A stretch of 64,000 nucleotides of DNA from an uncultured Ruminococcus sp. (GTDB lineage: Bacteria > Bacillota > Clostridia > Oscillospirales > Ruminococcaceae): positions 20,233-84,232 of the forward strand of contig CADAHS010000006.1 in NCBI GenBank assembly GCA_902787825.1, read 5' to 3'. The notes under the pieces are model-generated. The model saw only the letters and a list, made by a program, of their open reading frames with translations. It did no database searches and was not told the DNA's origin. Position 1 is the first letter of the stretch, and every line of letters begins with the position of its first letter. This document shows, piece by piece, positions 1-64,000 of this stretch. The position numbers and the translations under genes were made by a program.

Positions 1-34
1 TACTTCTTGCGATACTGTGAGGAGATGAACGTAA

Positions 35-424
35 ATGAAAGGCATTCTTACGGTGCTTGCAACTGATGCTGATTTGTCGGTCAAAGTTCCGTTTATTGTT
101 AAAGCGTTATTTTTCTTTATAACTGCGTTACCATATATAGCACTCGTAGTATCTTTGCTCTGTATGATTGTTAGAAAATGGGCAGCTGCGGCGGGAATTG
201 CAATATTTGGTTTTTCGTTCGCTGCTGCATATATGGGCATGGACTATTTCACAACTATCTTGCTGCTGGTATATTCTGTGCCTGTCTGCATAATTTCGGT
301 TTTGTTCAGTTTAAGAAAAAAACGACTTGAGCCGCAGCAGGAAGAATCGAGTGAAAGCGTTATTGAAGAAAATGATAATGGTTATAAACTCGAAGATAAA
401 AAAGATGACTGGGATTTCTTATGA
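35..424 (+). CDS. Hypothetical membrane protein
   Basis: 129 residues. I see about three to four hydrophobic stretches (roughly residues 18-45, 48-70 and 72-92), then a basic stretch and an acidic, polar C-terminal tail (about residues 94-129) that probably faces the cytoplasm. I do not recognise the family. A GAGGAG ribosome binding site lies about 10 bases before the ATG. The gene is followed 34 bases later by the polyamine dehydrogenase and is probably co-transcribed with it and with a gene cut off by the left edge; an upstream stop codon occurs in every frame within the first 66 bases, so the preceding gene cannot be identified. Confidence 0.7.
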   Translation: MKGILTVLATDADLSVKVPFIVKALFFFITALPYIALVVSLLCMIVRKWAAAAGIAIFGFSFAAAYMGMDYFTTILLLVYSVPVCIISVLFSLRKKRLEPQQEESSESVIEENDNGYKLEDKKDDWDFL

Positions 425-458
425 TGATATTTAATTAAACTGAAAGGAATGATAAGTA

Positions 459-1661
459 ATGGGTAGAGCTTTAATTATTGGTGCCGGCGGAGTTGCAGGC
501 GTGGTTATCCACAAGTGCTGCCAGAACAGCGAGGTTTTTGAGGAGATCTGCATCGCAAGCCGCACGAAATCCAAGTGTGATAAGTTCAAAGCAGAGCTGG
601 AGGGCAAGACTAAAACTAAGATAACTACTGCACAGGTGGACGCTGACAACGTGCCCGAGCTGGTAGCGCTGATGAAAGAGTACAAGCCCGACATCTGCAT
701 AAATGTTGCACTGCCGTATCAGGATCTGCACATCATGGACGCTTGCCTTGAATGCAAGGTGGACTACGTTGACACAGCAAACTACGAGCCTGAGGACACG
801 GCTAAGTTTGAGTATTCCTGGCAGTGGGCTTACAGAGAGCGCTTTGAAAAAGCAGGCATCACAGCACTGCTCGGTTCGGGCTTTGACCCCGGTGTTACGG
901 GCGTTTTCTGCGCTTACGCTCAGAAGCACTACTTTGACGAGATAAACTACATCGACATTCTCGACTGCAACGGCGGAGATCACGGCTATCCGTTTGCGAC
1001 TAATTTCAACCCCGAGATAAACATTCGTGAGGTCTCTGCTAAAGGCTCGTACATTCAGGACGGCAAGTGGGTCGAGACCGAGCCTATGGAGATCAAGAGA
1101 GTTTACAACTTTGACGAGGTCGGCGAAAAGGATATGTACCTGCTTCACCACGAGGAGCTTGAATCGCTGGCGCTCAATATTAAGGGCATCAAGCGCATAA
1201 GGTTCTTCATGACCTTCGGGCAGAGCTATCTGACGCACCTGAAATGCCTTGAAAACGTGGGTATGACATCTATCGAGCCTATCGACTTTGAGGGCAAGAA
1301 GATAGTTCCGCTCCAGTTCTTAAAGGCTGTCCTGCCCGACCCTGCAAGCCTTGGCCCGAGAACAAAGGGCAAGACCAATATCGGCTGTATCTGCCAGGGC
1401 AAGAAGGACGGCAAGGACGTTAAGTACTATGTATACAACGTCTGCGACCATCAGGAATGTTATAAGGAGGTCGGCTCGCAGGCTATCAGCTACACGACCG
1501 GCGTACCTGCAATGATCGGAGCTATGATGGTGATGACGGGCAAGTGGAAAAAGCCGGGCGTTTACAACATTGAGGAGTTTGATCCCGATCCGTTTATGGA
1601 GGCTCTTAACAAGTTGGGCTTGCCGTGGAAAGAGAACTTTGATCCCGTGCTCGTAGACTGA
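459..1661 (+). CDS. Carboxynorspermidine/carboxyspermidine dehydrogenase (saccharopine dehydrogenase family)
   Basis: 400 residues, the usual length for the family. It begins with a Rossmann nucleotide-binding motif (GAGGVAG, residues 8-14). In the family, the enzyme uses NADPH to condense L-aspartate semialdehyde with putrescine (or diaminopropane), giving carboxyspermidine (or carboxynorspermidine) in the cytoplasm. The assignment is supported by the matching decarboxylase at 2210-3340 in the same operon; that pair defines the alternative spermidine pathway common in gut Clostridia and Bacteroidetes. A GAAAGGA ribosome binding site precedes the ATG. Saccharopine dehydrogenase itself is less likely given the neighbour. 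Confidence 0.92.
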   Translation: MGRALIIGAGGVAGVVIHKCCQNSEVFEEICIASRTKSKCDKFKAELEGKTKTKITTAQVDADNVPELVALMKEYKPDICINVALPYQDLHIMDACLECKVDYVDTANYEPEDTAKFEYSWQWAYRERFEKAGITALLGSGFDPGVTGVFCAYAQKHYFDEINYIDILDCNGGDHGYPFATNFNPEINIREVSAKGSYIQDGKWVETEPMEIKRVYNFDEVGEKDMYLLHHEELESLALNIKGIKRIRFFMTFGQSYLTHLKCLENVGMTSIEPIDFEGKKIVPLQFLKAVLPDPASLGPRTKGKTNIGCICQGKKDGKDVKYYVYNVCDHQECYKEVGSQAISYTTGVPAMIGAMMVMTGKWKKPGVYNIEEFDPDPFMEALNKLGLPWKENFDPVLVD

Positions 1662-1672
1662 CAGGTGAAAAA

Positions 1673-1942
1673 ATGGCAAGAATAAGACGTAAAAACGGCA
1701 GAAGACGACTGCTTATAATGCTTGTGGTCGTACTTATGTTTGCATGGTATATCGCAGTCGGTATAATAATGTCGTATATGAATATATCAATGCTCCCGAA
1801 GATATTTGCATTGACACTGCCGTCGTTTTTTCTGGGTGTTGCGGTGACTCTTCTGGTGCTTGACATCAGATACGGCACACATCTTAATCGACGAAAAAAA
1901 AGAAAGGAAAACTGTGAAGACAATGTTAGTAATGATAGATGA
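1673..1942 (+). CDS. Small two-helix membrane protein, unknown
   Basis: 89 residues with a very basic N-terminus, two hydrophobic helices (about residues 11-33 and 38-60) and a basic, then acidic, tail. It follows the dehydrogenase by 11 bases with an AGGTG ribosome binding site and overlaps the next gene by about 29 bases, so it sits inside the polyamine operon. A transport or accessory role would be a guess; I do not recognise the family. Confidence 0.6.
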   Translation: MARIRRKNGRRRLLIMLVVVLMFAWYIAVGIIMSYMNISMLPKIFALTLPSFFLGVAVTLLVLDIRYGTHLNRRKKRKENCEDNVSNDR

Positions 1943-2201
1943 TGTTCAGTTTGAAAGCAAGGAAAAGTTCTTCAGCTATATCAGTAAAGCCCTTGGCTGC
2001 GAGAAAAATGAGATAAACAGCGCAGGAAAGCTGTTTGATGTTCTGTGTGAATTTGAGGACGATATCGAGGTCACTTTTTATGACAAGGACGAGATCCCCG
2101 AAGAGATGAAAAACTTCTCCGAGGAGATATTTGCCGCATTTTTAGATGCCAAAAACACTAATGACAAGCTAACAGTGTCTTTTGAAAAGACCAGCCTTTA
2201 G
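1914..2201 (+). CDS. Barstar-like protein
   Basis: About 95 residues. I chose a GTG start at 1914 because AAAGGA sits 5 bases before it; an in-frame ATG at 1923 is the alternative. The order of features resembles barstar: a short strand with paired acids, a helix leading to a GCEKNEIN segment, a conserved L-F-D-x-L region in place of the usual LDALWDCL, an acidic strand, and a C-terminal helix followed by a strand. Barstar is an inhibitor that plugs an RNase (barnase) active site with acidic residues, and this protein is very acidic. No barnase-like gene lies nearby, so it may be an orphan immunity protein or serve another regulatory role. It overlaps the preceding gene and ends 8 bases before the decarboxylase. 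Confidence 0.6.
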   Translation: MKTMLVMIDDVQFESKEKFFSYISKALGCEKNEINSAGKLFDVLCEFEDDIEVTFYDKDEIPEEMKNFSEEIFAAFLDAKNTNDKLTVSFEKTSL

Positions 2202-2209
2202 GAGCAGCT

Positions 2210-3340
2210 ATGTTTGATATCCAACAAGTTAAAACGCCCTGTTATGTTATAAGTGAAAAGGCGCTTGAAAAAAATCTTTCTATCCTCGGCGGCGTGATGG
2301 AGCACACAGGCTGTAAGATATTGCTTGCTCAAAAAGCTTTTTCAAATTTCGCTGTTTACCCTCAGCTTTCAAAAGTCCTTTGCGGAACGACAGCAAGCGG
2401 GCTTTATGAAGCACGCCTTGGCAGGGAAGAGTTCGACGGTGAAGTGCACGTTTACAGCCCTGCATATACCGATGAGGATATGAGCGAGCTTGTGAAGATC
2501 GCAGACCATATTGTGTTCAACAGCTTTTCCCAGTGGAAAAAGCACCGTTATACAGTGAAAAACTGCGGCAGGGATATTTCCTGCGGTATCCGCTGCAATC
2601 CCGGTTATTCCGAGATCAAAACGGATATCTATAACCCCTGCTTTGCAAATTCAAGGCTCGGAACTACGCCGGAATGCTTTGAGGAAAGTGAGCTTGAAGG
2701 CATTGACGGTCTGCACTTTCATACCATGTGTGAACAGGGTTCTGATGTGCTTGAAAGAACGATACCTCATATCGAGGAAAAATTCGGTAAGTATCTTGCT
2801 CAGATGAAATGGATAAATCTTGGCGGCGGACACCACATCACCAAAGACGGATACGACCTTGAAAAGCTTGAAAAATGCGTGAAATACTTGCAGGATAAGT
2901 ATGGTGTGCAGGTCTATCTTGAACCCGGCGAAGCAGTCGCACTCAACGCCGGCTGGCTTGTTACGACTGTGCTCGATACGCTTAAAAACGGTATGGATCT
3001 TGCAATAGTCGATACCTCAGCTGCCTGCCATATGCCCGATGTGCTTGAAATGCCATATCGTCCGTTCATCATCGGATCCGGTGAAGCAGGCGAAAAGGCA
3101 TATACCTACCGCCTTGGCGGACCTACCTGCCTTGCCGGCGATATTATCGGTGACTATTCATTTGATAAACCGCTGAATGAGGGCGATAGGCTTGTGTTCA
3201 CTGATATGGCTATCTATACGACTGTCAAGAATAATACCTTTAACGGAATGCCTCTGCCAAGCATCTACCTTGAAAAGCTTGACGGCACCCTTGCGCTTTT
3301 GCGTGAGTTCGGATATAACGATTTTAAACAAAGGCTGTAA
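2210..3340 (+). CDS. nspC: Carboxynorspermidine decarboxylase
   Basis: 376 residues, a full-length fold-III PLP decarboxylase related to alanine racemase and diaminopimelate decarboxylase. The PLP-binding lysine is probably Lys42 in LAQKAFSN. The glycine-rich phosphate-binding run (NLGGGHHIT) and the LEPGEA motif that follows are both present. It decarboxylates carboxynorspermidine or carboxyspermidine to norspermidine or spermidine, the step after the dehydrogenase at 459-1661. A GGAGC ribosome binding site lies just before the ATG. The gene closes the operon: a hairpin with a T run follows at 3346-3380. Confidence 0.93.
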   Translation: MFDIQQVKTPCYVISEKALEKNLSILGGVMEHTGCKILLAQKAFSNFAVYPQLSKVLCGTTASGLYEARLGREEFDGEVHVYSPAYTDEDMSELVKIADHIVFNSFSQWKKHRYTVKNCGRDISCGIRCNPGYSEIKTDIYNPCFANSRLGTTPECFEESELEGIDGLHFHTMCEQGSDVLERTIPHIEEKFGKYLAQMKWINLGGGHHITKDGYDLEKLEKCVKYLQDKYGVQVYLEPGEAVALNAGWLVTTVLDTLKNGMDLAIVDTSAACHMPDVLEMPYRPFIIGSGEAGEKAYTYRLGGPTCLAGDIIGDYSFDKPLNEGDRLVFTDMAIYTTVKNNTFNGMPLPSIYLEKLDGTLALLREFGYNDFKQRL

Positions 3341-3345
3341 AACAT

Positions 3346-3380
3346 AAATTCCTTTCTGCGTCCTGCGGAGAGGAATTTTT
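3346..3380 (+). terminator. Intrinsic terminator of the polyamine operon
   Basis: An inverted repeat with AAATTCCT and AGGAATTT arms around a GC-rich apex, followed by T residues, directly after the nspC stop codon. Confidence 0.75.
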
Positions 3381-3412
3381 AATAATCATTTGATCAATAG
3401 GAGGTATTCGGA

Positions 3413-3952
3413 ATGAATGCACTTGTCGTCAACTGTTCACCTGTCAGGGACGGAGCGACTGCGGAGATCGTAAATCTGATCTCGCTTGAACTATCACAAA
3501 AATATCAAACCAAGCAGGTGTGTATCGACGATTATGACATCGCCTTTTGCAGGGGGTGCAGGAGCTGTCATGATACAGCAAAATGCTTTATGACCGATGG
3601 TGCGCAGCAGCTTATGGCAGAGTTTGAAAAAGCAGATTCGGTCGTCTGCGTTGCCCCTTCCTATTGGGCTGATGTCCCCGGGCAGTTCAAAGCTTTTATC
3701 GACCGCTGCACCCCTTACAGCAACACCCACGAGCCGCACGCAAGCCTTTCAAAAGGGAAAAAAGGCTATGCTGCTGTGCTTCGCACAGGACCCGGCATGA
3801 AAGAGTGTGAACGCATCATACAAACCATCGAGCACTTTTACGGACACCTTGATATACAGTGCTGCGGACATCTCGGGCTTTGCAGCATTGAAAACAGGCA
3901 AGCGGTTTTTTCCAGAGCTGACGAGCTGGAAGATTTTTGCAGGAAGATATAA
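3413..3952 (+). CDS. NAD(P)H-dependent FMN reductase / flavodoxin-like protein
   Basis: 179 residues with a flavodoxin-like fold. The N-terminal strand runs into an FMN phosphate-binding loop (CSPVRDGAT, about residues 9-17). A cysteine cluster (CRGCRSCHDTAKC) near residues 45-57 is typical of the iron-sulfur flavoprotein/WrbA-like NADPH:FMN reductase branch. A PSYWADVPGQFKAFIDR segment matches the FMN-loop region of this family. It probably reduces FMN or acts as an electron carrier; the substrate cannot be inferred. A strong AGGAGG site precedes the ATG. It is convergent with the HAD gene, with a shared hairpin between them. Confidence 0.85.
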   Translation: MNALVVNCSPVRDGATAEIVNLISLELSQKYQTKQVCIDDYDIAFCRGCRSCHDTAKCFMTDGAQQLMAEFEKADSVVCVAPSYWADVPGQFKAFIDRCTPYSNTHEPHASLSKGKKGYAAVLRTGPGMKECERIIQTIEHFYGHLDIQCCGHLGLCSIENRQAVFSRADELEDFCRKI

Positions 3953-3956
3953 AAAA

Positions 3957-3984
3957 ACTGTGCCGCCGTAAATAGCAGCACAGT
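3957..3984 (-). terminator. Terminator between convergent genes
   Basis: Arms ACTGTGC and GCACAGT. On the minus strand the hairpin is followed by seven T residues, so it mainly ends the HAD gene; it may also work on the plus strand. Confidence 0.75.
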
Positions 3985-3998
3985 ATAATATCATATAT

Positions 3999-4784
3999 TT
4001 ATTGCAGACAGTATTTCTTGACCTCTTTCATCACGCTGTTATCGTTGTTTGAACCTGTTATAAAATTTGCGACCTGCTTTACTGAGCTGTGTGCATTTGA
4101 CATCGCAAAGCTATAATATGCGCAGTTTAGCATATCCACATCGTTGAGATAATCTCCGAAAGCCATGACCTCGTTGTATCCCACACCGAATCTGTTGCAG
4201 ATGTTAGAAAGAGCCGTACCCTTGCTTACACCTTTGTTCATCAGGTCTATCCAGTTGCTGCCGGATAAAAGTACATTGCATGAATCGGCAAATCTGTCAC
4301 CAAGCGACTCGTATTCAGCGGTCGTAAATCCGCTTTCGTTGAAGATAGCGACCTTGAATATCTCATCATCACATTCGTGAAGATCTTCAATAAATGTCTG
4401 TGAAACATAATAGTTTGCGATCTCCTTGTTGCGTGCAGGATCCTTTGAGTTGTGCCATGCACCCTTCAAACCGCAGAGTATCAGCGTGTAGCCAAGCTTT
4501 TCGCAGTGATCTATTACGTCCATAACAGTCTGTCTGTCGATTATTGACGTGTAAACCGGCTTTCCGCCGATAACAATGTATGCACCGTTGTCGCATATGA
4601 AGGTCAGATCTTCAATATGACTGCTGAATTGCTTTTTGAGTACGTTGAAGCTTCTTCCGCTGGAGATAACAAAATTTATCTTTCTGCGGATCAGATCGTG
4701 AATCACATCTTCAAAATTGCTGGGGAGATTTTTCTCATCGTCCAGTAAGGTACCGTCCATGTCCGTTGCAATGATCTTTATCAT
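3999..4784 (-). CDS. Cof-type HAD-superfamily phosphatase
   Basis: 261 residues. HAD motif I is DMDGTLLDD at about residues 8-16, where the first Asp is the nucleophile. Motif II is the SSGR segment near residue 41. Motif IV is the GDYLNDVDML run near residue 215, and a large C2-type cap domain lies between, as in the Cof/YkrA/YidA subfamily that hydrolyses sugar phosphates or flavin precursors. The substrate cannot be predicted. A good minus-strand promoter lies at 4813-4841 and an AGGAGGGT site precedes the start. Confidence 0.88.
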   Translation of the reverse strand: MIKIIATDMDGTLLDDEKNLPSNFEDVIHDLIRRKINFVISSGRSFNVLKKQFSSHIEDLTFICDNGAYIVIGGKPVYTSIIDRQTVMDVIDHCEKLGYTLILCGLKGAWHNSKDPARNKEIANYYVSQTFIEDLHECDDEIFKVAIFNESGFTTAEYESLGDRFADSCNVLLSGSNWIDLMNKGVSKGTALSNICNRFGVGYNEVMAFGDYLNDVDMLNCAYYSFAMSNAHSSVKQVANFITGSNNDNSVMKEVKKYCLQ

Positions 4785-4812
4785 AGCGACCCTCCTATAC
4801 TTTTATATCTTG

Positions 4813-4841
4813 ATTATATTACATAAAATTGCTGTTCGCAA
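4813..4841 (-). promoter_or_regulatory. SigA-type promoter of the HAD gene
   Basis: On the minus strand: TTGCGA (4836-4841), 17-base spacer, TATAAT (4813-4818), about 30 bases before the start codon. Confidence 0.7.
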
Positions 4842-5144
4842 CAGTTTTCGAGACGATTTTTAAACTTTGTAGCCTTGTGTATTTTTAATTAAAAATGCAC
4901 TCGATAATTGAGCATTATCAACAAAACAACTTTTTTGGCTTTAGTATGTGATAATACAATTCATAATCAGTGTTATTGTCTAATAAAACAAGGCATCTAT
5001 CTGTTGTTTTTTTGTTGAAATCTATGAAAACGCAGCAACATTATTGACTTTTTAATCGTAAAAATATATAATTACTATATATTTAAAGCGGAGATATAAT
5101 AAATATAAAGAACAAAACAGACAACAAAAGGAAAGGAATTAACG
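4842..5144. other. AT-rich intergenic region between divergent genes
   Basis: No gene is apparent. It contains several AT-rich palindromes (for example around 4890-4903) and the promoter of the LtaS-like gene near its right end. I see no recognised riboswitch. Confidence 0.6.
5044..5072 (+). promoter_or_regulatory. SigA-type promoter of the LtaS-like gene
   Basis: TTGACT (5044-5049), 17-base spacer, TATAAT (5067-5072), leaving a leader of about 65 bases before the ATG at 5145. Confidence 0.75.
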
Positions 5145-7418
5145 ATGAAAGGAACTTTAGCGAAATTCAAAAACGTCCTGTACAGCTATGCGAAGGAAAA
5201 TATGCTCGCACTGGTTTTTGTGCTGTCCTCAGTCATCAATGCATTCCTGCTCAGAGCCTTTACCGTGAAATTCAATTATAACCAGATAAAGCCTCTGCTT
5301 GCCGATATCGGAATGTGCCTTATTTTTGCAGCTATTTCCATGCTGTTCAAAAAGCGTAAGGGTCAGTTTGTTTTTCTGCTTGTGCTTACTATAATATTTG
5401 CGATAATATCTGCGGGAAATTCGATATATTATACCAATTTCCGATCGTTTATGTCCATCTCGCTGATATCTACCGCTTCACAGCTTGGCGGTGTAATGGA
5501 CGCTGTTACCAAGAATATCATGGAGATCAAGGATCTGACGTTCCTTTGGTCTATACCGGCGTTGATAATCGTCTACATAATGATAAAGAAAAAGACCAAG
5601 AACTATACTTCTCAGCAGCTTGAGAAAAAGCACCGCCGCAAAACGGGCTGGGCGACCTTCGGATTAGGAGTTGCTTTCCTCGGTGTGTGTGCGGTTATCC
5701 TTACCGGCACAGATTATTCAAGACTTCGCAAACAGTGGAACAGAGAATATGTAATGGCTACATTCGGCTTGTATACATACCATATCAGCGATGCCGTTTC
5801 GTGTGCAAATGCGCAGATGCATATGATCTTTGGCTACGATGAAAGTGAAGATCTTTTCAATAAATTCTATGATAACAATTCAGTTGAACAGGTCAGTGCA
5901 CAGATCAAAAAGAATAAGTATTCCAATATGTTTGCAGGCAAGAACCTTATCGTTATCCACGCTGAAAGTATCCAGGGCTTTACTCTTGGTACATATATCA
6001 ATGGCAAACCCCTTACACCTACAATAAATAAGCTCGCTAAGGAAGGGCTTTATTTTACCAATTTCTATGCGCAGGAAGGCGTTGGAACGACCTCGGATAC
6101 AGAGTTTACATTTTCTGCATCGCTTATGCCTGCTTCAAGCGGAACAGTTGCTATAAATTATTGGGACAGAGACTATACCACTACACAGAAAATGCTTAAA
6201 GAGCAGGGCTATTATACCTTCAGTATGCACGGCAATAACGGCTCGTATTGGAACAGACTCAATGTCCATAAGTCCTATGGCTACGAGAAATTCTATAATT
6301 CCTCCACCGACTTTGATGTTGATGAAACTATCGGACTGGGACTGTCGGATAAGTCTATGTTCAGACAGGCTATCCCCAAGCTCAGGGACATCAATAAACA
6401 GCACCAGAAGTGGATGGGAACGTTCCTGATGCTGACCAATCATACCCCGTTCACCGACATCGAAAGAGTCAGCGACTACAAGGTCGATTTCAAGTATAAG
6501 AAATATAACGAACAGACAGGAATGTATGATGAGGTCTCCGCACCTTTCCTTGAAGGCAGAAAGCTCGGCTCGTATTTCAAATCCGTCCACTATGCCGACG
6601 AAGCGCTCGGACAGTTCCTTGAGGACCTCGATAAAGAGGGAATGCTCAATAATGCGGTCGTTTTGCTCTACGGCGACCACGATGCAAAGATCAAGGAAGA
6701 GGAGTTCGAGTATTACTACAACTATGATCCTTTCACTGATAAGATGCTTTCAGAAAGCGATCCCGGCTATATCCCGGTCGATCCGTTCTATTATAACATC
6801 AACCGTAAAGTCCCGCTTATCATCTGGTCAAAGGACGGCGGCTATGAGCCTCAGCAGTTTGACAAGGTCATCGGAATGTATGATATCCAGCCGACACTTG
6901 GCAATATGATGGGCTTTGAGAATAAGTATGCACTCGGTCATGACTATTTCTCGATCAAGGAAAATGAAGAAAACATCGTTATCTTCCCTAACGGCAATTT
7001 CATAACCGATACTGTTTATTACGATAATCAGAAGAATTCTTATTTTGATTTAACCGGTTATAGAAATGTGGCGTTGTATGCGTCATGTAACCAGATATTC
7101 AAGGACGATCCGTCACCGCTTTACACCGACGAACTCAAAAAGACCTATAAGGCTGTCCAGAATACCGAGTTCAGCAAGCTTTCTGCCGAAAAGCACGAGA
7201 ATAACGGCAAAGTCGATGAAGCGTATATCAAAAAGTATTCTGATTATACGGACGAAAGAATAAAGATCTCAAATGCGATCATCTATTTTGATATGATAAA
7301 AAAGACTTCTGATGGCTTCAACGGTACTGAGGATCCCACCGGTGTGCGCACCGACGGCTCCGATCAGCTGTTTATGCCCCCGTCAGGCAAAAAGGATAAA
7401 TACGCTATTTCAGTTTAA
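5145..7418 (+). CDS. LTA synthase family sulfatase-fold protein
   Basis: 757 residues. The N-terminal quarter has about five membrane helices (within residues 18-190), then an extracellular sulfatase/phosphoglycerol-transferase domain. Family motifs are present: NLIVIHAES near residue 265 (metal site), GTTSDTEF near 314 with the nucleophilic Thr, the MHGNNGSYWNR histidine region, and YGDHD near 510. LtaS-type enzymes transfer glycerol phosphate from phosphatidylglycerol onto a growing teichoic acid or a similar cell-surface polymer. It is somewhat longer than LtaS (about 650) because of a C-terminal extension of about 100 polar residues. It is monocistronic, with its own promoter and terminator. 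It could instead be a phosphoglycerol or phosphoethanolamine transferase for another surface glycan. Confidence 0.88.
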   Translation: MKGTLAKFKNVLYSYAKENMLALVFVLSSVINAFLLRAFTVKFNYNQIKPLLADIGMCLIFAAISMLFKKRKGQFVFLLVLTIIFAIISAGNSIYYTNFRSFMSISLISTASQLGGVMDAVTKNIMEIKDLTFLWSIPALIIVYIMIKKKTKNYTSQQLEKKHRRKTGWATFGLGVAFLGVCAVILTGTDYSRLRKQWNREYVMATFGLYTYHISDAVSCANAQMHMIFGYDESEDLFNKFYDNNSVEQVSAQIKKNKYSNMFAGKNLIVIHAESIQGFTLGTYINGKPLTPTINKLAKEGLYFTNFYAQEGVGTTSDTEFTFSASLMPASSGTVAINYWDRDYTTTQKMLKEQGYYTFSMHGNNGSYWNRLNVHKSYGYEKFYNSSTDFDVDETIGLGLSDKSMFRQAIPKLRDINKQHQKWMGTFLMLTNHTPFTDIERVSDYKVDFKYKKYNEQTGMYDEVSAPFLEGRKLGSYFKSVHYADEALGQFLEDLDKEGMLNNAVVLLYGDHDAKIKEEEFEYYYNYDPFTDKMLSESDPGYIPVDPFYYNINRKVPLIIWSKDGGYEPQQFDKVIGMYDIQPTLGNMMGFENKYALGHDYFSIKENEENIVIFPNGNFITDTVYYDNQKNSYFDLTGYRNVALYASCNQIFKDDPSPLYTDELKKTYKAVQNTEFSKLSAEKHENNGKVDEAYIKKYSDYTDERIKISNAIIYFDMIKKTSDGFNGTEDPTGVRTDGSDQLFMPPSGKKDKYAISV

Positions 7419-7430
7419 ATAATCTATAAT

Positions 7431-7471
7431 AAGCGGACTGCCTTGCACATCGTGTAAGACAGTCCGCTTTT
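7431..7471 (+). terminator. Terminator after the LtaS-like gene
   Basis: Arms AAGCGGACTG and CAGTCCGCTT followed by T residues. Confidence 0.85.
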
Positions 7472-7494
7472 ATGTATGCTGTAAAAGTGCATGA

Positions 7495-7527
7495 AAAAAG
7501 ACCGACTGTATTAGTCGGTCTGTTTTT
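7495..7527. terminator. Bidirectional terminator near rpmB
   Basis: Arms GACCGACT and AGTCGGTC, with an A run on the left and a T run on the right, so it can act on both strands. On the minus strand it ends rpmB transcription. Confidence 0.85.
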
Positions 7528-7542
7528 ACATTCAGCCTGAGG

Positions 7543-7728
7543 TCAAGCTCTCTCGACCTTTCCGGAACGCAAGCATCTTGAGCAAGCGTAAACATGACAA
7601 GGAGTACCGTTTACAATAGCCTTTACTCTCTTTACGTTAGGCTTCCAGGTTCTGTTGGATCTTCTGTGAGAGTGGGAAACCTTGATACCGAAAGTTACAC
7701 CCTTTCCGCAAATATCACACTTTGCCAT
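7543..7728 (-). CDS. rpmB: 50S ribosomal protein L28
   Basis: 61 residues, the normal length for Firmicutes L28. It is the zinc-binding (C+) form, with two CxxC pairs (C4/C7 and C49/C52). The NRTWKPNVKRVK segment is the conserved rRNA-binding core. It is transcribed alone from a good promoter at 7774-7802. An AGGAGGT site precedes the start. Confidence 0.97.
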   Translation of the reverse strand: MAKCDICGKGVTFGIKVSHSHRRSNRTWKPNVKRVKAIVNGTPCHVYACSRCLRSGKVERA

Positions 7729-7773
7729 CAGTTTGCACCTCCTTTTCTTGTTACTTTAATCACAACGTAAGTT

Positions 7774-7802
7774 ATTATATCATATTCGTTCAGAAAATGC
7801 AA
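7774..7802 (-). promoter_or_regulatory. Promoter of rpmB
   Basis: Minus strand: TTGCAT (7797-7802), 17-base spacer, TATAAT (7774-7779). Confidence 0.75.
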
Positions 7803-7872
7803 GTGTTTTTTCAATTTTTTTTGGAAAAACACAAAAAGTTAATAAGTTGCCGCTAAAACAGTGAGATAACAC

Positions 7873-7901
7873 TTGAAATTTTCTATATAATAGTGTATAA
7901 T
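7873..7901 (+). promoter_or_regulatory. Promoter of the site-2 protease/scpAB operon
   Basis: TTGAAA (7873-7878), 17-base spacer, TATAAT (7896-7901), about 50 bases before the GTG start at 7953. Confidence 0.75.
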
Positions 7902-7952
7902 AACAAGTGTATGTATTTATTTTTAGCAAAATATTATCGGAGGTGATAAAGC

Positions 7953-8615
7953 GTGAGCAAAGAATTGATACTCAAGTATGGTGCGAGGTTAATGGTCATC
8001 TTTATGGTCATACCTCTGCATGAGTTTGCGCACGCCTGGTCAGCAAATAAAATGGGTGACCCGACTCCAAAAGCACAGAACAGACTAAACGTCAATCCCT
8101 TTAATCATATAGATCCTATCGGCGGATTTATGCTGCTTGTTGCAGGCTTTGGCTGGGGCAGACCCGTTCAGGTCAATCCCAACTATTTCAAGAAGCCCAG
8201 AAAGGGTATGGCTCTGAGCGCCGCTGCCGGACCTATCGCAAATCTGATCGTCGCTTATATCGGCGTAATACTCTATAAGGTGCTGGCAAGCTTCTTTTAT
8301 GCCAACGGTACAGATGTGCTTTATTGGCTCACAGTGCTTATGTATTATTTCACATCAATAAACCTCGGACTTGCCATATTCAATCTTATACCCATACCGC
8401 CTCTTGACGGATCAAAGATACTCAGATATTTCACGAGCTATAACTTTGATAGAAAAATTCAGCAGTATAGCTTTTATATCTCCATCGGATTTATTGTACT
8501 TGTCCTGTCGGGACTGCTCGATACACCGCTTAACTGGCTGAACGAAAAGTTCTTCTGGATAATGGATAAGCTGTCGTTCTGGGTAGATCCGCTTATGCAG
8601 GGCATCGCTAAATAA
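7953..8615 (+). CDS. Site-2 protease family membrane metalloprotease (M50)
   Basis: 220 residues with a GTG start, fixed by a GGAGGTGA site 7 bases upstream. The zinc motif HEFAH is at residues 23-27 in the first membrane helix, and the second metal-ligand motif NLIPIPPLDG is near residue 145. The short M50B-type protein cleaves membrane-embedded substrates; the target is unknown. It lies 24 bases before scpA, an arrangement common in Clostridia, and is probably co-transcribed with scpAB. Confidence 0.9.
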   Translation: MSKELILKYGARLMVIFMVIPLHEFAHAWSANKMGDPTPKAQNRLNVNPFNHIDPIGGFMLLVAGFGWGRPVQVNPNYFKKPRKGMALSAAAGPIANLIVAYIGVILYKVLASFFYANGTDVLYWLTVLMYYFTSINLGLAIFNLIPIPPLDGSKILRYFTSYNFDRKIQQYSFYISIGFIVLVLSGLLDTPLNWLNEKFFWIMDKLSFWVDPLMQGIAK

Positions 8616-8639
8616 CAATTCTTGAAAGGATAACAACAA

Positions 8640-9830
8640 ATGTCTTGCGCACAGTTCAAGCTGGATATGTTTGAAGGACCGCTTGATCTGCTCCTTCACC
8701 TTATAACAAAGCATAAACTGAATATACACGATATCGAGATATCGCTGCTGTTGGAGCAGTATATGGAATACATCCACCAGCTTGATCACGAGGATCTTGA
8801 GGACGCTGCTGATTTTCTTGAAATGGCAGCAAGACTGATATATATCAAGACTGTGTCGCTGCTGCCTCAGGACGAGGAAGCACAGGAGCTTAAAAAAGAG
8901 CTTGAAGGGAGACTCATCGAGTATTCTCAGTGTAAATGTCTTGCACAGATACTTGCCCAAACTTATGCCGGCGGCGAAATATTTGTCAGAAAGCCCGTGC
9001 AGATACCTGTTGATAAGACATATACTCGTGAGCACGATCCGATGATACTTTTTGAAGCCTATCTCGGACTTTCAGAAAAGGCACGAAGCGAAAAGCCGAT
9101 CAATGCCAAGCTTTTCCAACCGATAGTTTCGTATAAAGTCGTTTCTGTCGGCTCAAAAATTGTCTATATACTTAAAAGGCTATATACAGTCGGTGTTTGC
9201 GACCTGTCGCATATCTATGACGGAATGCAGACCAAGAGCGAAAGGGTAGCCACATTTCTTGCGATACTTGAGCTTACCAAGTCGGGAAGAATAGTCCTTA
9301 ACGATGACAATACGCAGATATCGTTCAGCGATAAGTCCCGTGAGCGGAAGAAGCATTCTGTACAAAACAATGCTGAACGATCTTTATCTATTCCCGAGCA
9401 GGCTTGCGTGACAATTCCTGCCGCTCAACCCGAGCAGAAGAACACTGAACCTGAGCCGGAAGAACAAGCGAAACTAATAGACGAATTACCCGAGTTCAGA
9501 CCCGATGAGAGCGTACATATGCCTGAGGAAAGAAAAGAAAGTGATCACCGATCAAAACAGCCGCAGCCAAAACCGCTTGCTGAACGTATCGCTGTCCCTT
9601 TTGAGATCACGTTCCCTCAGCCTGTAACAGAGGACAAGCTTCCTGAACCGCAGCCGCTTGCCGAAGATTCTTCTGAGCCGACTGCGTGCGATAACTTTTT
9701 TGAGACCACTAACGAAAAGACTGCATTCAAGCCCAATTATTGGGGCAGACTGAAATATTACTGGGGCTGCTCTCCCGTCGGTGACGACATTTCCCGTAAC
9801 TACTGGAAATATGGCAGCATTTCGCAGTGA
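8640..9830 (+). CDS. scpA: Segregation and condensation protein A (kleisin), with a long C-terminal extension
   Basis: 396 residues; typical ScpA has about 240-260. The N-terminal kleisin signature (FKLDMFEGPLDLLLHLI, residues 6-22) and the winged-helix region near residues 195-230 (VATFLAILELTKSGRIVL) are intact. ScpA bridges the two Smc heads and, with ScpB, drives chromosome compaction and segregation. After about residue 240 there are roughly 155 extra residues, rich in Pro, Glu and Gln and probably disordered, ending in a Tyr/Trp-rich tail. It is followed 17 bases later by scpB. Confidence 0.93.
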   Translation: MSCAQFKLDMFEGPLDLLLHLITKHKLNIHDIEISLLLEQYMEYIHQLDHEDLEDAADFLEMAARLIYIKTVSLLPQDEEAQELKKELEGRLIEYSQCKCLAQILAQTYAGGEIFVRKPVQIPVDKTYTREHDPMILFEAYLGLSEKARSEKPINAKLFQPIVSYKVVSVGSKIVYILKRLYTVGVCDLSHIYDGMQTKSERVATFLAILELTKSGRIVLNDDNTQISFSDKSRERKKHSVQNNAERSLSIPEQACVTIPAAQPEQKNTEPEPEEQAKLIDELPEFRPDESVHMPEERKESDHRSKQPQPKPLAERIAVPFEITFPQPVTEDKLPEPQPLAEDSSEPTACDNFFETTNEKTAFKPNYWGRLKYYWGCSPVGDDISRNYWKYGSISQ

Positions 9831-9847
9831 GCCTGAAAGGATAGATA

Positions 9848-10423
9848 ATGGATATACAAACAAAAATACCCGTGGTCGAAGCGGTGCTTTTTGCAAGCGG
9901 AGAGCCGATCGATTCTGAAAGACTCTGTGAGGCTGCTGATCTTGTAAAGCAGGAGCTTGACGAGGTCATTGCAGAGCTTGAAAATAAGTATTCAAAGCCC
10001 GATAGCGGCATAGAGCTTTTGCACCTCAACGATTCCTACCAGCTTGCCACCAAGCAGCAGTACGCCCCTTGCGTAAAGTCTGCATTGGAGATAAAAAAGA
10101 ACTCACAGCTTTCTCCTGCGGCACTTGAGACACTTACAATAATTGCATATAACCAGCCTGTGACCAAGGGCTTTGTCGAGAATGTCAGGGGCGTTGATTC
10201 CTCGGGCGTTGTCAACTCTTTGGTTGAGAAGGATCTTCTTGCTGAAGCCGGAAGGCTTGACCTCCCGGGAAGACCGATAGCTTATAAAACAACAGATAAT
10301 TTTCTCAGAGCATTCAGACTTTCAAGCCTCAAAGACCTTCCGCCGCTGCCTGAGCAAACGGAGCAGATAACCATCGACGAGATACTTGAAAATGCCCCTC
10401 AGCAGGGCGAAGAAAATGAGTAA
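9848..10423 (+). CDS. scpB: Segregation and condensation protein B
   Basis: 191 residues, the usual length. It has two predicted winged-helix domains; the segment around residues 90-135 (LETLTIIAYNQPVTKGFVENVRG) is the best conserved part of the family. ScpB dimers bind ScpA and regulate Smc. Its stop codon overlaps the start of the downstream methyltransferase (ATGAGTAA), which indicates translational coupling. Confidence 0.95.
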   Translation: MDIQTKIPVVEAVLFASGEPIDSERLCEAADLVKQELDEVIAELENKYSKPDSGIELLHLNDSYQLATKQQYAPCVKSALEIKKNSQLSPAALETLTIIAYNQPVTKGFVENVRGVDSSGVVNSLVEKDLLAEAGRLDLPGRPIAYKTTDNFLRAFRLSSLKDLPPLPEQTEQITIDEILENAPQQGEENE

Positions 10424-11054
10424 CCCCTGGGAAGAGATCAGCCTGGACGACTATGAGAATCATATGAGCCTTGACAGCGTAAGACAGCTGCAAACGATGA
10501 ATCAGATCATGAGGCAGCAGCTGGAGGCTTATTGTGTGAAAACAGCAATGATCCTTGGCGTCGCCGGCGGAAACGGCCTTGAATATATCTCTGGGCAAAA
10601 GTACATAAAAGTATATGGCGTTGATATTAATTCGGACTATCTTCACGAAACAGAAAAACGCTATCCGAACCTCTCGGGCATTCTTGAGTGCCTGAAAGCA
10701 GATCTTGTCAGTGAGTATGGCAAGCTCCCACAGGCTCAGCTTCTTATAGCTAACCTGCTGATAGATTATATCGGATACCCCTCGTTTCAAAAAGTGGTCA
10801 TGCAGGTCAAACCACAGTTCGTTTCCTGTACGATACAGGTAAATGCCGACACAACAAAAGGCTGGGTGTCTGATTCGCCGTATCTGCACGCCTTTGACAG
10901 GCTTGATGAGATCCATCACCAAATGGAAGATCTCGCTCTTGAACAGGCTATGCAGAAAATAGGTTATCAACCAATATCACATAACAACTACCCTTTGCCA
11001 AACGGCAAGGCATTGTCAAGACTTGATTTCAAAAAGCAGTATCAAGAAGTGTAG
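10416..11054 (+). CDS. Class I SAM-dependent methyltransferase-like protein
   Basis: 212 residues. I chose the ATG at 10416, which overlaps the scpB stop by four-base coupling and has a GGGCGA site, over an in-frame start 30 bases upstream. A glycine-rich motif I (ILGVAGGNGLEYI, about residues 45-57), the acidic residue after strand 2 (VYGVDIN) and a later LLIANLLIDYIGY strand fit a Rossmann methyltransferase. The substrate is unknown. Its place between scpB and the DUF2953 gene suggests only co-expression. Confidence 0.75.
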   Translation: MSNPWEEISLDDYENHMSLDSVRQLQTMNQIMRQQLEAYCVKTAMILGVAGGNGLEYISGQKYIKVYGVDINSDYLHETEKRYPNLSGILECLKADLVSEYGKLPQAQLLIANLLIDYIGYPSFQKVVMQVKPQFVSCTIQVNADTTKGWVSDSPYLHAFDRLDEIHHQMEDLALEQAMQKIGYQPISHNNYPLPNGKALSRLDFKKQYQEV

Positions 11055-11092
11055 ATCTTACTTCTTGCATCTGATTTCTAAAAAAGGAGCTG

Positions 11093-12004
11093 ATGACTAT
11101 AATAGTTTTATATATACTTCTTGGCATTATAGCCTTTATCGTCATTTTGCTCCATTTTTCTGTGCGAGCTACAATAAAGGCGAGCAAGCAGGGCGTAGAT
11201 ATTAAAGTTAAATGGCTGTTTTTTACGTTCTATCCAAGAAAGCCGAAAAAGCCTAAAAAGCCAAAGAAGAAAAAAGGCGAAGCCGAAACAACTCCTGAAC
11301 AAACAGGTGAAAACAGCGAGCAGCCTGACCTCTCCGAGAACGCACTTGAGGAGTTTATAAAAGAAGCTGAGAAAACCCAGCAGGATACCACGGTCGAGCA
11401 AACTGTCACGCAGACAGAGGACGCTAAAGTTGAGCAGGAGACAGTTTCCACCGAGTCTAAAACGACCACCACCCAAAAGACGAAGAAAAAAGGTGAGCCT
11501 GACAAGACCGAGGAGACCACGACCGAGAAAAAAGGTAAACTCGCTCAATTAAAGGATAAGTATAAAGCGATAAAGCCATATATCCCCACAGGCTGGAAGT
11601 ATTTCAAAAAGCTGCTTAAAAAGATACGCTTTACAAATATTACTGCCGATGTCACCGTTGGAAAAGAGGACGCTTATGAAGCAGCAGTGTGGTATGGTAA
11701 AGTGCAGGGGATACTGTTCGGATTGTTCGGCTGGTTGTCATGTATCTTTACAGTAAAGCTGAAGCACGTTGATGTGCATTGCAAATTCAATGAGAAGATC
11801 ACCGACGGCGAGATCTTTCTCAAAGTTAAAGTCCGCCCGAGCACGATGATCCATATCGCATTCTGTCTGGGAATAAACTTCCTGCGTATATGGCTCAGAC
11901 AGCGCCGTGAACGCAAACGCCGTATCGAGCAGCTCCGTGCTAAGCGCAAGCAGCAGCTCAAACAAAAACAGATGAATAATAACCATAATATACAGAAAGG
12001 TTGA
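11093..12004 (+). CDS. DUF2953 domain protein (YtfI-like)
   Basis: 303 residues: an N-terminal membrane helix (about residues 2-22), a lysine/proline run (PKKPKKPKK), a low-complexity Thr/Glu/Lys-rich spacer (about residues 62-150), and the conserved DUF2953 domain with a second hydrophobic segment near residue 210. In Bacillus the homologue ytfI sits before ytfJ (gerW), and the same pair is present here, which supports the call. A sporulation or cell-envelope role is inferred from family context only. Confidence 0.85.
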   Translation: MTIIVLYILLGIIAFIVILLHFSVRATIKASKQGVDIKVKWLFFTFYPRKPKKPKKPKKKKGEAETTPEQTGENSEQPDLSENALEEFIKEAEKTQQDTTVEQTVTQTEDAKVEQETVSTESKTTTTQKTKKKGEPDKTEETTTEKKGKLAQLKDKYKAIKPYIPTGWKYFKKLLKKIRFTNITADVTVGKEDAYEAAVWYGKVQGILFGLFGWLSCIFTVKLKHVDVHCKFNEKITDGEIFLKVKVRPSTMIHIAFCLGINFLRIWLRQRRERKRRIEQLRAKRKQQLKQKQMNNNHNIQKG

Positions 12005-12009
12005 TTAAA

Positions 12010-12399
12010 ATGAACGAAAGCACAAAGATCGAAGCATTGGTAAATACCGCAATGTCCAAGCTGCGTGAGATCGCAGACTGCCAGACTATCGTAGGAAAGG
12101 AAGTCGTTACCGCAGACGGCACTACGATAATCCCTATATCTAAAGTCTCTTTTGGCTTTGCTTCCGGCGGAAGTGATCTCCCGACAAAATGTAAGGATAC
12201 CTTCGGCGGCGGTTCAGGCGGCGGAGTTTCTATCCAGCCAATGGCTTTCATCGTGATCTCAAACGGCGAAGTCAAGCTGCTTCAGATGACCGCAAATGCT
12301 GATAAGGGCAACGCTATTGTTAATATGGTTCCCGAGGTCATCGACAAGGTGACAGCATTTCTCAACAAAAAGAAAGAGGGAAATACTCCCGAGGAATAA
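12010..12399 (+). CDS. gerW: GerW family sporulation protein (YtfJ)
   Basis: 129 residues from the ATG at 12010, with GAAAGGTTG as ribosome binding site. It shows the family's pattern: an N-terminal helix, then a VVTADGTTIIPISKVSFGF strand, a glycine-rich FGGGSGGGVSI segment and a QPMAF...VISNG segment. In Bacillus GerW is needed for germination with L-alanine-type germinants. Whether this organism sporulates cannot be told from this window; the gene is kept in many non-sporulating Clostridia. It directly follows DUF2953. Confidence 0.9.
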   Translation: MNESTKIEALVNTAMSKLREIADCQTIVGKEVVTADGTTIIPISKVSFGFASGGSDLPTKCKDTFGGGSGGGVSIQPMAFIVISNGEVKLLQMTANADKGNAIVNMVPEVIDKVTAFLNKKKEGNTPEE

Positions 12400-12463
12400 C
12401 CTGAATTGAAGCTTCATACCTGCGCATAATATCTTTTGAGTTTATGTGCAAAGGTGTGATGAT

Positions 12464-13633
12464 ATGAGATTATTTTTAAAGGTAAGGTCTGCTTTGAAAA
12501 AGACCCTGCCTGTGTTGGCTGCGGCTGTTTTAAGTGTGCCGTTGTGTACACCCTCTGTGTGTGCCGTCGAAATGCCCGAGGTCAGTGCAAAAGCTGCGAT
12601 AGTTATTAATGCCGAGACCGGTGAAACTCTGTTTGGCAAAAATGCCGATGTCAGACTCCCTATGGCAAGCACCACCAAGATCATGACCACTATCCTTGCG
12701 ATAGAACACGCAGATCTCGACGAGCAGTTCACCGTTGATCCCGATGCCGTAAGGACCGAAGGCTCATCAATGGGGCTGAGAGAAAATGATAAGGTCACTT
12801 TGCGTGCCCTGTGTTATGGAATGATGCTCCCAAGCGGTAACGATGCGGCAAATTGTACCGCCGTCAGAGTTGCTGGCAGTATCGGTGCATTTGTCGAGCT
12901 GATGAATAAAAAGGCTAAGTCTCTCGGACTTGAAAATACCCGCTTTGTCACCCCTTCCGGACTTGATGACTTTACAGACGAGCACTACTCAACTGCGTCT
13001 GATATGGCAAAGCTTACAAGGTATGCGATGAGTAATAAAACCTTTGCGGAGATCTGTAATGCAAGGTCGGTCAAGCTTTGCTTTGGAGACCCTCCGTATG
13101 ACAGATGGCTGACAAATACCAATAAGCTGCTAAGAACCTGTCATGGTGTGATCGGAGTAAAAACCGGTTTTACCGATAAGGCGGGCAGATGTCTTGTGTC
13201 CTGCTGCGAAAGAAACGGTTCAAAACTTATCTGTGTTACACTTAATGACAGAAACGACTGGCAGGATCATAGTATGCTCTATGATAAATGCTTTCCAATG
13301 GTGTCAAAGCAGGTGCTTGACGCCGGCAGAAAAAGCTTTGATGTAAGTATTGTCGGCTCTGATGTCGATACAGTAAAGTGCACAGCACCGACTGTTAAAG
13401 TAAGTCTTGTCAAGGGCAGTGAGAAAAATGTCAGGACCGTTGTCAGATTGCCTGCGTTTGTCTATGCCACAGTCACAAAAGGACAGCAGCTCGGCACAGT
13501 CGAGTATTGGTACAACGGCGAGCTGATAGCCCAAAGCGGCATATTCGCCCGGCAGAATGCCGAGTATAAACGGACAGATCGTGATGGCTTCCTTGAGATC
13601 ATAAAACAAAAGCTCGTCAGCCTGTTCGCATAG
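12464..13633 (+). CDS. dacF: D-alanyl-D-alanine carboxypeptidase (class A low-MW PBP, DacF type)
   Basis: 389 residues from the ATG at 12464 (AAGGTG 8 bases upstream; an in-frame GTG at 12446 is less likely). It has a signal peptide (about residues 1-35, ending near SVCA). The serine-active-site motifs are all present: STTK near residues 69-72, SGN near 129, and KTG near 233. After the S11 peptidase domain comes the C-terminal PBP5-type beta domain. It trims the terminal D-Ala of peptidoglycan pentapeptides outside the membrane. It lies between gerW and rluB, as in many Firmicutes. Confidence 0.93.
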   Translation: MRLFLKVRSALKKTLPVLAAAVLSVPLCTPSVCAVEMPEVSAKAAIVINAETGETLFGKNADVRLPMASTTKIMTTILAIEHADLDEQFTVDPDAVRTEGSSMGLRENDKVTLRALCYGMMLPSGNDAANCTAVRVAGSIGAFVELMNKKAKSLGLENTRFVTPSGLDDFTDEHYSTASDMAKLTRYAMSNKTFAEICNARSVKLCFGDPPYDRWLTNTNKLLRTCHGVIGVKTGFTDKAGRCLVSCCERNGSKLICVTLNDRNDWQDHSMLYDKCFPMVSKQVLDAGRKSFDVSIVGSDVDTVKCTAPTVKVSLVKGSEKNVRTVVRLPAFVYATVTKGQQLGTVEYWYNGELIAQSGIFARQNAEYKRTDRDGFLEIIKQKLVSLFA

Positions 13634-13676
13634 TTTTATACCCGCACCAGCGGGCTACATAATGTAAGGAGAGTTT

Positions 13677-14408
13677 ATGGAAAAAGTAAGGATACAAAAG
13701 CTTATCGCCGAAAGCGGACTGTGTTCAAGGCGTAAAGCCGAGGAGCTTATCGACAGCGGAAAAGTCACCGTCAACGGCAGACCCTGTAAGCTTGGAGATA
13801 AAGCCCTCCCCGGGAAGGATCTTATCGCTGTAAACGGCGAGAATATCACAGCGCCGAAACGCAGAAAGCTTTACTATATTATGCTTCATAAGCCAAGAGG
13901 CTATGTAACAACAATGAGTGATGAGCTTGACAGAAAGTGCGTAACCGAGCTTCTCAAAGGCGTTCCCGAAAGGGTCTACCCGATAGGCAGACTTGATAAG
14001 AATTCTGAAGGACTGCTTTTGTTCACTAACGATGGCAATTTTGCAAACGATATAATGCACCCCTCAAAGCATATCTCAAAAACATACCGTGTCACCGTGC
14101 GTCCTGATATAACCGAGCAGCAGCTTGTTCAGCTCTCGTCAGGCGTCGAGATTGATGGCAAAATGACAAAAGAGTGTAATGTGGTCGTGCTTGACAAACA
14201 GATCGGCAGGGTGGTCCTGCAAATGACTATCTATGAGGGCAGAAACCGCCAAATAAGAAAAATGTGTGAAGCCGTAGGACTTGAGGTCGCAAGACTTAAA
14301 AGGACCTCGATCGGTCCGCTGAAACTTGGTATGCTCAAACCCGGAGCTTATAGGGAGCTTAAACCGGATGAGCTAAGAGCATTGCGTAATGCGATCAGTA
14401 AAAAGTAA
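13677..14408 (+). CDS. rluB: 23S rRNA pseudouridine synthase, RsuA/RluB family
   Basis: 243 residues. The N-terminal S4 RNA-binding domain covers about residues 4-50 (QKLIAESGLCSRRKAEELI). The catalytic motif YPIGRLDKNSEGLLLFTNDG near residue 100 carries the essential Asp, and the C-terminal motif GRNRQIRKM is present. It makes pseudouridine in 23S rRNA. An AAGGAGAG site precedes the start. The last gene of the scpAB-to-rluB block. Confidence 0.93.
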   Translation: MEKVRIQKLIAESGLCSRRKAEELIDSGKVTVNGRPCKLGDKALPGKDLIAVNGENITAPKRRKLYYIMLHKPRGYVTTMSDELDRKCVTELLKGVPERVYPIGRLDKNSEGLLLFTNDGNFANDIMHPSKHISKTYRVTVRPDITEQQLVQLSSGVEIDGKMTKECNVVVLDKQIGRVVLQMTIYEGRNRQIRKMCEAVGLEVARLKRTSIGPLKLGMLKPGAYRELKPDELRALRNAISKK

Positions 14409-14498
14409 TCAAATGCACACTCGTGCGTAATATATCAAACATATTGTGATAGAATATTCGACCAAATGTAAAATTAAAGTTAAACGACGAAAATGTGC

Positions 14499-14527
14499 TT
14501 GTAAAACAAAGAAAAAAATAGTATAAT
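14499..14527 (+). promoter_or_regulatory. Promoter of the carboxyl-transfer cluster
   Basis: TTGTAA (14499-14504), 17-base spacer, TATAAT (14522-14527), 34 bases before the ATG at 14562. Confidence 0.7.
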
Positions 14528-14561
14528 ATTTTTGTATATTTATTTGAATGGAGGAAGTTGT

Positions 14562-15944
14562 ATGTCTGAATCATTAAAGACCCTTGCTGAGATCAGAGCT
14601 GCGGCAAATGCAGCGAGCGAAGCAAGAAACAGGCTTACATATTTGTTTGACGACGGAAAATTTACAGAGCTTGATCCGTATGCTATGACAGGCTCAGAGC
14701 TTTCGGGGGTTGTAACAGCCTTTGGCTATGTCGGAAACAACCCGGTATATGCCTTTTCACAGGACATAAATGTCAGAAAAGGTGCCATGACCGAGGCTCA
14801 TGCGAAGAAGATCTCAAAGGTGTTCAGCCTTGCCGCAAAAACCGGTGTTCCGGTGGTTGGGATCTATGATTCTTACGGAGCTGATGTCAGCGATCCATCT
14901 GCCGCACTTTCAGCCTACGGCTACCTTCTTTCAAAGGTGTCCAATCTTTCCGGCGTTGTAGTACAGATAGCTGTCGTAGCAGGAACTTGTGCAGGCTGTG
15001 CAGCAATGCTTGCCGAGTCAGCTGATCTTACGATAGTAACAAAGAACAGCGAGCTTTATGTTGCTGCAAATGCTGATATCAAGGACTTTGCTGACAATGC
15101 TGCTGCTAACGGCACCGCCTGTGCAGTCTGTGATGACGATAAGGCAGCCTGTGAGCTTGCTAAGGAGCTTATATGTAAGCTTCCTCAGAATAACCTCTCA
15201 CCTGTGCCGATGTATGAGTTTGACGAGCCTTCAGCAGCCGGCTATGATAACGCTGAAAATCTCGTAAACAGCGTGCTTGACGCTGACAGCGCAGTCGAGC
15301 TGTATCCTTCATATGGAAAGGCTTCATATACCGCATTAGCGACCCTTGGGGGCGCAACAGTCGGTGTAGTTGCCACAAATAAGACTCAGGATAAACTTGC
15401 AAGTTCAGATTGCTCAAAGATCGCAAGGTTTGTCAGACTCTGTGATGCGTTTGCCGTTCCGGTCGTTACTTTTGTCGATACTCCGGGCTTTGAGGCTAAC
15501 GATGCTACCGAAATGCAGGGAGCTGTCAAGGATATGGCTAAGCTTGCTCATGCCTATGCTGAAGCAACCACTATCAAGCTCTCAGTTGTTACCGGAAAGG
15601 CTTATGGACCTGCATTCGTGGCGCTTGCAGGCAGAGGTGCAAATGCAGATCTTGTCTTTGCGACCGAGAATGCAACTATCAGTGCTCTTGACCCGATAAC
15701 AGCAGTTGAATTTCTTGAACATGATGAACTCAAGGGCGCAAGCGATCTCACCGCAAAGAGAAATGAACTTGCTGAAAAATATGCAAAGCAGAATGCATCA
15801 GCTGCGATCGCTGCAGCAAACGGCTGTGTAGATAATGTAGTTGAAAACAGCACTATGCGTGCAGCACTCATTGACGCCGTTGAGATAATGGCAGGCAAGA
15901 GAGTTACAAGACTTCCAAAGAAGCATAGCAATATCCAGCTTTGA
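14562..15944 (+). CDS. Carboxyltransferase subunit (propionyl/methylmalonyl-CoA carboxyltransferase family)
   Basis: 460 residues from the ATG at 14562, which has a GGAGGAAG site. It carries two crotonase-like carboxyltransferase halves. The first acyl-CoA oxyanion segment is AGTCAGCAAMLAESADLTIV near residue 142; the second is TGKAYGPAFVALAGRGANADLVF near residue 345. It is shorter than the typical 12S/PccB subunit (about 510-520) and has GP where most members have GG in the second oxyanion loop. It is followed by a biotin carrier and a pyruvate/oxaloacetate carboxyltransferase, so it probably supplies the acyl-CoA half of a transcarboxylase. A role in a decarboxylase Na+ pump is possible, but no membrane beta subunit is nearby. 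Confidence 0.82.
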   Translation: MSESLKTLAEIRAAANAASEARNRLTYLFDDGKFTELDPYAMTGSELSGVVTAFGYVGNNPVYAFSQDINVRKGAMTEAHAKKISKVFSLAAKTGVPVVGIYDSYGADVSDPSAALSAYGYLLSKVSNLSGVVVQIAVVAGTCAGCAAMLAESADLTIVTKNSELYVAANADIKDFADNAAANGTACAVCDDDKAACELAKELICKLPQNNLSPVPMYEFDEPSAAGYDNAENLVNSVLDADSAVELYPSYGKASYTALATLGGATVGVVATNKTQDKLASSDCSKIARFVRLCDAFAVPVVTFVDTPGFEANDATEMQGAVKDMAKLAHAYAEATTIKLSVVTGKAYGPAFVALAGRGANADLVFATENATISALDPITAVEFLEHDELKGASDLTAKRNELAEKYAKQNASAAIAAANGCVDNVVENSTMRAALIDAVEIMAGKRVTRLPKKHSNIQL

Positions 15945-15983
15945 TCGACAATAATATTATTTTACAGAATGGTGGTTTTATAA

Positions 15984-16349
15984 ATGAAAAGATATAACAT
16001 TACAGTAAACGGTAAAGCATACGACGTTGCAGTTGAAGAATTGGACGCAGGCTCAGCTCCTGCACCTGTTGCCGCAGCTCCTGCAGCAGCCCCTTCACCA
16101 GCAGCCGCAGCTCCTGCCGCTGCACCCATTGCAGAAGGAACAAAGGTAACAGCTCCAATGCCGGGAACGATCCTTGATATCAAGGTCGCAGTCGGCGATA
16201 CAGTAGCAGCAGGTCAGGCAGTTTGCGTGCTTGAAGCAATGAAGATGGAAAACGATGTAAATGCTCCATGCGCAGGCAAGATACTCAGTATCAATACCAC
16301 TAAAGGCTCTGCTGTTGAAACAGGTGCCGTACTTGCAGTCATCGGCTGA
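15984..16349 (+). CDS. Biotin carboxyl carrier protein
   Basis: 121 residues: a short N-terminal part starting YNITVNGKAYDV, an Ala/Pro linker (about residues 29-52), then a biotinyl domain with the EAMKMEN motif, in which Lys87 is the biotinylation site. This architecture is that of the 1.3S transcarboxylase and OadC/GcdC carrier subunits. It swings between the carboxyltransferase at 14562 and the one at 16391. The three genes are spaced about 40 bases apart. Confidence 0.92.
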   Translation: MKRYNITVNGKAYDVAVEELDAGSAPAPVAAAPAAAPSPAAAAPAAAPIAEGTKVTAPMPGTILDIKVAVGDTVAAGQAVCVLEAMKMENDVNAPCAGKILSINTTKGSAVETGAVLAVIG

Positions 16350-16390
16350 TAAAATATCTGCTACATATTAACGAAAGGACATAAAGGACA

Positions 16391-17788
16391 ATGGCAAAGC
16401 TTAATATAACCGAAACCGTGCTTCGTGACGCACATCAGTCACTGCTTGCAACAAGAATGTCCATCAACGATATGATCGATATTCTTCCCGAGCTTGATAA
16501 GATAGGCTTCTATTCCGCAGAGGTCTGGGGCGGTGCAACATTTGACTCCTGTATCAGATTTCTCAATGAAGATCCGTGGGAAAGACTCAGGATCATCAGA
16601 AGGGAAATGCCCAACACCAAGCTTCAGATGCTTTTCAGAGGACAAAATATGCTCGGCTACCGTCATTACGCTGACGACCTCGTAGAGTATTTTGTACAGA
16701 AATCTATTGCAAACGGCATCGACATCATCAGGATATTCGATGCGCTTAACGATATAAGAAACCTCGAAACAGCTATTAAAGCTGCAAATAAAGAGGGCGG
16801 ACACGCTCAGGTCGCTATCTCATATACAACAGGAGAGGTGTTCACTCACCAGTATTATATCGACTATGCAAAGAGAATTGAAGAAGCTGGTGCAAAATCC
16901 CTCTGTATCAAGGATATGGCTGCACTTCTCACACCTTATGAGGCATCTACCCTCGTTAAGGATCTCAAAGCCGCAGTTAAGATCCCTGTTCAGCTGCATA
17001 CACATTATACCTCAGGCCTTGCTTCAATGTGTATCATGAAAGCAGCCGAGGCTGGAGTTGACGGAGTCGATACCGCAATGTCACCTCTTGCAAACGGAAC
17101 ATCGCACGCACCTACCGAGTCTGTTGTCGCAGCATTCCAGGGAACTGAGTACGATACAGGACTTGATCTTGTGAAGCTCAACGAGATCAGAGAGTATTTC
17201 ATGGGACTCAGAAAGAAGTACATAGACAGCGGTCTGCTTGACCCTTCAATGCTTGCTTCCAATACAAAAGCGCTGCTTTATCAGGTCCCGGGCGGAATGC
17301 TCTCAAACCTGCTCTCACAGCTCAAACAGGCCGGCAAAGCAGACCAGCTTGAAGAGGTTCTCAAGGAGGTCCCAAGAGTTCGTAAGGATTCCGGATTCCC
17401 GCCGCTTGTTACTCCGACATCTCAGATCGTCGGAACACAGGCTGTGTTCAATGTCATTACCGGTGAAAGATATAAGACCGTAACTAAGGAGTTCAAGGGA
17501 CTTGTAAAAGGTGAGTACGGAAAGACACCTGTAACCATCGACCCCGAGTTCCAAAAGCAGATACTTAAAGATGAAAAGCCAATTACCTGCCGTCCCGCAG
17601 ATCTGCTTGAACCTGAGTTTGAAACAATGAAGAAAGAGGCAGCTGAGTGGACAGAACAGGAAGAGGATATCCTGACATATGCAATGTTCCCCAAGGTTGC
17701 ACCAAACTTCTTTAAGGCACGCAGGGATAAGAAATACGGCGTTGATTCAAAGCATTCCGATGCCGAAAACAAGGTTCATCCTGTATAA
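16391..17788 (+). CDS. Pyruvate/oxaloacetate carboxyltransferase (OadA / 5S-like)
   Basis: 465 residues. The TIM-barrel carboxyltransferase begins with LRDAHQSLLATRM (residues 11-23), containing the family's metal and substrate residues. The metal-ligand histidines are in QLHTHYTSG near residue 205, and a C-terminal conserved domain follows. It lacks a fused biotinyl domain, which is supplied by the preceding gene. It exchanges a carboxyl group between oxaloacetate/pyruvate and carboxybiotin. In context it matches the 5S subunit of a transcarboxylase or the alpha subunit of an oxaloacetate decarboxylase. A strong terminator follows. Confidence 0.9.
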   Translation: MAKLNITETVLRDAHQSLLATRMSINDMIDILPELDKIGFYSAEVWGGATFDSCIRFLNEDPWERLRIIRREMPNTKLQMLFRGQNMLGYRHYADDLVEYFVQKSIANGIDIIRIFDALNDIRNLETAIKAANKEGGHAQVAISYTTGEVFTHQYYIDYAKRIEEAGAKSLCIKDMAALLTPYEASTLVKDLKAAVKIPVQLHTHYTSGLASMCIMKAAEAGVDGVDTAMSPLANGTSHAPTESVVAAFQGTEYDTGLDLVKLNEIREYFMGLRKKYIDSGLLDPSMLASNTKALLYQVPGGMLSNLLSQLKQAGKADQLEEVLKEVPRVRKDSGFPPLVTPTSQIVGTQAVFNVITGERYKTVTKEFKGLVKGEYGKTPVTIDPEFQKQILKDEKPITCRPADLLEPEFETMKKEAAEWTEQEEDILTYAMFPKVAPNFFKARRDKKYGVDSKHSDAENKVHPV

Positions 17789-17795
17789 ATATTAT

Positions 17796-17829
17796 CAGCC
17801 GACAATCGAAAACTGTCGGCTGTTTTTTC
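17796..17829 (+). terminator. Terminator of the carboxyl-transfer cluster
   Basis: Perfect nine-base arms CAGCCGACA and TGTCGGCTG followed by six T residues. Confidence 0.9.
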
Positions 17830-17858
17830 TTGCAAAAAGTTCTGAAATGTGGTATACT
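17830..17858 (+). promoter_or_regulatory. Promoter of the DUF4317 gene
   Basis: TTGCAA (17830-17835), 17-base spacer, TATACT (17853-17858), directly after the preceding terminator. Confidence 0.65.
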
Positions 17859-17892
17859 ATCAGATAGAAATTCTTTTGGAGGAAATTGATAA

Positions 17893-19044
17893 ATGAATAA
17901 AAAAGAGATAAATGAGATAAAGAGAAATCTCGATAAGGACAGCGGATTTTTTACGATAAACCATGTTGTAACTGCCTGTGTCGATGCAGAAAAGAAGATC
18001 AAGTGTATGTCCAACCAGATGAATAACCTTATCGCTGAGGACGAAAGCGAGCTGATCGTTGCCTATCTTAAAAAGATCCTTTCCGGTTCGATCGGCAAAA
18101 ATCTGCTGGAGTACCATTTTCCGAAGGATGCCTACCTTGAAGGCGGTGCGCAGAAGTTTATGCACGAGGTCCTTCGCAGCAAGCTTACTGACGAGGAAAC
18201 AGTCCGGAAGTATATCGGACGTATCATAGAAAAAATGGAGTATATCTCAACTTATACGATCTTTGTTGCGCATTGTACATATGCCGTTGTCAATAAGAAT
18301 AAAAACCTTGACAGCGACCTTGAAAGCGATAGCAACTATAACTTTATCATAACTGCTATCTGCCCGGTAAACCTGCGAATTGATGGTCTGATCTATGACG
18401 AGCAAAGTAATTCGATCGCAAAAAAAGACACCGCCGACAGAATTGTCGATCCACCGACGGACGGATTTTTGTTTCCGCTGTTTTCAGATAGGCAGTCCGA
18501 TATCAATGGCGTGCTTTATTATACCAAGAATGCTAAAAAGCCTAATTCTTCAATAGTTGAAGAGCTTCTGGGCTGCGAGTACTCTATGAGCGGCATCAGC
18601 GAGAAAGCGACCTTTCACGCTATCCTCAATAATGTCTGCGGTGAAGAACTGGATCTCAAGGTCATCAACAGCGTAAATAACAAGATCCAGGATATTATCG
18701 ACAGAAACGCCCACGAGACCGAGATACCTACCGTCAACAGCAAGGATATCTCATCTATCTTATGGGAGTCTGGTATCAGCCAGCAGAAACTCGAAAATCT
18801 CCCTAAAGTCTACGAAACAGCCCTTGGCGAAAAAGAGCTTACCTGCGCAAACCTCGTCGATAAAAAGACCGTTGTAAGCGTCCCGAGCATCACCGTAAAC
18901 ATCTCAAAGGACGGTATGGATAAGGTCAGAACACAGACCCTCGGCGGAAAAAAATGCCTTGTCATTGAGCTTGATGATTCCAAGGTTTCTGTCAACGGAC
19001 TTGAAACTGTGCTTGAAGATCAAAAGCATGAGCAAACAGTATAA
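17893..19044 (+). CDS. DUF4317 domain protein
   Basis: 383 residues, full length for this family of unknown function found in Clostridia. The N-terminus (KKEINEIKRNLDKDSGFF) is the family's hallmark. No membrane segment or catalytic motif is evident, so it is probably cytoplasmic. It is monocistronic, between a promoter at 17830-17858 and a hairpin at 19092-19116, and convergent with the phosphodiesterase gene. Confidence 0.85.
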   Translation: MNKKEINEIKRNLDKDSGFFTINHVVTACVDAEKKIKCMSNQMNNLIAEDESELIVAYLKKILSGSIGKNLLEYHFPKDAYLEGGAQKFMHEVLRSKLTDEETVRKYIGRIIEKMEYISTYTIFVAHCTYAVVNKNKNLDSDLESDSNYNFIITAICPVNLRIDGLIYDEQSNSIAKKDTADRIVDPPTDGFLFPLFSDRQSDINGVLYYTKNAKKPNSSIVEELLGCEYSMSGISEKATFHAILNNVCGEELDLKVINSVNNKIQDIIDRNAHETEIPTVNSKDISSILWESGISQQKLENLPKVYETALGEKELTCANLVDKKTVVSVPSITVNISKDGMDKVRTQTLGGKKCLVIELDDSKVSVNGLETVLEDQKHEQTV

Positions 19045-19091
19045 GCAGCTTTCGCACGACCATTGTGCGGTATTGCCTATAATAAAGCAAA

Positions 19092-19116
19092 AGGTCGGAG
19101 ATTCTCTCTCCGACCT
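19092..19116. terminator. Terminator between convergent genes
   Basis: Arms AGGTCGGAGA and TCTCCGACCT with a short loop. It ends the DUF4317 gene on the plus strand and may also serve the opposite gene, whose stop codon touches it. Confidence 0.75.
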
Positions 19117-19637
19117 CATTTATATTCAAGCGTTTTCAGTTTAAAAATGCCGCCATCAAAAATCATGTAGCTGTGTGCAGAGTTCTCTTTGGGTATCGCC
19201 ACCGAACCGCAGTTGACATAGATAAAATCCCCGCAGTCCTTGATCATCGGAACGTGAGTGTGTCCGTTTAGCAGATAATCACCCTTTGAAAGCGGGGGAG
19301 GCGACTGCGGCGAAAACTTGTGTCCGTGCGTAGCAAAAATCCTGCACCCGTCAGCATATATCCAGCAGTAGTCAGCAAGAACAGGGAAGTCCAGCACCAT
19401 CTGATCCACCTCTGTGTCGCAGTTGCCCCGTACACAAAGCAGCTTGTCTTTCATCGGGTTGAGCATTGCAATTACAGACTTTGGATCATATTCGTCAGGA
19501 AGTTCGTTCCTTGGACCGTGATACAGTACATCACCCAGAAGCAGAAGCTTTTCAGCGTTGCTTTTTTCAAAAGCTTCAAGCATCTTTGAGCACCAGTATG
19601 CCGATCCGTGAATGTCAGACGCAATAAACAGCCTCAT
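19116..19637 (-). CDS. yfcE: YfcE-type metallophosphoesterase
   Basis: 173 residues. The two-metal phosphoesterase motifs are present in order: DIHG (residues 8-11), GDVLYHGP near 36, GNCD near 72, and GHTHVP near 125. YfcE enzymes hydrolyse phosphodiesters with Mn2+; the physiological substrate is unclear. It follows the PIN-like gene by one base on the minus strand, so the two are co-transcribed. Confidence 0.92.
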   Translation of the reverse strand: MRLFIASDIHGSAYWCSKMLEAFEKSNAEKLLLLGDVLYHGPRNELPDEYDPKSVIAMLNPMKDKLLCVRGNCDTEVDQMVLDFPVLADYCWIYADGCRIFATHGHKFSPQSPPPLSKGDYLLNGHTHVPMIKDCGDFIYVNCGSVAIPKENSAHSYMIFDGGIFKLKTLEYK

Positions 19638-19638
19638 A

Positions 19639-20691
19639 TCAGCACTCCTGAATCTGCTTGGAAAGTTCGTTGTAATGCGGTTTCAGAGCGTTATAGTACT
19701 CGCAGCCCTTTTTCTTCTGGAACTCCTTGACCATGCTTATGTAAAGCTGCTTTTTATTCTTTGTGCTGTTCATGCAGCTTCTCACCCTGTCGATCTCGTC
19801 CTTGCTTGTGCAGATGTCTGCAAGCAGCTGCGTCAGCATATCAGGAACCTCGATCTCAATATCTTGCTGAGATCCGGTCTCGCTGAGCGTCTGCTCAATG
19901 GGATTTTCCAAAGCATATCTTTCTTTGAGCCTAAGGTACTTTGTTTTTAAAGCTTTGTAAATATCCGAGCCCTGCTGCTTGTAGATCTTAGCCAGCGTGT
20001 TGTGGAATTCCTCTTTGGTCTCTGATTCAAGCATCAGCTCCTTGATCCTTGCGTATTCCTTTTTATCGCAAGCTCCGTCGATAAGCCCTGTAAACATTTC
20101 ATCAAAGCTCTGAACCTTTTTTGAAGAGGTCTTCTTCTTTTTATTGGGACTTTCCGTCTGTTTTGTGCTCTTTACGACCACAGCCGGCTCAATGTCAGCT
20201 GACTCAGCCTCAGCGTTGTTTTCCGCCTCGACTACCTGATCGCTTTCACCCTCAGACAGCTCAGCAGTTTGTATCTCTGCCTCCTCAGCCGGGGCTTCAA
20301 GCGTCTTTTCGTATTCCAAAGCACCGCTTATCGTCTTTGTCCTGTAAACCATAGTACTGGGTGTCTCAATGTAATTTCCGCCCCAGAATGCGTGCAGAAA
20401 ATCAAAACCTCTGTCATTGCTTATAACAAAAATATGACTGTATATCTCCTTGGCGACCATGTATCCAAGCAGCGTCGAAAGCTGGAAATCAAGTGCGTTT
20501 TTGCCGCCGACACTCACCTTGAAATATTCAATGTCAGCCTTTGAGCTAAGCACCTTCTGATGCATTTCAAAGCTCAGCGTGTCCGAGTTTTCGCTGAAGA
20601 AAATAATAACACTGTCCGTTTCCTGCAATTTGTCAATTCCATCAAGTCCCTTGGACTTTACATTTTCAAAATCGATAAGATAAATTTTCAT
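19639..20691 (-). CDS. PIN-like/NYN domain protein
   Basis: 350 residues from the ATG at 20691, which has a GGAGA site; the in-frame ATG at 20706 overlaps the upstream stop but lacks spacing for a site. The N-terminal half (MKIYLIDFENV, then SENSDTL, ALDFQLS and SNDRGFDF) has the acidic residues of a PIN/NYN nuclease fold, which usually cuts RNA with Mg2+. The middle (about residues 135-180) is acidic and low-complexity, followed by a lysine run and two repeated helical segments of about 60 residues each (starting near 190 and 285). It lies in a minus-strand operon with the SGNH hydrolase and yfcE. Confidence 0.75.
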   Translation of the reverse strand: MKIYLIDFENVKSKGLDGIDKLQETDSVIIFFSENSDTLSFEMHQKVLSSKADIEYFKVSVGGKNALDFQLSTLLGYMVAKEIYSHIFVISNDRGFDFLHAFWGGNYIETPSTMVYRTKTISGALEYEKTLEAPAEEAEIQTAELSEGESDQVVEAENNAEAESADIEPAVVVKSTKQTESPNKKKKTSSKKVQSFDEMFTGLIDGACDKKEYARIKELMLESETKEEFHNTLAKIYKQQGSDIYKALKTKYLRLKERYALENPIEQTLSETGSQQDIEIEVPDMLTQLLADICTSKDEIDRVRSCMNSTKNKKQLYISMVKEFQKKKGCEYYNALKPHYNELSKQIQEC

Positions 20692-20702
20692 TTTTTCTCC
20701 TG

Positions 20703-21743
20703 TCATTTCGTTTTCTTTTTGAATATTATCGTAACAACTACGATCAGTACGAAGAATCCGCCGAAGAACAGCCCCAGGGTAATGTATATCTCGTTTTTGC
20801 TCATTTTCTTTGCCGAACTGCTGTCGCTGTCGTCCGGAACTTCGTTGATAGTGGCTTTAAGCTCCTCGTACTTGTATTTTTTTTGCTTTACCAGCTGATC
20901 TACAAGATCTGCGATCACCTTGTGACCCTCAGCGTTGGGGTGAATGTCAAAATCAGTGATGTTAGTGTATTGTGTACTTTTGTTTTTGAAAGCCTCGGCA
21001 ACGTCGCAGACAAGATAGTTGTTGTCAGCAGCATTTTCTTTGATGATACTGTTGACATCATTGATCTTTGCACCTATCATTGCAGAAAAAGTCGCATAGG
21101 ACGGATTGGAATCAAGGGGATTGTATACCGTCTGGATTATCAGCGTTCCTTCGGTTTTTTTGTGTAAAGTCTGTATCGTTTTTGCAAGGTTTGATTTAAA
21201 GGTCGCAACGTTAGCCGTGACCTTTTCCATCGTGGCGTTAAGCTTTGGCATTATCTCCGATGAGTTGAGCTTTGAAGTGTCAAAAGTTTTAAACTGATCT
21301 TTGTTTGTCATTTTCAGATCATTGTAAATGAACTCCAGTATCGGCTCCATGATGTCGTTTCCGCCTATCGAAACAACGACTACATCGCTTGCAAGCAGAT
21401 TTGTGTCAAAGTTGCCGTTGCCGACCTTCTGCCAAAGCTGAGAAGATGTGTCGCCCGAAACCGCAAGGTTTATCATCTTGCAGTCGCAAACTCCCTCAAG
21501 CTCCTTTTTATATTTGCTTTCAAGAATGCTTGGATAGCTCGTCTGCGGGTTGACTCCATTATCTGTGTACCCCTCAAGTCCGAATCCTGCCGGGATCGAG
21601 TCACCTAAGAAAATGATCTTCTGCGGCGCAGATATCTCAGTCGTAATGACCTGCAGATCACCCTCCTGAGCCGCAAAACAGCTTAAAGCGCATCCCAAAG
21701 CCATAACGCAGGCAAGAGCCGATGAAATAATCTTTTTAAACAT
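20703..21743 (-). CDS. Secreted, membrane-anchored SGNH/GDSL hydrolase
   Basis: 346 residues. It has a signal peptide (residues 1-24, ending near CFA). The GDS motif with the catalytic Ser is in FLGDSIPAGFG near residues 45-55, block III is SIGGND, and block V with Asp and His is DFDIHPNAEGH near residue 265. A single membrane helix near residues 318-341 is followed by KKK, so the catalytic domain faces outside. Such enzymes are esterases or lipases, often acting on surface glycan acetyl groups or lipids. A minus-strand promoter at 21782-21810 reads into it. Confidence 0.88.
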   Translation of the reverse strand: MFKKIISSALACVMALGCALSCFAAQEGDLQVITTEISAPQKIIFLGDSIPAGFGLEGYTDNGVNPQTSYPSILESKYKKELEGVCDCKMINLAVSGDTSSQLWQKVGNGNFDTNLLASDVVVVSIGGNDIMEPILEFIYNDLKMTNKDQFKTFDTSKLNSSEIMPKLNATMEKVTANVATFKSNLAKTIQTLHKKTEGTLIIQTVYNPLDSNPSYATFSAMIGAKINDVNSIIKENAADNNYLVCDVAEAFKNKSTQYTNITDFDIHPNAEGHKVIADLVDQLVKQKKYKYEELKATINEVPDDSDSSSAKKMSKNEIYITLGLFFGGFFVLIVVVTIIFKKKTK

Positions 21744-21781
21744 AAAAACACTCCCGTCTGATAGTAGTCGTATTCTATACT

Positions 21782-21810
21782 ATTATAACATACATTGCAT
21801 ATTTCTTCAA
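21782..21810 (-). promoter_or_regulatory. Promoter of the SGNH hydrolase operon
   Basis: Minus strand: TTGAAG (21805-21810), 17-base spacer, TATAAT (21782-21787). Confidence 0.75.
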
Positions 21811-21827
21811 GTGCTTTGCGAAAATTC

Positions 21828-21856
21828 TTGAAAAATGGTGAAATATGTGCTATACT
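21828..21856 (+). promoter_or_regulatory. Promoter of the 21888 gene and rarA
   Basis: TTGAAA (21828-21833), 17-base spacer, TATACT (21851-21856), 31 bases before the GTG start. Confidence 0.7.
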
Positions 21857-21887
21857 TAAAATGAAAACTAAAAGGGGAGGTATTATT

Positions 21888-22181
21888 GTGAATACAGTTC
21901 TTGATGAATTTCTTGAGCAGGAGGTCACCGATGCGACCTATGAGGATCTTTTTAACTTTGTCAGTTCACGACACCTTTGTCGTGGTACCTTTGAGTGCCT
22001 TAACCATGTCGTGATGAAAGTATCATCAAATCAGCTGATAATCTACAAGAACTTCGTTGGTGCGGAAAACACCAAAGCACAGGATGCCGTACTCGTTGCA
22101 AGAAGCTATCTTATGATGAAAATAAACAGCAAGGCGTATAAGATGAAGTTTGATAAGATCAAAAGCGTGCTTGATGATTGA
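21888..22181 (+). CDS. Small hypothetical protein
   Basis: 97 residues. I chose the GTG start at 21888 because GGGGAGG lies 8 bases upstream and the promoter -10 lies between this start and the only upstream in-frame ATG. The protein is mixed alpha/beta by eye, with no signal peptide or recognisable motif. It ends 19 bases before rarA and shares its promoter. Confidence 0.7.
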   Translation: MNTVLDEFLEQEVTDATYEDLFNFVSSRHLCRGTFECLNHVVMKVSSNQLIIYKNFVGAENTKAQDAVLVARSYLMMKINSKAYKMKFDKIKSVLDD

Positions 22182-22200
22182 TTGACTGGAGGCAAAAGCT

Positions 22201-23463
22201 ATGGGAACGCCATTGGCAGAAAGAATAAGACCTAAGAGCCTTGATGATGTCGTTGGACAAAAGCACCTTGTTGGCGAAAATAAGCCGCTTAGACGCATAA
22301 TTCAAAGCGGGAATATACCCAATATGATATTTTACGGGCCTTCCGGAGTCGGCAAAACAACGCTTGCAAGACTAATTGCACGATCATCGGATATGCAGCT
22401 GCATAAGCTCAACGGTACCTCTGCCTCAATAGCCGACATCAAGGAGATAATTGCGCAAACCCAGACTTTCGGTGGCTTGAATGGAATATTGCTTTATCTC
22501 GACGAGATACAGTACCTCAATAAAAAACAACAGCAGTCACTGCTTGAATATATTGAGGACGGAAGTATAACTCTTATTGCCTCGACCACCGAAAATCCTT
22601 ATTTTTATATTTATAATGCAATAATCAGCCGCTGTACGATGTTTGAATTCAAGCCTGTTGAGCAAACGGAGATCCGTTCTGCGGTGAGAAGAGCATTTCA
22701 GTTTATGGCAGATGAGCTTGGCAGAAAGCTCCAGCTTGAAAACGGTGTGGTCGAGCATATAGCCTCAGGCTGTGGCGGCGATGTCAGAAAATCAATGAAT
22801 ACCGTCGAGCTTTGCTGCCTTAGCGCCGATAACGACGGAACGAATCTTACCGTAAGAATGGATATCGCAAAGGCTTTGACCCAGCGCAGCAATATGCGCT
22901 ACGACCGTGACGGTGACGAGCATTATGATGTCCTTTCAGCATTACAGAAATCAATAAGAGGCTCAGACCCTGATGCAGCTGTGCATTACGCCGCAAGACT
23001 GTGCGAAAGCGGAGATATAATCTCTCTGAGCAGACGGCTTCTCGTTATCGCCAGTGAGGACATCGGACTTGCTTATCCAATGGCAGTGCCGATAGTCAAA
23101 GCCTGTGTCGACAGCGCAATGCAGCTTGGCTTGCCCGAAGCGAGGATACCTCTTGCACAAGCCGCTATCCTTCTTGCCACCTCTCCTAAGTCCAACAGCG
23201 CAATAATGGCAGTTGATGCTGCATTGTCCGATATCAGGAGCGGTCAAGCTACAACCATTCCAAGAAATCTGCAAAATAAACACTTCGACGGCGATGATGC
23301 AGCGGTCAAAGGTCAGCATTATCTTTATCCGCATGATTTTCCCGATCATTGGGTCAAACAGCAGTACCTTCCCGATAATCTCGTCGGAAAAAAATATTAT
23401 GATTTCGGTGATAATAAGACCGAGCAGACGGCTAAAATGTATTGGGATAAGATCAAAAAATAG
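22201..23463 (+). CDS. rarA: Replication-associated recombination protein A (MgsA/RarA AAA+ ATPase)
   Basis: 420 residues, normal length. The N-terminal AAA+ domain has Walker A GPSGVGKTT near residues 46-54, the Walker B acid in LYLDEIQYLNKKQQ near 100, and sensor 1 ASTTENPYF. The C-terminal half is the RarA tetramerisation domain. It acts at stalled replication forks. The Walker B Asp-Glu is followed by IQ instead of the more common IH, a minor change. Confidence 0.94.
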   Translation: MGTPLAERIRPKSLDDVVGQKHLVGENKPLRRIIQSGNIPNMIFYGPSGVGKTTLARLIARSSDMQLHKLNGTSASIADIKEIIAQTQTFGGLNGILLYLDEIQYLNKKQQQSLLEYIEDGSITLIASTTENPYFYIYNAIISRCTMFEFKPVEQTEIRSAVRRAFQFMADELGRKLQLENGVVEHIASGCGGDVRKSMNTVELCCLSADNDGTNLTVRMDIAKALTQRSNMRYDRDGDEHYDVLSALQKSIRGSDPDAAVHYAARLCESGDIISLSRRLLVIASEDIGLAYPMAVPIVKACVDSAMQLGLPEARIPLAQAAILLATSPKSNSAIMAVDAALSDIRSGQATTIPRNLQNKHFDGDDAAVKGQHYLYPHDFPDHWVKQQYLPDNLVGKKYYDFGDNKTEQTAKMYWDKIKK

Positions 23464-23555
23464 TTACATTTTGTAACCATTAATGCACAATATCCTTAAA
23501 CGATTTCGTTACATTTTGTAATATTTCCATAAAAATTGATGAACATAAATAATTC

Positions 23556-23593
23556 AAGCAGCCACAGTAGACAAAAATCTATTGTGACTGCTT
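23556..23593. terminator. Terminator between rarA and the S1-domain gene
   Basis: Arms AAGCAGCCACAGTAGA and TCTATTGTGACTGCTT with two mismatches; tails suit mostly the plus strand. Confidence 0.6.
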
Positions 23594-23597
23594 AATT

Positions 23598-24518
23598 TTA
23601 TGTGAAATCTGTCATGATCTGTTTTTCAGCCTCGGAAGTCGAGTAGATCCAGCTGTCAATATGTCCCGAATCAATAAAATAATTCAGATCAGAAGGAAGA
23701 CTCGGAGAGTCAAATACATCAACTATTATTAGCTTCACCTTCATCTTTGAGGGTATGAGTGCCTTTATAAAAACGCTCGCAGATTGCCCTATATGCACGT
23801 TTTCCTGCGGTTCTGCAAGACCTGCAAGGTTGGGCGCAAGCTCTATAAAGATCCCATAGGTCTCCACAGAACGAACGATCCCACCGACTGTCTCACCGAC
23901 CGAAAACATTGATGCATTCTGCTCCCAGCTTCCTAAAAGCTCTTTGTGTGAAAGCGTTATTCTCCCGTTTGAAATATCCTTAACGACTGCAAAAATATCC
24001 TGTCCATTGAAAAAGCGGTCGTTCGGGTGAGATATCCTTGAGATGGAAATAGCATCTATCGGTATAAGCGAAACTATTCCGCAGCCAATGTCAACAAAGC
24101 TGCCAAAAGGCTCTAAATGCGTAACTTTTGCAGGTATTACATCACCTCGTTCGAGCGTTGATATGTAGTTGTCTATACATTCCTGCTGAGCCTTTTTCCT
24201 TGAAAGAACACATACCGTTTCACCGCTGGAACTATCTATTCTCACTACCTTGAAACATACTGCCTTGTTCACTCTTGAAAGTAGCGCAATGTCCCTTGTT
24301 ACGCCCTCTTCAATACCTATTGCACCTTCGTTCCTCGGGATCAGACCCTTTGCAAATCCAAGATCTACAATAAGATCATGATCTGCCGTGCACATCACAG
24401 CGTGAGCCTCAAGAGTTATGTTTTGCTGCATTGCAAGTTTCAGGTTTTCTATATTTTGTAGATAATACTTGTTCTGAACACTTCCTATTGTCCTTCCCTC
24501 AGGTAAATAGTTCCTCAT
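23598..24518 (-). CDS. S1 RNA-binding domain protein
   Basis: 306 residues with two S1-like beta-barrels, one at about residues 128-195 (GDVIPAKVTHLEPFGSFVDI) and one at about 207-270 (ETVGGIVRSVETYGIFIEL), after a more divergent N-terminal third one. This size and layout is common in Clostridia, where the protein is often labelled ribosomal protein S1-like; a full S1 has four to six repeats. It probably binds mRNA or ribosomes. It is divergent from the secreted protein at 24927 across a 408-base gap. Confidence 0.8.
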   Translation of the reverse strand: MRNYLPEGRTIGSVQNKYYLQNIENLKLAMQQNITLEAHAVMCTADHDLIVDLGFAKGLIPRNEGAIGIEEGVTRDIALLSRVNKAVCFKVVRIDSSSGETVCVLSRKKAQQECIDNYISTLERGDVIPAKVTHLEPFGSFVDIGCGIVSLIPIDAISISRISHPNDRFFNGQDIFAVVKDISNGRITLSHKELLGSWEQNASMFSVGETVGGIVRSVETYGIFIELAPNLAGLAEPQENVHIGQSASVFIKALIPSKMKVKLIIVDVFDSPSLPSDLNYFIDSGHIDSWIYSTSEAEKQIMTDFT

Positions 24519-24732
24519 TTACTGCCTCTTTTCCCACTTTAAGTGATTTTATTTTGTTTTAAATTGTAAACTTTTTTTGAAGATGATCGGTTTTGAAGAA
24601 AAATTAGTTGATTTTCAGAAAACAGCGTATCTTCGCCGATTTCTTTTGCCTAATTAATTTTATGCATCTGCCCGATATTTTATTCACATACTCTAAAACC
24701 CCTTCGTTAACAGTTATTTAGCGGAAAAAAGG

Positions 24733-24761
24733 TTGACAAATCTTAAGCAATGTGTTACAAT
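24733..24761 (+). promoter_or_regulatory. Consensus SigA promoter before the SleB-like gene
   Basis: TTGACA (24733-24738), 17-base spacer, TACAAT (24756-24761). Transcription would start near 24768, giving a leader of about 160 bases. Confidence 0.8.
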
Positions 24762-24767
24762 GACAAC

Positions 24768-24926
24768 AATGTTTGTAATCGTTTTGTAATTATCATCATT
24801 TCGATCACTTAACATTAAAATGCTTTGAGAACATTTTGATCGGGATACAAACAGAGACCCCGTCCCGATAGAAAGGGTGTGAAAACTTCGGCAACAACAG
24901 GACAGGAAAACAGTTGCCGGAAAATT
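24768..24926 (+). promoter_or_regulatory. Structured 5' leader, type not recognised
   Basis: The leader holds three stems: CGATC (24799-24803) with GATCG, enclosing AAAATG/CATTTT; ATCGGGA with TCCCGAT (about 24839-24869); and CGGCAAC with GTTGCCG (about 24889-24919) just before the ATG. The first and second share GATCG, so they exclude each other, as in riboswitches and attenuators. The third may hide the start region. No known aptamer is recognisable. Confidence 0.45.
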
Positions 24927-26165
24927 ATGGCCAAAGAAAACTTATCAAAAAAGCTTGTGTCCAGATGGGCAGGTGCCGTATTAGCTGTAGTTCTCACGTT
25001 TACATGCTATACAGGTTCAGCAACATCTGACTCTGAGATCACCGTACAGGAGGAAACCTCACAAACAAGTGAGACTACTTATGTATCAGGAACTGCTGAC
25101 ACGGTCGAGCTTACAATGGCGACCTTCAGAGCTTCACAGAGTGAATCTTCAAGCTTGGTAACCATGCAGACAGAAACCTCTGCAACTGAAAGCACCACTT
25201 CAGCAACAACCGCTTCAGCTGCAAATAGATCTGCAAATGCTGGTACCACCACGACTAAGTCTACTACGACCAGATCAAATTACAATGTAAAAACAGATCT
25301 GAACAGTGGAGTAACCACAAAAAGACCCGCTGCTACAACAACAGCAGGTACTTCATCAACTCCCGCTGAGACCGCTGCTGAAAGCATCGAAGAGCAGCCA
25401 GAGGGAAGCCTCGCAAGACCGGTGCTGATCGCAGAGCAGACGATCGACTCGGATTACACTCATCCATATAACCAGCAGACAAAATGCATAACGGTTCATT
25501 GGAAGGCTGTAACGGGTGCGACAAAGTATAAGGTTTTTGTTAAGAACGGACAGTACAGCGACTGGACAAACGTTGCCGAAACTGCCGGCTTGCAGTATAC
25601 CGTAACAGGACTCAGAAGGGATACCGCATATCTTTTTGCGGTAAAGGCAGTTGACGGGGACGGAAACCTCTCATCTATGTCAGATGCTATGAATATCAAG
25701 ACTGCCAGAATGGATTACAGTAAAGCCGACTGGCAGGCAATGTGCCGCATCGTGTTCCATGAGGTAGGCGGCGCAGCAGGTTCCTTCTGGGATAAGCCAA
25801 TCGTTTACGTTGCAGACTGTGTAACTAATCAGTATGTATGCGCAAAATATACCAAGAAGGGCGTATGGCCGAAGTATTACAGCAGATATTCCAATATAGC
25901 AAGTATCATCTATACAAGCGGCGGATTCCTTTCTGATGCAGGACTCGCTGCTCGTGGAGCAACCTATTCAAGAGTTTCACAAAGAGTAAAGCTTGCTGTC
26001 TGGGGCGCAACTTACGGCGTGACCTCACTGAAGAACATTGCTAATGATTATAACGTGTTCTACTGGTGCAACAGCGGCTCGTATAAGAGCAGCAGCAAGG
26101 TCGCATATAATTTCAGGCTCCCTTGGGGCGGATATATGCAGATCTGGAGACAGTACTGGGGCTAA
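24927..26165 (+). CDS. Secreted protein with fibronectin III and SleB-like C-terminal domain
   Basis: 412 residues from the ATG at 24927; an in-frame GTG at 24879 would add 16 residues but has poor spacing. An N-terminal signal/anchor helix (about residues 12-32) leads into a Ser/Thr/Ala-rich spacer (about 35-165) of the kind found on surface proteins. A fibronectin type III domain follows (about 172-260, including TVHWKAVTGATKYKV and RRDTAYLFAVKAVD). The final 150 residues (WQAMCRIVFHEVGGA...) resemble the cell-wall hydrolase SleB/CwlJ group, with the conserved Glu in HEVG. It is probably exported and works on peptidoglycan. It has its own strong promoter and terminator. Confidence 0.7.
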   Translation: MAKENLSKKLVSRWAGAVLAVVLTFTCYTGSATSDSEITVQEETSQTSETTYVSGTADTVELTMATFRASQSESSSLVTMQTETSATESTTSATTASAANRSANAGTTTTKSTTTRSNYNVKTDLNSGVTTKRPAATTTAGTSSTPAETAAESIEEQPEGSLARPVLIAEQTIDSDYTHPYNQQTKCITVHWKAVTGATKYKVFVKNGQYSDWTNVAETAGLQYTVTGLRRDTAYLFAVKAVDGDGNLSSMSDAMNIKTARMDYSKADWQAMCRIVFHEVGGAAGSFWDKPIVYVADCVTNQYVCAKYTKKGVWPKYYSRYSNIASIIYTSGGFLSDAGLAARGATYSRVSQRVKLAVWGATYGVTSLKNIANDYNVFYWCNSGSYKSSSKVAYNFRLPWGGYMQIWRQYWG

Positions 26166-26173
26166 TAAACAAA

Positions 26174-26205
26174 CAGAGATCGGATAATTCCGGTCTCTAT
26201 TTTGT
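26174..26205 (+). terminator. Terminator after the SleB-like gene
   Basis: Arms CAGAGATCGG and CCGGTCTCT with a T-rich tail. Confidence 0.75.
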
Positions 26206-26208
26206 TGC

Positions 26209-26237
26209 TTGACAGTGTTTTGAATGTGTGGTATAAT
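26209..26237 (+). promoter_or_regulatory. Consensus promoter of a structured RNA
   Basis: TTGACA (26209-26214), 17-base spacer, TATAAT (26232-26237). It drives a non-coding stretch of about 185 bases before the tRNA. Confidence 0.85.
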
Positions 26238-26242
26238 AACAA

Positions 26243-26374
26243 TGTTATCAATGCTTGGTGTGCATTTTTTCTGATTCGATTGAGGCATACAAGGCAAAAT
26301 ATATGCGTGTGTGTGCGGACATACTTGCAGTCGCAAGCAGGGCAGACACATCAGCTTTAGGCAGCGTTACAACA
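26243..26374 (+). ncRNA. Rod-shaped structured RNA, possibly 6S RNA
   Basis: The ends pair: TGTT (26243-26246) with AACA (26371-26374), AATGC (26250-26254) with GCGTT (26364-26368), and GGTGTG (26257-26262) with CACATC (26347-26352). A large internal loop and an apical hairpin CTTGC-AGTC-GCAAG (26324-26337) lie inside. A long closing rod with a central bubble and a consensus promoter fits 6S RNA, which binds RNA polymerase-SigA, but I cannot match the sequence to a known family. No coding frame of note is present. It may be co-transcribed with the tRNA 55 bases downstream. Confidence 0.4.
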
Positions 26375-26429
26375 GTGGTACTTTTCCGGATTATTCCAAT
26401 ATATCCGAAAATCAAAAATTGAATAATAT

Positions 26430-26514
26430 GCGGGTGTGGTGAAATTGGCATACACGGCAGTTTTAGGTGCTGCTTCCGAGAGGAGTGCAGGTTCAAGTCC
26501 TGTCACCCGCACCA
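26430..26514 (+). tRNA. tRNA-Leu (anticodon UAG)
   Basis: 85 bases with encoded CCA. The acceptor stem is GCGGGTG/CACCCGC and the T arm contains GGTTCAAGTCC. The anticodon stem GGCAGT...GCTGC places TAG at positions 34-36 (decodes CUA and related Leu codons). It has a long variable arm, as in class II tRNAs. A perfect nine-base terminator follows. Confidence 0.95.
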
Positions 26515-26518
26515 TTTT

Positions 26519-26546
26519 AAGAGGCTCATCAGAGCTTCTTTTTTTG
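26519..26546 (+). terminator. Terminator after tRNA-Leu
   Basis: Nine-base stem AAGAGGCTC / GAGCTTCTT with an ATCA loop and a run of T residues. Confidence 0.85.
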
Positions 26547-26563
26547 CTTTTTATTAAAAAGTA

Positions 26564-26592
26564 TTGCAATCCGATATACATTGTGGTATAAT
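26564..26592 (+). promoter_or_regulatory. Promoter of the toxin-antitoxin pair
   Basis: TTGCAA (26564-26569), 17-base spacer, TATAAT (26587-26592), 24 bases before the antitoxin ATG. Antitoxins of this family normally repress their own promoter. Confidence 0.75.
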
Positions 26593-26616
26593 AATATCAG
26601 GAAAGGTGGTGGCATT

Positions 26617-26934
26617 ATGGCTGTTAAAAGTTCAAATGTAATTGCAAGGGTAGAACCGGAGATAAAGGAACAAGCAGAAGCCATACTTTCAAAACTCGGT
26701 ATTTCTGCATCTAATGCAATAAATATGTTTTACAGACAGATAATTCTTTGGAATGGGTTGCCGTTCAGACCTTCAATACCTTACAGTGCTCCAAAAGCTC
26801 TTGATGAAATGAGTAAAGAAGAATTTGATGCCAAGCTGTCAAGAGGACTTGAGCAGGCTAAAGCCGGAGAGGGAGTACAAGCAGACGAGTTTTTTGATTC
26901 TCTGAAAGAGGAGATATTGAAGTCTTATGTCTGA
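26617..26934 (+). CDS. RelB/DinJ family antitoxin
   Basis: 105 residues from the ATG at 26617, which follows GGAAAGGTGGTGG. The N-terminal ribbon-helix-helix (SNVIARVEPEIKEQAEAILSKLGIS, AINMFYRQI) is typical of DinJ: it binds DNA and, through the C-terminal half, wraps the toxin. The gene overlaps the toxin start by 8 bases. Labile antitoxin of a type II system. Confidence 0.92.
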   Translation: MAVKSSNVIARVEPEIKEQAEAILSKLGISASNAINMFYRQIILWNGLPFRPSIPYSAPKALDEMSKEEFDAKLSRGLEQAKAGEGVQADEFFDSLKEEILKSYV

Positions 26935-27265
26935 ATCGTATAGCGTTATTATTACGCCTGAGGCTCAGAGTGATATTTCTAAAATCATTCACTATATCGC
27001 TGGGGAGTTGAAAGCTCCGCAGGCTGCTGTTAACCTGAATGATCTGTTTTTAAAGAGTATCAAAGATCTGGCTGTTTTTCCAAAACGTAATAAGGTCATA
27101 GATGAAGAACCTTGGGGCAGTGAAAAAATCAGAAAGCTTATCGTAAAGAATTATTATGTCTATTACAATGTTAATGATTTAACTCGGACCATTAGCATTA
27201 TCGCTGTCATATATGCTGGAATGGATCAAACAAAACAAATAAATAAACGCAGCAAAACTAAATAG
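26927..27265 (+). CDS. RelE/ParE family toxin
   Basis: 112 residues. The compact RelE/ParE fold is recognisable from YSVIITPEAQSDISKIIHYIA, the FPKRNKVI segment, the IRKLIVKNYYVYYNV strands and the terminal IIAVIYAGMD. With a DinJ-type partner it is more likely an mRNA-cleaving YafQ/RelE toxin than a gyrase-targeting ParE. The start lies inside the antitoxin gene with an AGGAG site. Confidence 0.9.
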   Translation: MSESYSVIITPEAQSDISKIIHYIAGELKAPQAAVNLNDLFLKSIKDLAVFPKRNKVIDEEPWGSEKIRKLIVKNYYVYYNVNDLTRTISIIAVIYAGMDQTKQINKRSKTK

Positions 27266-27274
27266 TAAATAACA

Positions 27275-27314
27275 TAGGCTGATGCGATCTGATACGCACC
27301 AGCCTTGTATTATT
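27275..27314 (+). terminator. Terminator of the toxin-antitoxin pair (repeat-family hairpin)
   Basis: AGGCTGATGCGATCTGAT, then ACGCACCAGCCT and a T-rich tail. The same hairpin sequence recurs at 28711, 60934 and 63866. Confidence 0.85.
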
Positions 27315-27325
27315 TTATTTGCCTA

Positions 27326-27354
27326 TTGACTTGTTTGTTCTGCCGTGATATAAT
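27326..27354 (+). promoter_or_regulatory. Consensus promoter of the fluoride-riboswitch transcript
   Basis: TTGACT (27326-27331), 17-base spacer, TATAAT (27349-27354). Transcription should start near 27361, just before the aptamer. Confidence 0.85.
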
Positions 27355-27374
27355 GAATGCAGACAATTTGATAT

Positions 27375-27460
27375 GGGAATGATGTTCTCCCCTGGGAAAC
27401 CTAAACCGCTTATTCAAGCTGATGACTTCTGCGTTTTACGCAATAGTTATCGGCTCTTTT
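27375..27460 (+). promoter_or_regulatory. Fluoride riboswitch (crcB motif) with intrinsic terminator
   Basis: The aptamer shows the crcB pattern in order: GGGAATGATGTTCTCCC, then CTAAACC, the small hairpin GCTT-ATTC-AAGC, and the 3' strand AGCTGATGACTTCTGC (27418-27433). That 3' strand is also the left arm of a terminator, AGCTGATGACT...TGCGT / ACGCA...TAGTTATCGGCT, followed by TTTTTT (27455-27462). Fluoride binding is expected to hold the 3' strand in the aptamer and let transcription continue. One T-T mismatch appears in the pseudoknot stem. The downstream antiporter fits: Na+/H+ antiporter-type genes are among known fluoride-riboswitch targets. Confidence 0.88.
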
Positions 27461-27483
27461 TTATTCTGTTTGGAGGTATTATT

Positions 27484-28728
27484 ATGATTTTATCACTTGC
27501 GGTCATTTTTCTTGTCGGTTTGTCTGCCGCTGCAATATTTGAGAAAATAGGATTGCCTCGTATAATTGGTATGCTTGGCGTAGGAATCGTGGTAAGTCCA
27601 TATGTTCTTGACCTGCTCGACTCGAAAATACTCGGCATATCCTCAGAGCTTCGGCAGATAGCACTTATCATTATACTGATAAAAGCGGGATTGTCGCTTA
27701 ACCTTTCAGACTTGAAGAAGGTTGGCAGATCTGCTGTGATGATGTCATTTGTTCCTGCATGCTGTGAGATAGTCGGATATATTCTGTTCGCTCCGCTTCT
27801 GCTCGGTGTGAACCGTATTGAATCAGCTGTCATGGGTGCGGTACTGAGTGCTGTCTCTCCTGCAGTCGTCGTGCCGAGAATGGTGAAACTGATAGAAGAA
27901 AAATGTGGAACACAGAAAAGCATTCCGCAGATGATTCTTGCAGGAGCGTCCTGTGATGATATCTTCGTTATCGTGCTGTTCTCCACATTTGTGACGATGG
28001 CGCAGGGCGGCTCGGCAAAAGTCACTGACTTTTTGAATATCCCCATATCCATAGTTCTCGGCGTTCTGCTCGGTGCGGCAGTCGGACTTCTGATTTATTT
28101 TCTCTTTGAAAAATCATACCAGAACAAGATCAAAATCAGAAACAGCACAAAGGTCATTATCCTGCTCGGAACATCCTTTTTGCTGATGAGTGTTGAAAAT
28201 CTTGTGAAGCCCTATGTTGCCATGTCGGGATTGCTTGCTGTTGTAGCTATGGCTTGCGTGGTGAAGCTGAAAGTCAACAAGAGCGTTTGTGCAAGACTGT
28301 CTGAAAAGTTCGGCAAGCTGTGGATAGCCGCCGAAATAATGCTGTTCGTGCTTGTAGGTGCTGCTGTTGATGTTCGCTACACACTTACGGCAGGCGGTAT
28401 GGCGGTTCTGATGATATTCATAGCTCTCGCTTTCAGGTCTGTGGGTGTAGTCTTATGTATGGTCGGCACGGAGCTTAACACAAAAGAACGTTTCTTCTGT
28501 GTGATAGCCTATCTTCCGAAAGCAACGGTGCAGGCAGCTATAGGCTCGGTACCGCTGTCGCTTGGTCTGCCATGCGGAAAGATAGTGTTATCAGTTGCGG
28601 TGCTTGCGATTCTGATCACAGCTCCGCTTGGCGCTCTAGGAATCGACCGCAGCTATTCTTTCCTTTTATCGACCGATATCGGTACTGAAAACAATAGAAG
28701 ACAAAAAAGTAAGGCTGATGCAATCTGA
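27484..28728 (+). CDS. Cation:proton antiporter (CPA family)
   Basis: 414 residues from the ATG at 27484, which has a GGAGG site; the upstream in-frame extension lies in the riboswitch. It has about 12 hydrophobic helices with the Na+/H+-exchanger layout: IFEKIGLPRIIGMLGVGIVVSP near the start, a conserved PAVVVPRM segment, and the LAGASCDDIFVIVLF pair of acids near residue 165. It would exchange protons for Na+ or K+. With the fluoride riboswitch, its role is probably protection against fluoride stress, directly or by adjusting ion and pH balance. Its last codons and stop lie within the terminator hairpin. Confidence 0.9.
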   Translation: MILSLAVIFLVGLSAAAIFEKIGLPRIIGMLGVGIVVSPYVLDLLDSKILGISSELRQIALIIILIKAGLSLNLSDLKKVGRSAVMMSFVPACCEIVGYILFAPLLLGVNRIESAVMGAVLSAVSPAVVVPRMVKLIEEKCGTQKSIPQMILAGASCDDIFVIVLFSTFVTMAQGGSAKVTDFLNIPISIVLGVLLGAAVGLLIYFLFEKSYQNKIKIRNSTKVIILLGTSFLLMSVENLVKPYVAMSGLLAVVAMACVVKLKVNKSVCARLSEKFGKLWIAAEIMLFVLVGAAVDVRYTLTAGGMAVLMIFIALAFRSVGVVLCMVGTELNTKERFFCVIAYLPKATVQAAIGSVPLSLGLPCGKIVLSVAVLAILITAPLGALGIDRSYSFLLSTDIGTENNRRQKSKADAI

Positions 28729-28748
28729 TTGCACCAGCCTTTCTTTTT
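28711..28748 (+). terminator. Terminator overlapping the antiporter stop codon (repeat-family hairpin)
   Basis: AAGGCTGATGCAATCTGAT, then TGCACCAGCCTT and a T tail. The TGA stop (28726-28728) lies inside the hairpin loop region. Also faces the oppositely oriented recombinase gene. Confidence 0.85.
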
Positions 28749-28750
28749 AT

Positions 28751-30325
28751 TTATACCTGTTCGTCATCATACTTTGTCACGCTCTGCTCAAATGCACCGT
28801 TGAATATAAACTGCACATCAAGGCTCTTGTCCTCGTTTTGATGCACAAGCACCTTTTGCACAAGCATTCGCAGATCGGAATCCGATATCTTCGGCTGAGA
28901 AAGTATCTCGTCAAGCAGCTCGGCAGTTGAGCGCAGCTGGCTGCTCTTTTTGGAACTTACCTCATCAAGCCGCCTGCATTCGCTTATCCTGTTTTGGAGT
29001 TCCTTAATTTCGCCCTCACGCTTTTTTATCATCTCGCTGTACATATCAGCGTGAGCCTTGTCGGTTATGCGCTCCATAAGGATCTGCTGTATCTGCTCCT
29101 GAAGCAGATCTATCCGCTGGGTGTACTGCTGTATCCGCTGCTCGAATCTTGGTTTGTTCTTCTGCCACTCCCTGACTATCCTTTCGTACCTTTTGCTGTC
29201 CTCTTTGATCCTGTCACGCAGACGGTACAGCTCATCGCTCACACATTTGTCCAGCTGGCTTTCGTGTATTCGGTGGGGAGTGCAGTACTGCTTGCCGTAC
29301 CTGTGGTGGCTGTTGCAGGTGTACTCAACATACCTGTCATCGCCTTTCCCCCGCCACTTGGCAATAAGTATCGCACCGCAGTCAGCACACTTTATCATTC
29401 CCGAGTATCTGTGCAGCGTACCTCCGATCTTTGTGCGGCAGGTGTTTGCCATTCTGCTCTCTATGACCGCCTGCACCTTGTTGAAGGTCACCTTGTCGAT
29501 TATCGCAGGTACAAAATCTTCGTGTCGGAATCGTTCTTCCTCGGGAACGACTTTCTTGGTCTTGTAGATCTTGCTGGTGACCGTCTTGTGATTAACAAGG
29601 GTGCCTGTGTATATCTCGTTGGTCAAAAGCCTTTTGATAGTCGTCTGTGCCCACAGGAACTTCTTGCACATCTGTGTCCGCTGTGCGCCTATCTTTCTGT
29701 GGGAGTAGAACTCGGGAGACTTGACACCACGTCTGTTCAGCTCCTTTGCGATAGACGACAGCCCACGCCCTTGGAGATAGGAGTGGTATATCTCTCTGAC
29801 TATGTCGGCGGCTATCTCATCGACTCTGACTTCACCCGTGAGCTTGTCCTTGTAGTACCCCATAGGGAGATTGACTATCAGCCCTTGCTTTTGCTTCTGG
29901 TTGATGCCCGTTCTTATCTTTCTGCCGATGTCCTTGGCATAGAAGTCATTGTATATCTGCTTGAATCCTATCAGCAGATCGTCATCCTCATCGCTGGTAT
30001 CTATCCCCTCGGTGACGGAATAAACTTTGACATCGTTCTGCCGAAGGTGGTCGATGAACAGGGCAGTCTGCGTTCTGTGTCTGCCAAGACGGCTCAGATC
30101 CTTGACGAGCACCAGCTCGACTATCCCTTTGTCAACAGCTTTTTCAAGCTCCTCAAGACCTTTTCGGTTGAATGACATTCCCGATACGTTGTCATCAAAG
30201 CTCTCACCGACTATCTCCAGACCTTTCTGCTGTGCGTAGTCAACAAGTATCTGTCTTTGATTTTGCAGGCTGTTCATTTCACTGTCCTCATCACGAGACA
30301 GCCTGTAATATAACCATGTTTTCAA
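28751..30325 (-). CDS. Large serine recombinase (resolvase/recombinase/zinc-ribbon)
   Basis: 524 residues. The start is a TTG at 30325 with an AAGGA site 9 to 10 bases upstream; it is needed to include the catalytic Ser10 in YYRLSRDEDS. The resolvase domain covers about residues 1-150, with DLSRLGRHRTQ near 95. The recombinase domain follows (about 160-280) and then a zinc ribbon (CADCGAIL...CNSHHRYGKQYC, about 316-352). The C-terminal third is a long coiled coil. Such enzymes integrate and excise mobile elements with simple att sites. It stands at one edge of the element spanning roughly 28.7-36.1 kb. I cannot place the att sites. Confidence 0.93.
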   Translation of the reverse strand: MKTWLYYRLSRDEDSEMNSLQNQRQILVDYAQQKGLEIVGESFDDNVSGMSFNRKGLEELEKAVDKGIVELVLVKDLSRLGRHRTQTALFIDHLRQNDVKVYSVTEGIDTSDEDDDLLIGFKQIYNDFYAKDIGRKIRTGINQKQKQGLIVNLPMGYYKDKLTGEVRVDEIAADIVREIYHSYLQGRGLSSIAKELNRRGVKSPEFYSHRKIGAQRTQMCKKFLWAQTTIKRLLTNEIYTGTLVNHKTVTSKIYKTKKVVPEEERFRHEDFVPAIIDKVTFNKVQAVIESRMANTCRTKIGGTLHRYSGMIKCADCGAILIAKWRGKGDDRYVEYTCNSHHRYGKQYCTPHRIHESQLDKCVSDELYRLRDRIKEDSKRYERIVREWQKNKPRFEQRIQQYTQRIDLLQEQIQQILMERITDKAHADMYSEMIKKREGEIKELQNRISECRRLDEVSSKKSSQLRSTAELLDEILSQPKISDSDLRMLVQKVLVHQNEDKSLDVQFIFNGAFEQSVTKYDDEQV

Positions 30326-30362
30326 GTTTTTTCATCCTTTCATTTTTAAGAAACGCATAAGC

Positions 30363-30560
30363 CTATGCCGATATTGCAAGCTCTGTTTCTTCTGCTGCAT
30401 CGTAAGAGTCTGCACCGCTTTCGTTCAGAAAGTCGATCAGCAGCGACTCAATAAATGTGTCGAACAGATCAGTCCTGCCGTTGTAATCAACAGTTACAGA
30501 ATTGATAACAGGCATAAGGCATCTGCGTTTTGAGTTTGTTTTAACAGTATTTGTAGTCAT
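30363..30560 (-). CDS. Small mobile-element protein, paralogue 1
   Basis: 65 residues from the ATG at 30560, which has a GAAAGGA site. The core PVINSVTVDYNGRTDLFDTF is shared with the next gene. The protein has a short basic N-terminus and an acidic C-terminus. I do not recognise the family; it is probably an accessory protein of the element. It lies 38 bases before the recombinase, in the same direction. Confidence 0.6.
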   Translation of the reverse strand: MTTNTVKTNSKRRCLMPVINSVTVDYNGRTDLFDTFIESLLIDFLNESGADSYDAAEETELAISA

Positions 30561-30656
30561 AGCATCTGTTCCTTTCACGGTAGATTTTTGGCACGTGCGC
30601 AGGGTGGTGTTTGCGTACCACACACACTACCACAAGGCTTTTTGAATATCCAGCGT

Positions 30657-30839
30657 TTACGCACTTTTTTCAGAAAGATCTACCTTTTGGACAGAAAGCT
30701 GCTGGTCAGCATTGGTCAAACTATCTGAATCCAGATAGCTTTTCAGCAGCGAACCAATAAAGTTCTCGAACTTTTCCTGATCGCCGTTGTAGCTGATCGT
30801 GACCGAATTTATGACAGGCTTTTCAGTTTTTCTACCCAT
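30657..30839 (-). CDS. Small mobile-element protein, paralogue 2
   Basis: 60 residues from the ATG at 30839, preceded by AAAGGAG. The core PVINSVTISYNGDQEKFENF, followed by IGSLLKSYLDS, matches the neighbour at 30363-30560 over about 30 residues, so the two arose by duplication. Function unknown. Confidence 0.6.
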   Translation of the reverse strand: MGRKTEKPVINSVTISYNGDQEKFENFIGSLLKSYLDSDSLTNADQQLSVQKVDLSEKSA

Positions 30840-30984
30840 ATATCTATTCTCCTTTGTTTCGTTTTTGATGTCGTTCTTTTGTTTGCATTTGATTTGTAGT
30901 TGTTCATTTTTATATGTCCTTTCTATTTTTAATTTGATTTTGCAGGGCATCATGTTTCGTGATACCCTTTTTCAAAGTGAAGCT

Positions 30985-31035
30985 ACGGTGAACGATTTGT
31001 ACACCGTCAAGGGGTGAACGAAATGGACACCCCTT
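30985..31035. repeat. Tandem hairpins with matching loops
   Basis: Hairpin 1: ACGGTG (30985-30990) / CACCGT, loop AACGATTTGTA. Hairpin 2: AAGGGGTG (31009-31016) / CACCCCTT, loop AACGAAATGGA. Loops are both 11 bases and agree at eight positions, while the stems differ but still pair. Confidence 0.75.
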
Positions 31036-31410
31036 TGATGAGGTGGTGATTTGCCGACCCACGATGACGCGTTTCAGGGAGTCATCTTTTTTGCAGTTAA
31101 GAATTACAACACATATTTTTAGTCCACTCTGAAACTGCCCGTGACTCCTGCACAACCCCTCGCACTATCGCCGAAAGAGGCTGTTCTTTCAATTTATGAC
31201 GTCGGTAGTTTTAGCTTTTTCACATTTTGACTCCAATTCTCCTTTCGCAGATTCTCTCGCAAACACGCCGAGCTTTGCTCGTCGAAGTGAGGCGTGCGGC
31301 GGCAAATGACGCCGTGCTTTTTCCTGCAAAGCTCTGAATGCTCTGAAATCGAGCAAAGTTTGGCTGTACTCAAAACTGCCGGGTTATCAGTTCAGACATA
31401 TCCTTTTTCT

Positions 31411-31545
31411 GCCAATGAGACAGGGGGTCACGGGGGTCGCCCCGAGCCTGCTGACTCGGCAGATCGCCGACCCGCTTTAGCGAGGCAGGCGGACAGCCGG
31501 AGGCGATGCTGGCTGGTCACAAAGTTGTGCGGTTTTCGGACTGCC
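31411..31545. other. GC-rich structured block
   Basis: This block is far richer in G and C than the DNA around it and full of short complementary runs (for example GGGGGTCGCCCC, GACTCGGCAGATCGCCGA, GCCGGAGGC). It does not continue into a plausible gene in any frame. Such blocks can encode a structured RNA or an origin. Confidence 0.45.
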
Positions 31546-31691
31546 GTTTGATACTGATACTTGGAACAGTTTTACACAGCACTCGTTCTCTGCAAAGCGT
31601 TCAATCTCGGGCTTTTCTCTTTTCTGCTATTTCAGGGTTACTATACAGATAGTAAACTCCTGCGGCGAGAGTTTTTTACTCTCTCATTCGC

Positions 31692-33569
31692 TCACACTTG
31701 CGCCACGTTGCCCTGTGTGGCTTCCTGTGCCTGCGGGTCGGGTAGTTTGTCTACCGTGGGAGAGGGTGGGCACAAATCGCGCGACAGCCGCTGTGCGATC
31801 TTTTGCTTGTTAAGCACTATCACGCTCATAAGCTTGCCGCCGCCCGAGCGTATAGTGGTAGTGTTGCGCTCACCAGATTTTTTCAGGATCTGCTCATCAG
31901 CAAGCTGTTTGAGCAGGTCCTTTTTAGTGATACTAAAATGCTCGTCCTGCTCGGCGCACTGCCTTTTGACCTCTGCGTGTACTGCATCGGCGAGAAGATA
32001 ATAGCAGTCTGTGTCCTCAAGACCGATAAACCCTTTCTGAGCCGCACCGCCAAAGTCATTTTTGTTTTCCACATAACACTTTCCGCTGTCAAGCAGTCCG
32101 TTCAGCTTGGCGCAGAACTTTGTCACAGGATCTTCCTCGGCTATCTGTTCGGCACTTCTGCGGCAGCTGTCGATAAGCACCTCGTCAAAGCTCGCTGTGA
32201 TCTTTTCGTACTCGCCCTGCTGCAGATAGTTGTAGCTTTGCAAAAACTTCAGCAGGAACACCAATCCTATCCGCAGGTGAGCAAGATTTTCAGGCGCTCT
32301 GCTGTGTGTGATTATCTTACGCTCGAGCAGTCTTTCAGTGTACTGCCGTCTGAACTTGCAGAACATTCCCGACAGCTTTTTGATGAAAGATTTTTCATCG
32401 GTCAGATAGGTTTTCCTGAGCCAGTCGATGTACATCATCATCACGCCTGAGAGCTTGTTTTCCTCTGCGAGCTGCTGATACTCGGTCAGGACTTTCAGGT
32501 CTATCTCGTTGTCTTTCAGCTCGATCTCAAAGAACCTTGCCGTACCCGAAACAGATATCTCGGGAGAAAACTCTGCGGTGATGATTGCGTTGCCTGTGGG
32601 AGGCTTGGGGACTTGCTCCTCCGCCTTGCAGTTGAGCCTGCCTCTGCCTATGCGGTCACCGTAGTAGCGTGAGATGTTCTGCGCTATGCTCCTCATTTCT
32701 TTCTCCTGATACCTGCCGGCAGGGTGAAAGTCATCAATGCAGGTCAGCACATCTTTAAGGTGATAGATGTTTGAAAGTATGCTGTTGGCAGTGTCGTGGA
32801 ATGACAAAGGCAGGTCACTTGATGTGAACCTGCCGAAGAATGACAGGAACAAGGCTGCGAGAGTTGACTTCCTTGAACCTGTTTTGCCTATGAGTGCTGT
32901 CACGAATTTAGGCTCGTGACCTGCTGCTTTGAGGAAGTGATTGAGCGGCGAAAGAAAAGTAACTGCGGTCAGCGGCAGCAGAACTCTCTTTGGTGCAAAG
33001 CTCATATCAAGCAATGCGTAGACGGACAGCAGGTCGTCGATTTCACCCTGCTTGTCAAAACGGTACCTGTTCAGCTTGCCTTGCAGCTCCACGTTCAGAG
33101 GACTGCCCTTCATTGGCATCAGGAATTGATACTCACCGCCGAGCTTCCTCCAGCCTGTCTGGGTGTAGACAGTTGTTCGTGGAACGTCTGCCTGCGGACT
33201 CATGATCGCATGGCAGATCTTTTGCGGTACTGACTGTCCGGGCTGCACAGCACCGTACTGTCCCCACCGCTGCAAGAGCCACTTCATTGACTGCATGTCA
33301 TCTGCTGAAACTATCTGCTCGGGCAGCACTACACCGCTTTGGTGTACGGCTGATACCTTGAACAGCTTTCGCTTTTCTGTACCGTCATCGTGAGTTATCT
33401 CCTCGGTCAGCACGGGAACAAAATCAGCCAGCTTGACGTACTTGACCTGGTTTTTGACCATGGTCTCCATGTTCAGACAGCCGTCAATTACAAGGTATGG
33501 CTTCTTGTAAATGGTTCCGTCAATCTGCGGAGGTGTCACGGTCATTTCGATTTGTGTGGTTTCATTCAT
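31692..33569 (-). CDS. DUF927-like ATPase of a mobile element
   Basis: 625 residues. A P-loop GKTGSRKSTLA lies near residues 228-238, and a Walker-B-like run LTCIDDFHPA near 275. A NAIITAEFSPEISVSG segment and an arginine further on complete a helicase-like core. The C-terminal 150 residues look like a winged-helix region. DUF927 proteins are found on plasmids and integrative elements and are thought to act with primases in replication. An AAGGAGGG site lies 8 bases before the ATG. A terminator-like hairpin precedes it at 33609-33643. Confidence 0.75.
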   Translation of the reverse strand: MNETTQIEMTVTPPQIDGTIYKKPYLVIDGCLNMETMVKNQVKYVKLADFVPVLTEEITHDDGTEKRKLFKVSAVHQSGVVLPEQIVSADDMQSMKWLLQRWGQYGAVQPGQSVPQKICHAIMSPQADVPRTTVYTQTGWRKLGGEYQFLMPMKGSPLNVELQGKLNRYRFDKQGEIDDLLSVYALLDMSFAPKRVLLPLTAVTFLSPLNHFLKAAGHEPKFVTALIGKTGSRKSTLAALFLSFFGRFTSSDLPLSFHDTANSILSNIYHLKDVLTCIDDFHPAGRYQEKEMRSIAQNISRYYGDRIGRGRLNCKAEEQVPKPPTGNAIITAEFSPEISVSGTARFFEIELKDNEIDLKVLTEYQQLAEENKLSGVMMMYIDWLRKTYLTDEKSFIKKLSGMFCKFRRQYTERLLERKIITHSRAPENLAHLRIGLVFLLKFLQSYNYLQQGEYEKITASFDEVLIDSCRRSAEQIAEEDPVTKFCAKLNGLLDSGKCYVENKNDFGGAAQKGFIGLEDTDCYYLLADAVHAEVKRQCAEQDEHFSITKKDLLKQLADEQILKKSGERNTTTIRSGGGKLMSVIVLNKQKIAQRLSRDLCPPSPTVDKLPDPQAQEATQGNVAQV

Positions 33570-33608
33570 ACTGAAAACCCTCCTTCATAATTCTTTTTTG
33601 AGGACATG

Positions 33609-33643
33609 AAAAAAGAGCACTCCGCCCCAATTCGGAATGCTCT
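33609..33643 (-). terminator. Terminator/attenuator before the DUF927-like gene
   Basis: Minus strand: arms AGAGCATTCC and GGAGTGCTCT, followed by TTTTTT, only about 40 bases before the start codon. Position suggests transcript attenuation of the downstream gene. Confidence 0.65.
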
Positions 33644-34043
33644 CGATCAAGCCCTCTACATATATTATGGGAAGTAGATCGGCAAGTGTATAGAATTTGA
33701 CCACATTTAAAAACTTCTCCGACCACATTTTTTGATGGCAGTTTTCAAAGGGTAAGGGGTATCTCTTTTTTTCAACGAACAAAACGAACAAGTACAGCTT
33801 TCAGCGCATCTGCGGAGTTTCAAAGCACTTTTCAAAACGAACACACAACGAACAACGCCGAACAACAACGAACAGAATTCATATCTTTGCAAGTAAGAAA
33901 TTATATTTGTAAAAATTCTATGAACAACTAAAAATGTTTTCTGAATGCCCCACCGAGGAACTGTACAAAAAAATTCCCCTCAAAATCAAAATTATGTGAT
34001 ACTATATGTATGATGAAAAAGGACAATGACGGAGGTGATACTC
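33644..34043. other. Intergenic region with AACGAACA repeats
   Basis: Divergent intergenic region between the DUF927-like and DUF6076 genes. Apart from the repeat cluster it is AT-rich. No gene is supported. Confidence 0.55.
33774..33874. repeat. AACGAACA direct-repeat cluster
   Basis: Five exact AACGAACA copies begin at 33774, 33783, 33836, 33847 and 33867, and a degenerate copy (GCCGAACA) lies at 33857. Spacing is irregular. More copies and inverted GTTCG motifs occur at 35203-35275. This looks like an iteron-type binding array. Confidence 0.7.
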
Positions 34044-35249
34044 ATGCGTGGATTTATTTTTATGCTCATCAAAGACAATAAGGTTGATGTAATGGGCAAG
34101 GAATTCCTGTTAGGTGAAATGACTGTATCGTTGATAAACACACCTCAGGAACAGATGGATAAGATATTTGAGGTGATGCTTGAACTTGAAAACTCGGTTT
34201 TTATGCAGTATTGCACATATCCGTTCATACCCTGCAAGCCATATATCCCGATAACCAAAAAGCCGAAGCGTGCTGTAATGATAGATGATATTACGGAAGC
34301 TGATAAGCTGTTGAGAAAAGCCTATGACTTGATAATGTCCGTCGATGTATGCAAAGCTGCATTCCCGATCGGACCTCTTGAAGAACAGCAATTGGATGGA
34401 ATCCGTGTCGGTAGTGAGGAGTATCTGAAACTCGTTGCCAGCTATTCGCAGTATTTCAATTATATCTACTGCACAGCCTATGACCTGACCACGATGTATG
34501 GATACTGCCGAGAATTTGCTGATGATCTAGTCATTCGGCTTGACGCTCTCAATACCAGTGAGCTTTCAAAAGCATATGAATATATCGCTTTCCCTGATGA
34601 GTGCAGATTTACCATTGATAGCCTGCTTGATCCTCTTGAGGGAGAGTATCAGCTGGGCGATTCGATGATCCTGCAATACATACCTATGTGTAAAGACAAC
34701 AGCGACGAGTGGTATATTGCTGAATACTTCAGATTTGACACCTTGCAGGGACTGCTCAAAACAGACTTTGTGCGTGGCTTGATGAAAGGACACTTCCCAC
34801 GCAAGTGCGAGCACTGCGGACGGTACTTCCTTATGACAAAGGGTTACCACACAAGGTTCTGCGATATGCCGTCGCCCGAAGACCCTGCGATGACTTGCCG
34901 TCAGGCAGCATACAAAAAGGCTAAAAGCAAAGAGCTCAGCAAGGACGATCCCAAGTACCAAAGCTATATGCGGTGCAGAAAAAGGATAAACACAGCTTTT
35001 GCTCGTGGTTCTATCGGCGAAAAAGAGAAAGCGCTGCTGCTCTCAGCGGCGGAGGATATGTACTTTGAGGCACAGTCGTCGCCCAAGTACTCTAACGAAG
35101 AATTTGAGCAGCTTTTGAGCAGCGAGAACCTATACAAGCTCTGCGGTTTACAGTACCATGGCAAAGGCAGACCTAAAGCTGTTCGGCGAACAGAAAGCGT
35201 AAAACGAACACAGAACGAACAAGGCAAACAGCGTAGTTACGCCGTTTGA
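34044..35249 (+). CDS. DUF6076 domain protein
   Basis: 401 residues from the ATG at 34044, preceded by GGAGGTGAT. A zinc-binding-like cluster (KCEHCGRYFLMTKGYHTRFC) lies near residues 255-275, followed by a helical region. The family is found next to sigma factors in gut Firmicutes mobile elements; its function is unknown. The cysteine cluster suggests nucleic-acid binding. It is followed by the sigma factor gene after 49 bases that carry inverted GTTCG repeats. Confidence 0.75.
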   Translation: MRGFIFMLIKDNKVDVMGKEFLLGEMTVSLINTPQEQMDKIFEVMLELENSVFMQYCTYPFIPCKPYIPITKKPKRAVMIDDITEADKLLRKAYDLIMSVDVCKAAFPIGPLEEQQLDGIRVGSEEYLKLVASYSQYFNYIYCTAYDLTTMYGYCREFADDLVIRLDALNTSELSKAYEYIAFPDECRFTIDSLLDPLEGEYQLGDSMILQYIPMCKDNSDEWYIAEYFRFDTLQGLLKTDFVRGLMKGHFPRKCEHCGRYFLMTKGYHTRFCDMPSPEDPAMTCRQAAYKKAKSKELSKDDPKYQSYMRCRKRINTAFARGSIGEKEKALLLSAAEDMYFEAQSSPKYSNEEFEQLLSSENLYKLCGLQYHGKGRPKAVRRTESVKRTQNEQGKQRSYAV

Positions 35250-35275
35250 TACAGTTTGTTCGGTGTGTTCGGCGA
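35203..35275. repeat. Second AACGAACA/TGTTCGG cluster
   Basis: AACGAACA at 35203 and 35214 inside the 3' end of the DUF6076 gene, then inverted TGTTCGG motifs near 35258 and 35266 just before the sigma-factor gene. Confidence 0.6.
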
Positions 35276-35298
35276 AAAAAAGAGGGGAGGGGGCAGCT

Positions 35299-36099
35299 AT
35301 GTCAAACGAGGAACTGATACAGCGTTTCTATGACGGTGACCAGTCTGCGCTGGACGAGTTGTATCGGTGTAATACTTCATATATCCGCAGACTCGTAAAG
35401 ATAACAGTGCAGAATTACGAACAGTATATTTCGGCGGCTGACGACCGCAAGGACTTGTTCCAGGTCGCATCGTTTGAGTTTGTAGAGCGAATTAAAAAGA
35501 AGGAATACGACGCTGAAAAAGGAACGCTGCTCACCTACATCACACCGTATCTGAAAGCAAGCATGCGCGAATATATCGGTCAGAATTTCTCTTTGTTCAA
35601 AATGTCGGGCAAGACATTCAGGCTTATCTCAAAGTGCAGAGCATTGGATAAGAGATGGATGTCAGATGAAGAGATAGCAGGCAGGCTCGGTATTTCGCCG
35701 AGGCAGGTCAGAGCATATCTGCGTTTCTCTTTTTACCATAGTGTCGTCGTCAACGGCGATACCGAAGAGATAGGATTCGTCAGCGAGAGTACGCTCTGCG
35801 CAAACGAACAGCACCCTGATGACATCGTTTACTGGAAGTGGTGCAAGCTCTACACCCGTGAGCTTTTTGAACAGCTTTCACTGCGTGAGAGATATATAAT
35901 CGGCTCGCATTACGGCATATTCGGCTACAAGAAAATGACCGATGAGAACATAGGCAAGATTCTGACAAAGACCCGTGATGCGGTGATGAAAGACATAGAG
36001 GTTATTCTCAAAAAGCTTCGGGAGATGTACTATGATAACAGCAACCTGTACCGTTGGCGCAAAGCACATTGGCTGGTGTGGGACGCAACGGGGGAGTAG
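35299..36099 (+). CDS. Sigma-70 family RNA polymerase sigma factor of a mobile element
   Basis: 266 residues from the ATG at 35299, preceded by GGGGAGGGGG. An ECF-like region 2 (DDRKDLFQVASFEFVERI, near residues 48-65) and a longer region 3 (ISPRQVRAYLRF) are present. The C-terminal helix-turn-helix is weaker than usual (LSLRERYIIGSHYGIFGYKKMTDENIGKIL). It resembles sigma factors of gut Firmicutes integrative elements and probably directs transcription of element genes. It is the last gene of the mobile element before hsdM. Confidence 0.8.
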   Translation: MSNEELIQRFYDGDQSALDELYRCNTSYIRRLVKITVQNYEQYISAADDRKDLFQVASFEFVERIKKKEYDAEKGTLLTYITPYLKASMREYIGQNFSLFKMSGKTFRLISKCRALDKRWMSDEEIAGRLGISPRQVRAYLRFSFYHSVVVNGDTEEIGFVSESTLCANEQHPDDIVYWKWCKLYTRELFEQLSLRERYIIGSHYGIFGYKKMTDENIGKILTKTRDAVMKDIEVILKKLREMYYDNSNLYRWRKAHWLVWDATGE

Positions 36100-36159
36100 G
36101 ATTACAGTGTCATTATACGAAAATTGTAGTACAAATAAGGTGAAACTGCACAAAAACTG

Positions 36160-36188
36160 TTGATTTATTTGTCAAAGTGTGGTATAAT
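36160..36188 (+). promoter_or_regulatory. Promoter of the type I R-M operon
   Basis: TTGATT (36160-36165), 17-base spacer, TATAAT (36183-36188), 30 bases before the hsdM ATG. Confidence 0.75.
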
Positions 36189-36218
36189 TAGACAGATTAT
36201 AAGAAGCGAGGACTAGTT

Positions 36219-37724
36219 ATGGCTGATAAGAATAATGCAAATATCGGATTTGAAAAACAGATATGGGACGCTGCGTGCGTACTGTGGGGACATATCCCTG
36301 CAGCTGAATACAGAAAGGTTATCGTAGGACTTATCTTCCTGCGTTATATTTCGAGTGCTTTTGAGAAGCGCTACAACGAGCTTGTAGCTGATGGCGACGG
36401 CTTTGAGAATGAGCCTGATGCTTATCTTATGGACAACATTTTCTTTGTTCCGGAAAAAGCACGGTGGTCATTGGTGGCTGCTGCGGCGCACACTCCTGAG
36501 ATAGGCACTGTAATCGATGATGCAATGAGAGCTATCGAGGACGAGAACAAGACCTTGAAGAACGTTCTCCCGAAAAATTATGCAAGCCCAGACCTTGATA
36601 AGCGCGTGCTTGGTGATGTGGTTGATCTGTTCACCAATATGGATATGACTGACACTGAGGACAGCAAGGACTTGCTTGGTCGTACATATGAATACTGTAT
36701 CGCTCAGTTCGCCGCATACGAGGGCGTTAAGGGTGGTGAGTTCTACACTCCGTCAAGCGTGGTTCGCACACTCGTTGAGATACTGCGCCCATTTGAGAAC
36801 TGCCGTGTATATGATCCTTGTTGTGGATCAGGTGGTATGTTTGTACAGAGTGCAAAGTTTATTCAGGCGCATAGCGGCAACAGAGGAAATATCTCTGTTT
36901 ATGGACAGGAGTCCAATGCTGATACATGGAAAATGGCAAAAATGAATATGGCTATTCGTGGCATAGATGCTGACTTTGGACCATATCACGACGATACATT
37001 TTTTAACGATCTGCACAAGACTTTGAAAGCGGATTTCATCATGGCAAATCCGCCATTCAATCTTTCAAACTGGGGACAGGACAAGCTCAAAGATGATGTC
37101 CGCTGGAAGTACGGTACTCCGCCTGCGGGCAATGCCAACTATGCTTGGATACAGCATATGATACATCACCTTGCACCAAACGGCAAGATCGGTCTTGTGC
37201 TTGCAAACGGCGCACTCTCCACGCAGTCCAGCGGTGAGGGCGATATTCGCAGACGCATCATCGAGGACGATCTGGTCGAAGGCATTGTCGCAATGCCGAC
37301 ACAGCTTTTCTATTCCGTTACTATTCCCGTAACGCTGTGGTTCATCACAAAGGGCAAGAAGCAGAAAGGCAAAACGCTGTTTATTGATGCCCGTAAAATG
37401 GGTTATATGGTTGACCGCAAGCACCGTGACTTCACGGACGAGGATATTCAGAAGCTCGCTGACACATTCAAGGCATTCCAGGACGGCACATTAGAGGAAG
37501 TCAAGGGCTTCTGTGCGGTGGCTGACATTCAGGCTATCGCCGCACAGGACTATATTCTCACGCCAGGCCGCTATGTCGGCATTGAGGAGCAGGAAGATGA
37601 CGGCGAGCCGTTCGATGAGAAGATGAAGCGCCTGACCTCGGAGCTGTCGGATATGTTCAAGAAGTCCCATGAGCTTGAAAATGAGATCAGGGAGAAGCTG
37701 GGGGCGATTGGGTATGACATTTGA
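36219..37724 (+). CDS. hsdM: Type I restriction-modification system M subunit (N6-adenine methyltransferase)
   Basis: 501 residues. The N-terminal HsdM domain is followed by the methyltransferase motifs: DPCCGSGGMFVQS near residues 203-215 (motif I, SAM binding) and NPPF near residue 274 (motif IV, catalytic). It forms M2S with HsdS, methylates the host's target sites, and joins HsdR in the full restriction complex. The end overlaps hsdS by 11 bases. Confidence 0.96.
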   Translation: MADKNNANIGFEKQIWDAACVLWGHIPAAEYRKVIVGLIFLRYISSAFEKRYNELVADGDGFENEPDAYLMDNIFFVPEKARWSLVAAAAHTPEIGTVIDDAMRAIEDENKTLKNVLPKNYASPDLDKRVLGDVVDLFTNMDMTDTEDSKDLLGRTYEYCIAQFAAYEGVKGGEFYTPSSVVRTLVEILRPFENCRVYDPCCGSGGMFVQSAKFIQAHSGNRGNISVYGQESNADTWKMAKMNMAIRGIDADFGPYHDDTFFNDLHKTLKADFIMANPPFNLSNWGQDKLKDDVRWKYGTPPAGNANYAWIQHMIHHLAPNGKIGLVLANGALSTQSSGEGDIRRRIIEDDLVEGIVAMPTQLFYSVTIPVTLWFITKGKKQKGKTLFIDARKMGYMVDRKHRDFTDEDIQKLADTFKAFQDGTLEEVKGFCAVADIQAIAAQDYILTPGRYVGIEEQEDDGEPFDEKMKRLTSELSDMFKKSHELENEIREKLGAIGYDI

Positions 37725-38286
37725 AACGCACTTCATATCTGAATTGATTGATGAAATATCAATGGGTCCGTTTGGCTCTAATATCAAGGTTGAATGCTTT
37801 GTAGATGAGGGTATTCCTGTCCTTAATGGAAGTAACCTTGAGGGCTACGAACTTAAAGAGGATTCATTTCGATATGTCACGGAAGAAAAAGCTGATTCTC
37901 TCAACAAAGCTAATGCCTACCGTGGAGATGTAGTGATAACGCATAGGGGTACATTAGGTCAAATCGTCTTTATTCCACAGACATCGAAGTATGATAGATA
38001 CGTCATTTCACAGAGTCAATTTAGAATTCGTTGTAATGATAAGATACTTCCAGAGTATATGGTATATTATTTCCATACCCGTATAGGACAGCATAAGCTC
38101 TTATCAAATGCTTCGCAAGTTGGTGTACCTGCTTTAGCTCGTCCCTCTACTACTTTTCAGAAGATTGATATTGAAATACCTGATATAACTACGCAACGGC
38201 GAATTGTTGCTGTTTTACAGAGAATCCACGACAAGATAGCTGTTAATACTGCGATAAATGAAAATTTACTCTTACAAGCAGTCTAA
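37714..38286 (+). CDS. hsdS: Truncated type I specificity subunit, expressed half (phase-variable)
   Basis: 190 residues from the ATG at 37714, inside the end of hsdM. It holds one target recognition domain (SELIDEISMGPFGSNIKVECF...) and the central conserved helix TAINENL, where it leaves the homology and stops after six codons. Full HsdS has two such halves. The break is at a 15-base repeat (38254-38268) that lies in inverted orientation at 38913-38927. Flipping the segment between them would join this half in frame to the cassette at 38283-38927. In the present orientation the product is a half-subunit, which may dimerise or be inactive. Confidence 0.9.
   Translation: MTFETHFISELIDEISMGPFGSNIKVECFVDEGIPVLNGSNLEGYELKEDSFRYVTEEKADSLNKANAYRGDVVITHRGTLGQIVFIPQTSKYDRYVISQSQFRIRCNDKILPEYMVYYFHTRIGQHKLLSNASQVGVPALARPSTTFQKIDIEIPDITTQRRIVAVLQRIHDKIAVNTAINENLLLQAV
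38254..38268 (+). repeat. Inversion repeat, hsdS copy
   Basis: ATAAATGAAAATTTA encodes INENL. Identical copies are at 38913-38927 (inverted) and 41012-41026 (direct). Confidence 0.85.
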
Positions 38287-38927
38287 ATCCGCACCGCTGA
38301 CACGTCAATCTCGCCATTCATCAGTTTCGGCAGGAGTGTGTCACGGAGGGCGGCAAGGCGTTGATTTTCAATAGTTCTGTTGAGAATATCGCTATAAATA
38401 GGCTCTGCTACAGCTATGAAGCTATCAATTTGCTCCGATGATAAGGCAGGAACACTCTCTGTATCAAAATCACGGGTAATAATAGCATCGAATACAGCTC
38501 CGCTTGCCTTATGCTTTAATGCTTTTACAGTTTCGAGGACATAGTGATAAACAATGATTTGGTGAAGTCCGTTCTTGCCTGCAAGAGCATAGCAAGATTG
38601 GTTCATCGACATAGGCACGCCTGCAAGGCTAACCTTTCCGACAGTACCACGAGCTGTAAGAAATACGGTATTTACAGGATATAAGCGACTATTGCAGTTA
38701 TCAAGCCCCAAAGGAGTAATACTCTTTTCAGTTGTCAAAACATAGGGAGCGCCTACATCTTTCGGGGTAAAGAACGGTATTTCGCCGTTCCAATACTCTT
38801 GCTTGCCTGTTTTGGGCGTTCCGCCACCAAGCACCTGAATAACAGAAGTGAACGGCACTCGTTCCTGAATATCTGCTATCAGGTTCTTGAACAGAGCCTG
38901 AGCCTGCTGCTCTAAATTTTCATTTAT
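38283..38927 (-). pseudogene. hsdS: Silent hsdS cassette (second half, inverted)
   Basis: Reads on the minus strand from the INENLEQQAQALFKNL repeat to RDTLLPKLMNGEIDVSAVRI. It has a target recognition domain (VLGGGTPKTGKQEYWNGEIPFFTPKDVGAPYV) and a C-terminal conserved region but no start codon or ribosome site of its own; an open frame extends a few codons to 38963. It is a storage cassette that becomes expressed when flipped against the hsdS half at 37714. Its last 55 bases match the end of the second hsdS (41619-41680) in inverted orientation. Confidence 0.88.
38913..38927 (-). repeat. Inversion repeat, cassette copy
   Basis: Inverted copy of ATAAATGAAAATTTA; the identity with the copy at 41012 continues for about 17 more bases (GAGCAGCAGGC and on). 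Confidence 0.85.
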
Positions 38928-38951
38928 ACTATTAAAAAGGAGTATAAAGAT

Positions 38952-39443
38952 ATGGCTAAACAACGTTCAGTATTTGAATTAAACGGAATAACATATTATT
39001 CGCCTAAGGCTGCTGCAGACAATTGGAAAATGTCTCATCAGGCTGTTACATCTGCTTGTAAAGATGGAAGAATTGTTGGTGCTATTCAGGATTCCACTAA
39101 TCAATGGTGTATTCCAAATACATCTATGATGCCATTAAGTAAAGAAACCATACGCAAAATAATGATAATCACATTAGCGTTAAAAAACACACCTAACATT
39201 ATGATTTCAGGTTTAGAGAATTATGATGTACATAAGCTCTACGCATATTTAAGAGATACAAATTACATCAAACCATTTAACGAAAATAGCAGTAGAATAC
39301 CATATGAGGCGATATTAACAGAAAAGGGAATGGATCTTGTAATTGAAAGCAAAAAAATAGAAATGGATTGGACAAATATAGCTGTTCTACTTGTTCAATG
39401 TATTCCAAGTTTTCTTGAAATTGGAGCTGCTTTAGTACATTAA
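38952..39443 (+). CDS. Small protein with DNA-binding-like N-terminus
   Basis: 163 residues with an AAGGAG site 8 bases before the ATG. The N-terminal segment (ITYYSPKAAADNWKMSHQAVTSACKDGRI) resembles a MerR/excisionase-type winged helix. A hydrophobic segment lies near the C-terminus (IAVLLVQCIPSFLEIGAALV), which might be a membrane helix. It lies between the silent cassette and the recombinase. It could act as a directionality factor or regulator; I do not recognise the family. Confidence 0.65.
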   Translation: MAKQRSVFELNGITYYSPKAAADNWKMSHQAVTSACKDGRIVGAIQDSTNQWCIPNTSMMPLSKETIRKIMIITLALKNTPNIMISGLENYDVHKLYAYLRDTNYIKPFNENSSRIPYEAILTEKGMDLVIESKKIEMDWTNIAVLLVQCIPSFLEIGAALVH

Positions 39444-39489
39444 CTCTATTGGTTGTAGTGATGTTGGTACTACGAAAGGAGTATCAACT

Positions 39490-40476
39490 ATGAAAACTGA
39501 ACTAATCACCAACATCGAGCAGGCTATGCTGAAAAAGCTCGATAATGCACAACTTCAAGCCTTGCACGAAGTTCTTGTGCAGGTTTTCAAGGGCGTGTCG
39601 GTCACGGCTGTGGCTGATGCCGACAAAGCACCCGACAAAACGGAAATATTAGAGGAATTTCTCTCTGCAAAGCGGATAGAGGGTTGCTCGGAGAAGTCAC
39701 TGAACTACTACCGCAAGACGATCACGGCAGCTCTTGACAGTATCGGCAAGGGTATCAAGCATATTACAACAGACGATCTGAGGGCGTATCTGACTGACTA
39801 TCAGGCGAAGAAGAAGTCCAGCAAGGTCACTATGGATAATATCCGCCGTATCCTGTCGAGCTTCTTCTCTTGGCTGGAGGACGAGGACTATATCATCAAA
39901 AGCCCCGTTCGGCGCATTCACAAGGTCAAGACAAGCAAGACAATCAAGGAAACCTACACGGATGAGAACTTGGAACTTATGCGTGATAACTGCGTAGAAT
40001 TGCGGGATTTAGCGATGATTGATATGCTCGCTTCTACGGGTATGCGTGTCGGCGAAATGGTCTTGCTGAACCGCAGCGACATTGATTTCAATGAGCGTGA
40101 GTGCGTGGTGGTTGGCAAGGGCGATAAGGAGCGTATGGTGTACTTCGATGCCCGTACAAAGCTCCATTTACAGAGCTATCTTGCTTCACGGACAGACAGC
40201 GATCCTGCCTTGTTCGTGTCGCTCCGATCTCCCCATAAGCGGTTGACGATAGGTGCGATAGAGCTGCGGTTGCGTGAAATGGGGCGAAAACTCGGTATAA
40301 ACAAGGTTCACCCCCACAAATTCAGGCGAACGCTTGCAACTATGGCTATCGACAAAGGTATGCCGATCGAGCAGCTTCAAAGGTTGCTCGGTCATCAAAG
40401 AATAGATACTACACTACAATATGCGATGGTGAAGCAGAGCAATGTGAAACTGGCGCATAGGAAATATATTGGATAG
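39490..40476 (+). CDS. Tyrosine recombinase, probable hsdS invertase
   Basis: 328 residues. The N-terminal core-binding (SAM-like) domain is followed by the catalytic domain with Arg (STGMRVGEM, about 185), the HxxR box (HKFRR, about 276-280), the second His (LLGHQRI, about 300) and Tyr (TLQYAMV, about 311). All catalytic residues are present. Genes of this type inside hsd loci invert hsdS segments at short inverted repeats. Its end overlaps the second hsdS by 8 bases. A GTAGT/ACTAC hairpin lies just upstream (about 39454-39472). Confidence 0.93.
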   Translation: MKTELITNIEQAMLKKLDNAQLQALHEVLVQVFKGVSVTAVADADKAPDKTEILEEFLSAKRIEGCSEKSLNYYRKTITAALDSIGKGIKHITTDDLRAYLTDYQAKKKSSKVTMDNIRRILSSFFSWLEDEDYIIKSPVRRIHKVKTSKTIKETYTDENLELMRDNCVELRDLAMIDMLASTGMRVGEMVLLNRSDIDFNERECVVVGKGDKERMVYFDARTKLHLQSYLASRTDSDPALFVSLRSPHKRLTIGAIELRLREMGRKLGINKVHPHKFRRTLATMAIDKGMPIEQLQRLLGHQRIDTTLQYAMVKQSNVKLAHRKYIG

Positions 40477-41680
40477 GACGGTGATTTTTGTGAGTGAATG
40501 GAAAGAATGCACCATAGCCGACTTAGGTGAAGTTGTCGGCGGTGCTACTCCCTCTACAAAAAAGCCTGAGAATTATGAAAACGGCGATATATCTTGGATT
40601 ACTCCAAAAGACTTATCTACTCTCAGCGGAAGGTACATTTTTCGTGGTGAACGTAATATTACGGAAACTGGATTAAATAGTTGTTCGACAAGACTCTTAT
40701 CACCTAACACGGTATTGTTTTCTTCTCGCGCTCCGATAGGATATGTTGCTATCTCTGCTAAGGAAATGTGTACCAATCAGGGCTTTAAGAGTGTTATCCC
40801 AAATATTAATACGGACTTTATGTTTCTTTATTATCTGCTGAAATACAATAGGGATAACATCGAAAATATGGGAAGCGGTACTACATTCAAGGAAGTATCA
40901 GGCAATACTATGAAGTCAATCAAAGTATGTGTGCCTGTTGATATAGACGAACAGCGCAGGATAGGTGCAGTGTTGTCTGCAATTGACGATAAGATAGAAC
41001 TGAATACTGCGATAAATGAAAATTTAGAGCAGCAGGCACAGGCGTATTTCGTAGACCTTTTTATCACCAATGTTGACCCGAATTGGAGAATAGGCACTAT
41101 TTCCTATTTGGGCAATGTAGTCGGTGGAGGTACTCCGTCAAAAAAGATTGAGGAATACTATACAAGCGACGGAATAGCGTGGATAACCCCTAAAGACTTA
41201 TCTAATGACAAATCCAAATTTGTTGCTCACGGCGAAACAGATATTACAGAATTAGGGCTTGCCAAAAGTAGTGCTACCCTTATGCCGAAAGGCGCTGTAC
41301 TGTTCAGTTCTCGTGCGCCTATCGGGTATATTGCTATTGCAGACGGTCAAGTTTGCACAAATCAGGGCTTCAAGTCTATTGTTCCATTTGACAATGTAGG
41401 TACTGCTTTTGTTTATTATTTTCTGAAAGAAAAACTTTCTGCAATTGAAAATGTTGCTTCGGGTTCTACATTTAAGGAAGTGTCAGGCAGTACCATGAAG
41501 AATTTTACGGCAATCATTCCTGATAACGATACATTAGCTGAATTTCAGCGGTTTTGCAGTCCTCTATTTGAACAGCAGCGAGCTTTAGAGTACGAAAATC
41601 GTTATCTTTCGTCTATTCGTGACACCCTCCTGCCGAAGCTGATGAACGGTGAGATTGACGTATCAGCGGTCAAAATTTAG
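40469..41680 (+). CDS. hsdS: Type I specificity subunit, full length
   Basis: 403 residues with two target recognition domains (starting near residues 6 and 206) separated by the helical linker KIELNTAINENLEQQAQA (about residues 177-195) and ending in a second conserved helix (RDTLLPKLMNGEIDVSAVKI). The two domains are clearly similar to each other, including GGATPSTKKPENYENGDISWITPKDL and GGGTPSKKIEEYYTSDGIAWITPKDL, so they may recognise related half-sites. It carries the third copy of the 15-base inversion repeat (41012-41026). It sets the sequence the R-M complex recognises. It overlaps the recombinase stop. Confidence 0.94.
   Translation: MDRTVIFVSEWKECTIADLGEVVGGATPSTKKPENYENGDISWITPKDLSTLSGRYIFRGERNITETGLNSCSTRLLSPNTVLFSSRAPIGYVAISAKEMCTNQGFKSVIPNINTDFMFLYYLLKYNRDNIENMGSGTTFKEVSGNTMKSIKVCVPVDIDEQRRIGAVLSAIDDKIELNTAINENLEQQAQAYFVDLFITNVDPNWRIGTISYLGNVVGGGTPSKKIEEYYTSDGIAWITPKDLSNDKSKFVAHGETDITELGLAKSSATLMPKGAVLFSSRAPIGYIAIADGQVCTNQGFKSIVPFDNVGTAFVYYFLKEKLSAIENVASGSTFKEVSGSTMKNFTAIIPDNDTLAEFQRFCSPLFEQQRALEYENRYLSSIRDTLLPKLMNGEIDVSAVKI
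41012..41026 (+). repeat. Inversion repeat, second hsdS copy
   Basis: Third copy of ATAAATGAAAATTTA, here inside the intact hsdS. Confidence 0.85.
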
Positions 41681-41724
41681 GCGGCTGGCAAGCGTAAATT
41701 TTCATTTATGAAAGGAGCGTTTCT

Positions 41725-42513
41725 ATGCTTTTTGGTGATAAAGAAACAGATTTTATTCAATCCTTTCAAGACATAGATGATTCCGAGGTGTTTTTCCCTT
41801 TTGAATCGGATGTAGCAATCGACATTTATCAAAAGATTCATTCAAAAGAAAAATGGAGTAAATGGATTGACAGTTCAGGCAAATCTGATCCACCGCCCGA
41901 TTTTTATTCTAATGATTATAAACTAATGATGGATGTAATGCGTGTGAACGATCACGAACATAAAGGAAAAAAAGGTAAACTCTACAACCCGTCCATGAGT
42001 CATGAAAAACAAATGCTAAGAGAATTGGAAGAAGCAGGCGTATTGAAGCAATTTCCTAATGCAAAAGTTTATTTGAACGGTGATACACAATTACCGACTT
42101 ATGAGGATCATAATTATGACCTTTATCTGAAATGCTTCTGCCGTGTAATAAAAAAACACATCGAAAGCATTCCCTTATATAAGAAAAATCATCCTGGTTG
42201 TAAAGTGTTGTTCTTTGTGTTTGATGAATCATCAGCATATTTCGAATCTGCCTGCTCAATAGATTTACAGGAAAAATGTGTTGAGAATCATATATACTCA
42301 GGGATCCCGCATCTGTTCTTCGAAGATGAAGCTTTTCTAGAGGCATTTATAGATAAAGGAATTGATTTTCTATTATGGTTTGCACCATATAAAAGATTCG
42401 AAAACTTAGATCCGCCAATAGAATTACCCAAGTTGTGTGTATTTGACTTATCAATAGATAGTTTCCGAAAAAAACGATATGATGAAAATAGAATGGTAAG
42501 TGTTGAAAGATAA
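41725..42513 (+). CDS. Unknown protein inside the hsd operon (A)
   Basis: 262 residues with an AAAGGAG site before the ATG. No signal peptide or membrane segment. The region is acidic and aromatic-rich; a run of buried strands (CKVLFFVFDESSAYFESA, PHLFFEDEAFLEAFI and IDFLLWFAPYKRF) suggests an alpha/beta fold. I do not recognise the family or a catalytic motif. It lies between hsdS and hsdR with two other unknown genes in the same direction. Confidence 0.7.
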   Translation: MLFGDKETDFIQSFQDIDDSEVFFPFESDVAIDIYQKIHSKEKWSKWIDSSGKSDPPPDFYSNDYKLMMDVMRVNDHEHKGKKGKLYNPSMSHEKQMLRELEEAGVLKQFPNAKVYLNGDTQLPTYEDHNYDLYLKCFCRVIKKHIESIPLYKKNHPGCKVLFFVFDESSAYFESACSIDLQEKCVENHIYSGIPHLFFEDEAFLEAFIDKGIDFLLWFAPYKRFENLDPPIELPKLCVFDLSIDSFRKKRYDENRMVSVER

Positions 42514-42566
42514 AGATGTTTATGATTTGAAATCTGTGTAAAGGACTATTTGTAGAGGAGGAAGAT

Positions 42567-43820
42567 ATGAGCATCGCAATTATAATACTATCGGTTATAG
42601 TTGGAATCGCCTTTTTAATTCTTCTGTACTGGAAACTCACTAACAGAATGTATTTGCTTTGGGGGATTATACGATTCTTTAAACGAAAGATTCTCCAGCC
42701 ACGGATTGATTCTTTGAATGAAATAGGTCATTACCTTAAGCAACAGCAAGATATTCTTAATGATCATAAAAAAGAGGATACTTTCTTTAAGAGAGTCGGG
42801 AAAAGAGCTGATAAGATTAAAGCAAGGGCTTCTAAGATTTATAATTCGAGGAGTATTAAACGAAATTTTGAAAAAGACAAATATAAAATTGAAAGCTATA
42901 TAGACTTTTGTAATAGTAAGCAATTGAAATTAACAAAAGAAGAAAAAAGAATACTCAATTACTTGGATTGTGTAGAAGATTTGGTTTATCCTGAAAAAGC
43001 ATTGGATAAGAGGCTCCAAAGAGTAAGTGATGAATATGATGAGCTTTATAGTTCATTTAATCAGTCAGGTGAAAAGTTATTATCAATAAGGCAGACATCA
43101 GTTGAAACTATAAACAGAGTGACGGAATTAATCAATAGCATTGCCGAGCATCCCAAAGACTTTGATACTGATTTTATAGAAATATCTACGAACAAAGAAT
43201 TATTTAAAAACGCAATTGATTTTGCCACAGAAGAACACAAAAAGTTGAGGAACACTGCTATAGGAGCAGGTGCTGGAGTTGCAGCTGGAGCAGTATTTGC
43301 TGGTGCCGCACCATCTGTCGCAATGTGGGTTGCTACTACTTTTGGAACTGCATCTACAGGAACAGCTATATCAACATTAAGTGGTGCCGCGGCAACTAAT
43401 GCGGCGCTAGCTTGGCTTGGTGGTGGAGCTGTTGCTGCTGGCGGTGGAGGCGTTGCTGCTGGACACGCATTGCTGGCTTTGGCAGGTCCAATCGGACTTG
43501 GAATAGCCGGCATTTCAGGTTTATCTGCACTTCTGCATTTTTGGAGAAAAAAGAAAAAGATTCAAGAGAGTAAAAAGCAAGAGATAGAAAGAATAATTAA
43601 CATCACACATTCGTTGAAAAAGCTGCAATCTGATGTGGAGTTATTACACTCTCAAACAGAGGCTCTCAATGCGCTTGTGAATGAAAAACTATTGGACAAT
43701 AGTAATTTGTTTGCATGTGATTACAACGCGCTGAGTGAGGAACAAAAGATATCATTAGGTACATTAGTAAATGATACAAAGTCGTTGTCAGCTTTGCTTT
43801 GCAGGATTCTCTCAGAATAA
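42567..43820 (+). CDS. Unknown membrane protein with Gly/Ala-zipper region (B)
   Basis: 417 residues. One N-terminal membrane helix (about residues 2-22), a strongly basic stretch, then a coiled-coil-like region (about 85-225). A 90-residue block extremely rich in Ala and Gly (about 231-324, for example GAGAGVAAGAVFAGAAPSVAM) contains two or three hydrophobic segments with GxxxG-type spacing, followed by a basic run and a second coiled coil. This composition fits a protein that inserts into or oligomerises in the membrane. I do not recognise the family. It ends 11 bases before the next gene. Confidence 0.7.
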   Translation: MSIAIIILSVIVGIAFLILLYWKLTNRMYLLWGIIRFFKRKILQPRIDSLNEIGHYLKQQQDILNDHKKEDTFFKRVGKRADKIKARASKIYNSRSIKRNFEKDKYKIESYIDFCNSKQLKLTKEEKRILNYLDCVEDLVYPEKALDKRLQRVSDEYDELYSSFNQSGEKLLSIRQTSVETINRVTELINSIAEHPKDFDTDFIEISTNKELFKNAIDFATEEHKKLRNTAIGAGAGVAAGAVFAGAAPSVAMWVATTFGTASTGTAISTLSGAAATNAALAWLGGGAVAAGGGGVAAGHALLALAGPIGLGIAGISGLSALLHFWRKKKKIQESKKQEIERIINITHSLKKLQSDVELLHSQTEALNALVNEKLLDNSNLFACDYNALSEEQKISLGTLVNDTKSLSALLCRILSE

Positions 43821-43831
43821 GGTGTTCTGTT

Positions 43832-45295
43832 ATGAAAAAAGTAAAAGAAAACAACAGATTTATTGGCAGTAGCCAAGCGGTAGCAGAGGCTTCGTGGATC
43901 AACTATTTGAACCAACAAAGAATCAATAGATATCTTTGCAGTGTTGCTATGCAGGATACCAATCTGGAGGATGCCATAAAATCATTAGAAGATACTATTT
44001 CAACTCTTAATAAGAAAATAATAATAACTAATCGTGGTGGCATTAAAGGACAACATGGTTTTATTGCTGAGGTTGCCGAATGTGGTATTGAAAATGCACG
44101 AAACGAAATTGTGGGCAATAATCCGTCATGTGAATGGATAAATGATAATGGCCCGGCTGATATTTTGCGTGATGGGATACCGATCCAACAAAAATTCGTA
44201 AACTCGGGAAACCATTTATCTCTTCAAGCAATAAAAAAGCACTATGATACATATCCGTTCTTCCTGAATGAAGGTGGTAAGTATCAGATCCCTAAAGATC
44301 ATTACGAAAAGATCAAGTACCTCTTATCTGTCCCAAAAGAACAGGCGAATAAACTATCTACATCTACAGAGGATTTTTCTTTGAGACAGTGGAAAGAAGT
44401 CCATGATTTCTTTGAAAGCGAAAAAATTAAGCTGTCTGATATAGAACCATCGGTTTTATCGTATGATGAGGTGCAAGCCAATCAAATCAATAAGACCATT
44501 GAAAAAGAGAAAAATGCCATAAAAGAAACTGATAGAACTATCAGAGAAAAAGAATACAATAAAAGCAAACCAAAATTAAAAGAAGGACTAAAGGTCGGAG
44601 CAGTTTCAGCAGCAATTGAAGGTGGAACATCGCTTGTTTCAGAAATTGCAAAAAGGATAAAATCTGGTAAATCCATAAGAGACTTCACTGGCGATGATTG
44701 GGCGGATATTGTAAAATCAACCACCAAAGGAACGGTATTAGGAGCAGTTCGTGGTATAAGCATTTATGAATTGACAAATTATACGCCGTCATCAGCTATA
44801 GTTGCAAATTCTTTAGTTGCTGTTTCGTTTGGCATAGCTCAACAGATTTACCTGTTGCACTCTGGAAGAGTATCCAAGCAGGAGTTTGTCAGAAATGCAG
44901 AATTGCTTTGTGTTGAAGCATCAGTGTGCACTATTTCCTCTACTATAGGACAGGCTGTTATCCCTATCCCTGTAATTGGCGCAGTAATAGGGAACACCGT
45001 CGGTTTGATGGTTTATAATGCGGTAAAGGATATTCATATAGAGCAAAGCACCTTGATTCTGCAATACCTAAATGAAATAAGCAAATTGGAGTATAATCTG
45101 AATCAGGAGTTTTCTAATCATATTAGCGAATTGATGAAACTTTACAAAGAGTTCTTCTCTGTTATGGAGAACGCATTTGCAATAGATTATAAAGAAGCTT
45201 TTTCTGGTTCAATAGAGCTTGCACGAATAGTAGGGGTACAGGAGGACAGTATTCTTACTTCTGTTTCTGATATAGATAATTACTTTCTACAATAA
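43832..45295 (+). CDS. Unknown protein with nuclease-like motif and hydrophobic C-terminus (C)
   Basis: 487 residues from the ATG at 43832, with an AAGGTG site. An N-terminal domain contains Glu80 (AEVAE), Asp110 (PADILRDG) and Gln119-x-Lys121 (IQQKF), spaced as in PD-(D/E)xK nucleases. The middle is a charged coiled coil (about 190-245). The C-terminal half has hydrophobic, glycine-rich segments (about 250-275, 295-345 and 365-405) suggesting membrane association, then a helical tail. The nuclease call is inference from motif spacing. It sits 12 bases before hsdR and is probably translated from the same transcript. Confidence 0.7.
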   Translation: MKKVKENNRFIGSSQAVAEASWINYLNQQRINRYLCSVAMQDTNLEDAIKSLEDTISTLNKKIIITNRGGIKGQHGFIAEVAECGIENARNEIVGNNPSCEWINDNGPADILRDGIPIQQKFVNSGNHLSLQAIKKHYDTYPFFLNEGGKYQIPKDHYEKIKYLLSVPKEQANKLSTSTEDFSLRQWKEVHDFFESEKIKLSDIEPSVLSYDEVQANQINKTIEKEKNAIKETDRTIREKEYNKSKPKLKEGLKVGAVSAAIEGGTSLVSEIAKRIKSGKSIRDFTGDDWADIVKSTTKGTVLGAVRGISIYELTNYTPSSAIVANSLVAVSFGIAQQIYLLHSGRVSKQEFVRNAELLCVEASVCTISSTIGQAVIPIPVIGAVIGNTVGLMVYNAVKDIHIEQSTLILQYLNEISKLEYNLNQEFSNHISELMKLYKEFFSVMENAFAIDYKEAFSGSIELARIVGVQEDSILTSVSDIDNYFLQ

Positions 45296-45307
45296 GGAGC
45301 TGATAAT

Positions 45308-48300
45308 ATGTCATACACCGAAGCGAGTTATGAAAACGCTATAATACAGCTTTTTGAAGAAATGGGATATACCCATGTATACGGACCGGAAATTGATCGT
45401 GATTACAAGACTCCGCTGTATATGGACGAGCTTACGGCGGCACTTTATCGGCTAAATCCCGCGCTCCCCGATGATGCGATTAGCGATGCACTATTTAAGC
45501 TCCAGAACTTTGAAAACGGCGAGCTTGTGCAGAAGAACGCTGTATTCATGGATTATCTCCAGAATGGCATTGAGGTTAGATATACCGAGAAAGGCGAGGA
45601 GCGTTCTGCGCTTTGCTATCTTGTGGACTATGCAAACACGGACAACAATTCTTTTATTGTTGCGAATCAGTGGACTTTCGTTGAGAACGACGAGAAGCGC
45701 CCTGATGTTTTGCTGTTCATCAATGGTCTGCCCGTAGTCCTTATGGAACTGAAATCTCCGTCTCGTGAGGAAACTGACGCTTCGGAAGCATATACTCAGA
45801 TCAGAAACTATATGCACGCTATTCCGTCCATGTTTATTTACAATGCGATATGTGTTATGAGCGATTTGTCTGAAAGCCGTGCTGGCACTATAACTTCAGG
45901 CGAAGATCGCTATATGGAATGGAAAACCAAGGACGGCAGTTATGAGAACACGCAGTATGCGCAGTTTGATACTTTCTTTGAGGGTATCTTCACCAAAGAC
46001 CGTCTGCTTGACATACTGAAAAACTTTATTCTGTTTTCAAATGAAGGCTTGACAAGCTATAAGATACTTGCGGGCTACCACCAGTATTTTGCTGTCCGCA
46101 AGGCTATAGAGTCAACCAAGAAAGCAACTGTAACCGATGGTAAGGGCGGTGTGTTCTGGCACACCCAGGGCAGCGGTAAGTCGCTGTCAATGGTGTTCTA
46201 TGCCCACTTGCTGCAGTTTGAACTTGAAAGCCCAACTATCGTTGTTATAACTGATAGAAATGATCTTGATGATCAGTTGTATTCGCAGTTCGCAAAGTGT
46301 AAGGATTTCCTTAGGCAAGAGCCTGTCCATGCAGAGAGTCGTGAACATCTGAAAACGCTTCTTGACGGAAGAAAAGCAAACGGCATCATCTTCACAACGA
46401 TGCAGAAGTTTGAAGAATCAGGCGAAGCTCTTTCGCAGCGCCGAAACATTATTGTTATGGCTGATGAAGCTCACAGAGGTCAATATGGTCTTGCTGAAAA
46501 GATAAAGATGACGAAAAATGAGGACGGTGAGCTTGTTGCCAAGAGGGTAGTGGGTACTGCCCGTATTATTCGCGATACGCTCCCAAACGCTACATATATC
46601 GGATTTACAGGAACACCTATATCAATGGAAGACAGAAACACCCGAGAGGTGTTCGGAGATTACATTGATATCTATGATATGACACAGGCTGTTGAGGACG
46701 GTGCAACTCGTCCTGTTTACTATGAGAGCCGTGTTATGAAGCTGAAACTTGATGACGCAACTCTGCGCCTTATTGATACTGAGTATGATATCATGTCGCA
46801 GAACGCTGATGCTGATGTGATAGAGCGCAGTAAGCGTGAACTTGGACAGATGGAAGCTATCCTTGGTCACGACGATACTATCAAATCTCTTGTAGATGAT
46901 ATCCTCGATCATTACGAAAACTATCGAGAGAACCTGCTCACAGGCAAAGCGATGATAGTTGCATATTCGAGAGCGATTGCTATGAAGATTTACAAGCGCA
47001 TACTTGAAGTGCGCCCTGGCTGGACTGATAAGATCGGTGTTGTTATGACATCGTCTAATAAGGATCCTGAAGAGTGGCACAGTATAATCGGAAATAAGCG
47101 TCATAAAGAGGACCTCGCAAGGATATTCAAAGATAATGACAGCCCGATGAAAATAGCTATCGTTGTTGATATGTGGCTGACCGGTTTTGATGTTCCATCG
47201 CTTGCAACAATGTATGTGTACAAGCCTATGATGGGCTACAATCTGATGCAGGCTATTGCCCGGGTTAACCGTGTGTTCAGAGATAAAGAGGGCGGTCTTG
47301 TTGTCGATTATGTAGGTATAGCAAGTGCCTTGAAACAGGCGATGAATGACTATACTGTTCGTGATCGCAAGAATTATGGAAACACTGATATAGCAAGTGT
47401 TGCTTATCCTAAGTTTAAAGAGAAGCTTTCAGTTTGCAGAGACCTCTTACATGGATATGATTATTCTAATTTCTTCGGTAGCAACGAACTTACAGCTGGC
47501 AGAACTATCACAGGTGCTGTAAACTTCCTTATGGATAGGCAAAGGACAGCTGACAGGGAAAGCTACACCAAAGAAGCACTGCTGTTAAAACAGTCATTGT
47601 CACTGTGTTCGTCTATCGCAACAGTTGAAGATCGAGACGAGGCAGCGTTCTTTGAGGCTGTTCGTGTATTGCTTATGCGTATTCTGAATCAAGGCGGCGG
47701 CAAAAAGCTTTCATTGCCTGAGATAAACGCAAAGATAAATGAACTCTTGAAACAGAGCATTAAGAGTGACGGCGTAATTAATCTTTTCTCAGATAAGGAA
47801 CAGGATTTTTCTTTGTTCGATCCAAAATTCTTGGAAGAGGTTTCACGAATGAAAGAAAAGAACCTCGCAGTTGAGCTTCTTAAGCGACTGATCGCTGAAC
47901 AGGTGCATATTTATAAGCGGACGAATCTTGTTAAGTCGGAAAAGTTCAGCGAGATAATGCAGAACGCTATGAATAGGTATCTCAACGGTATGCTCACTAA
48001 TGAAGAAGTAATACAAGAGATGCTCAATCTTGCAAGGCAGATAAGAGAAGCTAAGCAAGCAGGCGAAGATCTTGGTTTGACGGCGGATGAGCTTGCATTC
48101 TATGATGCGCTAACAAAGCCACAGGCTATTAAGGACTTTTATGAGAATGAAGAGCTTATAGCCATAACCAAAGAACTTGCCGACAAACTGCGTAAGAATC
48201 GTACTATCGATTGGCAGAAACGAGACAGCGCACGAGCAAAAATGCGAATGATGATACGCAAGTTGTTGAAGGATCACCGCTATCCGCCTGAAGGAATGGA

Positions 48301-48370
48301 CGATGCTGTTACGACCGTTATGCTGCAGTGTGAACTGTGGGCAGATAATGATGGTGTGACAATAGAGTAA
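45308..48370 (+). CDS. hsdR: Type I restriction enzyme R subunit
   Basis: 1020 residues. The N-terminal nuclease domain has the PD-ExK residues in RPDVLLFINGLPVVLMELKSP near residues 130-150. Helicase motifs follow: Walker A TQGSGKS near 286-292, DEAH in MADEAHRGQYG near 385, and a GFTGTP motif III near 430. Motifs V and VI lie further along (LTGFDVPSL, QAIARVNRVF). It translocates DNA with ATP and cuts far from unmethylated target sites. It is the expected end of the hsd operon. Confidence 0.96.
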   Translation: MSYTEASYENAIIQLFEEMGYTHVYGPEIDRDYKTPLYMDELTAALYRLNPALPDDAISDALFKLQNFENGELVQKNAVFMDYLQNGIEVRYTEKGEERSALCYLVDYANTDNNSFIVANQWTFVENDEKRPDVLLFINGLPVVLMELKSPSREETDASEAYTQIRNYMHAIPSMFIYNAICVMSDLSESRAGTITSGEDRYMEWKTKDGSYENTQYAQFDTFFEGIFTKDRLLDILKNFILFSNEGLTSYKILAGYHQYFAVRKAIESTKKATVTDGKGGVFWHTQGSGKSLSMVFYAHLLQFELESPTIVVITDRNDLDDQLYSQFAKCKDFLRQEPVHAESREHLKTLLDGRKANGIIFTTMQKFEESGEALSQRRNIIVMADEAHRGQYGLAEKIKMTKNEDGELVAKRVVGTARIIRDTLPNATYIGFTGTPISMEDRNTREVFGDYIDIYDMTQAVEDGATRPVYYESRVMKLKLDDATLRLIDTEYDIMSQNADADVIERSKRELGQMEAILGHDDTIKSLVDDILDHYENYRENLLTGKAMIVAYSRAIAMKIYKRILEVRPGWTDKIGVVMTSSNKDPEEWHSIIGNKRHKEDLARIFKDNDSPMKIAIVVDMWLTGFDVPSLATMYVYKPMMGYNLMQAIARVNRVFRDKEGGLVVDYVGIASALKQAMNDYTVRDRKNYGNTDIASVAYPKFKEKLSVCRDLLHGYDYSNFFGSNELTAGRTITGAVNFLMDRQRTADRESYTKEALLLKQSLSLCSSIATVEDRDEAAFFEAVRVLLMRILNQGGGKKLSLPEINAKINELLKQSIKSDGVINLFSDKEQDFSLFDPKFLEEVSRMKEKNLAVELLKRLIAEQVHIYKRTNLVKSEKFSEIMQNAMNRYLNGMLTNEEVIQEMLNLARQIREAKQAGEDLGLTADELAFYDALTKPQAIKDFYENEELIAITKELADKLRKNRTIDWQKRDSARAKMRMMIRKLLKDHRYPPEGMDDAVTTVMLQCELWADNDGVTIE

Positions 48371-48418
48371 ACCATATGAACGGTGTCGCATATACTATGA
48401 GCTAAGGAGAAAAGCTTT

Positions 48419-50767
48419 ATGAATAACAAAATTGAAAAGACTGACACTATAGCTAAAATACTATCAGGACGCAGTTTTACGGTAGATGTATTTCAACGTG
48501 AATATCGCTGGGGTAAAAAACAAGTCGAACAAATGATAGATGACTTGAATAACTGTTTTGATAACTATTATGACCCGGTTAATCATGATACACCTGAGGA
48601 GGTAGCTGAATATGGATACTATTTTCTTGGACATATTCTTTGTGTAACTGGACCTTCATATAGGATAGTTGATGGTCAACAGCGCCTTACAACACTTACA
48701 CTCTTGCTTATTTATCTTAACAATCTCCAGAAAGAGAATTTAAAACCTGGAGATACGTTGATACAGTTTGATGATATGATATATCATGATCACTTTGGCA
48801 AAAAGCTTTTCAACATTAATGTTGAAGAGCGAGAAGCTTGTTTTCAGGCATTATATAGAAATGACTTGAACTATAAGCCGGCAAATGAGAGTGAAGAAAC
48901 GATGCTTCATCGTTACTTGAATATCGTTGAATTGTTCCCTGATGAGCTCAAAGGCGAGGCGTTGCCATACTTCATTTACTGGCTTAAAGACAAAGTTTTG
49001 ATGTTAGAAATCGATACGCCCAATGACGAAGATGCATACACAATATTTGTTACAATGAATGATCGTGGATTGAGTCTTAACAGTGCTGAGATGATGAAAG
49101 GTTTTATAACACAAAAAGTTCCTGCCGGGGATCAAGTTTCAGTAAATCATAAGTGGCAGAATAATATAAGCAGAATCAAAAGTTCTTTTGATCAGGACAC
49201 AAGCGGAATCGTCAATACTGAAGATGTCGAGTTTATTTCTGTTTGGTTACGTGCAAAGTATGCAGATACCTTACGTGAAGGCAAGCGTGGAGCAAAGGAT
49301 GAGGATTTTGAACTTCTTGGAGAAAAATTCCATACTTGGGTTCGCGATAACGCTACCACTAAGTTGAGCCTTCATAAGCCACATGATTATAAAGAATTTG
49401 TTATTACGGAAATGACGAGAGCAACGGATCTTTATCTTCGCATAAAAGAATATGGGGAGAAACTAACTGCAGGATATGAAGCTGTGTTTTATAATGCTAA
49501 TCGTGATTTGAATTATCAAACTATGCTCATAATAGCAGCTGTCGCAAATGATGATTCAGATGAAATAATAACTAAGAAAATACAAATGGTATCGTTGTTT
49601 GTTGACATTTTTGCTTCAATCCGTATTTTTAATTTCAAGAAAGTAAACTGGAATACAAATAAGTATCTTCTTTTCCATTTGATGAAGGAAATACGTAATA
49701 AGGATTGTAAAACCATAGGGAAAGTTTTAGTTAGGGCTTTACGTCGTATGGATATAAGTATCGACGGAATTACTAGGTTCAGCTTAAATCAATTTTCTGG
49801 TAGATATATGCTTCACATTCTTGCACGTTTTACATCTTTTATAAATGTACGCATGGGGAATCCCTCGGAATTTGATACTTATGTGGACCGTAAGATGAAA
49901 GGTAATACATATGATATCGAACATATATTACCTAATGATTTCGATAGCTACAGCGGTGAGTTCGAAGATGCAGATGATTTCCAGGAGAGTCGTCAAATGC
50001 TGGGCAATTTAATCATTCTGACAAGAGATAAAAATCGGAGTTATCAGGATATGAATTACACCCAAAAAGTAGGAAAATATATCGGGGATAATGTTTTGGC
50101 TAAGGCGTTGAATCCAATTTCGTATAAGAATAATCCGAAGTTTACAGATCTAGCCGAAGAATATGGCTTTTCAGCTATTCAGACTTTTAACAAAGCAAGT
50201 ATTGCTGACAGAGCAAAAATATATCTTCAGCTGGCTAGTGACATCTGGAATCCAGATACAATAAAAGAACTTGCTGGAGGTTGGAATGACGAGGAAGAAA
50301 AGGATTTTTTCAAAAATGATAAGTCATCTGAATTTACAGTTGAGTATTTTGACAGAAGTTGGCCAGATGCTTTGAAGTATGGTTTTCTTTCTGCCAATAT
50401 TGGAGGTACGGGAAAGTATTTGAAGAATATTCAAGAAGGAGATATCGTATATTGTCATATCGCTGGATGCGGTTTTGTTGGGATTGGAGAATGCAAAGCT
50501 GTAGCTGTAGAAATGAAAGACTTTAATGTGTTGCTTGATGGCGAAGAACAACCCATAATGAATGTTCCTTGGGTGAATACTGATGCCAAAGAGAACATTG
50601 ATGAAAGAAAAGAAATCTTTATTCGTGTTGAGTGGAAGAGTTATGTTAAAGATAAAAACGACGGCTACTGGGAGAAAGGTTTGACAACAGTTCCTATGGT
50701 TGCATATAAACTTTCAGATCAAAGTACGCATAAGAAAGTTAGAGAGTATTTTAAATATACAGACTAA
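48419..50767 (+). CDS. DUF262/DUF1524 (GmrSD-like) protein with C-terminal EVE/PUA-like domain
   Basis: 782 residues with an AAGGAG site. The N-terminal DUF262 (ParB-like nucleotidase) has VFQREYRWGKKQ near 21 and DGQQRLTTLTL near 84. The DUF1524 HNH-type nuclease has IEHILPNDF near 499 with GNLIILTRDKN further on. After about residue 635 a separate domain (VEYFDRSWPDALKYGFLSAN, GDIVYCHIAGCGFVGIGECKA) looks like an EVE/PUA-type modified-base reader. Related GmrSD enzymes cut DNA with glucosylated hydroxymethylcytosine, so it is probably a modification-dependent restriction enzyme. It lies directly after hsdR. Confidence 0.82.
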   Translation: MNNKIEKTDTIAKILSGRSFTVDVFQREYRWGKKQVEQMIDDLNNCFDNYYDPVNHDTPEEVAEYGYYFLGHILCVTGPSYRIVDGQQRLTTLTLLLIYLNNLQKENLKPGDTLIQFDDMIYHDHFGKKLFNINVEEREACFQALYRNDLNYKPANESEETMLHRYLNIVELFPDELKGEALPYFIYWLKDKVLMLEIDTPNDEDAYTIFVTMNDRGLSLNSAEMMKGFITQKVPAGDQVSVNHKWQNNISRIKSSFDQDTSGIVNTEDVEFISVWLRAKYADTLREGKRGAKDEDFELLGEKFHTWVRDNATTKLSLHKPHDYKEFVITEMTRATDLYLRIKEYGEKLTAGYEAVFYNANRDLNYQTMLIIAAVANDDSDEIITKKIQMVSLFVDIFASIRIFNFKKVNWNTNKYLLFHLMKEIRNKDCKTIGKVLVRALRRMDISIDGITRFSLNQFSGRYMLHILARFTSFINVRMGNPSEFDTYVDRKMKGNTYDIEHILPNDFDSYSGEFEDADDFQESRQMLGNLIILTRDKNRSYQDMNYTQKVGKYIGDNVLAKALNPISYKNNPKFTDLAEEYGFSAIQTFNKASIADRAKIYLQLASDIWNPDTIKELAGGWNDEEEKDFFKNDKSSEFTVEYFDRSWPDALKYGFLSANIGGTGKYLKNIQEGDIVYCHIAGCGFVGIGECKAVAVEMKDFNVLLDGEEQPIMNVPWVNTDAKENIDERKEIFIRVEWKSYVKDKNDGYWEKGLTTVPMVAYKLSDQSTHKKVREYFKYTD

Positions 50768-50797
50768 GCGTTATATCTTAACGATAAGGAGGCTTAA

Positions 50798-51934
50798 ATG
50801 AAATACAGCGAGACTGGTTTCCGCAGCTTGTATAAAAGATTTGCTGTCTTTGAGCTGAATGAGAATATACTGAAGTGCCTTGAAGTATTCCCTAGAAAAG
50901 ACGAGGCGAACTGCGTTATCGTTTATGGGTATATCGACCACGAGGCTGGAATGACGCTGGAATTGCTTTGCGCGGGCAAGCAGAATGGCAAAGAACTTGA
51001 GATGTTTGACGGTGATGACGAACGCAGAGCTGTCGCACGAATCGAAGGCGTTAAAGACCTTGAGTTTACTGTTCTCGGTGACGATGAGTGGCTAATGCAA
51101 AAGCACAGCAAGAAAATCGAAATGCTCAGCGGTTACAGCGTGAACGAGGAAATCGAGACCAGCCGCAGTTTTACATTCCTTGACGGCTGTCGTCACGAAT
51201 TCTTCCCCGATGATATAATGGTCGTAATTCTCAAAGACGATTTTGAACCCGAAGGATGCTGGGTCAATATTTTCGGGCTTGGTGAGCGTTGTTTCATCGG
51301 AAGACTGCTTAGCGAACCGAATCAGGATTTTGGTTGCCACATAGGCGATGAAATCAAATTCTATGCACAGAAACAGGACGATGATTCTGTAATGTGCTTT
51401 TCAGACGGAACACCGCTAAATAGGTATTCTGCCGAAGACCTTGAAGATGGTCAGATGCTCGGGGACGCAGTTGCTAAATTCAAAGAAGAGCAGAATGAGA
51501 TCAATCTTTACAGGCTGCTCAATCTGCTTTGCGATAGCTATGTCTGGGTGCCGTGCACCGCAGTAATGGACAAGCAGGACGAAGAAAAAATACAGAAGAT
51601 GATCGAAGACGCAAACGGCGATACCGATTCAATAATCGGGCAAACTTTCACGACCTCGGAAAGCGTAAGACTGATTCCCGATATCCTGCAAAACGGCGAC
51701 GAGTTTTTCTTCCCGATATTTTCAAGTGCCGAGGAAATGGGGGAGTACGGCGAGCATTTTTCAAAGGTGCAGAAGCATATGCTTGAAGCAATGACACTCG
51801 CCCAGAACAACGAGAAAAACATTTCAGGCATGGTGCTCGACGCTTTCAGCGGTCAGTTTGTAATAAATACTGATTTGATGAAGCTGATCTGGGAAATGCA
51901 ATCAAAAGTTGAAACGAATGATTCTGATAAATAG
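50798..51934 (+). CDS. SseB-like protein with DUF2314-like middle
   Basis: 378 residues with an AAGGAGG site. A central stretch (VVILKDDFEPEGCWVNIFGLGERCFIGRL... HIGDEIKFY) looks like DUF2314. The C-terminal third (LCDSYVWVPCTAVMD..., VRLIPDILQNGDEFFFPIFSS, VLDAFSGQFVINTDLM) resembles SseB, a domain found in immunity and secretion-associated proteins. No catalytic motif is apparent. Its job is not known; it lies after the DUF262 gene and may be an accessory or unrelated passenger of the island. Confidence 0.65.
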   Translation: MKYSETGFRSLYKRFAVFELNENILKCLEVFPRKDEANCVIVYGYIDHEAGMTLELLCAGKQNGKELEMFDGDDERRAVARIEGVKDLEFTVLGDDEWLMQKHSKKIEMLSGYSVNEEIETSRSFTFLDGCRHEFFPDDIMVVILKDDFEPEGCWVNIFGLGERCFIGRLLSEPNQDFGCHIGDEIKFYAQKQDDDSVMCFSDGTPLNRYSAEDLEDGQMLGDAVAKFKEEQNEINLYRLLNLLCDSYVWVPCTAVMDKQDEEKIQKMIEDANGDTDSIIGQTFTTSESVRLIPDILQNGDEFFFPIFSSAEEMGEYGEHFSKVQKHMLEAMTLAQNNEKNISGMVLDAFSGQFVINTDLMKLIWEMQSKVETNDSDK

Positions 51935-51977
51935 TTTGCAAGTCTGCGTCAACCACCATTCACAATCGGAGGATACT

Positions 51978-53087
51978 ATGAATTACGACAATCTTCATGA
52001 GCTGATAAACAGGTATGAATCGAACCTTGATATGCTCTACAATGAGGAGCACAATGAGCTTTTCAAATGGCGTGCTTTCAAGACCTGGCAGGACGAATGG
52101 AACAAGTCTGAGTCGGCTTTCGGCAGCTTTGCGGACAGATTTACTGCCGCCAAGAAGGACTTTGATCTGTTCATCGACAACAGCCGTATGCACCCAAGCA
52201 CAGGTGTTGTCAAGCTGTGGGAGAAAGAGCCGCAGACGGTCGAATCGCTGTTTAAAGATGTCCTGTTCGCACCCGCCGAAAGCATAGCAGATGTTCAGAA
52301 TAATATGGATCGTTTCCTTGACGGATATGAATTGCTTCGTCAGAAATACTTTCACGGCAACTGGTCGTATAAGCAGGACAGGCACTCTGCATCTGTTTTC
52401 CTCGCAGTTAATGTGCCCGAAAGAAACTTCGTGTTCAAAAGCACAGAGGCATCAAAAATGGCAAAGTACACCGAGTTCGGACTTGATATAGGCTCGGGAA
52501 CGAGTTTCAGACTGCCTAACTATTACGCACTCTGTGAGGAGATAGTTAATGCCCTGAAAGAACATACGACTTTGCTGGAAAAGCATTTTGCAAGGCTCAC
52601 TGATAAGTGCTTCGTTGATGAGAGTCTGCATCTTCTGGCGTTTGATCTGTTGTATTGCTGCAAGGCGTATAATTTCTATAAAGGACTCGTTGAGCCTGTT
52701 ACAAGAAAGACGATCAAAAAGAAGATAAAGCCTGAAGTATCTGCCGAGGAGCTTGCAAGGCTTGAAGCAGAACGGCTCGAAAAGATCAATGATATCCAAG
52801 CGGAGATCGGCGATCTCGAAAATGCGTGCTCTGAATATTCCGACATCTCGCTGATCGATGTTCAGGTCGAATTCAAACCGTACGGAACTGGCGTGGTCGT
52901 TGAGCAGGATGTTGATAGGATAACTGTCAGGTTTGCAGAAACCGAAAAGAGATTTATGCTCAACTCTAAGTATAAAGTCCGCCCGAAATTTGAAAATGAC
53001 GACGAGATAGTTTCAGCGTTTACCGAGTATGCTGATATTGTTGAAAGAATAAAGCAGTTGAGAAGCAAGCTTAATAATCTGATGTGA
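51978..53087 (+). CDS. Hypothetical protein with C-terminal SH3-like segment
   Basis: 369 residues from the ATG at 51978, which has a GGAGG site. The N-terminal half contains WRAFKTWQDEW and NFVFKSTEASKMAKYT, which recall the N-terminal DNA-binding part of some McrB-type proteins. A coiled coil lies near residues 245-285. The final part (VEFKPYGTGVVVEQDVDRITVRFAE) looks like a small beta-barrel of the KOW/Tudor kind. I cannot name the family. Confidence 0.65.
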   Translation: MNYDNLHELINRYESNLDMLYNEEHNELFKWRAFKTWQDEWNKSESAFGSFADRFTAAKKDFDLFIDNSRMHPSTGVVKLWEKEPQTVESLFKDVLFAPAESIADVQNNMDRFLDGYELLRQKYFHGNWSYKQDRHSASVFLAVNVPERNFVFKSTEASKMAKYTEFGLDIGSGTSFRLPNYYALCEEIVNALKEHTTLLEKHFARLTDKCFVDESLHLLAFDLLYCCKAYNFYKGLVEPVTRKTIKKKIKPEVSAEELARLEAERLEKINDIQAEIGDLENACSEYSDISLIDVQVEFKPYGTGVVVEQDVDRITVRFAETEKRFMLNSKYKVRPKFENDDEIVSAFTEYADIVERIKQLRSKLNNLM

Positions 53088-53115
53088 GTTTAAACAGTAC
53101 AAGGAGGTCATGCAA

Positions 53116-53211
53116 ATGTTTAAAGGGATACTCGCAATAGTCATAGGTTTTCTGCTTGTCAAAGCGTTCTGCGATACCGTACTTGATATCTTCTTTAAGA
53201 ACAAGAAATGA
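53116..53211 (+). CDS. Very small single-helix membrane protein
   Basis: 31 residues from the ATG at 53116, 8 bases after a perfect AAGGAGG; an in-frame ATG at 53110 is too close to it. It is one hydrophobic helix (GILAIVIGFLLVKAF) followed by a charged tail ending in KNKK. The strong ribosome site supports expression. Small hydrophobic proteins of this size are often toxins or subunits of membrane complexes, but there is no family match. Confidence 0.5.
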   Translation: MFKGILAIVIGFLLVKAFCDTVLDIFFKNKK

Positions 53212-53300
53212 TCGCCGAGGTGGATTAGATAAACTTGGACATCTGGCAGAGCATCAGCGATGAAGACATCGAAAAAATGCGTGATAAAGTTGGTAAAACT

Positions 53301-54074
53301 ATGGATATAAAGACTGTTATTTCAGAAAAACTCAACGAGATAGAGCGGAAGGAGAATGTTCGGATACTGCACTGTGTTGAATCGGGCAGTCGTGCGTGGG
53401 GTTTTGAGTCGCCTGACAGCGACTACGATGTCAGGTTTATCTATGTGCGCCCGAAAGACTATTATCTCAAACTCGAAAGTACCCGTGATGTTATCGAGTG
53501 GCAGCTCGATGACACGCTTGACATCAACGGCTGGGATATTCAGAAAATGCTCAGGCTGCTTTATAAATCGAACCCGACCGTGTTTGAATGGAACAGCTCG
53601 CCGATAGTTTACAAGACCACTGATGACTGGTCGGCTGTCAGCAAAGTGATAGGCAGATACTTTCAGGTGAAGGCAGGACTTTACCACTATCTGAGTATGG
53701 CAAAGACTAATTATCACGCATATTTCAAAGGCGAGCAGGTCAAGCTCAAAAAGTATTTTTATGTTTTGCGACCGCTGCTTGCGTGCAGATATATAATCGA
53801 CAACGGCAAACCGCCGCCGATGCTTTTCAGCGAGCTTGTTGAGGCTGAACTTGAAAGCTCGATGAAGCCTTTTGTTGATGAAATCCTCAAAGCAAAAATG
53901 GCTACATCTGAGCTTGGAACGCAGCAGAAAAATGACGAAGTGATACGGTATTTTGAGAGCAGCATAGCTGAAATAGAAAAGGTCATCGCTGAATACGCCA
54001 ACGAAGAAAAGCCAAGTTGGGAGCCGCTTGATAAATGCTTCCTTGATATTTTGGGAGAAAATTCTTTCCCTTAA
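53301..54074 (+). CDS. COG3541-type nucleotidyltransferase
   Basis: 257 residues from the ATG at 53301, where the family normally begins (VISEKLNEIERKENVRILH). The nucleotidyltransferase signature ESGSRAWGFESPDSDYDVRF near residues 24-43 has the GS and two catalytic Asp residues. An open frame continues upstream to a TTG at 53235, but that part matches the end of the small gene at 63431-63625 and is probably a remnant of a second gene. The family transfers nucleotides, with unknown targets. Confidence 0.82.
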   Translation: MDIKTVISEKLNEIERKENVRILHCVESGSRAWGFESPDSDYDVRFIYVRPKDYYLKLESTRDVIEWQLDDTLDINGWDIQKMLRLLYKSNPTVFEWNSSPIVYKTTDDWSAVSKVIGRYFQVKAGLYHYLSMAKTNYHAYFKGEQVKLKKYFYVLRPLLACRYIIDNGKPPPMLFSELVEAELESSMKPFVDEILKAKMATSELGTQQKNDEVIRYFESSIAEIEKVIAEYANEEKPSWEPLDKCFLDILGENSFP

Positions 54075-54108
54075 CGGCTTGAACTTCCCCTTAATTTGTG
54101 GTATGTTT

Positions 54109-54498
54109 TTAATGGAAAGACAGTGGAGATATCGGGTGTATCTCGGTCGAGCTTTTTACCTTGATAATGTCCCAGCCGTTGCCGTTTTTGTGCAGGATGT
54201 CCACAGCACAGTACAGCCCGTCGTGCTCAAATGCCGCCTCAGCAATGTTTTCCGCACCTGATTGCATTAACTCATTGGTCTTGTGCACCATTTCGGTCTT
54301 GTCAAAAGAGAAATCCACAAGTGAGTATTCTCCGAAATAACTGCGTGCAAGATCGCCTACAAGCGTGCCGTTCGCCAACACCGACTCGGGCAGGATATCC
54401 TCAGCCTCTTGCGGCTTGTAAGCATCGAGCCACAGCATCTTCGGACACTGTATGCCCTTGCAGTATCTCGATTTGCTCAGATCTGTGATATTTGACAT
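54109..54498 (-). pseudogene. DUF2779-like protein, truncated to its N-terminus
   Basis: 129 residues. The start (LSKSRYCKGIQCPKMLWLDAYKPQ) is the hallmark N-terminus of DUF2779 proteins, which are normally about 500 residues or more and carry a PD-(D/E)xK nuclease core; here VDILHKNGNGWDIIKVKSST holds the D-x-K-like end of that core. The frame stops soon after, so about three quarters of the protein is missing. It overlaps the gene upstream by 22 bases. Confidence 0.75.
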
Positions 54499-54713
54499 AT
54501 TATCAACCTCTTTTCGTCCTTGGTGTCCTGTTGCTCGAGGTATTCATCAACAGCGGCATCGGCTTTCTGCTTGGCTTTTATATTAGCATACTGCCTGTTT
54601 TCCGCACACCACGAGCAGCCGCCGTGGTTGCGGCAGTAGGCATCAAAAGCCTTGGCTCCACGATACTGTTTGCGGTGCTCCTTACCGCTGGCGATAGCTT
54701 TGTCGAAACTCAT
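54477..54713 (-). CDS. Small cysteine-containing protein
   Basis: 78 residues with an AAAGGAGG site. A conserved-looking N-terminal block (MSFDKAIASGKEHRKQYRGAK) is followed by CRNHGGCSWCAENR, whose three cysteines and histidine could bind zinc. Similar small proteins occur in gut Firmicutes phages and mobile elements; no function is known. A consensus minus-strand promoter lies at 54748-54776, and a WYL-type operator further upstream. Confidence 0.65.
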   Translation of the reverse strand: MSFDKAIASGKEHRKQYRGAKAFDAYCRNHGGCSWCAENRQYANIKAKQKADAAVDEYLEQQDTKDEKRLIICQISQI

Positions 54714-54747
54714 ATTGCGATGCCTCCTTTCCTGTGGTTAGCATTAC

Positions 54748-54776
54748 ATTATATACCACAACCCCCGGTATGTCAA
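54748..54776 (-). promoter_or_regulatory. Consensus promoter of the 54477 gene pair
   Basis: Minus strand: TTGACA (54771-54776), 17-base spacer, TATAAT (54748-54753). Confidence 0.8.
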
Positions 54777-54854
54777 GTAGCTTTGCGGTATATCCTATTC
54801 ATTTGCCATTCTTATAGGTCACTCCTCCTTTTCTGTCTGTATCATACCACACCC

Positions 54855-54877
54855 GATGTACCAAATATGGGATGTCG
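54855..54877 (-). promoter_or_regulatory. Operator copy 1 (probable WYL-regulator site)
   Basis: On the minus strand CGACATCCCAT followed by a T-rich base pair and TTTGGTACATC. Matches 22 of 23 positions of the site at 55984-56006. A TATGAT sits at the same distance after each copy. Confidence 0.65.
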
Positions 54878-54894
54878 CCCGCACCAGAACTCGA

Positions 54895-54921
54895 CAAAAA
54901 AAGAACCGCACGAGGCGGTTC
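54895..54921 (-). terminator. Terminator of the WYL regulator gene
   Basis: Minus strand: arms GAACCGC and GCGGTTC, followed by TTTTTTT. Confidence 0.8.
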
Positions 54922-54929
54922 AAAGAATA

Positions 54930-55910
54930 TCAGTTTTCATATTTCTCAGCCGCACTTTTCAGTGCGGCTTTTATTTTGTCCACAAGTTCCTGCGGCTTGG
55001 TAACTCTCACAAACTGCGCATACTGCAATGCCCACAGCAGCATCGCATTCGGACTTGACTTTACCGTTACCGCAAGCTGCTCGCCCTGCTTCCTTATGAT
55101 TATATCCTCACCGAACCAGTCGATGACCTGGTCGATTATTCCCTCATCAGCGATAAACTCCACATACTCGGGCTTGTCGGTGTACATATACGGCATCGCA
55201 GTCGAAAGCTCCTTGTAGTTTATGCCCTTCTCAAAGCCCTCGATAGTCGTTATCGGCACGAGCTTCTCCTGCGTGATCTGCATATTTGTTATCCTGTCAA
55301 GACGGTAGTAGCCCATGTTCTTCCACTGCTCGCTGCGTGCCATAAGATAATAGCGCTGGTTGTGAACAACGAGCTGATACGGGCTGACGGTGTGCGGTTT
55401 TGTCTTGTGAAGCTTTTTGTCTGCACCGTACTTGTTGTAGTCAAACGTCACCTGTTTTTTGTTTCTGATAGCGTCGTCGATAAGCTCAATGTTGTAAAAC
55501 AGCTGCTTGTTTTTTGTCTTGTTCCATTCACCGACAGAGTGTATGTACTTGACGTTTGAGCGAAAGTATTTGTTCGACAGGCCGCACAGCTTTTCGATCA
55601 GATCCTTTGAGTATTTTGCGGAAATGTGCCTGCTTGAAAGCACACCGTCAATAAGCAGCCGCAGCTCCGCATCGGTGAACTCACGCTCGGCAAGGTAACT
55701 GCCGACACGAGTGGATACGATCTCATAGCCAGCCTCTTTCAGAAGGGAGATATTCCGCCTCACCGCCTTTCGCTCGATCTCGATCTCGTATTCGTTTTTG
55801 AGCATCTTTGCAATGCCCTCGTATGTCAGCAGATGCTGTTCGTCACTGTATTTGTGAAATATCTGCAATATCCGCAAAAGTGCGAGTTTTTTTGGTTCAA
55901 CGCTGGTCAT
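54930..55910 (-). CDS. WYL domain transcriptional regulator
   Basis: 326 residues. An N-terminal winged helix (about residues 8-65, including YEGIAKMLKNEYEIEIERKAVRRNISLLKEAGY) is followed by the WYL domain (about 140-225, with VVHNQRYYLMARSEQWKNMGYYRLDRITN carrying the conserved aromatic and Arg residues that contact ligand) and a WCX-type C-terminal part. WYL proteins often bind nucleic acids or nucleotides and regulate defence genes. Its own promoter contains a perfect palindrome (55949-55964) between the -35 and -10 regions, which suggests self-regulation. It is divergent from the AAA+ operon. Confidence 0.9.
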   Translation of the reverse strand: MTSVEPKKLALLRILQIFHKYSDEQHLLTYEGIAKMLKNEYEIEIERKAVRRNISLLKEAGYEIVSTRVGSYLAEREFTDAELRLLIDGVLSSRHISAKYSKDLIEKLCGLSNKYFRSNVKYIHSVGEWNKTKNKQLFYNIELIDDAIRNKKQVTFDYNKYGADKKLHKTKPHTVSPYQLVVHNQRYYLMARSEQWKNMGYYRLDRITNMQITQEKLVPITTIEGFEKGINYKELSTAMPYMYTDKPEYVEFIADEGIIDQVIDWFGEDIIIRKQGEQLAVTVKSSPNAMLLWALQYAQFVRVTKPQELVDKIKAALKSAAEKYEN

Positions 55911-55944
55911 ATCCTTTTACCCTCCAATCATTTTATACTGCACC

Positions 55945-55973
55945 CATTGTACCATATTTGGTACATAAAATCA
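55945..55973 (-). promoter_or_regulatory. Promoter of the WYL gene with palindromic operator
   Basis: Minus strand: TTGATT, 17-base spacer, TACAAT (approximately 55945-55973). The palindrome GTACCATATTTGGTAC at 55949-55964 fills the spacer and touches the -10, as expected for a self-repressing site. Confidence 0.65.
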
Positions 55974-55983
55974 AGTATGTTCC

Positions 55984-56006
55984 GACATCCCATTTTTGGT
56001 ACATCA
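55984..56006 (+). promoter_or_regulatory. Operator copy 2, before the AAA+ operon
   Basis: CGACATCCCAT then a T-rich base and TTTGGTACATC, followed after 8 bases by TATGAT (56015-56020), a -10 lacking a good -35. Such promoters usually need an activator, so the WYL protein may activate here. Inverted near-identical copy at 54855-54877. Confidence 0.65.
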
Positions 56007-56061
56007 CCCGTGCTATGATTATGACAGAAGAAAACAACACGAGTCTGACAGGAGGTACAAA

Positions 56062-58077
56062 ATGATCTGTTACAAAGTATTTTTCAAGCTTGATAAGCCT
56101 ATCCCTATGATAAAAAATGAGTACGGCGGGCGTGAGTGTGACGGAGATGTAGCAGAGCGAATTTCATTGGGATTCAACGCTTATAATGAGAAGCATTTCC
56201 GCAAGAGCTGCGCATTCGTTTACTCATACTCATGTGTTCGCAGAAGACTTGGGATCGCTGTTGTCATCGATGAGGATATCAGTATCGCCGAGCTTATCAG
56301 AGATGTTGCCGACAGGGCGGAACTGAACGGCATATATGAATATGAAGAAATAACTCTCAATGCAATGCATTGTTACGGTACTCAGGCTAGCAGTTTAAGT
56401 CGCAAGTCATTTGATTATGACAGCCGTGTCCTGGAAGAATTCGCTGTCGAAGAATACTTACATAGGGGGTATTCTATTGAACGGATAGCTAAACACCGCA
56501 CCCGTTCCGAGGTGGAAAAGCGTGCTGCGTTCGGACTATATGACAGAGATTTTCTGCCCGAGCTTGACCGCATAAAGATCCCCCGTGCGATAGAAGGTGC
56601 AGGCGGTCACCCCGTACACTACATCATTAAGGGAAGTCACGCAAAAAAAGCGTGCGAAGATCTTATATCTTCACTTTATGAAAACAAAAGGCTGCGGTCA
56701 AAGCGTTTTAACATTATAAATGACCATGAAGAGTATGACAGGAGTTACGGCCTTTGTTTCAGAACATCAAAGGGCTGCACTATGGTCGTTGACCTTACCT
56801 GCTATGTTCAGCAGCACGATGACGGTGCTGTTTATGATATCCTCAACAAAAGGCTGTATGACCTTATCAAATCAAACGCTCGTGATGTGCTGACAGTATT
56901 TTTGCTCCCTAACGGGTGTGATAAAGCAACCGAGCAGATCAAAAACAGCCTGCCCGAGCTTACTTTTATCGAAATAAGTGAACACCCCGTGATGAACAAC
57001 GACGCAAAGAAAGTCCTGCGTGCTTACTGTCGAAAGGACAAGGTCAAAGCTGACAAGGAGCTTCTTTCTATGGTCGCAAAGGACACGGGTTACAATGCGG
57101 CCAACCTGCGCAAAATGTATGACACCTGGTACGCCAACACTCTCAAGACCAAGGTCTATCCGCAGTATGCGGATTTCAAAAAGAACCTTGAATCAGAAAA
57201 GGACAAATTGCCGCAGGGAAGTGCTTATGAAAAGCTGACTGAAATGATCGGACTTGAAAAGGTCAAGCAGGTCATTGAACAGGCGGTGACCTATTCAAAG
57301 ATGCAGAAGCTGCTTGCCAACAGAGAAATGCCTAATGCAAGGCGTGCTATGCACATGGTCTTCACAGGCAATCCCGGCACAGCAAAAACCACAGTTGCAA
57401 GGCTTTTTGCGCAGATACTCAAGGATAACGAGGTGCTGTCTGTCGGCGACCTTATCGAGTGCGGACGCAGCGACCTAGTAGGCAGATTTGTCGGCTGGAC
57501 AGCAGTTCAGGTCAAAGAGATGTTCAAAAAGGCAAAAGGGTCGGTGCTTTTTATTGACGAGGCATATTCGCTGCTCGATGGCCGCAGCGGCAGCTTCGGC
57601 GACGAGGCGATAAACACTATCGTTCAGGAAATGGAGAACTGCCGTGAGGATATGGTCGTCATCTTTGCAGGCTACCCGAAGGAAATGAACGAGTTTGTCA
57701 GCCGAAATCCCGGTCTGCGTTCAAGAATATCGTTCTATGTCGATTTTGACAATTACAGCCCCGATGAGCTTTTTGACATCACAAAGCTCATCGCAAAAAA
57801 CAACGGCTTCAAGCTCGCCGACGATACCTGTGAAACGCTCCTGCCGATATTTGAAAACGCAATAGGCAGCGGTGATTTCGGCAACGGAAGATTTGCAAGA
57901 AATCTTGTCGAGCAGGCGCAGCTTGCGCAGTCGGTAAGACTATCAACGCTCGATTTTGATTCGCTTTTGGGTGATGATCTCGTAACGCTTTGCGCACAGG
58001 ATTTTTCGCAGATAAACACAGGCATCAGGCTCGAAGAAAACAGAAAACAAAGAATCGGATTTTCAAAGGTGGTATAG
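56062..58077 (+). CDS. CbbX/SpoVK-type AAA+ ATPase with large N-terminal region
   Basis: 671 residues from the ATG at 56062, which has an AGGAGG site. The N-terminal two thirds (residues 1-390) has no recognisable family; it contains a CFRTSKGCTMVVDLTCYVQQ region (about 230-250) that could be a nuclease-like or sensor fold. The C-terminal AAA+ domain is clear: GLEKVKQVIEQAV, Walker A GNPGTAKTT (about 436-444), Walker B VLFIDEAYSL (about 494-503) and the RNPGLRSRI arginine-finger region. CbbX/SpoVK proteins form hexamers and remodel partner proteins. It starts an operon with the phosphatase-like and SLOG genes and lies divergent to the WYL gene. Confidence 0.82.
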   Translation: MICYKVFFKLDKPIPMIKNEYGGRECDGDVAERISLGFNAYNEKHFRKSCAFVYSYSCVRRRLGIAVVIDEDISIAELIRDVADRAELNGIYEYEEITLNAMHCYGTQASSLSRKSFDYDSRVLEEFAVEEYLHRGYSIERIAKHRTRSEVEKRAAFGLYDRDFLPELDRIKIPRAIEGAGGHPVHYIIKGSHAKKACEDLISSLYENKRLRSKRFNIINDHEEYDRSYGLCFRTSKGCTMVVDLTCYVQQHDDGAVYDILNKRLYDLIKSNARDVLTVFLLPNGCDKATEQIKNSLPELTFIEISEHPVMNNDAKKVLRAYCRKDKVKADKELLSMVAKDTGYNAANLRKMYDTWYANTLKTKVYPQYADFKKNLESEKDKLPQGSAYEKLTEMIGLEKVKQVIEQAVTYSKMQKLLANREMPNARRAMHMVFTGNPGTAKTTVARLFAQILKDNEVLSVGDLIECGRSDLVGRFVGWTAVQVKEMFKKAKGSVLFIDEAYSLLDGRSGSFGDEAINTIVQEMENCREDMVVIFAGYPKEMNEFVSRNPGLRSRISFYVDFDNYSPDELFDITKLIAKNNGFKLADDTCETLLPIFENAIGSGDFGNGRFARNLVEQAQLAQSVRLSTLDFDSLLGDDLVTLCAQDFSQINTGIRLEENRKQRIGFSKVV

Positions 58078-58078
58078 T

Positions 58079-59371
58079 ATGAAACTGAGTGTACTTTCTA
58101 ACGACGATTTTCACATGAGGATAAACAATAATGAACTGAACGATAACACCGCAGTGATCTGTTTTTACAGCAGGGCTCTCGGCAAGTCCAAGGAGCTTAT
58201 GAAGTCGGATGCAAGAATGCTTTTGATCCCTTACGATGACTGGGATTATGATGATCTTGTCTGCGAGGACGACTATGATTTCTATTTTCCCAAAGCCCGC
58301 AAGACCGCTGAATTTATTCGCAGCGCTGTTGCAGACGGCTGTGAGCTGATCTGTCCCGACGACTGCGGCAGCACTGCGACTCTTGGCTGTGCAGCGGCGA
58401 TACTTGAATACTATGAGGGCAGGGGACTTGATATTTTCGCAAACGAAAGTTATATCCCAAACAAGCTGGTTTATCGGAAAGTGTACGATGCGCTCTGCGA
58501 AGTGTGCGGGCAAAAACCCCAACCCGAAAACACTATCGAGATAGCAATAACCTCATGCAACAAGATGCAGAAGCTTATCCACAGCGGAAAGCTCGGCGAA
58601 GATACGGCGGTCATCAGCTTTCACGATATCGCCGAGAGCCCGATCTATTTCGGCGGCACAAAGGCAAGCGTTTTAACGCTCGCTCTTGACGACCTCGGAC
58701 CGACTGAAATATCCGAACGCTATGGCAGCCTGACACGGTATTTCACCAAGGCGGGAATGCTTGCACAGTTCATTGTTGCTATGGCGGCAAAAGGCAAAAA
58801 GATAATCTGTCAGTGTGAAATGGGAATGAGCCGCAGTGCCGCCTGTGCAGCTGCGATACTCCAGTATTACTGCGGAAGCGGCATCAGCATTTTCACCGAT
58901 AAAAGATACTGTCCCAACCGCATAGTCTTTCAGAAGCTTTTTGCCGCACTGTGCACCGCAGGCGTGCAGGCAGATGTTTCACAGCGCAGAACGCAGGCTG
59001 CAAAGCCGACCGTGTCAGAACTTTATGATGTTATGGCACAGGAATATGCCGATATCGTTAGCGGCAAAAACGACGGCTATGGCGGACTTATCAGCTATAT
59101 GATCGTCACTAAGGACAAGATACTGCACGGCTACGATCTGTGGAACAGCGACCTCAAAATATCGGTGCTCAAACACTTTTTTGAGCGATACGGCAAAGAT
59201 GATATCGAATATATCTGCCTCGGATACTGGAGAGAGCAAAGTATGCCTCAGCACGGTTCGGATATCGACACCGAAACAGGCGTGCTCTATTTCGGTAATT
59301 GCAGCGAGTACGGATATTTCAAAGCCATAAAATCAAAATACGGAGTCACACAGGAGGATTGGGTGGATTGA
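58079..59371 (+). CDS. Tandem dual-specificity phosphatase-like protein
   Basis: 430 residues, starting 2 bases after the AAA+ stop. Two similar domains of about 140 residues are followed by a C-terminal domain. The second domain has a complete cysteine-phosphatase P-loop, Cys246-x5-Arg252 (CEMGMSR), within a helix-rich stretch (SAACAAAILQYYCG). The first aligns with it but has Asp94 and Ala100 in place of the Cys and Arg, so it is probably a non-catalytic binding domain. The C-terminal part (about 305-430) is unassigned. Protein or nucleotide dephosphorylation is possible; the overlap with the SLOG gene points to a joint role. Confidence 0.72.
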   Translation: MKLSVLSNDDFHMRINNNELNDNTAVICFYSRALGKSKELMKSDARMLLIPYDDWDYDDLVCEDDYDFYFPKARKTAEFIRSAVADGCELICPDDCGSTATLGCAAAILEYYEGRGLDIFANESYIPNKLVYRKVYDALCEVCGQKPQPENTIEIAITSCNKMQKLIHSGKLGEDTAVISFHDIAESPIYFGGTKASVLTLALDDLGPTEISERYGSLTRYFTKAGMLAQFIVAMAAKGKKIICQCEMGMSRSAACAAAILQYYCGSGISIFTDKRYCPNRIVFQKLFAALCTAGVQADVSQRRTQAAKPTVSELYDVMAQEYADIVSGKNDGYGGLISYMIVTKDKILHGYDLWNSDLKISVLKHFFERYGKDDIEYICLGYWREQSMPQHGSDIDTETGVLYFGNCSEYGYFKAIKSKYGVTQEDWVD

Positions 59372-59772
59372 AAGTTTTTATCGGCGGCTCAAAAAGCATC
59401 AGACAGCTCACACCGTATATGCTCAGCATCATCGACAGGTTGTGCGAAAACGGTCACAGCATACTTGTCGGCGACTGCTTCGGCGTTGACAGGCTGGTGC
59501 AGGAGCATCTTGCGCATAAATGCTATGATAAGGTGACTGTGTTTGCAAGCGGCAGTACCGTCAGAAATAATGCAGGCGGTTTCCCTGTCTGTATGGTAGA
59601 TGCAGGCGAAACATCCGGCTTTGAGTTTTATCGCAAAAAGGACAGGGAAATGGCAGAGCGAGCCGATATTGCAGTGATGTTCTGGGACGGAAAAAGCAAA
59701 GGCACATGGCACAATATCATTGATATGCAGCGGCTCGGCAAAGTCACGCTGATAGTTGAAAAACGGAGGTAA
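59368..59772 (+). CDS. SLOG-family (DUF2493/YspA-like) nucleotide-binding protein
   Basis: 134 residues with a TTG start at 59368, fixed by AGGAGG about 10 bases upstream and by a TTGA overlap with the phosphatase stop. It is a Rossmann-like protein: LKVFIGGSKSI at the start and GDCFGVDRLVQEHL (about residues 38-51) are the SLOG ligand-binding signatures. SLOG proteins bind nucleotide-derived signals or cut nucleotide-linked groups, and occur widely in bacterial conflict systems. It is translationally coupled to the phosphatase-like gene. Confidence 0.8.
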   Translation: MKVFIGGSKSIRQLTPYMLSIIDRLCENGHSILVGDCFGVDRLVQEHLAHKCYDKVTVFASGSTVRNNAGGFPVCMVDAGETSGFEFYRKKDREMAERADIAVMFWDGKSKGTWHNIIDMQRLGKVTLIVEKRR

Positions 59773-59777
59773 AACTT

Positions 59778-60305
59778 ATGGCATTTCTGACAGATATGGT
59801 ACTGAGGAAATACATCCCTGAGCCGGGAATATCGCAGGTCGTCGTACCCGAGGGGATAACGAGAATAGGTGAATGCGCTTTTAAAGGCTGTACTGAACTT
59901 GAATCAGTGATCGTTCCCGAGGGAGTAACAAGGATCGGCTATTTAGCATTTAAGGACTGTATAAATCTGAAAACTATAAAGCTGCCCTGCAGCGTAGAAG
60001 AAATACAGGCATTTGCATTTGAAAACTGCAAAAGCTTGAGTGAAATAACTCTGCCGTGCCGATTGGGATCAATCGAACAGGGTGCATTCTGGGGATGTGA
60101 AAGCCTAAGATCTATTGAGATACCTGACAGCGTAAAGCAGATAGGGTATTTCCTCGATCTATGGTTTGACACAGTAGGAGCTTTTGAAAATTGCAAAAAT
60201 CTCAAAGAAATAAAGCTCGGCTTGGATTCAAATTTTGTGATATATGAAGGTGCATTGTGGACAAAGGATATGACCCAGAAGCTGTTTGAGTTTGCGGTGG
60301 AATGA
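59778..60305 (+). CDS. BspA-type leucine-rich repeat protein
   Basis: 175 residues with a GGAGG site. Five or so LRR_5 repeats of about 22 residues are visible (for example VPEGITRIGECAFKGCTELESV). There is no signal peptide, so it is probably cytoplasmic, unlike most BspA proteins. It ends at the start of the next gene. It might serve as a protein-binding partner of the operon. Confidence 0.85.
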   Translation: MAFLTDMVLRKYIPEPGISQVVVPEGITRIGECAFKGCTELESVIVPEGVTRIGYLAFKDCINLKTIKLPCSVEEIQAFAFENCKSLSEITLPCRLGSIEQGAFWGCESLRSIEIPDSVKQIGYFLDLWFDTVGAFENCKNLKEIKLGLDSNFVIYEGALWTKDMTQKLFEFAVE

Positions 60306-60325
60306 TGAAAAGAAAGGTGAATGCT

Positions 60326-60736
60326 ATGAATGAAAACAGAACTGTAAAAAAGGAGCTTTGCAGAGGCGTGTTCTGGGTAAATGACGATGTTATCATTTCC
60401 GTAAAGTATCCGTGTATAAGCGATGGCAAGCTGATATGTGCAGATAATGAAACCGAGGAAAAGCTCATGCGAAAGCTTGCCAACCACCAAAAGCTGTGGG
60501 AGGAGTTCCCACACTATATCACCGCAGGACTGCCGTTTAATTATCTTCCAAGAGGGCGTGTTGAGATACGCAAGGGCGGAAAGGCAATTATCTTCTGCTC
60601 GCCGCATATCTGCACCGAAGAAACAAAGCAGCTAATGACAGAAGAATTTGGTCTGACAGCTGAAAACGGCATAACACATATTTCGCTCAAAGCGGACGGC
60701 TCGGCGCATTATCGCTGTGCGCTTGATAACGAATAA
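60326..60736 (+). CDS. Hypothetical protein
   Basis: 136 residues. I chose the ATG at 60326 with AAAGGTG upstream; an in-frame ATG at 60302 overlapping the LRR stop is also possible. The protein is mixed alpha/beta and polar, with no membrane helix or known motif; TAENGITHISLKADGSAHYR near the end may be a small beta-hairpin. Last gene of the WYL-associated run. Confidence 0.6.
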   Translation: MNENRTVKKELCRGVFWVNDDVIISVKYPCISDGKLICADNETEEKLMRKLANHQKLWEEFPHYITAGLPFNYLPRGRVEIRKGGKAIIFCSPHICTEETKQLMTEEFGLTAENGITHISLKADGSAHYRCALDNE

Positions 60737-60824
60737 AATCCGGCTGTCTTTTGTAATACAAACGGTTAAAGCAAACTGGCTTGATGTGTTCGGATACTTT
60801 GAGTTGCTGTCATGAAAAAACCAC

Positions 60825-60853
60825 TTGACATTTCCACTCTCGTGAGTTATAAT
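60825..60853 (+). promoter_or_regulatory. Promoter of small-RNA cassette copy A
   Basis: TTGACA (60825-60830), 17-base spacer, TATAAT (60848-60853). The spacer contains CAC-TCTC-GTG. Confidence 0.85.
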
Positions 60854-60859
60854 AAGACC

Positions 60860-60968
60860 ACGAAAACGGCGTATCTTCGTTTGATACTCAAGTCCAGGGC
60901 ATTCGCAGTACCGCCATACTCGCATAAAAATTCAAGGCTGATGCAGTTTGATTTGCACCAGCCTTTTT
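60860..60968 (+). ncRNA. Small-RNA cassette, copy A
   Basis: Non-coding transcript of about 110 bases between a consensus promoter and the repeat-family terminator at 60934-60968. It contains a GTATC-TTCGTTT-GATAC hairpin. The promoter and the first 25 bases or so, as well as the terminator, match copy B at 63752-63902; the centre differs. Confidence 0.55.
60934..60968 (+). terminator. Repeat-family terminator of small RNA copy A
   Basis: AAGGCTGATGCAGTTTGA, then TTTGCACCAGCCTT and T residues. Confidence 0.85.
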
Positions 60969-61071
60969 CAATAAGGGCATTGCCATGCAAACCAAGCAGC
61001 TGATCTGATTTTCAAAATCCGTGCTTTTATCTATACAATTTCAAGCTCATTTGTAGCTTATACGACAAAGA

Positions 61072-61113
61072 TCCCCTGATGTGTAGTTTATACTACAGAT
61101 CAGGGAGTTTTTA
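61072..61113 (+). terminator. Long hairpin with T tail before the lipase-like gene
   Basis: Arms CCCTGAT and ATCAGGG enclosing GTAGT/ACTAC, followed by TTTTT. It probably insulates the downstream promoter. Confidence 0.75.
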
Positions 61114-61117
61114 TTTA

Positions 61118-61146
61118 TTGAAATAAGTTCAGAAGCGTGGTAGTAT
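61118..61146 (+). promoter_or_regulatory. Promoter of the lipase-like gene
   Basis: TTGAAA (61118-61123), 17-base spacer, TAGTAT (61141-61146). Confidence 0.6.
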
Positions 61147-61220
61147 ACTTTTGTAAGAGAATAAAAAGGTTTGCAAAAAACCGAGTGATAACCGCAGCAG
61201 CCAAAAAAGGAGAAAAGGAC

Positions 61221-63236
61221 ATGAAAAAAACGATCAAAACCAGGATCTTTACAGGATTGCTTTGTTTAGTCACCATTTTCACCACATCAGCAGCTACCGC
61301 TTCAAGCGCTTTTGCTGCCGAGCAGAGCGAAGTATCAGTTTCCAAATACAAAGAAGATACTATTTATTATTCCGATGAATATTTCAGACATTCGTCAACG
61401 CAATATGATCCGCATCTTGCAACGCTTTCCTGCATCATGACCAATTACTCCATACCGCTTGATAATCCTTCAAGCACTGACGATGAGCATTGGTATCAAA
61501 GCCAGCCCGAAAGGCTCCAAGGATTTTTTAACAACATCGGCTTTGAAGATTTCAAGTGCAACAAGGATTATACGTCAAGAAGCGCATTTGATACCATCGG
61601 AGTCGCAGCAGCCTGCAAGAAAGTTGATGACTGCACAGTCATCGGTGTGGGTATCCGTTCAGGCGGATACTTCCGTGAATGGGCAAACAACGTCTGGCTT
61701 GGCGACGGAACAAAGTCCGACTATATGCATGAGGGTTGGTATAACGCCGCAAATAAGACAATTGAATTTCTCAAGGAGTATATCTCTTCCAAGGAGATCA
61801 CCGGAAAGATCAAAGTCTGGATCGCAGGATTTTCCCGAGGCGGAGCAACAGCAAACCTCACAGCAGGTCTGCTGGATAACGCATTAGAGAATAATGCAAA
61901 GGTCCTTTCGGACGAAACGACCCTTACCCGTGACGACTTGTATGCCTATACCTTTGAAGCTCCTCAGGGCGCAAATTACAATTCCAAGACAGTCAAGCTG
62001 CCCGGAGATCCGATCTACAACAACATCTGGAACGTCGTAAATCCTAACGATCTTGTACCCAAGGTCGCTATGAGAGAGTACGGCTTCACAAGATTCGGCA
62101 CAGACAAATTCATCACAACAAAGTTTTACGATCCCAAGAATTTTGAGTCTAACAGGGAAGTTTTCAAAGCCATGTATGCAGCCAACAGTCAGCCTGTAAA
62201 TGACTATAAAGCGGATAACTTTGAGATGTACGGAACTCCGTTCAAAAACGTCGCTGCGCTTGTTGCAGAACTGGTAACTATATTCCCCGTCGGAGCAGCG
62301 GATATCATCAGCCAGATCCATGACGGTAAGATCCCTGCCTTAGAAAAGGACAATACAAAAGCAAATTATGATGCAAACATCTCAACATATCTTCTGCTTG
62401 AGGAGATTACAAAGAATATAGGCAGCCGTGACGATTACAGCAGCAAGTATCAGAGCGGAGTATCCAATTTCCTGCTTGTACTGATGAACGATGTAGGTAA
62501 AATGAGAGAAAGTGAATTGTACTGTATCTTGAGCAAGCTTCTGCTGTGTGCAACTGTCTTCTCGTTACCGGGTATGGATTACCTGCCGGAGAAAATCATC
62601 AAAGATGCAATGCCGGAAAGTATCGACATCGACAAGATCATTGATTCGATCAGCCCACTGCTGGGAGTCATCTTCAAAGCTTACTGGGAGCGCCCGAATG
62701 AACTGATCTCCATAGGACTTTATATCTCAGAGATATTCCAGAATCATGATAACCAGGTAAACATTGCTCATCTGGAAGCTCAGGACAGCTATTATGTGGA
62801 CTCTTATAATCTCAGTCACCAGACTCAAATGCCGGTTGTTGAATTAAGAGACTGTGCAGATTTCGGACGTATCTCGCTCAAGGATTATAACGATATCGGA
62901 CTGCTTGATGAAAGCGGCAGTGAAAATCTTGTCAGCGTCAGCGAAGCAAAGGCTCAGAAGAGCACTGTCAACAGCTGTGCCGACGGTATCGCCGTAGGCT
63001 ACTATTCTTATGCGACAGAAGAAAAGATGGAGTTGTTCGTACCTGTAAATTGCAAATACATTCTGAATATGAAAGGCTATTCCATCAAGCCGTATCATAC
63101 AGCATCATTCGATGCGAGCTATCAGTCTGTCAGCGCTAACAGCGACCACCGCATAAGAGACGAAAAAGGCCAATTTTCGGACTGGTATTTTATGAATACC
63201 GATTTCCTGCAGCGCAGCATCGATATGAACCGGTAA
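61221..63236 (+). CDS. Secreted lipase-like alpha/beta hydrolase
   Basis: 671 residues from the ATG at 61221, which has an AAAAGGAG site. A signal peptide covers about residues 1-33 (ending near ASSAFAA). The nucleophile elbow GFSRGG (the G-x-S-x-G motif, with Ser near residue 205) follows strand IKVWIA, as in the lipase class 3 family. A catalytic Asp is probably in NVVNPNDLVPKV near residue 275; the His is not obvious. It probably acts on lipids or glycolipids outside the cell. Monocistronic with a terminator at 63264-63296. Confidence 0.8.
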   Translation: MKKTIKTRIFTGLLCLVTIFTTSAATASSAFAAEQSEVSVSKYKEDTIYYSDEYFRHSSTQYDPHLATLSCIMTNYSIPLDNPSSTDDEHWYQSQPERLQGFFNNIGFEDFKCNKDYTSRSAFDTIGVAAACKKVDDCTVIGVGIRSGGYFREWANNVWLGDGTKSDYMHEGWYNAANKTIEFLKEYISSKEITGKIKVWIAGFSRGGATANLTAGLLDNALENNAKVLSDETTLTRDDLYAYTFEAPQGANYNSKTVKLPGDPIYNNIWNVVNPNDLVPKVAMREYGFTRFGTDKFITTKFYDPKNFESNREVFKAMYAANSQPVNDYKADNFEMYGTPFKNVAALVAELVTIFPVGAADIISQIHDGKIPALEKDNTKANYDANISTYLLLEEITKNIGSRDDYSSKYQSGVSNFLLVLMNDVGKMRESELYCILSKLLLCATVFSLPGMDYLPEKIIKDAMPESIDIDKIIDSISPLLGVIFKAYWERPNELISIGLYISEIFQNHDNQVNIAHLEAQDSYYVDSYNLSHQTQMPVVELRDCADFGRISLKDYNDIGLLDESGSENLVSVSEAKAQKSTVNSCADGIAVGYYSYATEEKMELFVPVNCKYILNMKGYSIKPYHTASFDASYQSVSANSDHRIRDEKGQFSDWYFMNTDFLQRSIDMNR

Positions 63237-63263
63237 CAGCCAGCAGGGCAGCATAACAGAATA

Positions 63264-63296
63264 AGAGCGTCTGCGAATAATGCAGGCGCTTTTTTG
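63264..63296 (+). terminator. Terminator after the lipase-like gene
   Basis: Arms AGCGTCTGC and GCAGGCGCT, followed by TTTTTT. Confidence 0.85.
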
Positions 63297-63361
63297 TTAT
63301 AGCAGTGAACTGCCGAAAGAGCGTTTGTAAGCACTTTCCGATTATTTCTCAGCAAAAACAG

Positions 63362-63390
63362 ATGACAAAATCAGAAAGGTATGATATAAT
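63362..63390 (+). promoter_or_regulatory. Promoter of the 63431 gene
   Basis: ATGACA (63362-63367), 17-base spacer, TATAAT (63385-63390). Confidence 0.65.
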
Positions 63391-63430
63391 GATGAAAAAC
63401 AATTAGTTGAATAATTGGAGGGGCATCACT

Positions 63431-63625
63431 ATGCTTAGAAAAATAGTTGACCTTACTGAGCCTGACAACGGCTGCGAGGGCTTTATGCCCGGGGAAGAGC
63501 CTTTGGTCACCCTCAAACTTGATGACGGCAGGGAAGTCAGGATACCCGATATGCTGGCGTACAAGAAGAACTGGGACATCGGGCAGAGCATAAGCGATGA
63601 GGATATCGAGAAATATGCAAGATGA
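63431..63625 (+). CDS. Small conserved-looking protein, unknown
   Basis: 64 residues with a GGAGGGG site. The fold appears to be a beta-rich domain (VTLKLDDGREVRIPDMLAYKK) plus a C-terminal helix (NWDIGQSISDEDIEKYAR). The last 15 or so residues match the region at 53235-53277 in front of the nucleotidyltransferase. Just after its stop, the DNA still resembles the start of that nucleotidyltransferase gene, but the coding frame is lost. Confidence 0.6.
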   Translation: MLRKIVDLTEPDNGCEGFMPGEEPLVTLKLDDGREVRIPDMLAYKKNWDIGQSISDEDIEKYAR

Positions 63626-63690
63626 AGTTGGTGAAACTATGTATAGTATCCATCAAACAGATATCAGAAAAAATCTGAACACAAATCCGG
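63611..63690 (+). pseudogene. Remnant of a nucleotidyltransferase gene start
   Basis: Similar to 53277-53340 (shared GATGAAGTTGGTGAAACTATG-like stretch, with TATCAGAAAAA...CTCAAC-like bases after it). The rest of the gene is absent, so this is a short decayed duplicate. Confidence 0.5.
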
Positions 63691-63716
63691 ATTCTTATTT
63701 CTGATGCGAAAACCAC

Positions 63717-63745
63717 TTGACATTTTCACTCCTGTGAGTTATAAT
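63717..63745 (+). promoter_or_regulatory. Promoter of small-RNA cassette copy B
   Basis: TTGACA (63717-63722), 17-base spacer, TATAAT (63740-63745). Spacer contains TCAC-TCCT-GTGA. Confidence 0.85.
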
Positions 63746-63751
63746 AAAGTC

Positions 63752-63902
63752 ACGAAAACAGCGTATCTGCGGGGAAAAATTAAACCAATGTAGTTATGCT
63801 GCCATTAGGTTCTATCGGCAACACCGTACAGGTTCAAGCCCCGATCGTTCGCAGAATAATAAATTAAGGCTGATGCAATTTGACTTGCACCAGCCTTGTT
63901 TA
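63752..63902 (+). ncRNA. Small-RNA cassette, copy B
   Basis: Non-coding transcript of about 150 bases ending in the repeat-family terminator. CTGCG near 63768 can pair with CGCAG near 63850, and GGTTCAAGCCC resembles a T-arm loop. The first 25 bases and the terminator match copy A. Confidence 0.5.
63866..63902 (+). terminator. Repeat-family terminator of small RNA copy B
   Basis: AAGGCTGATGCAATTTGA, then TTGCACCAGCCTT and T residues. Confidence 0.85.
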
Positions 63903-63904
63903 TT

Positions 63905-64000
63905 GTGCAACGAAAACCCCCAGCTATGCTGGGGGTTCAAAAAAGCTTTAGCTATGAGTAGAAAAACAAAACCTCCTATGATAGAATAAGAGTAGGTCTG
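63905..64000 (+). mobile_element. Probable left end of an IS200/IS605-family element (cut by the window edge)
   Basis: A perfect hairpin CCCCCAGC-TAT-GCTGGGGG lies near 63917-63936, followed by GGTTCAAAAAAGCTTTAGC and a purine-rich stretch running to the right edge. This layout (a sub-terminal hairpin close to an end with no terminal inverted repeats) fits IS200-like elements. The transposase gene would start beyond the window. Confidence 0.55.

Follow-up and report, generated by a model that had tools for sequence, protein, structure and literature searches.

A WYL-divergent AAA+, phosphatase-like and SLOG gene set, some of whose relatives adjoin Hen1-Pnkp RNA-repair genes

Introduction

RNA repair counters ribotoxins, as set out in excerpts of PMC4411300, and in the articles and excerpts that made up the literature searched neither the inducer of the bacterial Pnkp-Hen1 repair system nor the proteins that clear the damaging agent are stated. 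A second group of described systems is centered on ARG; in these a repressor of the WYL or Nudix kind goes with a phosphatase of the rhodanese/PTP type and with a chaperone (PMC9503650, in part). In jumbo phages YAcAr SLOG domains and RlaP have been noted, not the present gene set, in the portion of PMC7824862 concerned. No paper linking WYL or SLOG with Hen1-Pnkp was found in the literature searched, and among the papers listed in one search none contained, as whole words, Hen1 or Pnkp together with SLOG or WYL; one cited earlier work may list some of the partners. Here we describe a locus in a 64-kb stretch of Ruminococcus DNA (the window, meaning the whole stretch analyzed) that, on balance, we regard as WYL-repressed and accessory to a proposed inducible island for RNA damage (RNA/ADP-ribose repair).

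Results and Discussion

The features of the locus, in window coordinates, are as follows.

53235-54074, plus strand: RlaP, an RNA-repair pathway pol-beta nucleotidyltransferase (PF10127, 289 bits); neighbor and doubtful member of the module
54109-54498, minus strand: 5' remnant of a DUF2779-containing gene, 123 homologous codons of 497
54477-54713, minus strand: m8, a 78-aa ORF standing where hen1-pnkp stand in G028 and G021
54735-54804, minus strand: segment matching the region upstream of hen1 in G028 and G021
54855-54877, minus strand: predicted operator A, an inverted copy of the operator C 23-mer on the other side of the WYL gene
54930-55910, minus strand: WYL-domain transcription factor, 326 aa (Pfam WYL)
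55948-55965: predicted operator B, a perfect 18-bp palindrome, TGTACCA-N4-TGGTACA
55983-56005, plus strand: predicted operator C, in front of the AAA+ operon
56062-58077, plus strand: AAA+ protein, 671 aa, ATG picked for AGGAGG
56114-57200, plus strand: divergent allelic segment of the AAA+ gene, from comparison with G028
58079-59371, plus strand: tandem dual-specificity-phosphatase-like protein (DSP), 430 aa
59368-59772, plus strand: SLOG (YAcAr-like) protein, 134 aa, TTG start overlapping the DSP stop
59778-60305, plus strand: LRR_5 (BspA-type) protein, 175 aa (Pfam LRR_5, 116.8 bits)
60302-60736, plus strand: small conserved protein unk6, 144 aa, no Pfam match

As a preliminary description of this DNA had it, in positions as well as order, the WYL gene diverges from five packed plus-strand genes for the AAA+, DSP, SLOG, LRR and small proteins. 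The close coupling it claimed for the first three holds for the TTGA overlap of DSP and SLOG, but the AAA+/DSP gap is 1 base and not 2. The tight operon it proposed is supported and extends over all five genes, since the later junctions (SLOG/LRR, LRR/unk6) are a 5-base gap and then a 4-base overlap. The AAA+ reading frame is also open from an upstream TTG at 55996, and SLOG and DSP loci elsewhere contain relatives of unk6. Between 48000 and 64000 an Rfam scan gave no match, and a tRNA scan of the whole window a single tRNA-Leu, at 26430.

Predicted Operators of the WYL Protein

The repeat of the 23-mer in front of the operon, reported earlier at 22 of 23 matches, is confirmed (55983-56005 against the inverted 54855-54877). 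The 18-mer of operator C (55986-56003) ends 10 nt ahead of an extended -10 (TGCTATGAT, 56011-56019) and operator A lies at the same 10-nt spacing from its own (TGGTATGAT, 54849-54841), so that the operator-to-minus-10 distance is equal on both sides, while operator B falls within the WYL promoter, in its spacer and -10 (TTGATT 55974-55969, TACAAT 55951-55946, minus strand). When the 64 kb were scanned with the 23-mer shifted by one base no further place was found at ≤5 mismatches and a single one at 6, overlapping the palindrome; two 3-mismatch operator matches in the window, at 18520 and 57116, lie away from promoters. The pattern CCATNTTTGGTACATC, allowing ≤1 mismatch, matches exactly three times in its own genome (90% complete), always at the locus, and 14 times in 29 genomes of the genus, where 13 of the 14 matches, in 4 genomes, fall at WYL loci. 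A backwards control pattern matches 5 times in the 29 genomes and never in those 4. The clustering of operators at WYL loci is well beyond chance.

The WYL domain scores above the curated Pfam cut-off (52.3 vs 21.8 bits) and the N-terminal HTH below it (HTH_11, 19 vs 25 bits). The protein is 97-98% identical in G028 and G008 and 78% identical in L055, where similar sites precede four ORFs, the WYL gene included. Sequence conservation supports the earlier suggestion of local WYL sites on both sides, and the WYL protein is predicted to bind them as a dedicated local regulator. Because every site overlaps core promoter elements it is most likely a repressor. A clear activator was first suggested by both outward promoters lacking a -35 hexamer; this reading, now disfavored, is weakened by their extended -10 elements and by sites lying between about -40 and -23, and repression fits better, the third site lying over the promoter of the WYL gene itself.

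Loss of the Hen1-Pnkp Side

In G028 and G021 the minus-strand operator, the counterpart of operator A, is followed by an acetyltransferase (GNAT) gene and then by intact hen1 and pnkp, with Pfam Hen1_L and PNKP_ligase matches in G028. At the window locus the coding regions for GNAT, Hen1 and Pnkp are missing and no Hen1 or Pnkp similarity was found in the window; among the ligase families searched, neither RtcB nor PNKP ligase is present in the window genome (90% complete), which therefore does not hold the hen1 plus pnkp pair of a Pnkp-Hen1 repair system. What had been described as an oppositely oriented gene pair at 54109-54713 is instead the 78-aa ORF plus a truncated gene. The remnant of the latter is 98% identical to an intact gene in L054 and is missing the DUF2779 domain itself; the intact relative also has a weak Cas4-like match. 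The segment matching the hen1 upstream region carries TTGACA-17-TATAAT (54776-54748), now in front of m8. The event that uncoupled the accessory module from Hen1-Pnkp here was probably recent, judging from the remnant's still high identity. Since hen1 in G028 has promoter-like sequence of its own, WYL control may extend to it solely through transcription running on from GNAT.

Co-occurrence with RNA-Repair Genes

The preliminary description had staked its claim beforehand on co-occurrence of the genes in other genomes, and this was found, so that the claim survives on this count. Among 297 genomes of the family SLOG occurs in 7, PNKP ligase in 13 and both in 5, against an expected overlap of 0.31 (hypergeometric 1.4e-6, a figure made optimistic by same-genus genomes, the counts treating related genomes as independent and the five belonging to two genera). 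In all five SLOG lies within about 5 kb of Hen1-Pnkp (G306 has a partial SLOG only). The SLOG family thus stands next to Hen1-Pnkp above chance (5 of 7 SLOG genomes, all linked), as expected of an accessory module. A strong AAA match is present in 6 of the 297 genomes, each also with SLOG; at the level of genera, DSP and Pnkp share 4 of 126 (P 0.003). In the flanks covered, 17 SLOG loci on genome contigs contain Hen1 and/or Pnkp in 5 cases, WYL in 10, AAA in 8 and DSP in 7. Both hen1 and pnkp stand beside module genes in G028, G021, G098, G140, G218, G274 and G306.

Each gene set is also found on its own. Two of the 7 SLOG genomes, the window genome included, have no Pnkp. DSP-WYL-LRR groups occur without Hen1-Pnkp in L106 (with unk6) and L107. 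Eight of the 13 Hen1-Pnkp loci of the family have no WYL, SLOG, AAA or DSP relative in the stretch examined, and the same holds for 3 of 5 full-length loci of the genus (G004, G010, where the stretch stops at the contig end, and G019).

Further partners are a gene for KptA (RNA 2'-phosphotransferase), which overlaps SLOG in L119, a NADAR gene adjoining a DSP fragment in R. albus AR67, and RlaP, whose gene is next to Hen1-Pnkp in L146 and lies close to DSP-WYL-AAA in L152. RlaP was considered as a core member and rejected, being matched at none of the 17 SLOG loci and, among the relatives, only in those two. The conserved partners (Hen1-Pnkp, KptA, NADAR, RlaP) point to RNA repair and ADP-ribose chemistry.

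AAA+, Phosphatase-like and SLOG Proteins

The AAA+ protein comprises a variable N-terminal domain (residues 1 to about 120), a degenerate AAA-like domain (about 140-360) with no Walker motifs discernible by eye, and an active-looking CbbX/SpoVK-like AAA domain with AAA_lid_6 (about 390-650, GNPGTAKT and FIDEA). DNA identity to G028 is 42-79% in 100-bp steps within the divergent segment, 78-91% in the adjoining 200 bp upstream and 84-100% downstream; the protein is correspondingly 42% identical over residues 20-260, while its C-terminal half and the genes that follow are 95-98% identical. This comparison marks the first, N-terminal third of the gene as an allelic cassette. Its dN/dS is saturated between window and G028, with dS undefined, and between G028 and G008 comes to 1.47 across 101 codons and to 0.53 across the 135 that follow, on too few changes to carry weight. 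An N-terminal profile found no match among PDB sequences. Membership of the SpoVK, CbbX or EccA equivalogs is rejected (255, 216 and 220 bits vs cut-offs of 423, 459 and 467). The structure model (pLDDT 68, from 5 sequences, C-terminal end unreliable) gives long matches to double-ring ATPases at TM-scores of only 0.2-0.3.

In DSP, Asp and Ala occupy the catalytic Cys and Arg positions of lobe 1, lobe 2 retains CEMGMSR (CX5R) and an additional C-terminal domain is present; in the L106 relative lobe 1 has CX5R as well. The Pfam DSPc score is 23.8 bits, under the cut-off of 33.5, and Foldseek with the model finds DUSP matches at E 1.6e-4 to 1e-3. With both the CX5R motif and the DSP fold, dual-specificity phosphatase activity is predicted.

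The SLOG call made earlier fails with Pfam on the window protein alone and is supported by profile comparison: hhalign with two YAcAr-type SLOG proteins gives 97.8% and E 1.1e-12 in one comparison, while Pfam YAcAr reaches at best E 0.15, in 2 of 5 members and not in the window protein. Against PDB sequences the single sequence gives E 0.29 at best and the profile nitrogenase chains at E 0.011, taken as chance. Among the 20 plasmid SLOGs listed identity is 38-44%, and 4 of 6 records inspected have the gene behind a ComF/PRTase gene. Carriage of the module by plasmids or phages was considered and rejected: plasmid records contain SLOG in 98 cases, DSP in 1 and the AAA N-terminal part in 2, and the phage SLOGs are distant (58 records, all <60% identity) with one DSP match.

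A Proposed Function and Its Alternatives

In the reading that we favor, the biochemical steps of which are proposed from predicted enzyme activities and a predicted ligand, WYL repression would end on binding of an RNA-damage nucleotide, for example cyclic-phosphate RNA ends or an ADP-ribose derivative. Derepression would yield a ring-forming tandem AAA+ protein, the first AAA-like domain of which lacks the catalytic motifs. As an exchanged allelic cassette, its N-terminal part probably selects the target. This may be a ribotoxin or a stalled RNA-protein complex, and the active second domain would then remodel it. The pseudo/active phosphatase and SLOG, probably coupled in translation through their overlap, would process the damage-derived nucleotide, the phosphatase taking off a terminal phosphate and SLOG binding or cleaving the nucleotide, and its removal would also reset the WYL switch. 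In relatives the operator leads to GNAT and on to Hen1-Pnkp, which would seal the RNA and methylate it against re-cleavage; in the window genome the module would act uncoupled from the Pnkp ligase, because the three coding regions are gone from the locus.

Alternatively, the genes may form an anti-phage effector, in which SLOG and WYL read an infection nucleotide and the AAA+ protein brings about abortive infection by attacking or remodeling a target in phage or host, Hen1-Pnkp being a mere neighbor. We think this unlikely. A type I RM system and a GmrSD-type protein lie in the block upstream, the AAA+ N-terminal cassette is exchanged, PDDEXK/UvrD genes occur in related loci (L099, L101, L102, L115, L143) and, in the relevant excerpt of PMC9503650, SLOG domains of the YpsA-like kind are predicted to sense or process ADP-ribose derivatives. 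However, the recurring neighbors are RNA-repair enzymes, and, the window apart, the relatives' proteins scanned (part of the genes) yielded no type I RM. Known defense systems, moreover, give weak or generic matches only: PADLOC finds no confident match to signature proteins of known anti-phage systems, its hits being generic CRISPR-associated WYL models (E 2.6e-25), a weak AbiEii (1.5e-4) and an IetA/TRIP13 ATPase (1.2e-8 at best). The stress- or phage-induced system of the preliminary description accordingly keeps its defense-type surroundings upstream, while phage induction left no sign in our analysis; nor does any result indicate the SLOG second messenger that it envisaged. As RNA repair counters ribotoxins, the defense and RNA-repair ideas overlap.

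A bolder form of the RNA-damage reading, which we consider unlikely, is a self-resetting circuit in which WYL would read an ADP-ribose- or cyclic-phosphate-bearing by-product of RNA cleavage that SLOG-DSP destroys, and the AAA+ protein with its exchangeable cassette would pull a ribotoxin (or a jammed tRNA/ribosome complex) off to let Hen1-Pnkp seal and mark the RNA. If it is true, target choice by the cassette would evolve in the manner of a restriction-system specificity subunit.

Distinctly unlikely, in our view, is a countermeasure to ADP-ribosylation of host molecules, with the AAA+ protein as chaperone and SLOG-DSP processing released ADP-ribose. WYL, a PTP-superfamily phosphatase and chaperone-like parts match section 3.8 of PMC9503650, where SseB is named as well (the window has an SseB-domain gene at 50798-51934), and the NADAR gene of R. 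albus AR67 is in keeping with it; yet no ARG, macro or ART domain is present among the window genes scanned, and Hen1-Pnkp linkage is not a feature of that section. That the genes are idle and still undecayed relics of GNAT-Hen1-Pnkp loss is very improbable: the missing coding regions, the truncated DUF2779 gene and the genes split over two frames in G008 (AAA+) and G021 (WYL, GNAT; each possibly an assembly error) agree with it, but WYL and the five operon genes are intact, dN/dS vs G028 indicates purifying selection for WYL (0.09), DSP (0.17) and the AAA C-terminal part (0.12), though values less favorable to the island reading are 0.31 for DSP vs G008 and, on few changes, 0.53 (SLOG) and 0.38 (unk6), and related gene sets stand without nearby Hen1-Pnkp in L055 and R. 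albus AR67, a genome without PNKP ligase.

On the RNA-damage island reading, the locus supplies a defined switch (a single WYL protein with three predicted sites, all at one locus), and the AAA+ protein, one end of which is swappable, is a candidate for recognition. A SLOG family is moreover connected here with RNA-repair enzymes by way of two different partners, Hen1-Pnkp and, at one locus, KptA.

Comparison with Described Systems

Like CbbX, SpoVK and EccA, the AAA+ protein ends in AAA and AAA_lid_6, with CbbX its best fold match, but it adds a degenerate AAA-like domain and a variable N-terminus. Cdc14, one lobe of which is inactive, is among the longer fold matches of DSP, which likewise has two lobes and, in the window protein, CX5R in the second only; identity, however, is 9-11% and the TM-score about 0.25 over those alignments, DSP has the added C-terminal domain, and single-domain DUSPs match its fold as well as Cdc14 does. 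The signature WDGxSxGT is common to our SLOG, to YspA/YAcAr SLOGs and to the plasmid ComF-SLOG pairs, in which the partner is a PRTase whereas here it is a phosphatase. With the ARG-centered systems, as presented in excerpts of PMC9503650, the locus shares the WYL regulator, a PTP-superfamily phosphatase and a chaperone-like component; it differs from them in that no ARG is seen, the chaperone would be a tandem AAA+ protein and RNA ligase genes are linked. The description of Pnkp-Hen1 repair in the available part of PMC4411300 makes no mention of WYL, AAA+, DSP, SLOG or LRR partners; the window genome is without PNKP ligase, while the WYL-operator locus of G028 and G021 holds intact Hen1 and Pnkp.

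Locus organization and predicted operators

The window is part of contig 6 of a 2.59-Mb genome and contains a WYL regulator gene together with a plus-strand run of five packed genes. These encode a AAA+ protein, a tandem dual-specificity-phosphatase-like (DSP) protein, a SLOG protein, an LRR_5 protein and a small conserved protein (unk6), with successive spacings of a 1-base gap (not 2 bases, as the preliminary description had it), a 4-base overlap, a 5-base gap and a 4-base overlap.

54855-54877, minus strand: predicted operator A
54930-55910, minus strand: WYL gene, divergent from the five-gene operon
55948-55965: predicted operator B, WYL promoter
55983-56005: predicted operator C, before the AAA+ gene

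The reported recurrence of the operator was borne out, the 23-mer before the AAA+ gene being found inverted at A with one mismatch; the WYL gene's own promoter contains a perfect 18-bp palindrome. A pattern search of 29 genus genomes gave 14 matches, 3 in the window, with 13 at the WYL loci of four genomes and one elsewhere; the backwards control pattern gave 5, in five other genomes. At both outward operators an extended -10 (TGNTATGAT) lies exactly 10 nt downstream of the site, and neither promoter has a -35 hexamer. The second G028 locus copy (L055) has similar operator-like sites before four ORFs, two of the four sharing the downstream layout. Matches away from promoters comprise a weaker fifth in that copy and two in the window. 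From these sequences we infer a three-site private regulon for the WYL protein. Because all three sites cover the core promoter, repression is likelier than activation. The protein would presumably respond to a ligand. PMC4012209 proposes WYL proteins as ligand-binding defence regulators and cites a WYL repressor.

Defence-type genes lie upstream:

36219-41680: type I restriction-modification region, with hsdM
37669-38286: partial hsdS
39490-40476: tyrosine integrase
40469-41680: full hsdS
48419-50767: GmrSD-type protein (GmrSD_N and GmrSD_C) of the same block; after it come genes for an SseB-domain protein and a 392-aa unknown

The hsdS regions are linked by inverted repeats (38896-38927/41012-41043, 97%; 38254-38369/41594-41709, 78%), which suggests a phase-variable specificity switch.

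A lost RNA-repair arm

In the relative G028 (locus L054) the gene facing operator A encodes a GNAT protein, and beyond it come Hen1, Pnkp, a 198-aa ORF and a DUF2779 protein. This order recurs in G021 (L094), where GNAT and WYL are each split over two frames and a 409-aa ORF separates the two genes. Three blocks of the window (54129-54517, 54735-54804 and 54814 onward) align to L054; between these blocks the GNAT and Hen1-Pnkp-198-aa stretches are absent from the window, a 78-aa ORF occupying the place of the latter. What was described as an oppositely oriented gene pair is thus the remains of an RNA-repair arm, because these stretches are missing, the DUF2779 gene is cut to 123 homologous codons (98% identity), and a search of the window genome found neither PNKP ligase nor RtcB.

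Before hen1 in G028 (L054:7568-7637) an inverted repeat, ACCACAAA...TTTGTGGT, surrounds a TTGATA-17-TAAAAT promoter and may serve another regulator as its operator.

Linkage to Hen1-Pnkp across genomes

Among 297 family genomes SLOG occurs in 7, PNKP ligase in 13 and DSP in 19; the AAA N-terminal part matches in 15, strongly (E below 1e-100) in 6, all six with SLOG. Pnkp is present in 5 of the 7 SLOG genomes (0.31 expected; hypergeometric probability 1.4e-6, which is optimistic because the shared genomes belong to two genera). In each of the five, SLOG lies within about 5 kb of Hen1-Pnkp; the G306 SLOG match is partial. The eight other Pnkp loci (G047, G063, G144, G145, G162, G166, G171, G235) contain no WYL, SLOG, AAA or DSP relative in the 12-20 kb covered, some of these stretches ending at contig ends, RlaP adjoining Hen1 in G162 and an LRR protein being present in G171. 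Within the genus, Hen1-Pnkp stands without the module in G004, G010 and G019, with WYL in G021 and with all parts in G028; in G008 a fragment at the end of a contig is all that is present. The flanks of 17 SLOG loci (BLAST E 1e-5, some matches weak; six loci already met in the family or genus comparisons) hold Hen1 and/or Pnkp at 5, WYL at 10, LRR at 9, AAA at 8, DSP at 7 and unk6 at 5. Lineages vary in the order and orientation of the genes, and in our reading this speaks against inheritance of one block by simple descent.

L055, the second copy of the locus in G028, is diverged (identity: WYL 78%, DSP 49%, SLOG 55%, AAA 57%). It carries operator-like sites of its own, and Hen1-Pnkp is absent from the stretch examined. 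In G140 (L152:7401-15942) RlaP, a single-lobe DSP, WYL and the tandem AAA+ are clustered, the second case in which RlaP accompanies these genes.

DSP, AAA+ and SLOG proteins

The DSP model is good (pLDDT 85) and matches DUSPs and Cdc14 in fold. In lobe 1 the catalytic Cys and Arg are replaced by Asp and Ala, and lobe 2 retains Cys/Arg; a relative, L106, keeps both residues in both lobes.

The C-terminal AAA and lid of the AAA+ protein are CbbX/SpoVK-like, with scores far below those of the CbbX/SpoVK equivalogs. In its model, which is of modest quality, a Rossmann-type AAA-like domain that lacks Walker motifs spans about 140-360; the model also aligns, at low TM-score and over 480-740 columns, with double-ring remodellers such as ClpC and Cdc48. 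When the window is compared with G028, the DNA identity of the gene is 42-79% from 56114 to about 57200 and 84-100% beyond, with 78-91% in the preceding 200 bp; protein identity is 41.6% (residues 20-260), 74.8% (260-390) and 94.7% (390-671), as against 95.6-98.2% for DSP, SLOG, LRR and the compared part of unk6. G008 carries the G028 type of this cassette. We read the divergence, from sequence comparison, as probable allelic exchange confined to a putative recognition part, and the N-terminus may choose the target.

Profile comparison backs the SLOG assignment in the window.

Gene directly upstream of SLOG, at loci where identifiable
DSP: window, L054, L055, L056
unk6: L110, L111, L099, L142
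AAA: L114
KptA RNA 2'-phosphotransferase: L119 (E 3.6e-43)
RNase_T: L118
ComF/PRTase: L177 and four plasmid records, L195-L198

In two other plasmid records examined no ComF gene lies directly upstream. The plasmid ComF/PRTase-SLOG pairs are from Agrobacterium, Xanthomonas, Acinetobacter and Listeria; the first two records annotate SLOG as an addiction module antidote, and at the C-terminus of the Agrobacterium protein there is an antidote-type HTH match. In L119 (9135-11011) the KptA gene overlaps that of SLOG, whose product has an S-adenosylmethionine-lyase-like domain at its C-terminus. In R. albus AR67 a NADAR protein is encoded next to a DSP fragment.

Interpretation and comparison with known systems

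An inducible RNA-damage or ADP-ribose response, its ligase arm lost from the window genome, is the reading that the evidence favours. What the sequences themselves show is the genes, the sites, the linkage, the missing arm and the cassette; repression by WYL, its ligand, the choice of target by the AAA+ N-terminus and the action of DSP and SLOG on damage-derived nucleotides are inferred. Against this reading stand the lack of the module at most Hen1-Pnkp loci seen, DSP-WYL-LRR groups without Hen1-Pnkp (L106, L107) and the promoter-like sequence of its own that precedes G028 hen1. A free-standing phage-signalling system nevertheless ranks below the RNA-damage or ADP-ribose response. The papers drawn on were PMC4411300, PMC9503650 including section 3.8, PMC4012209 and PMC7824862. 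Literature searches listed nothing that connects the parts of the module with Hen1-Pnkp, the main survey of RNA-repair systems lying outside the scope of the search. According to PMC9503650, KptA generates ADP-ribose cyclic phosphate when it acts on RNA ends, and SLOG domains are predicted handlers of ADP-ribose derivatives.
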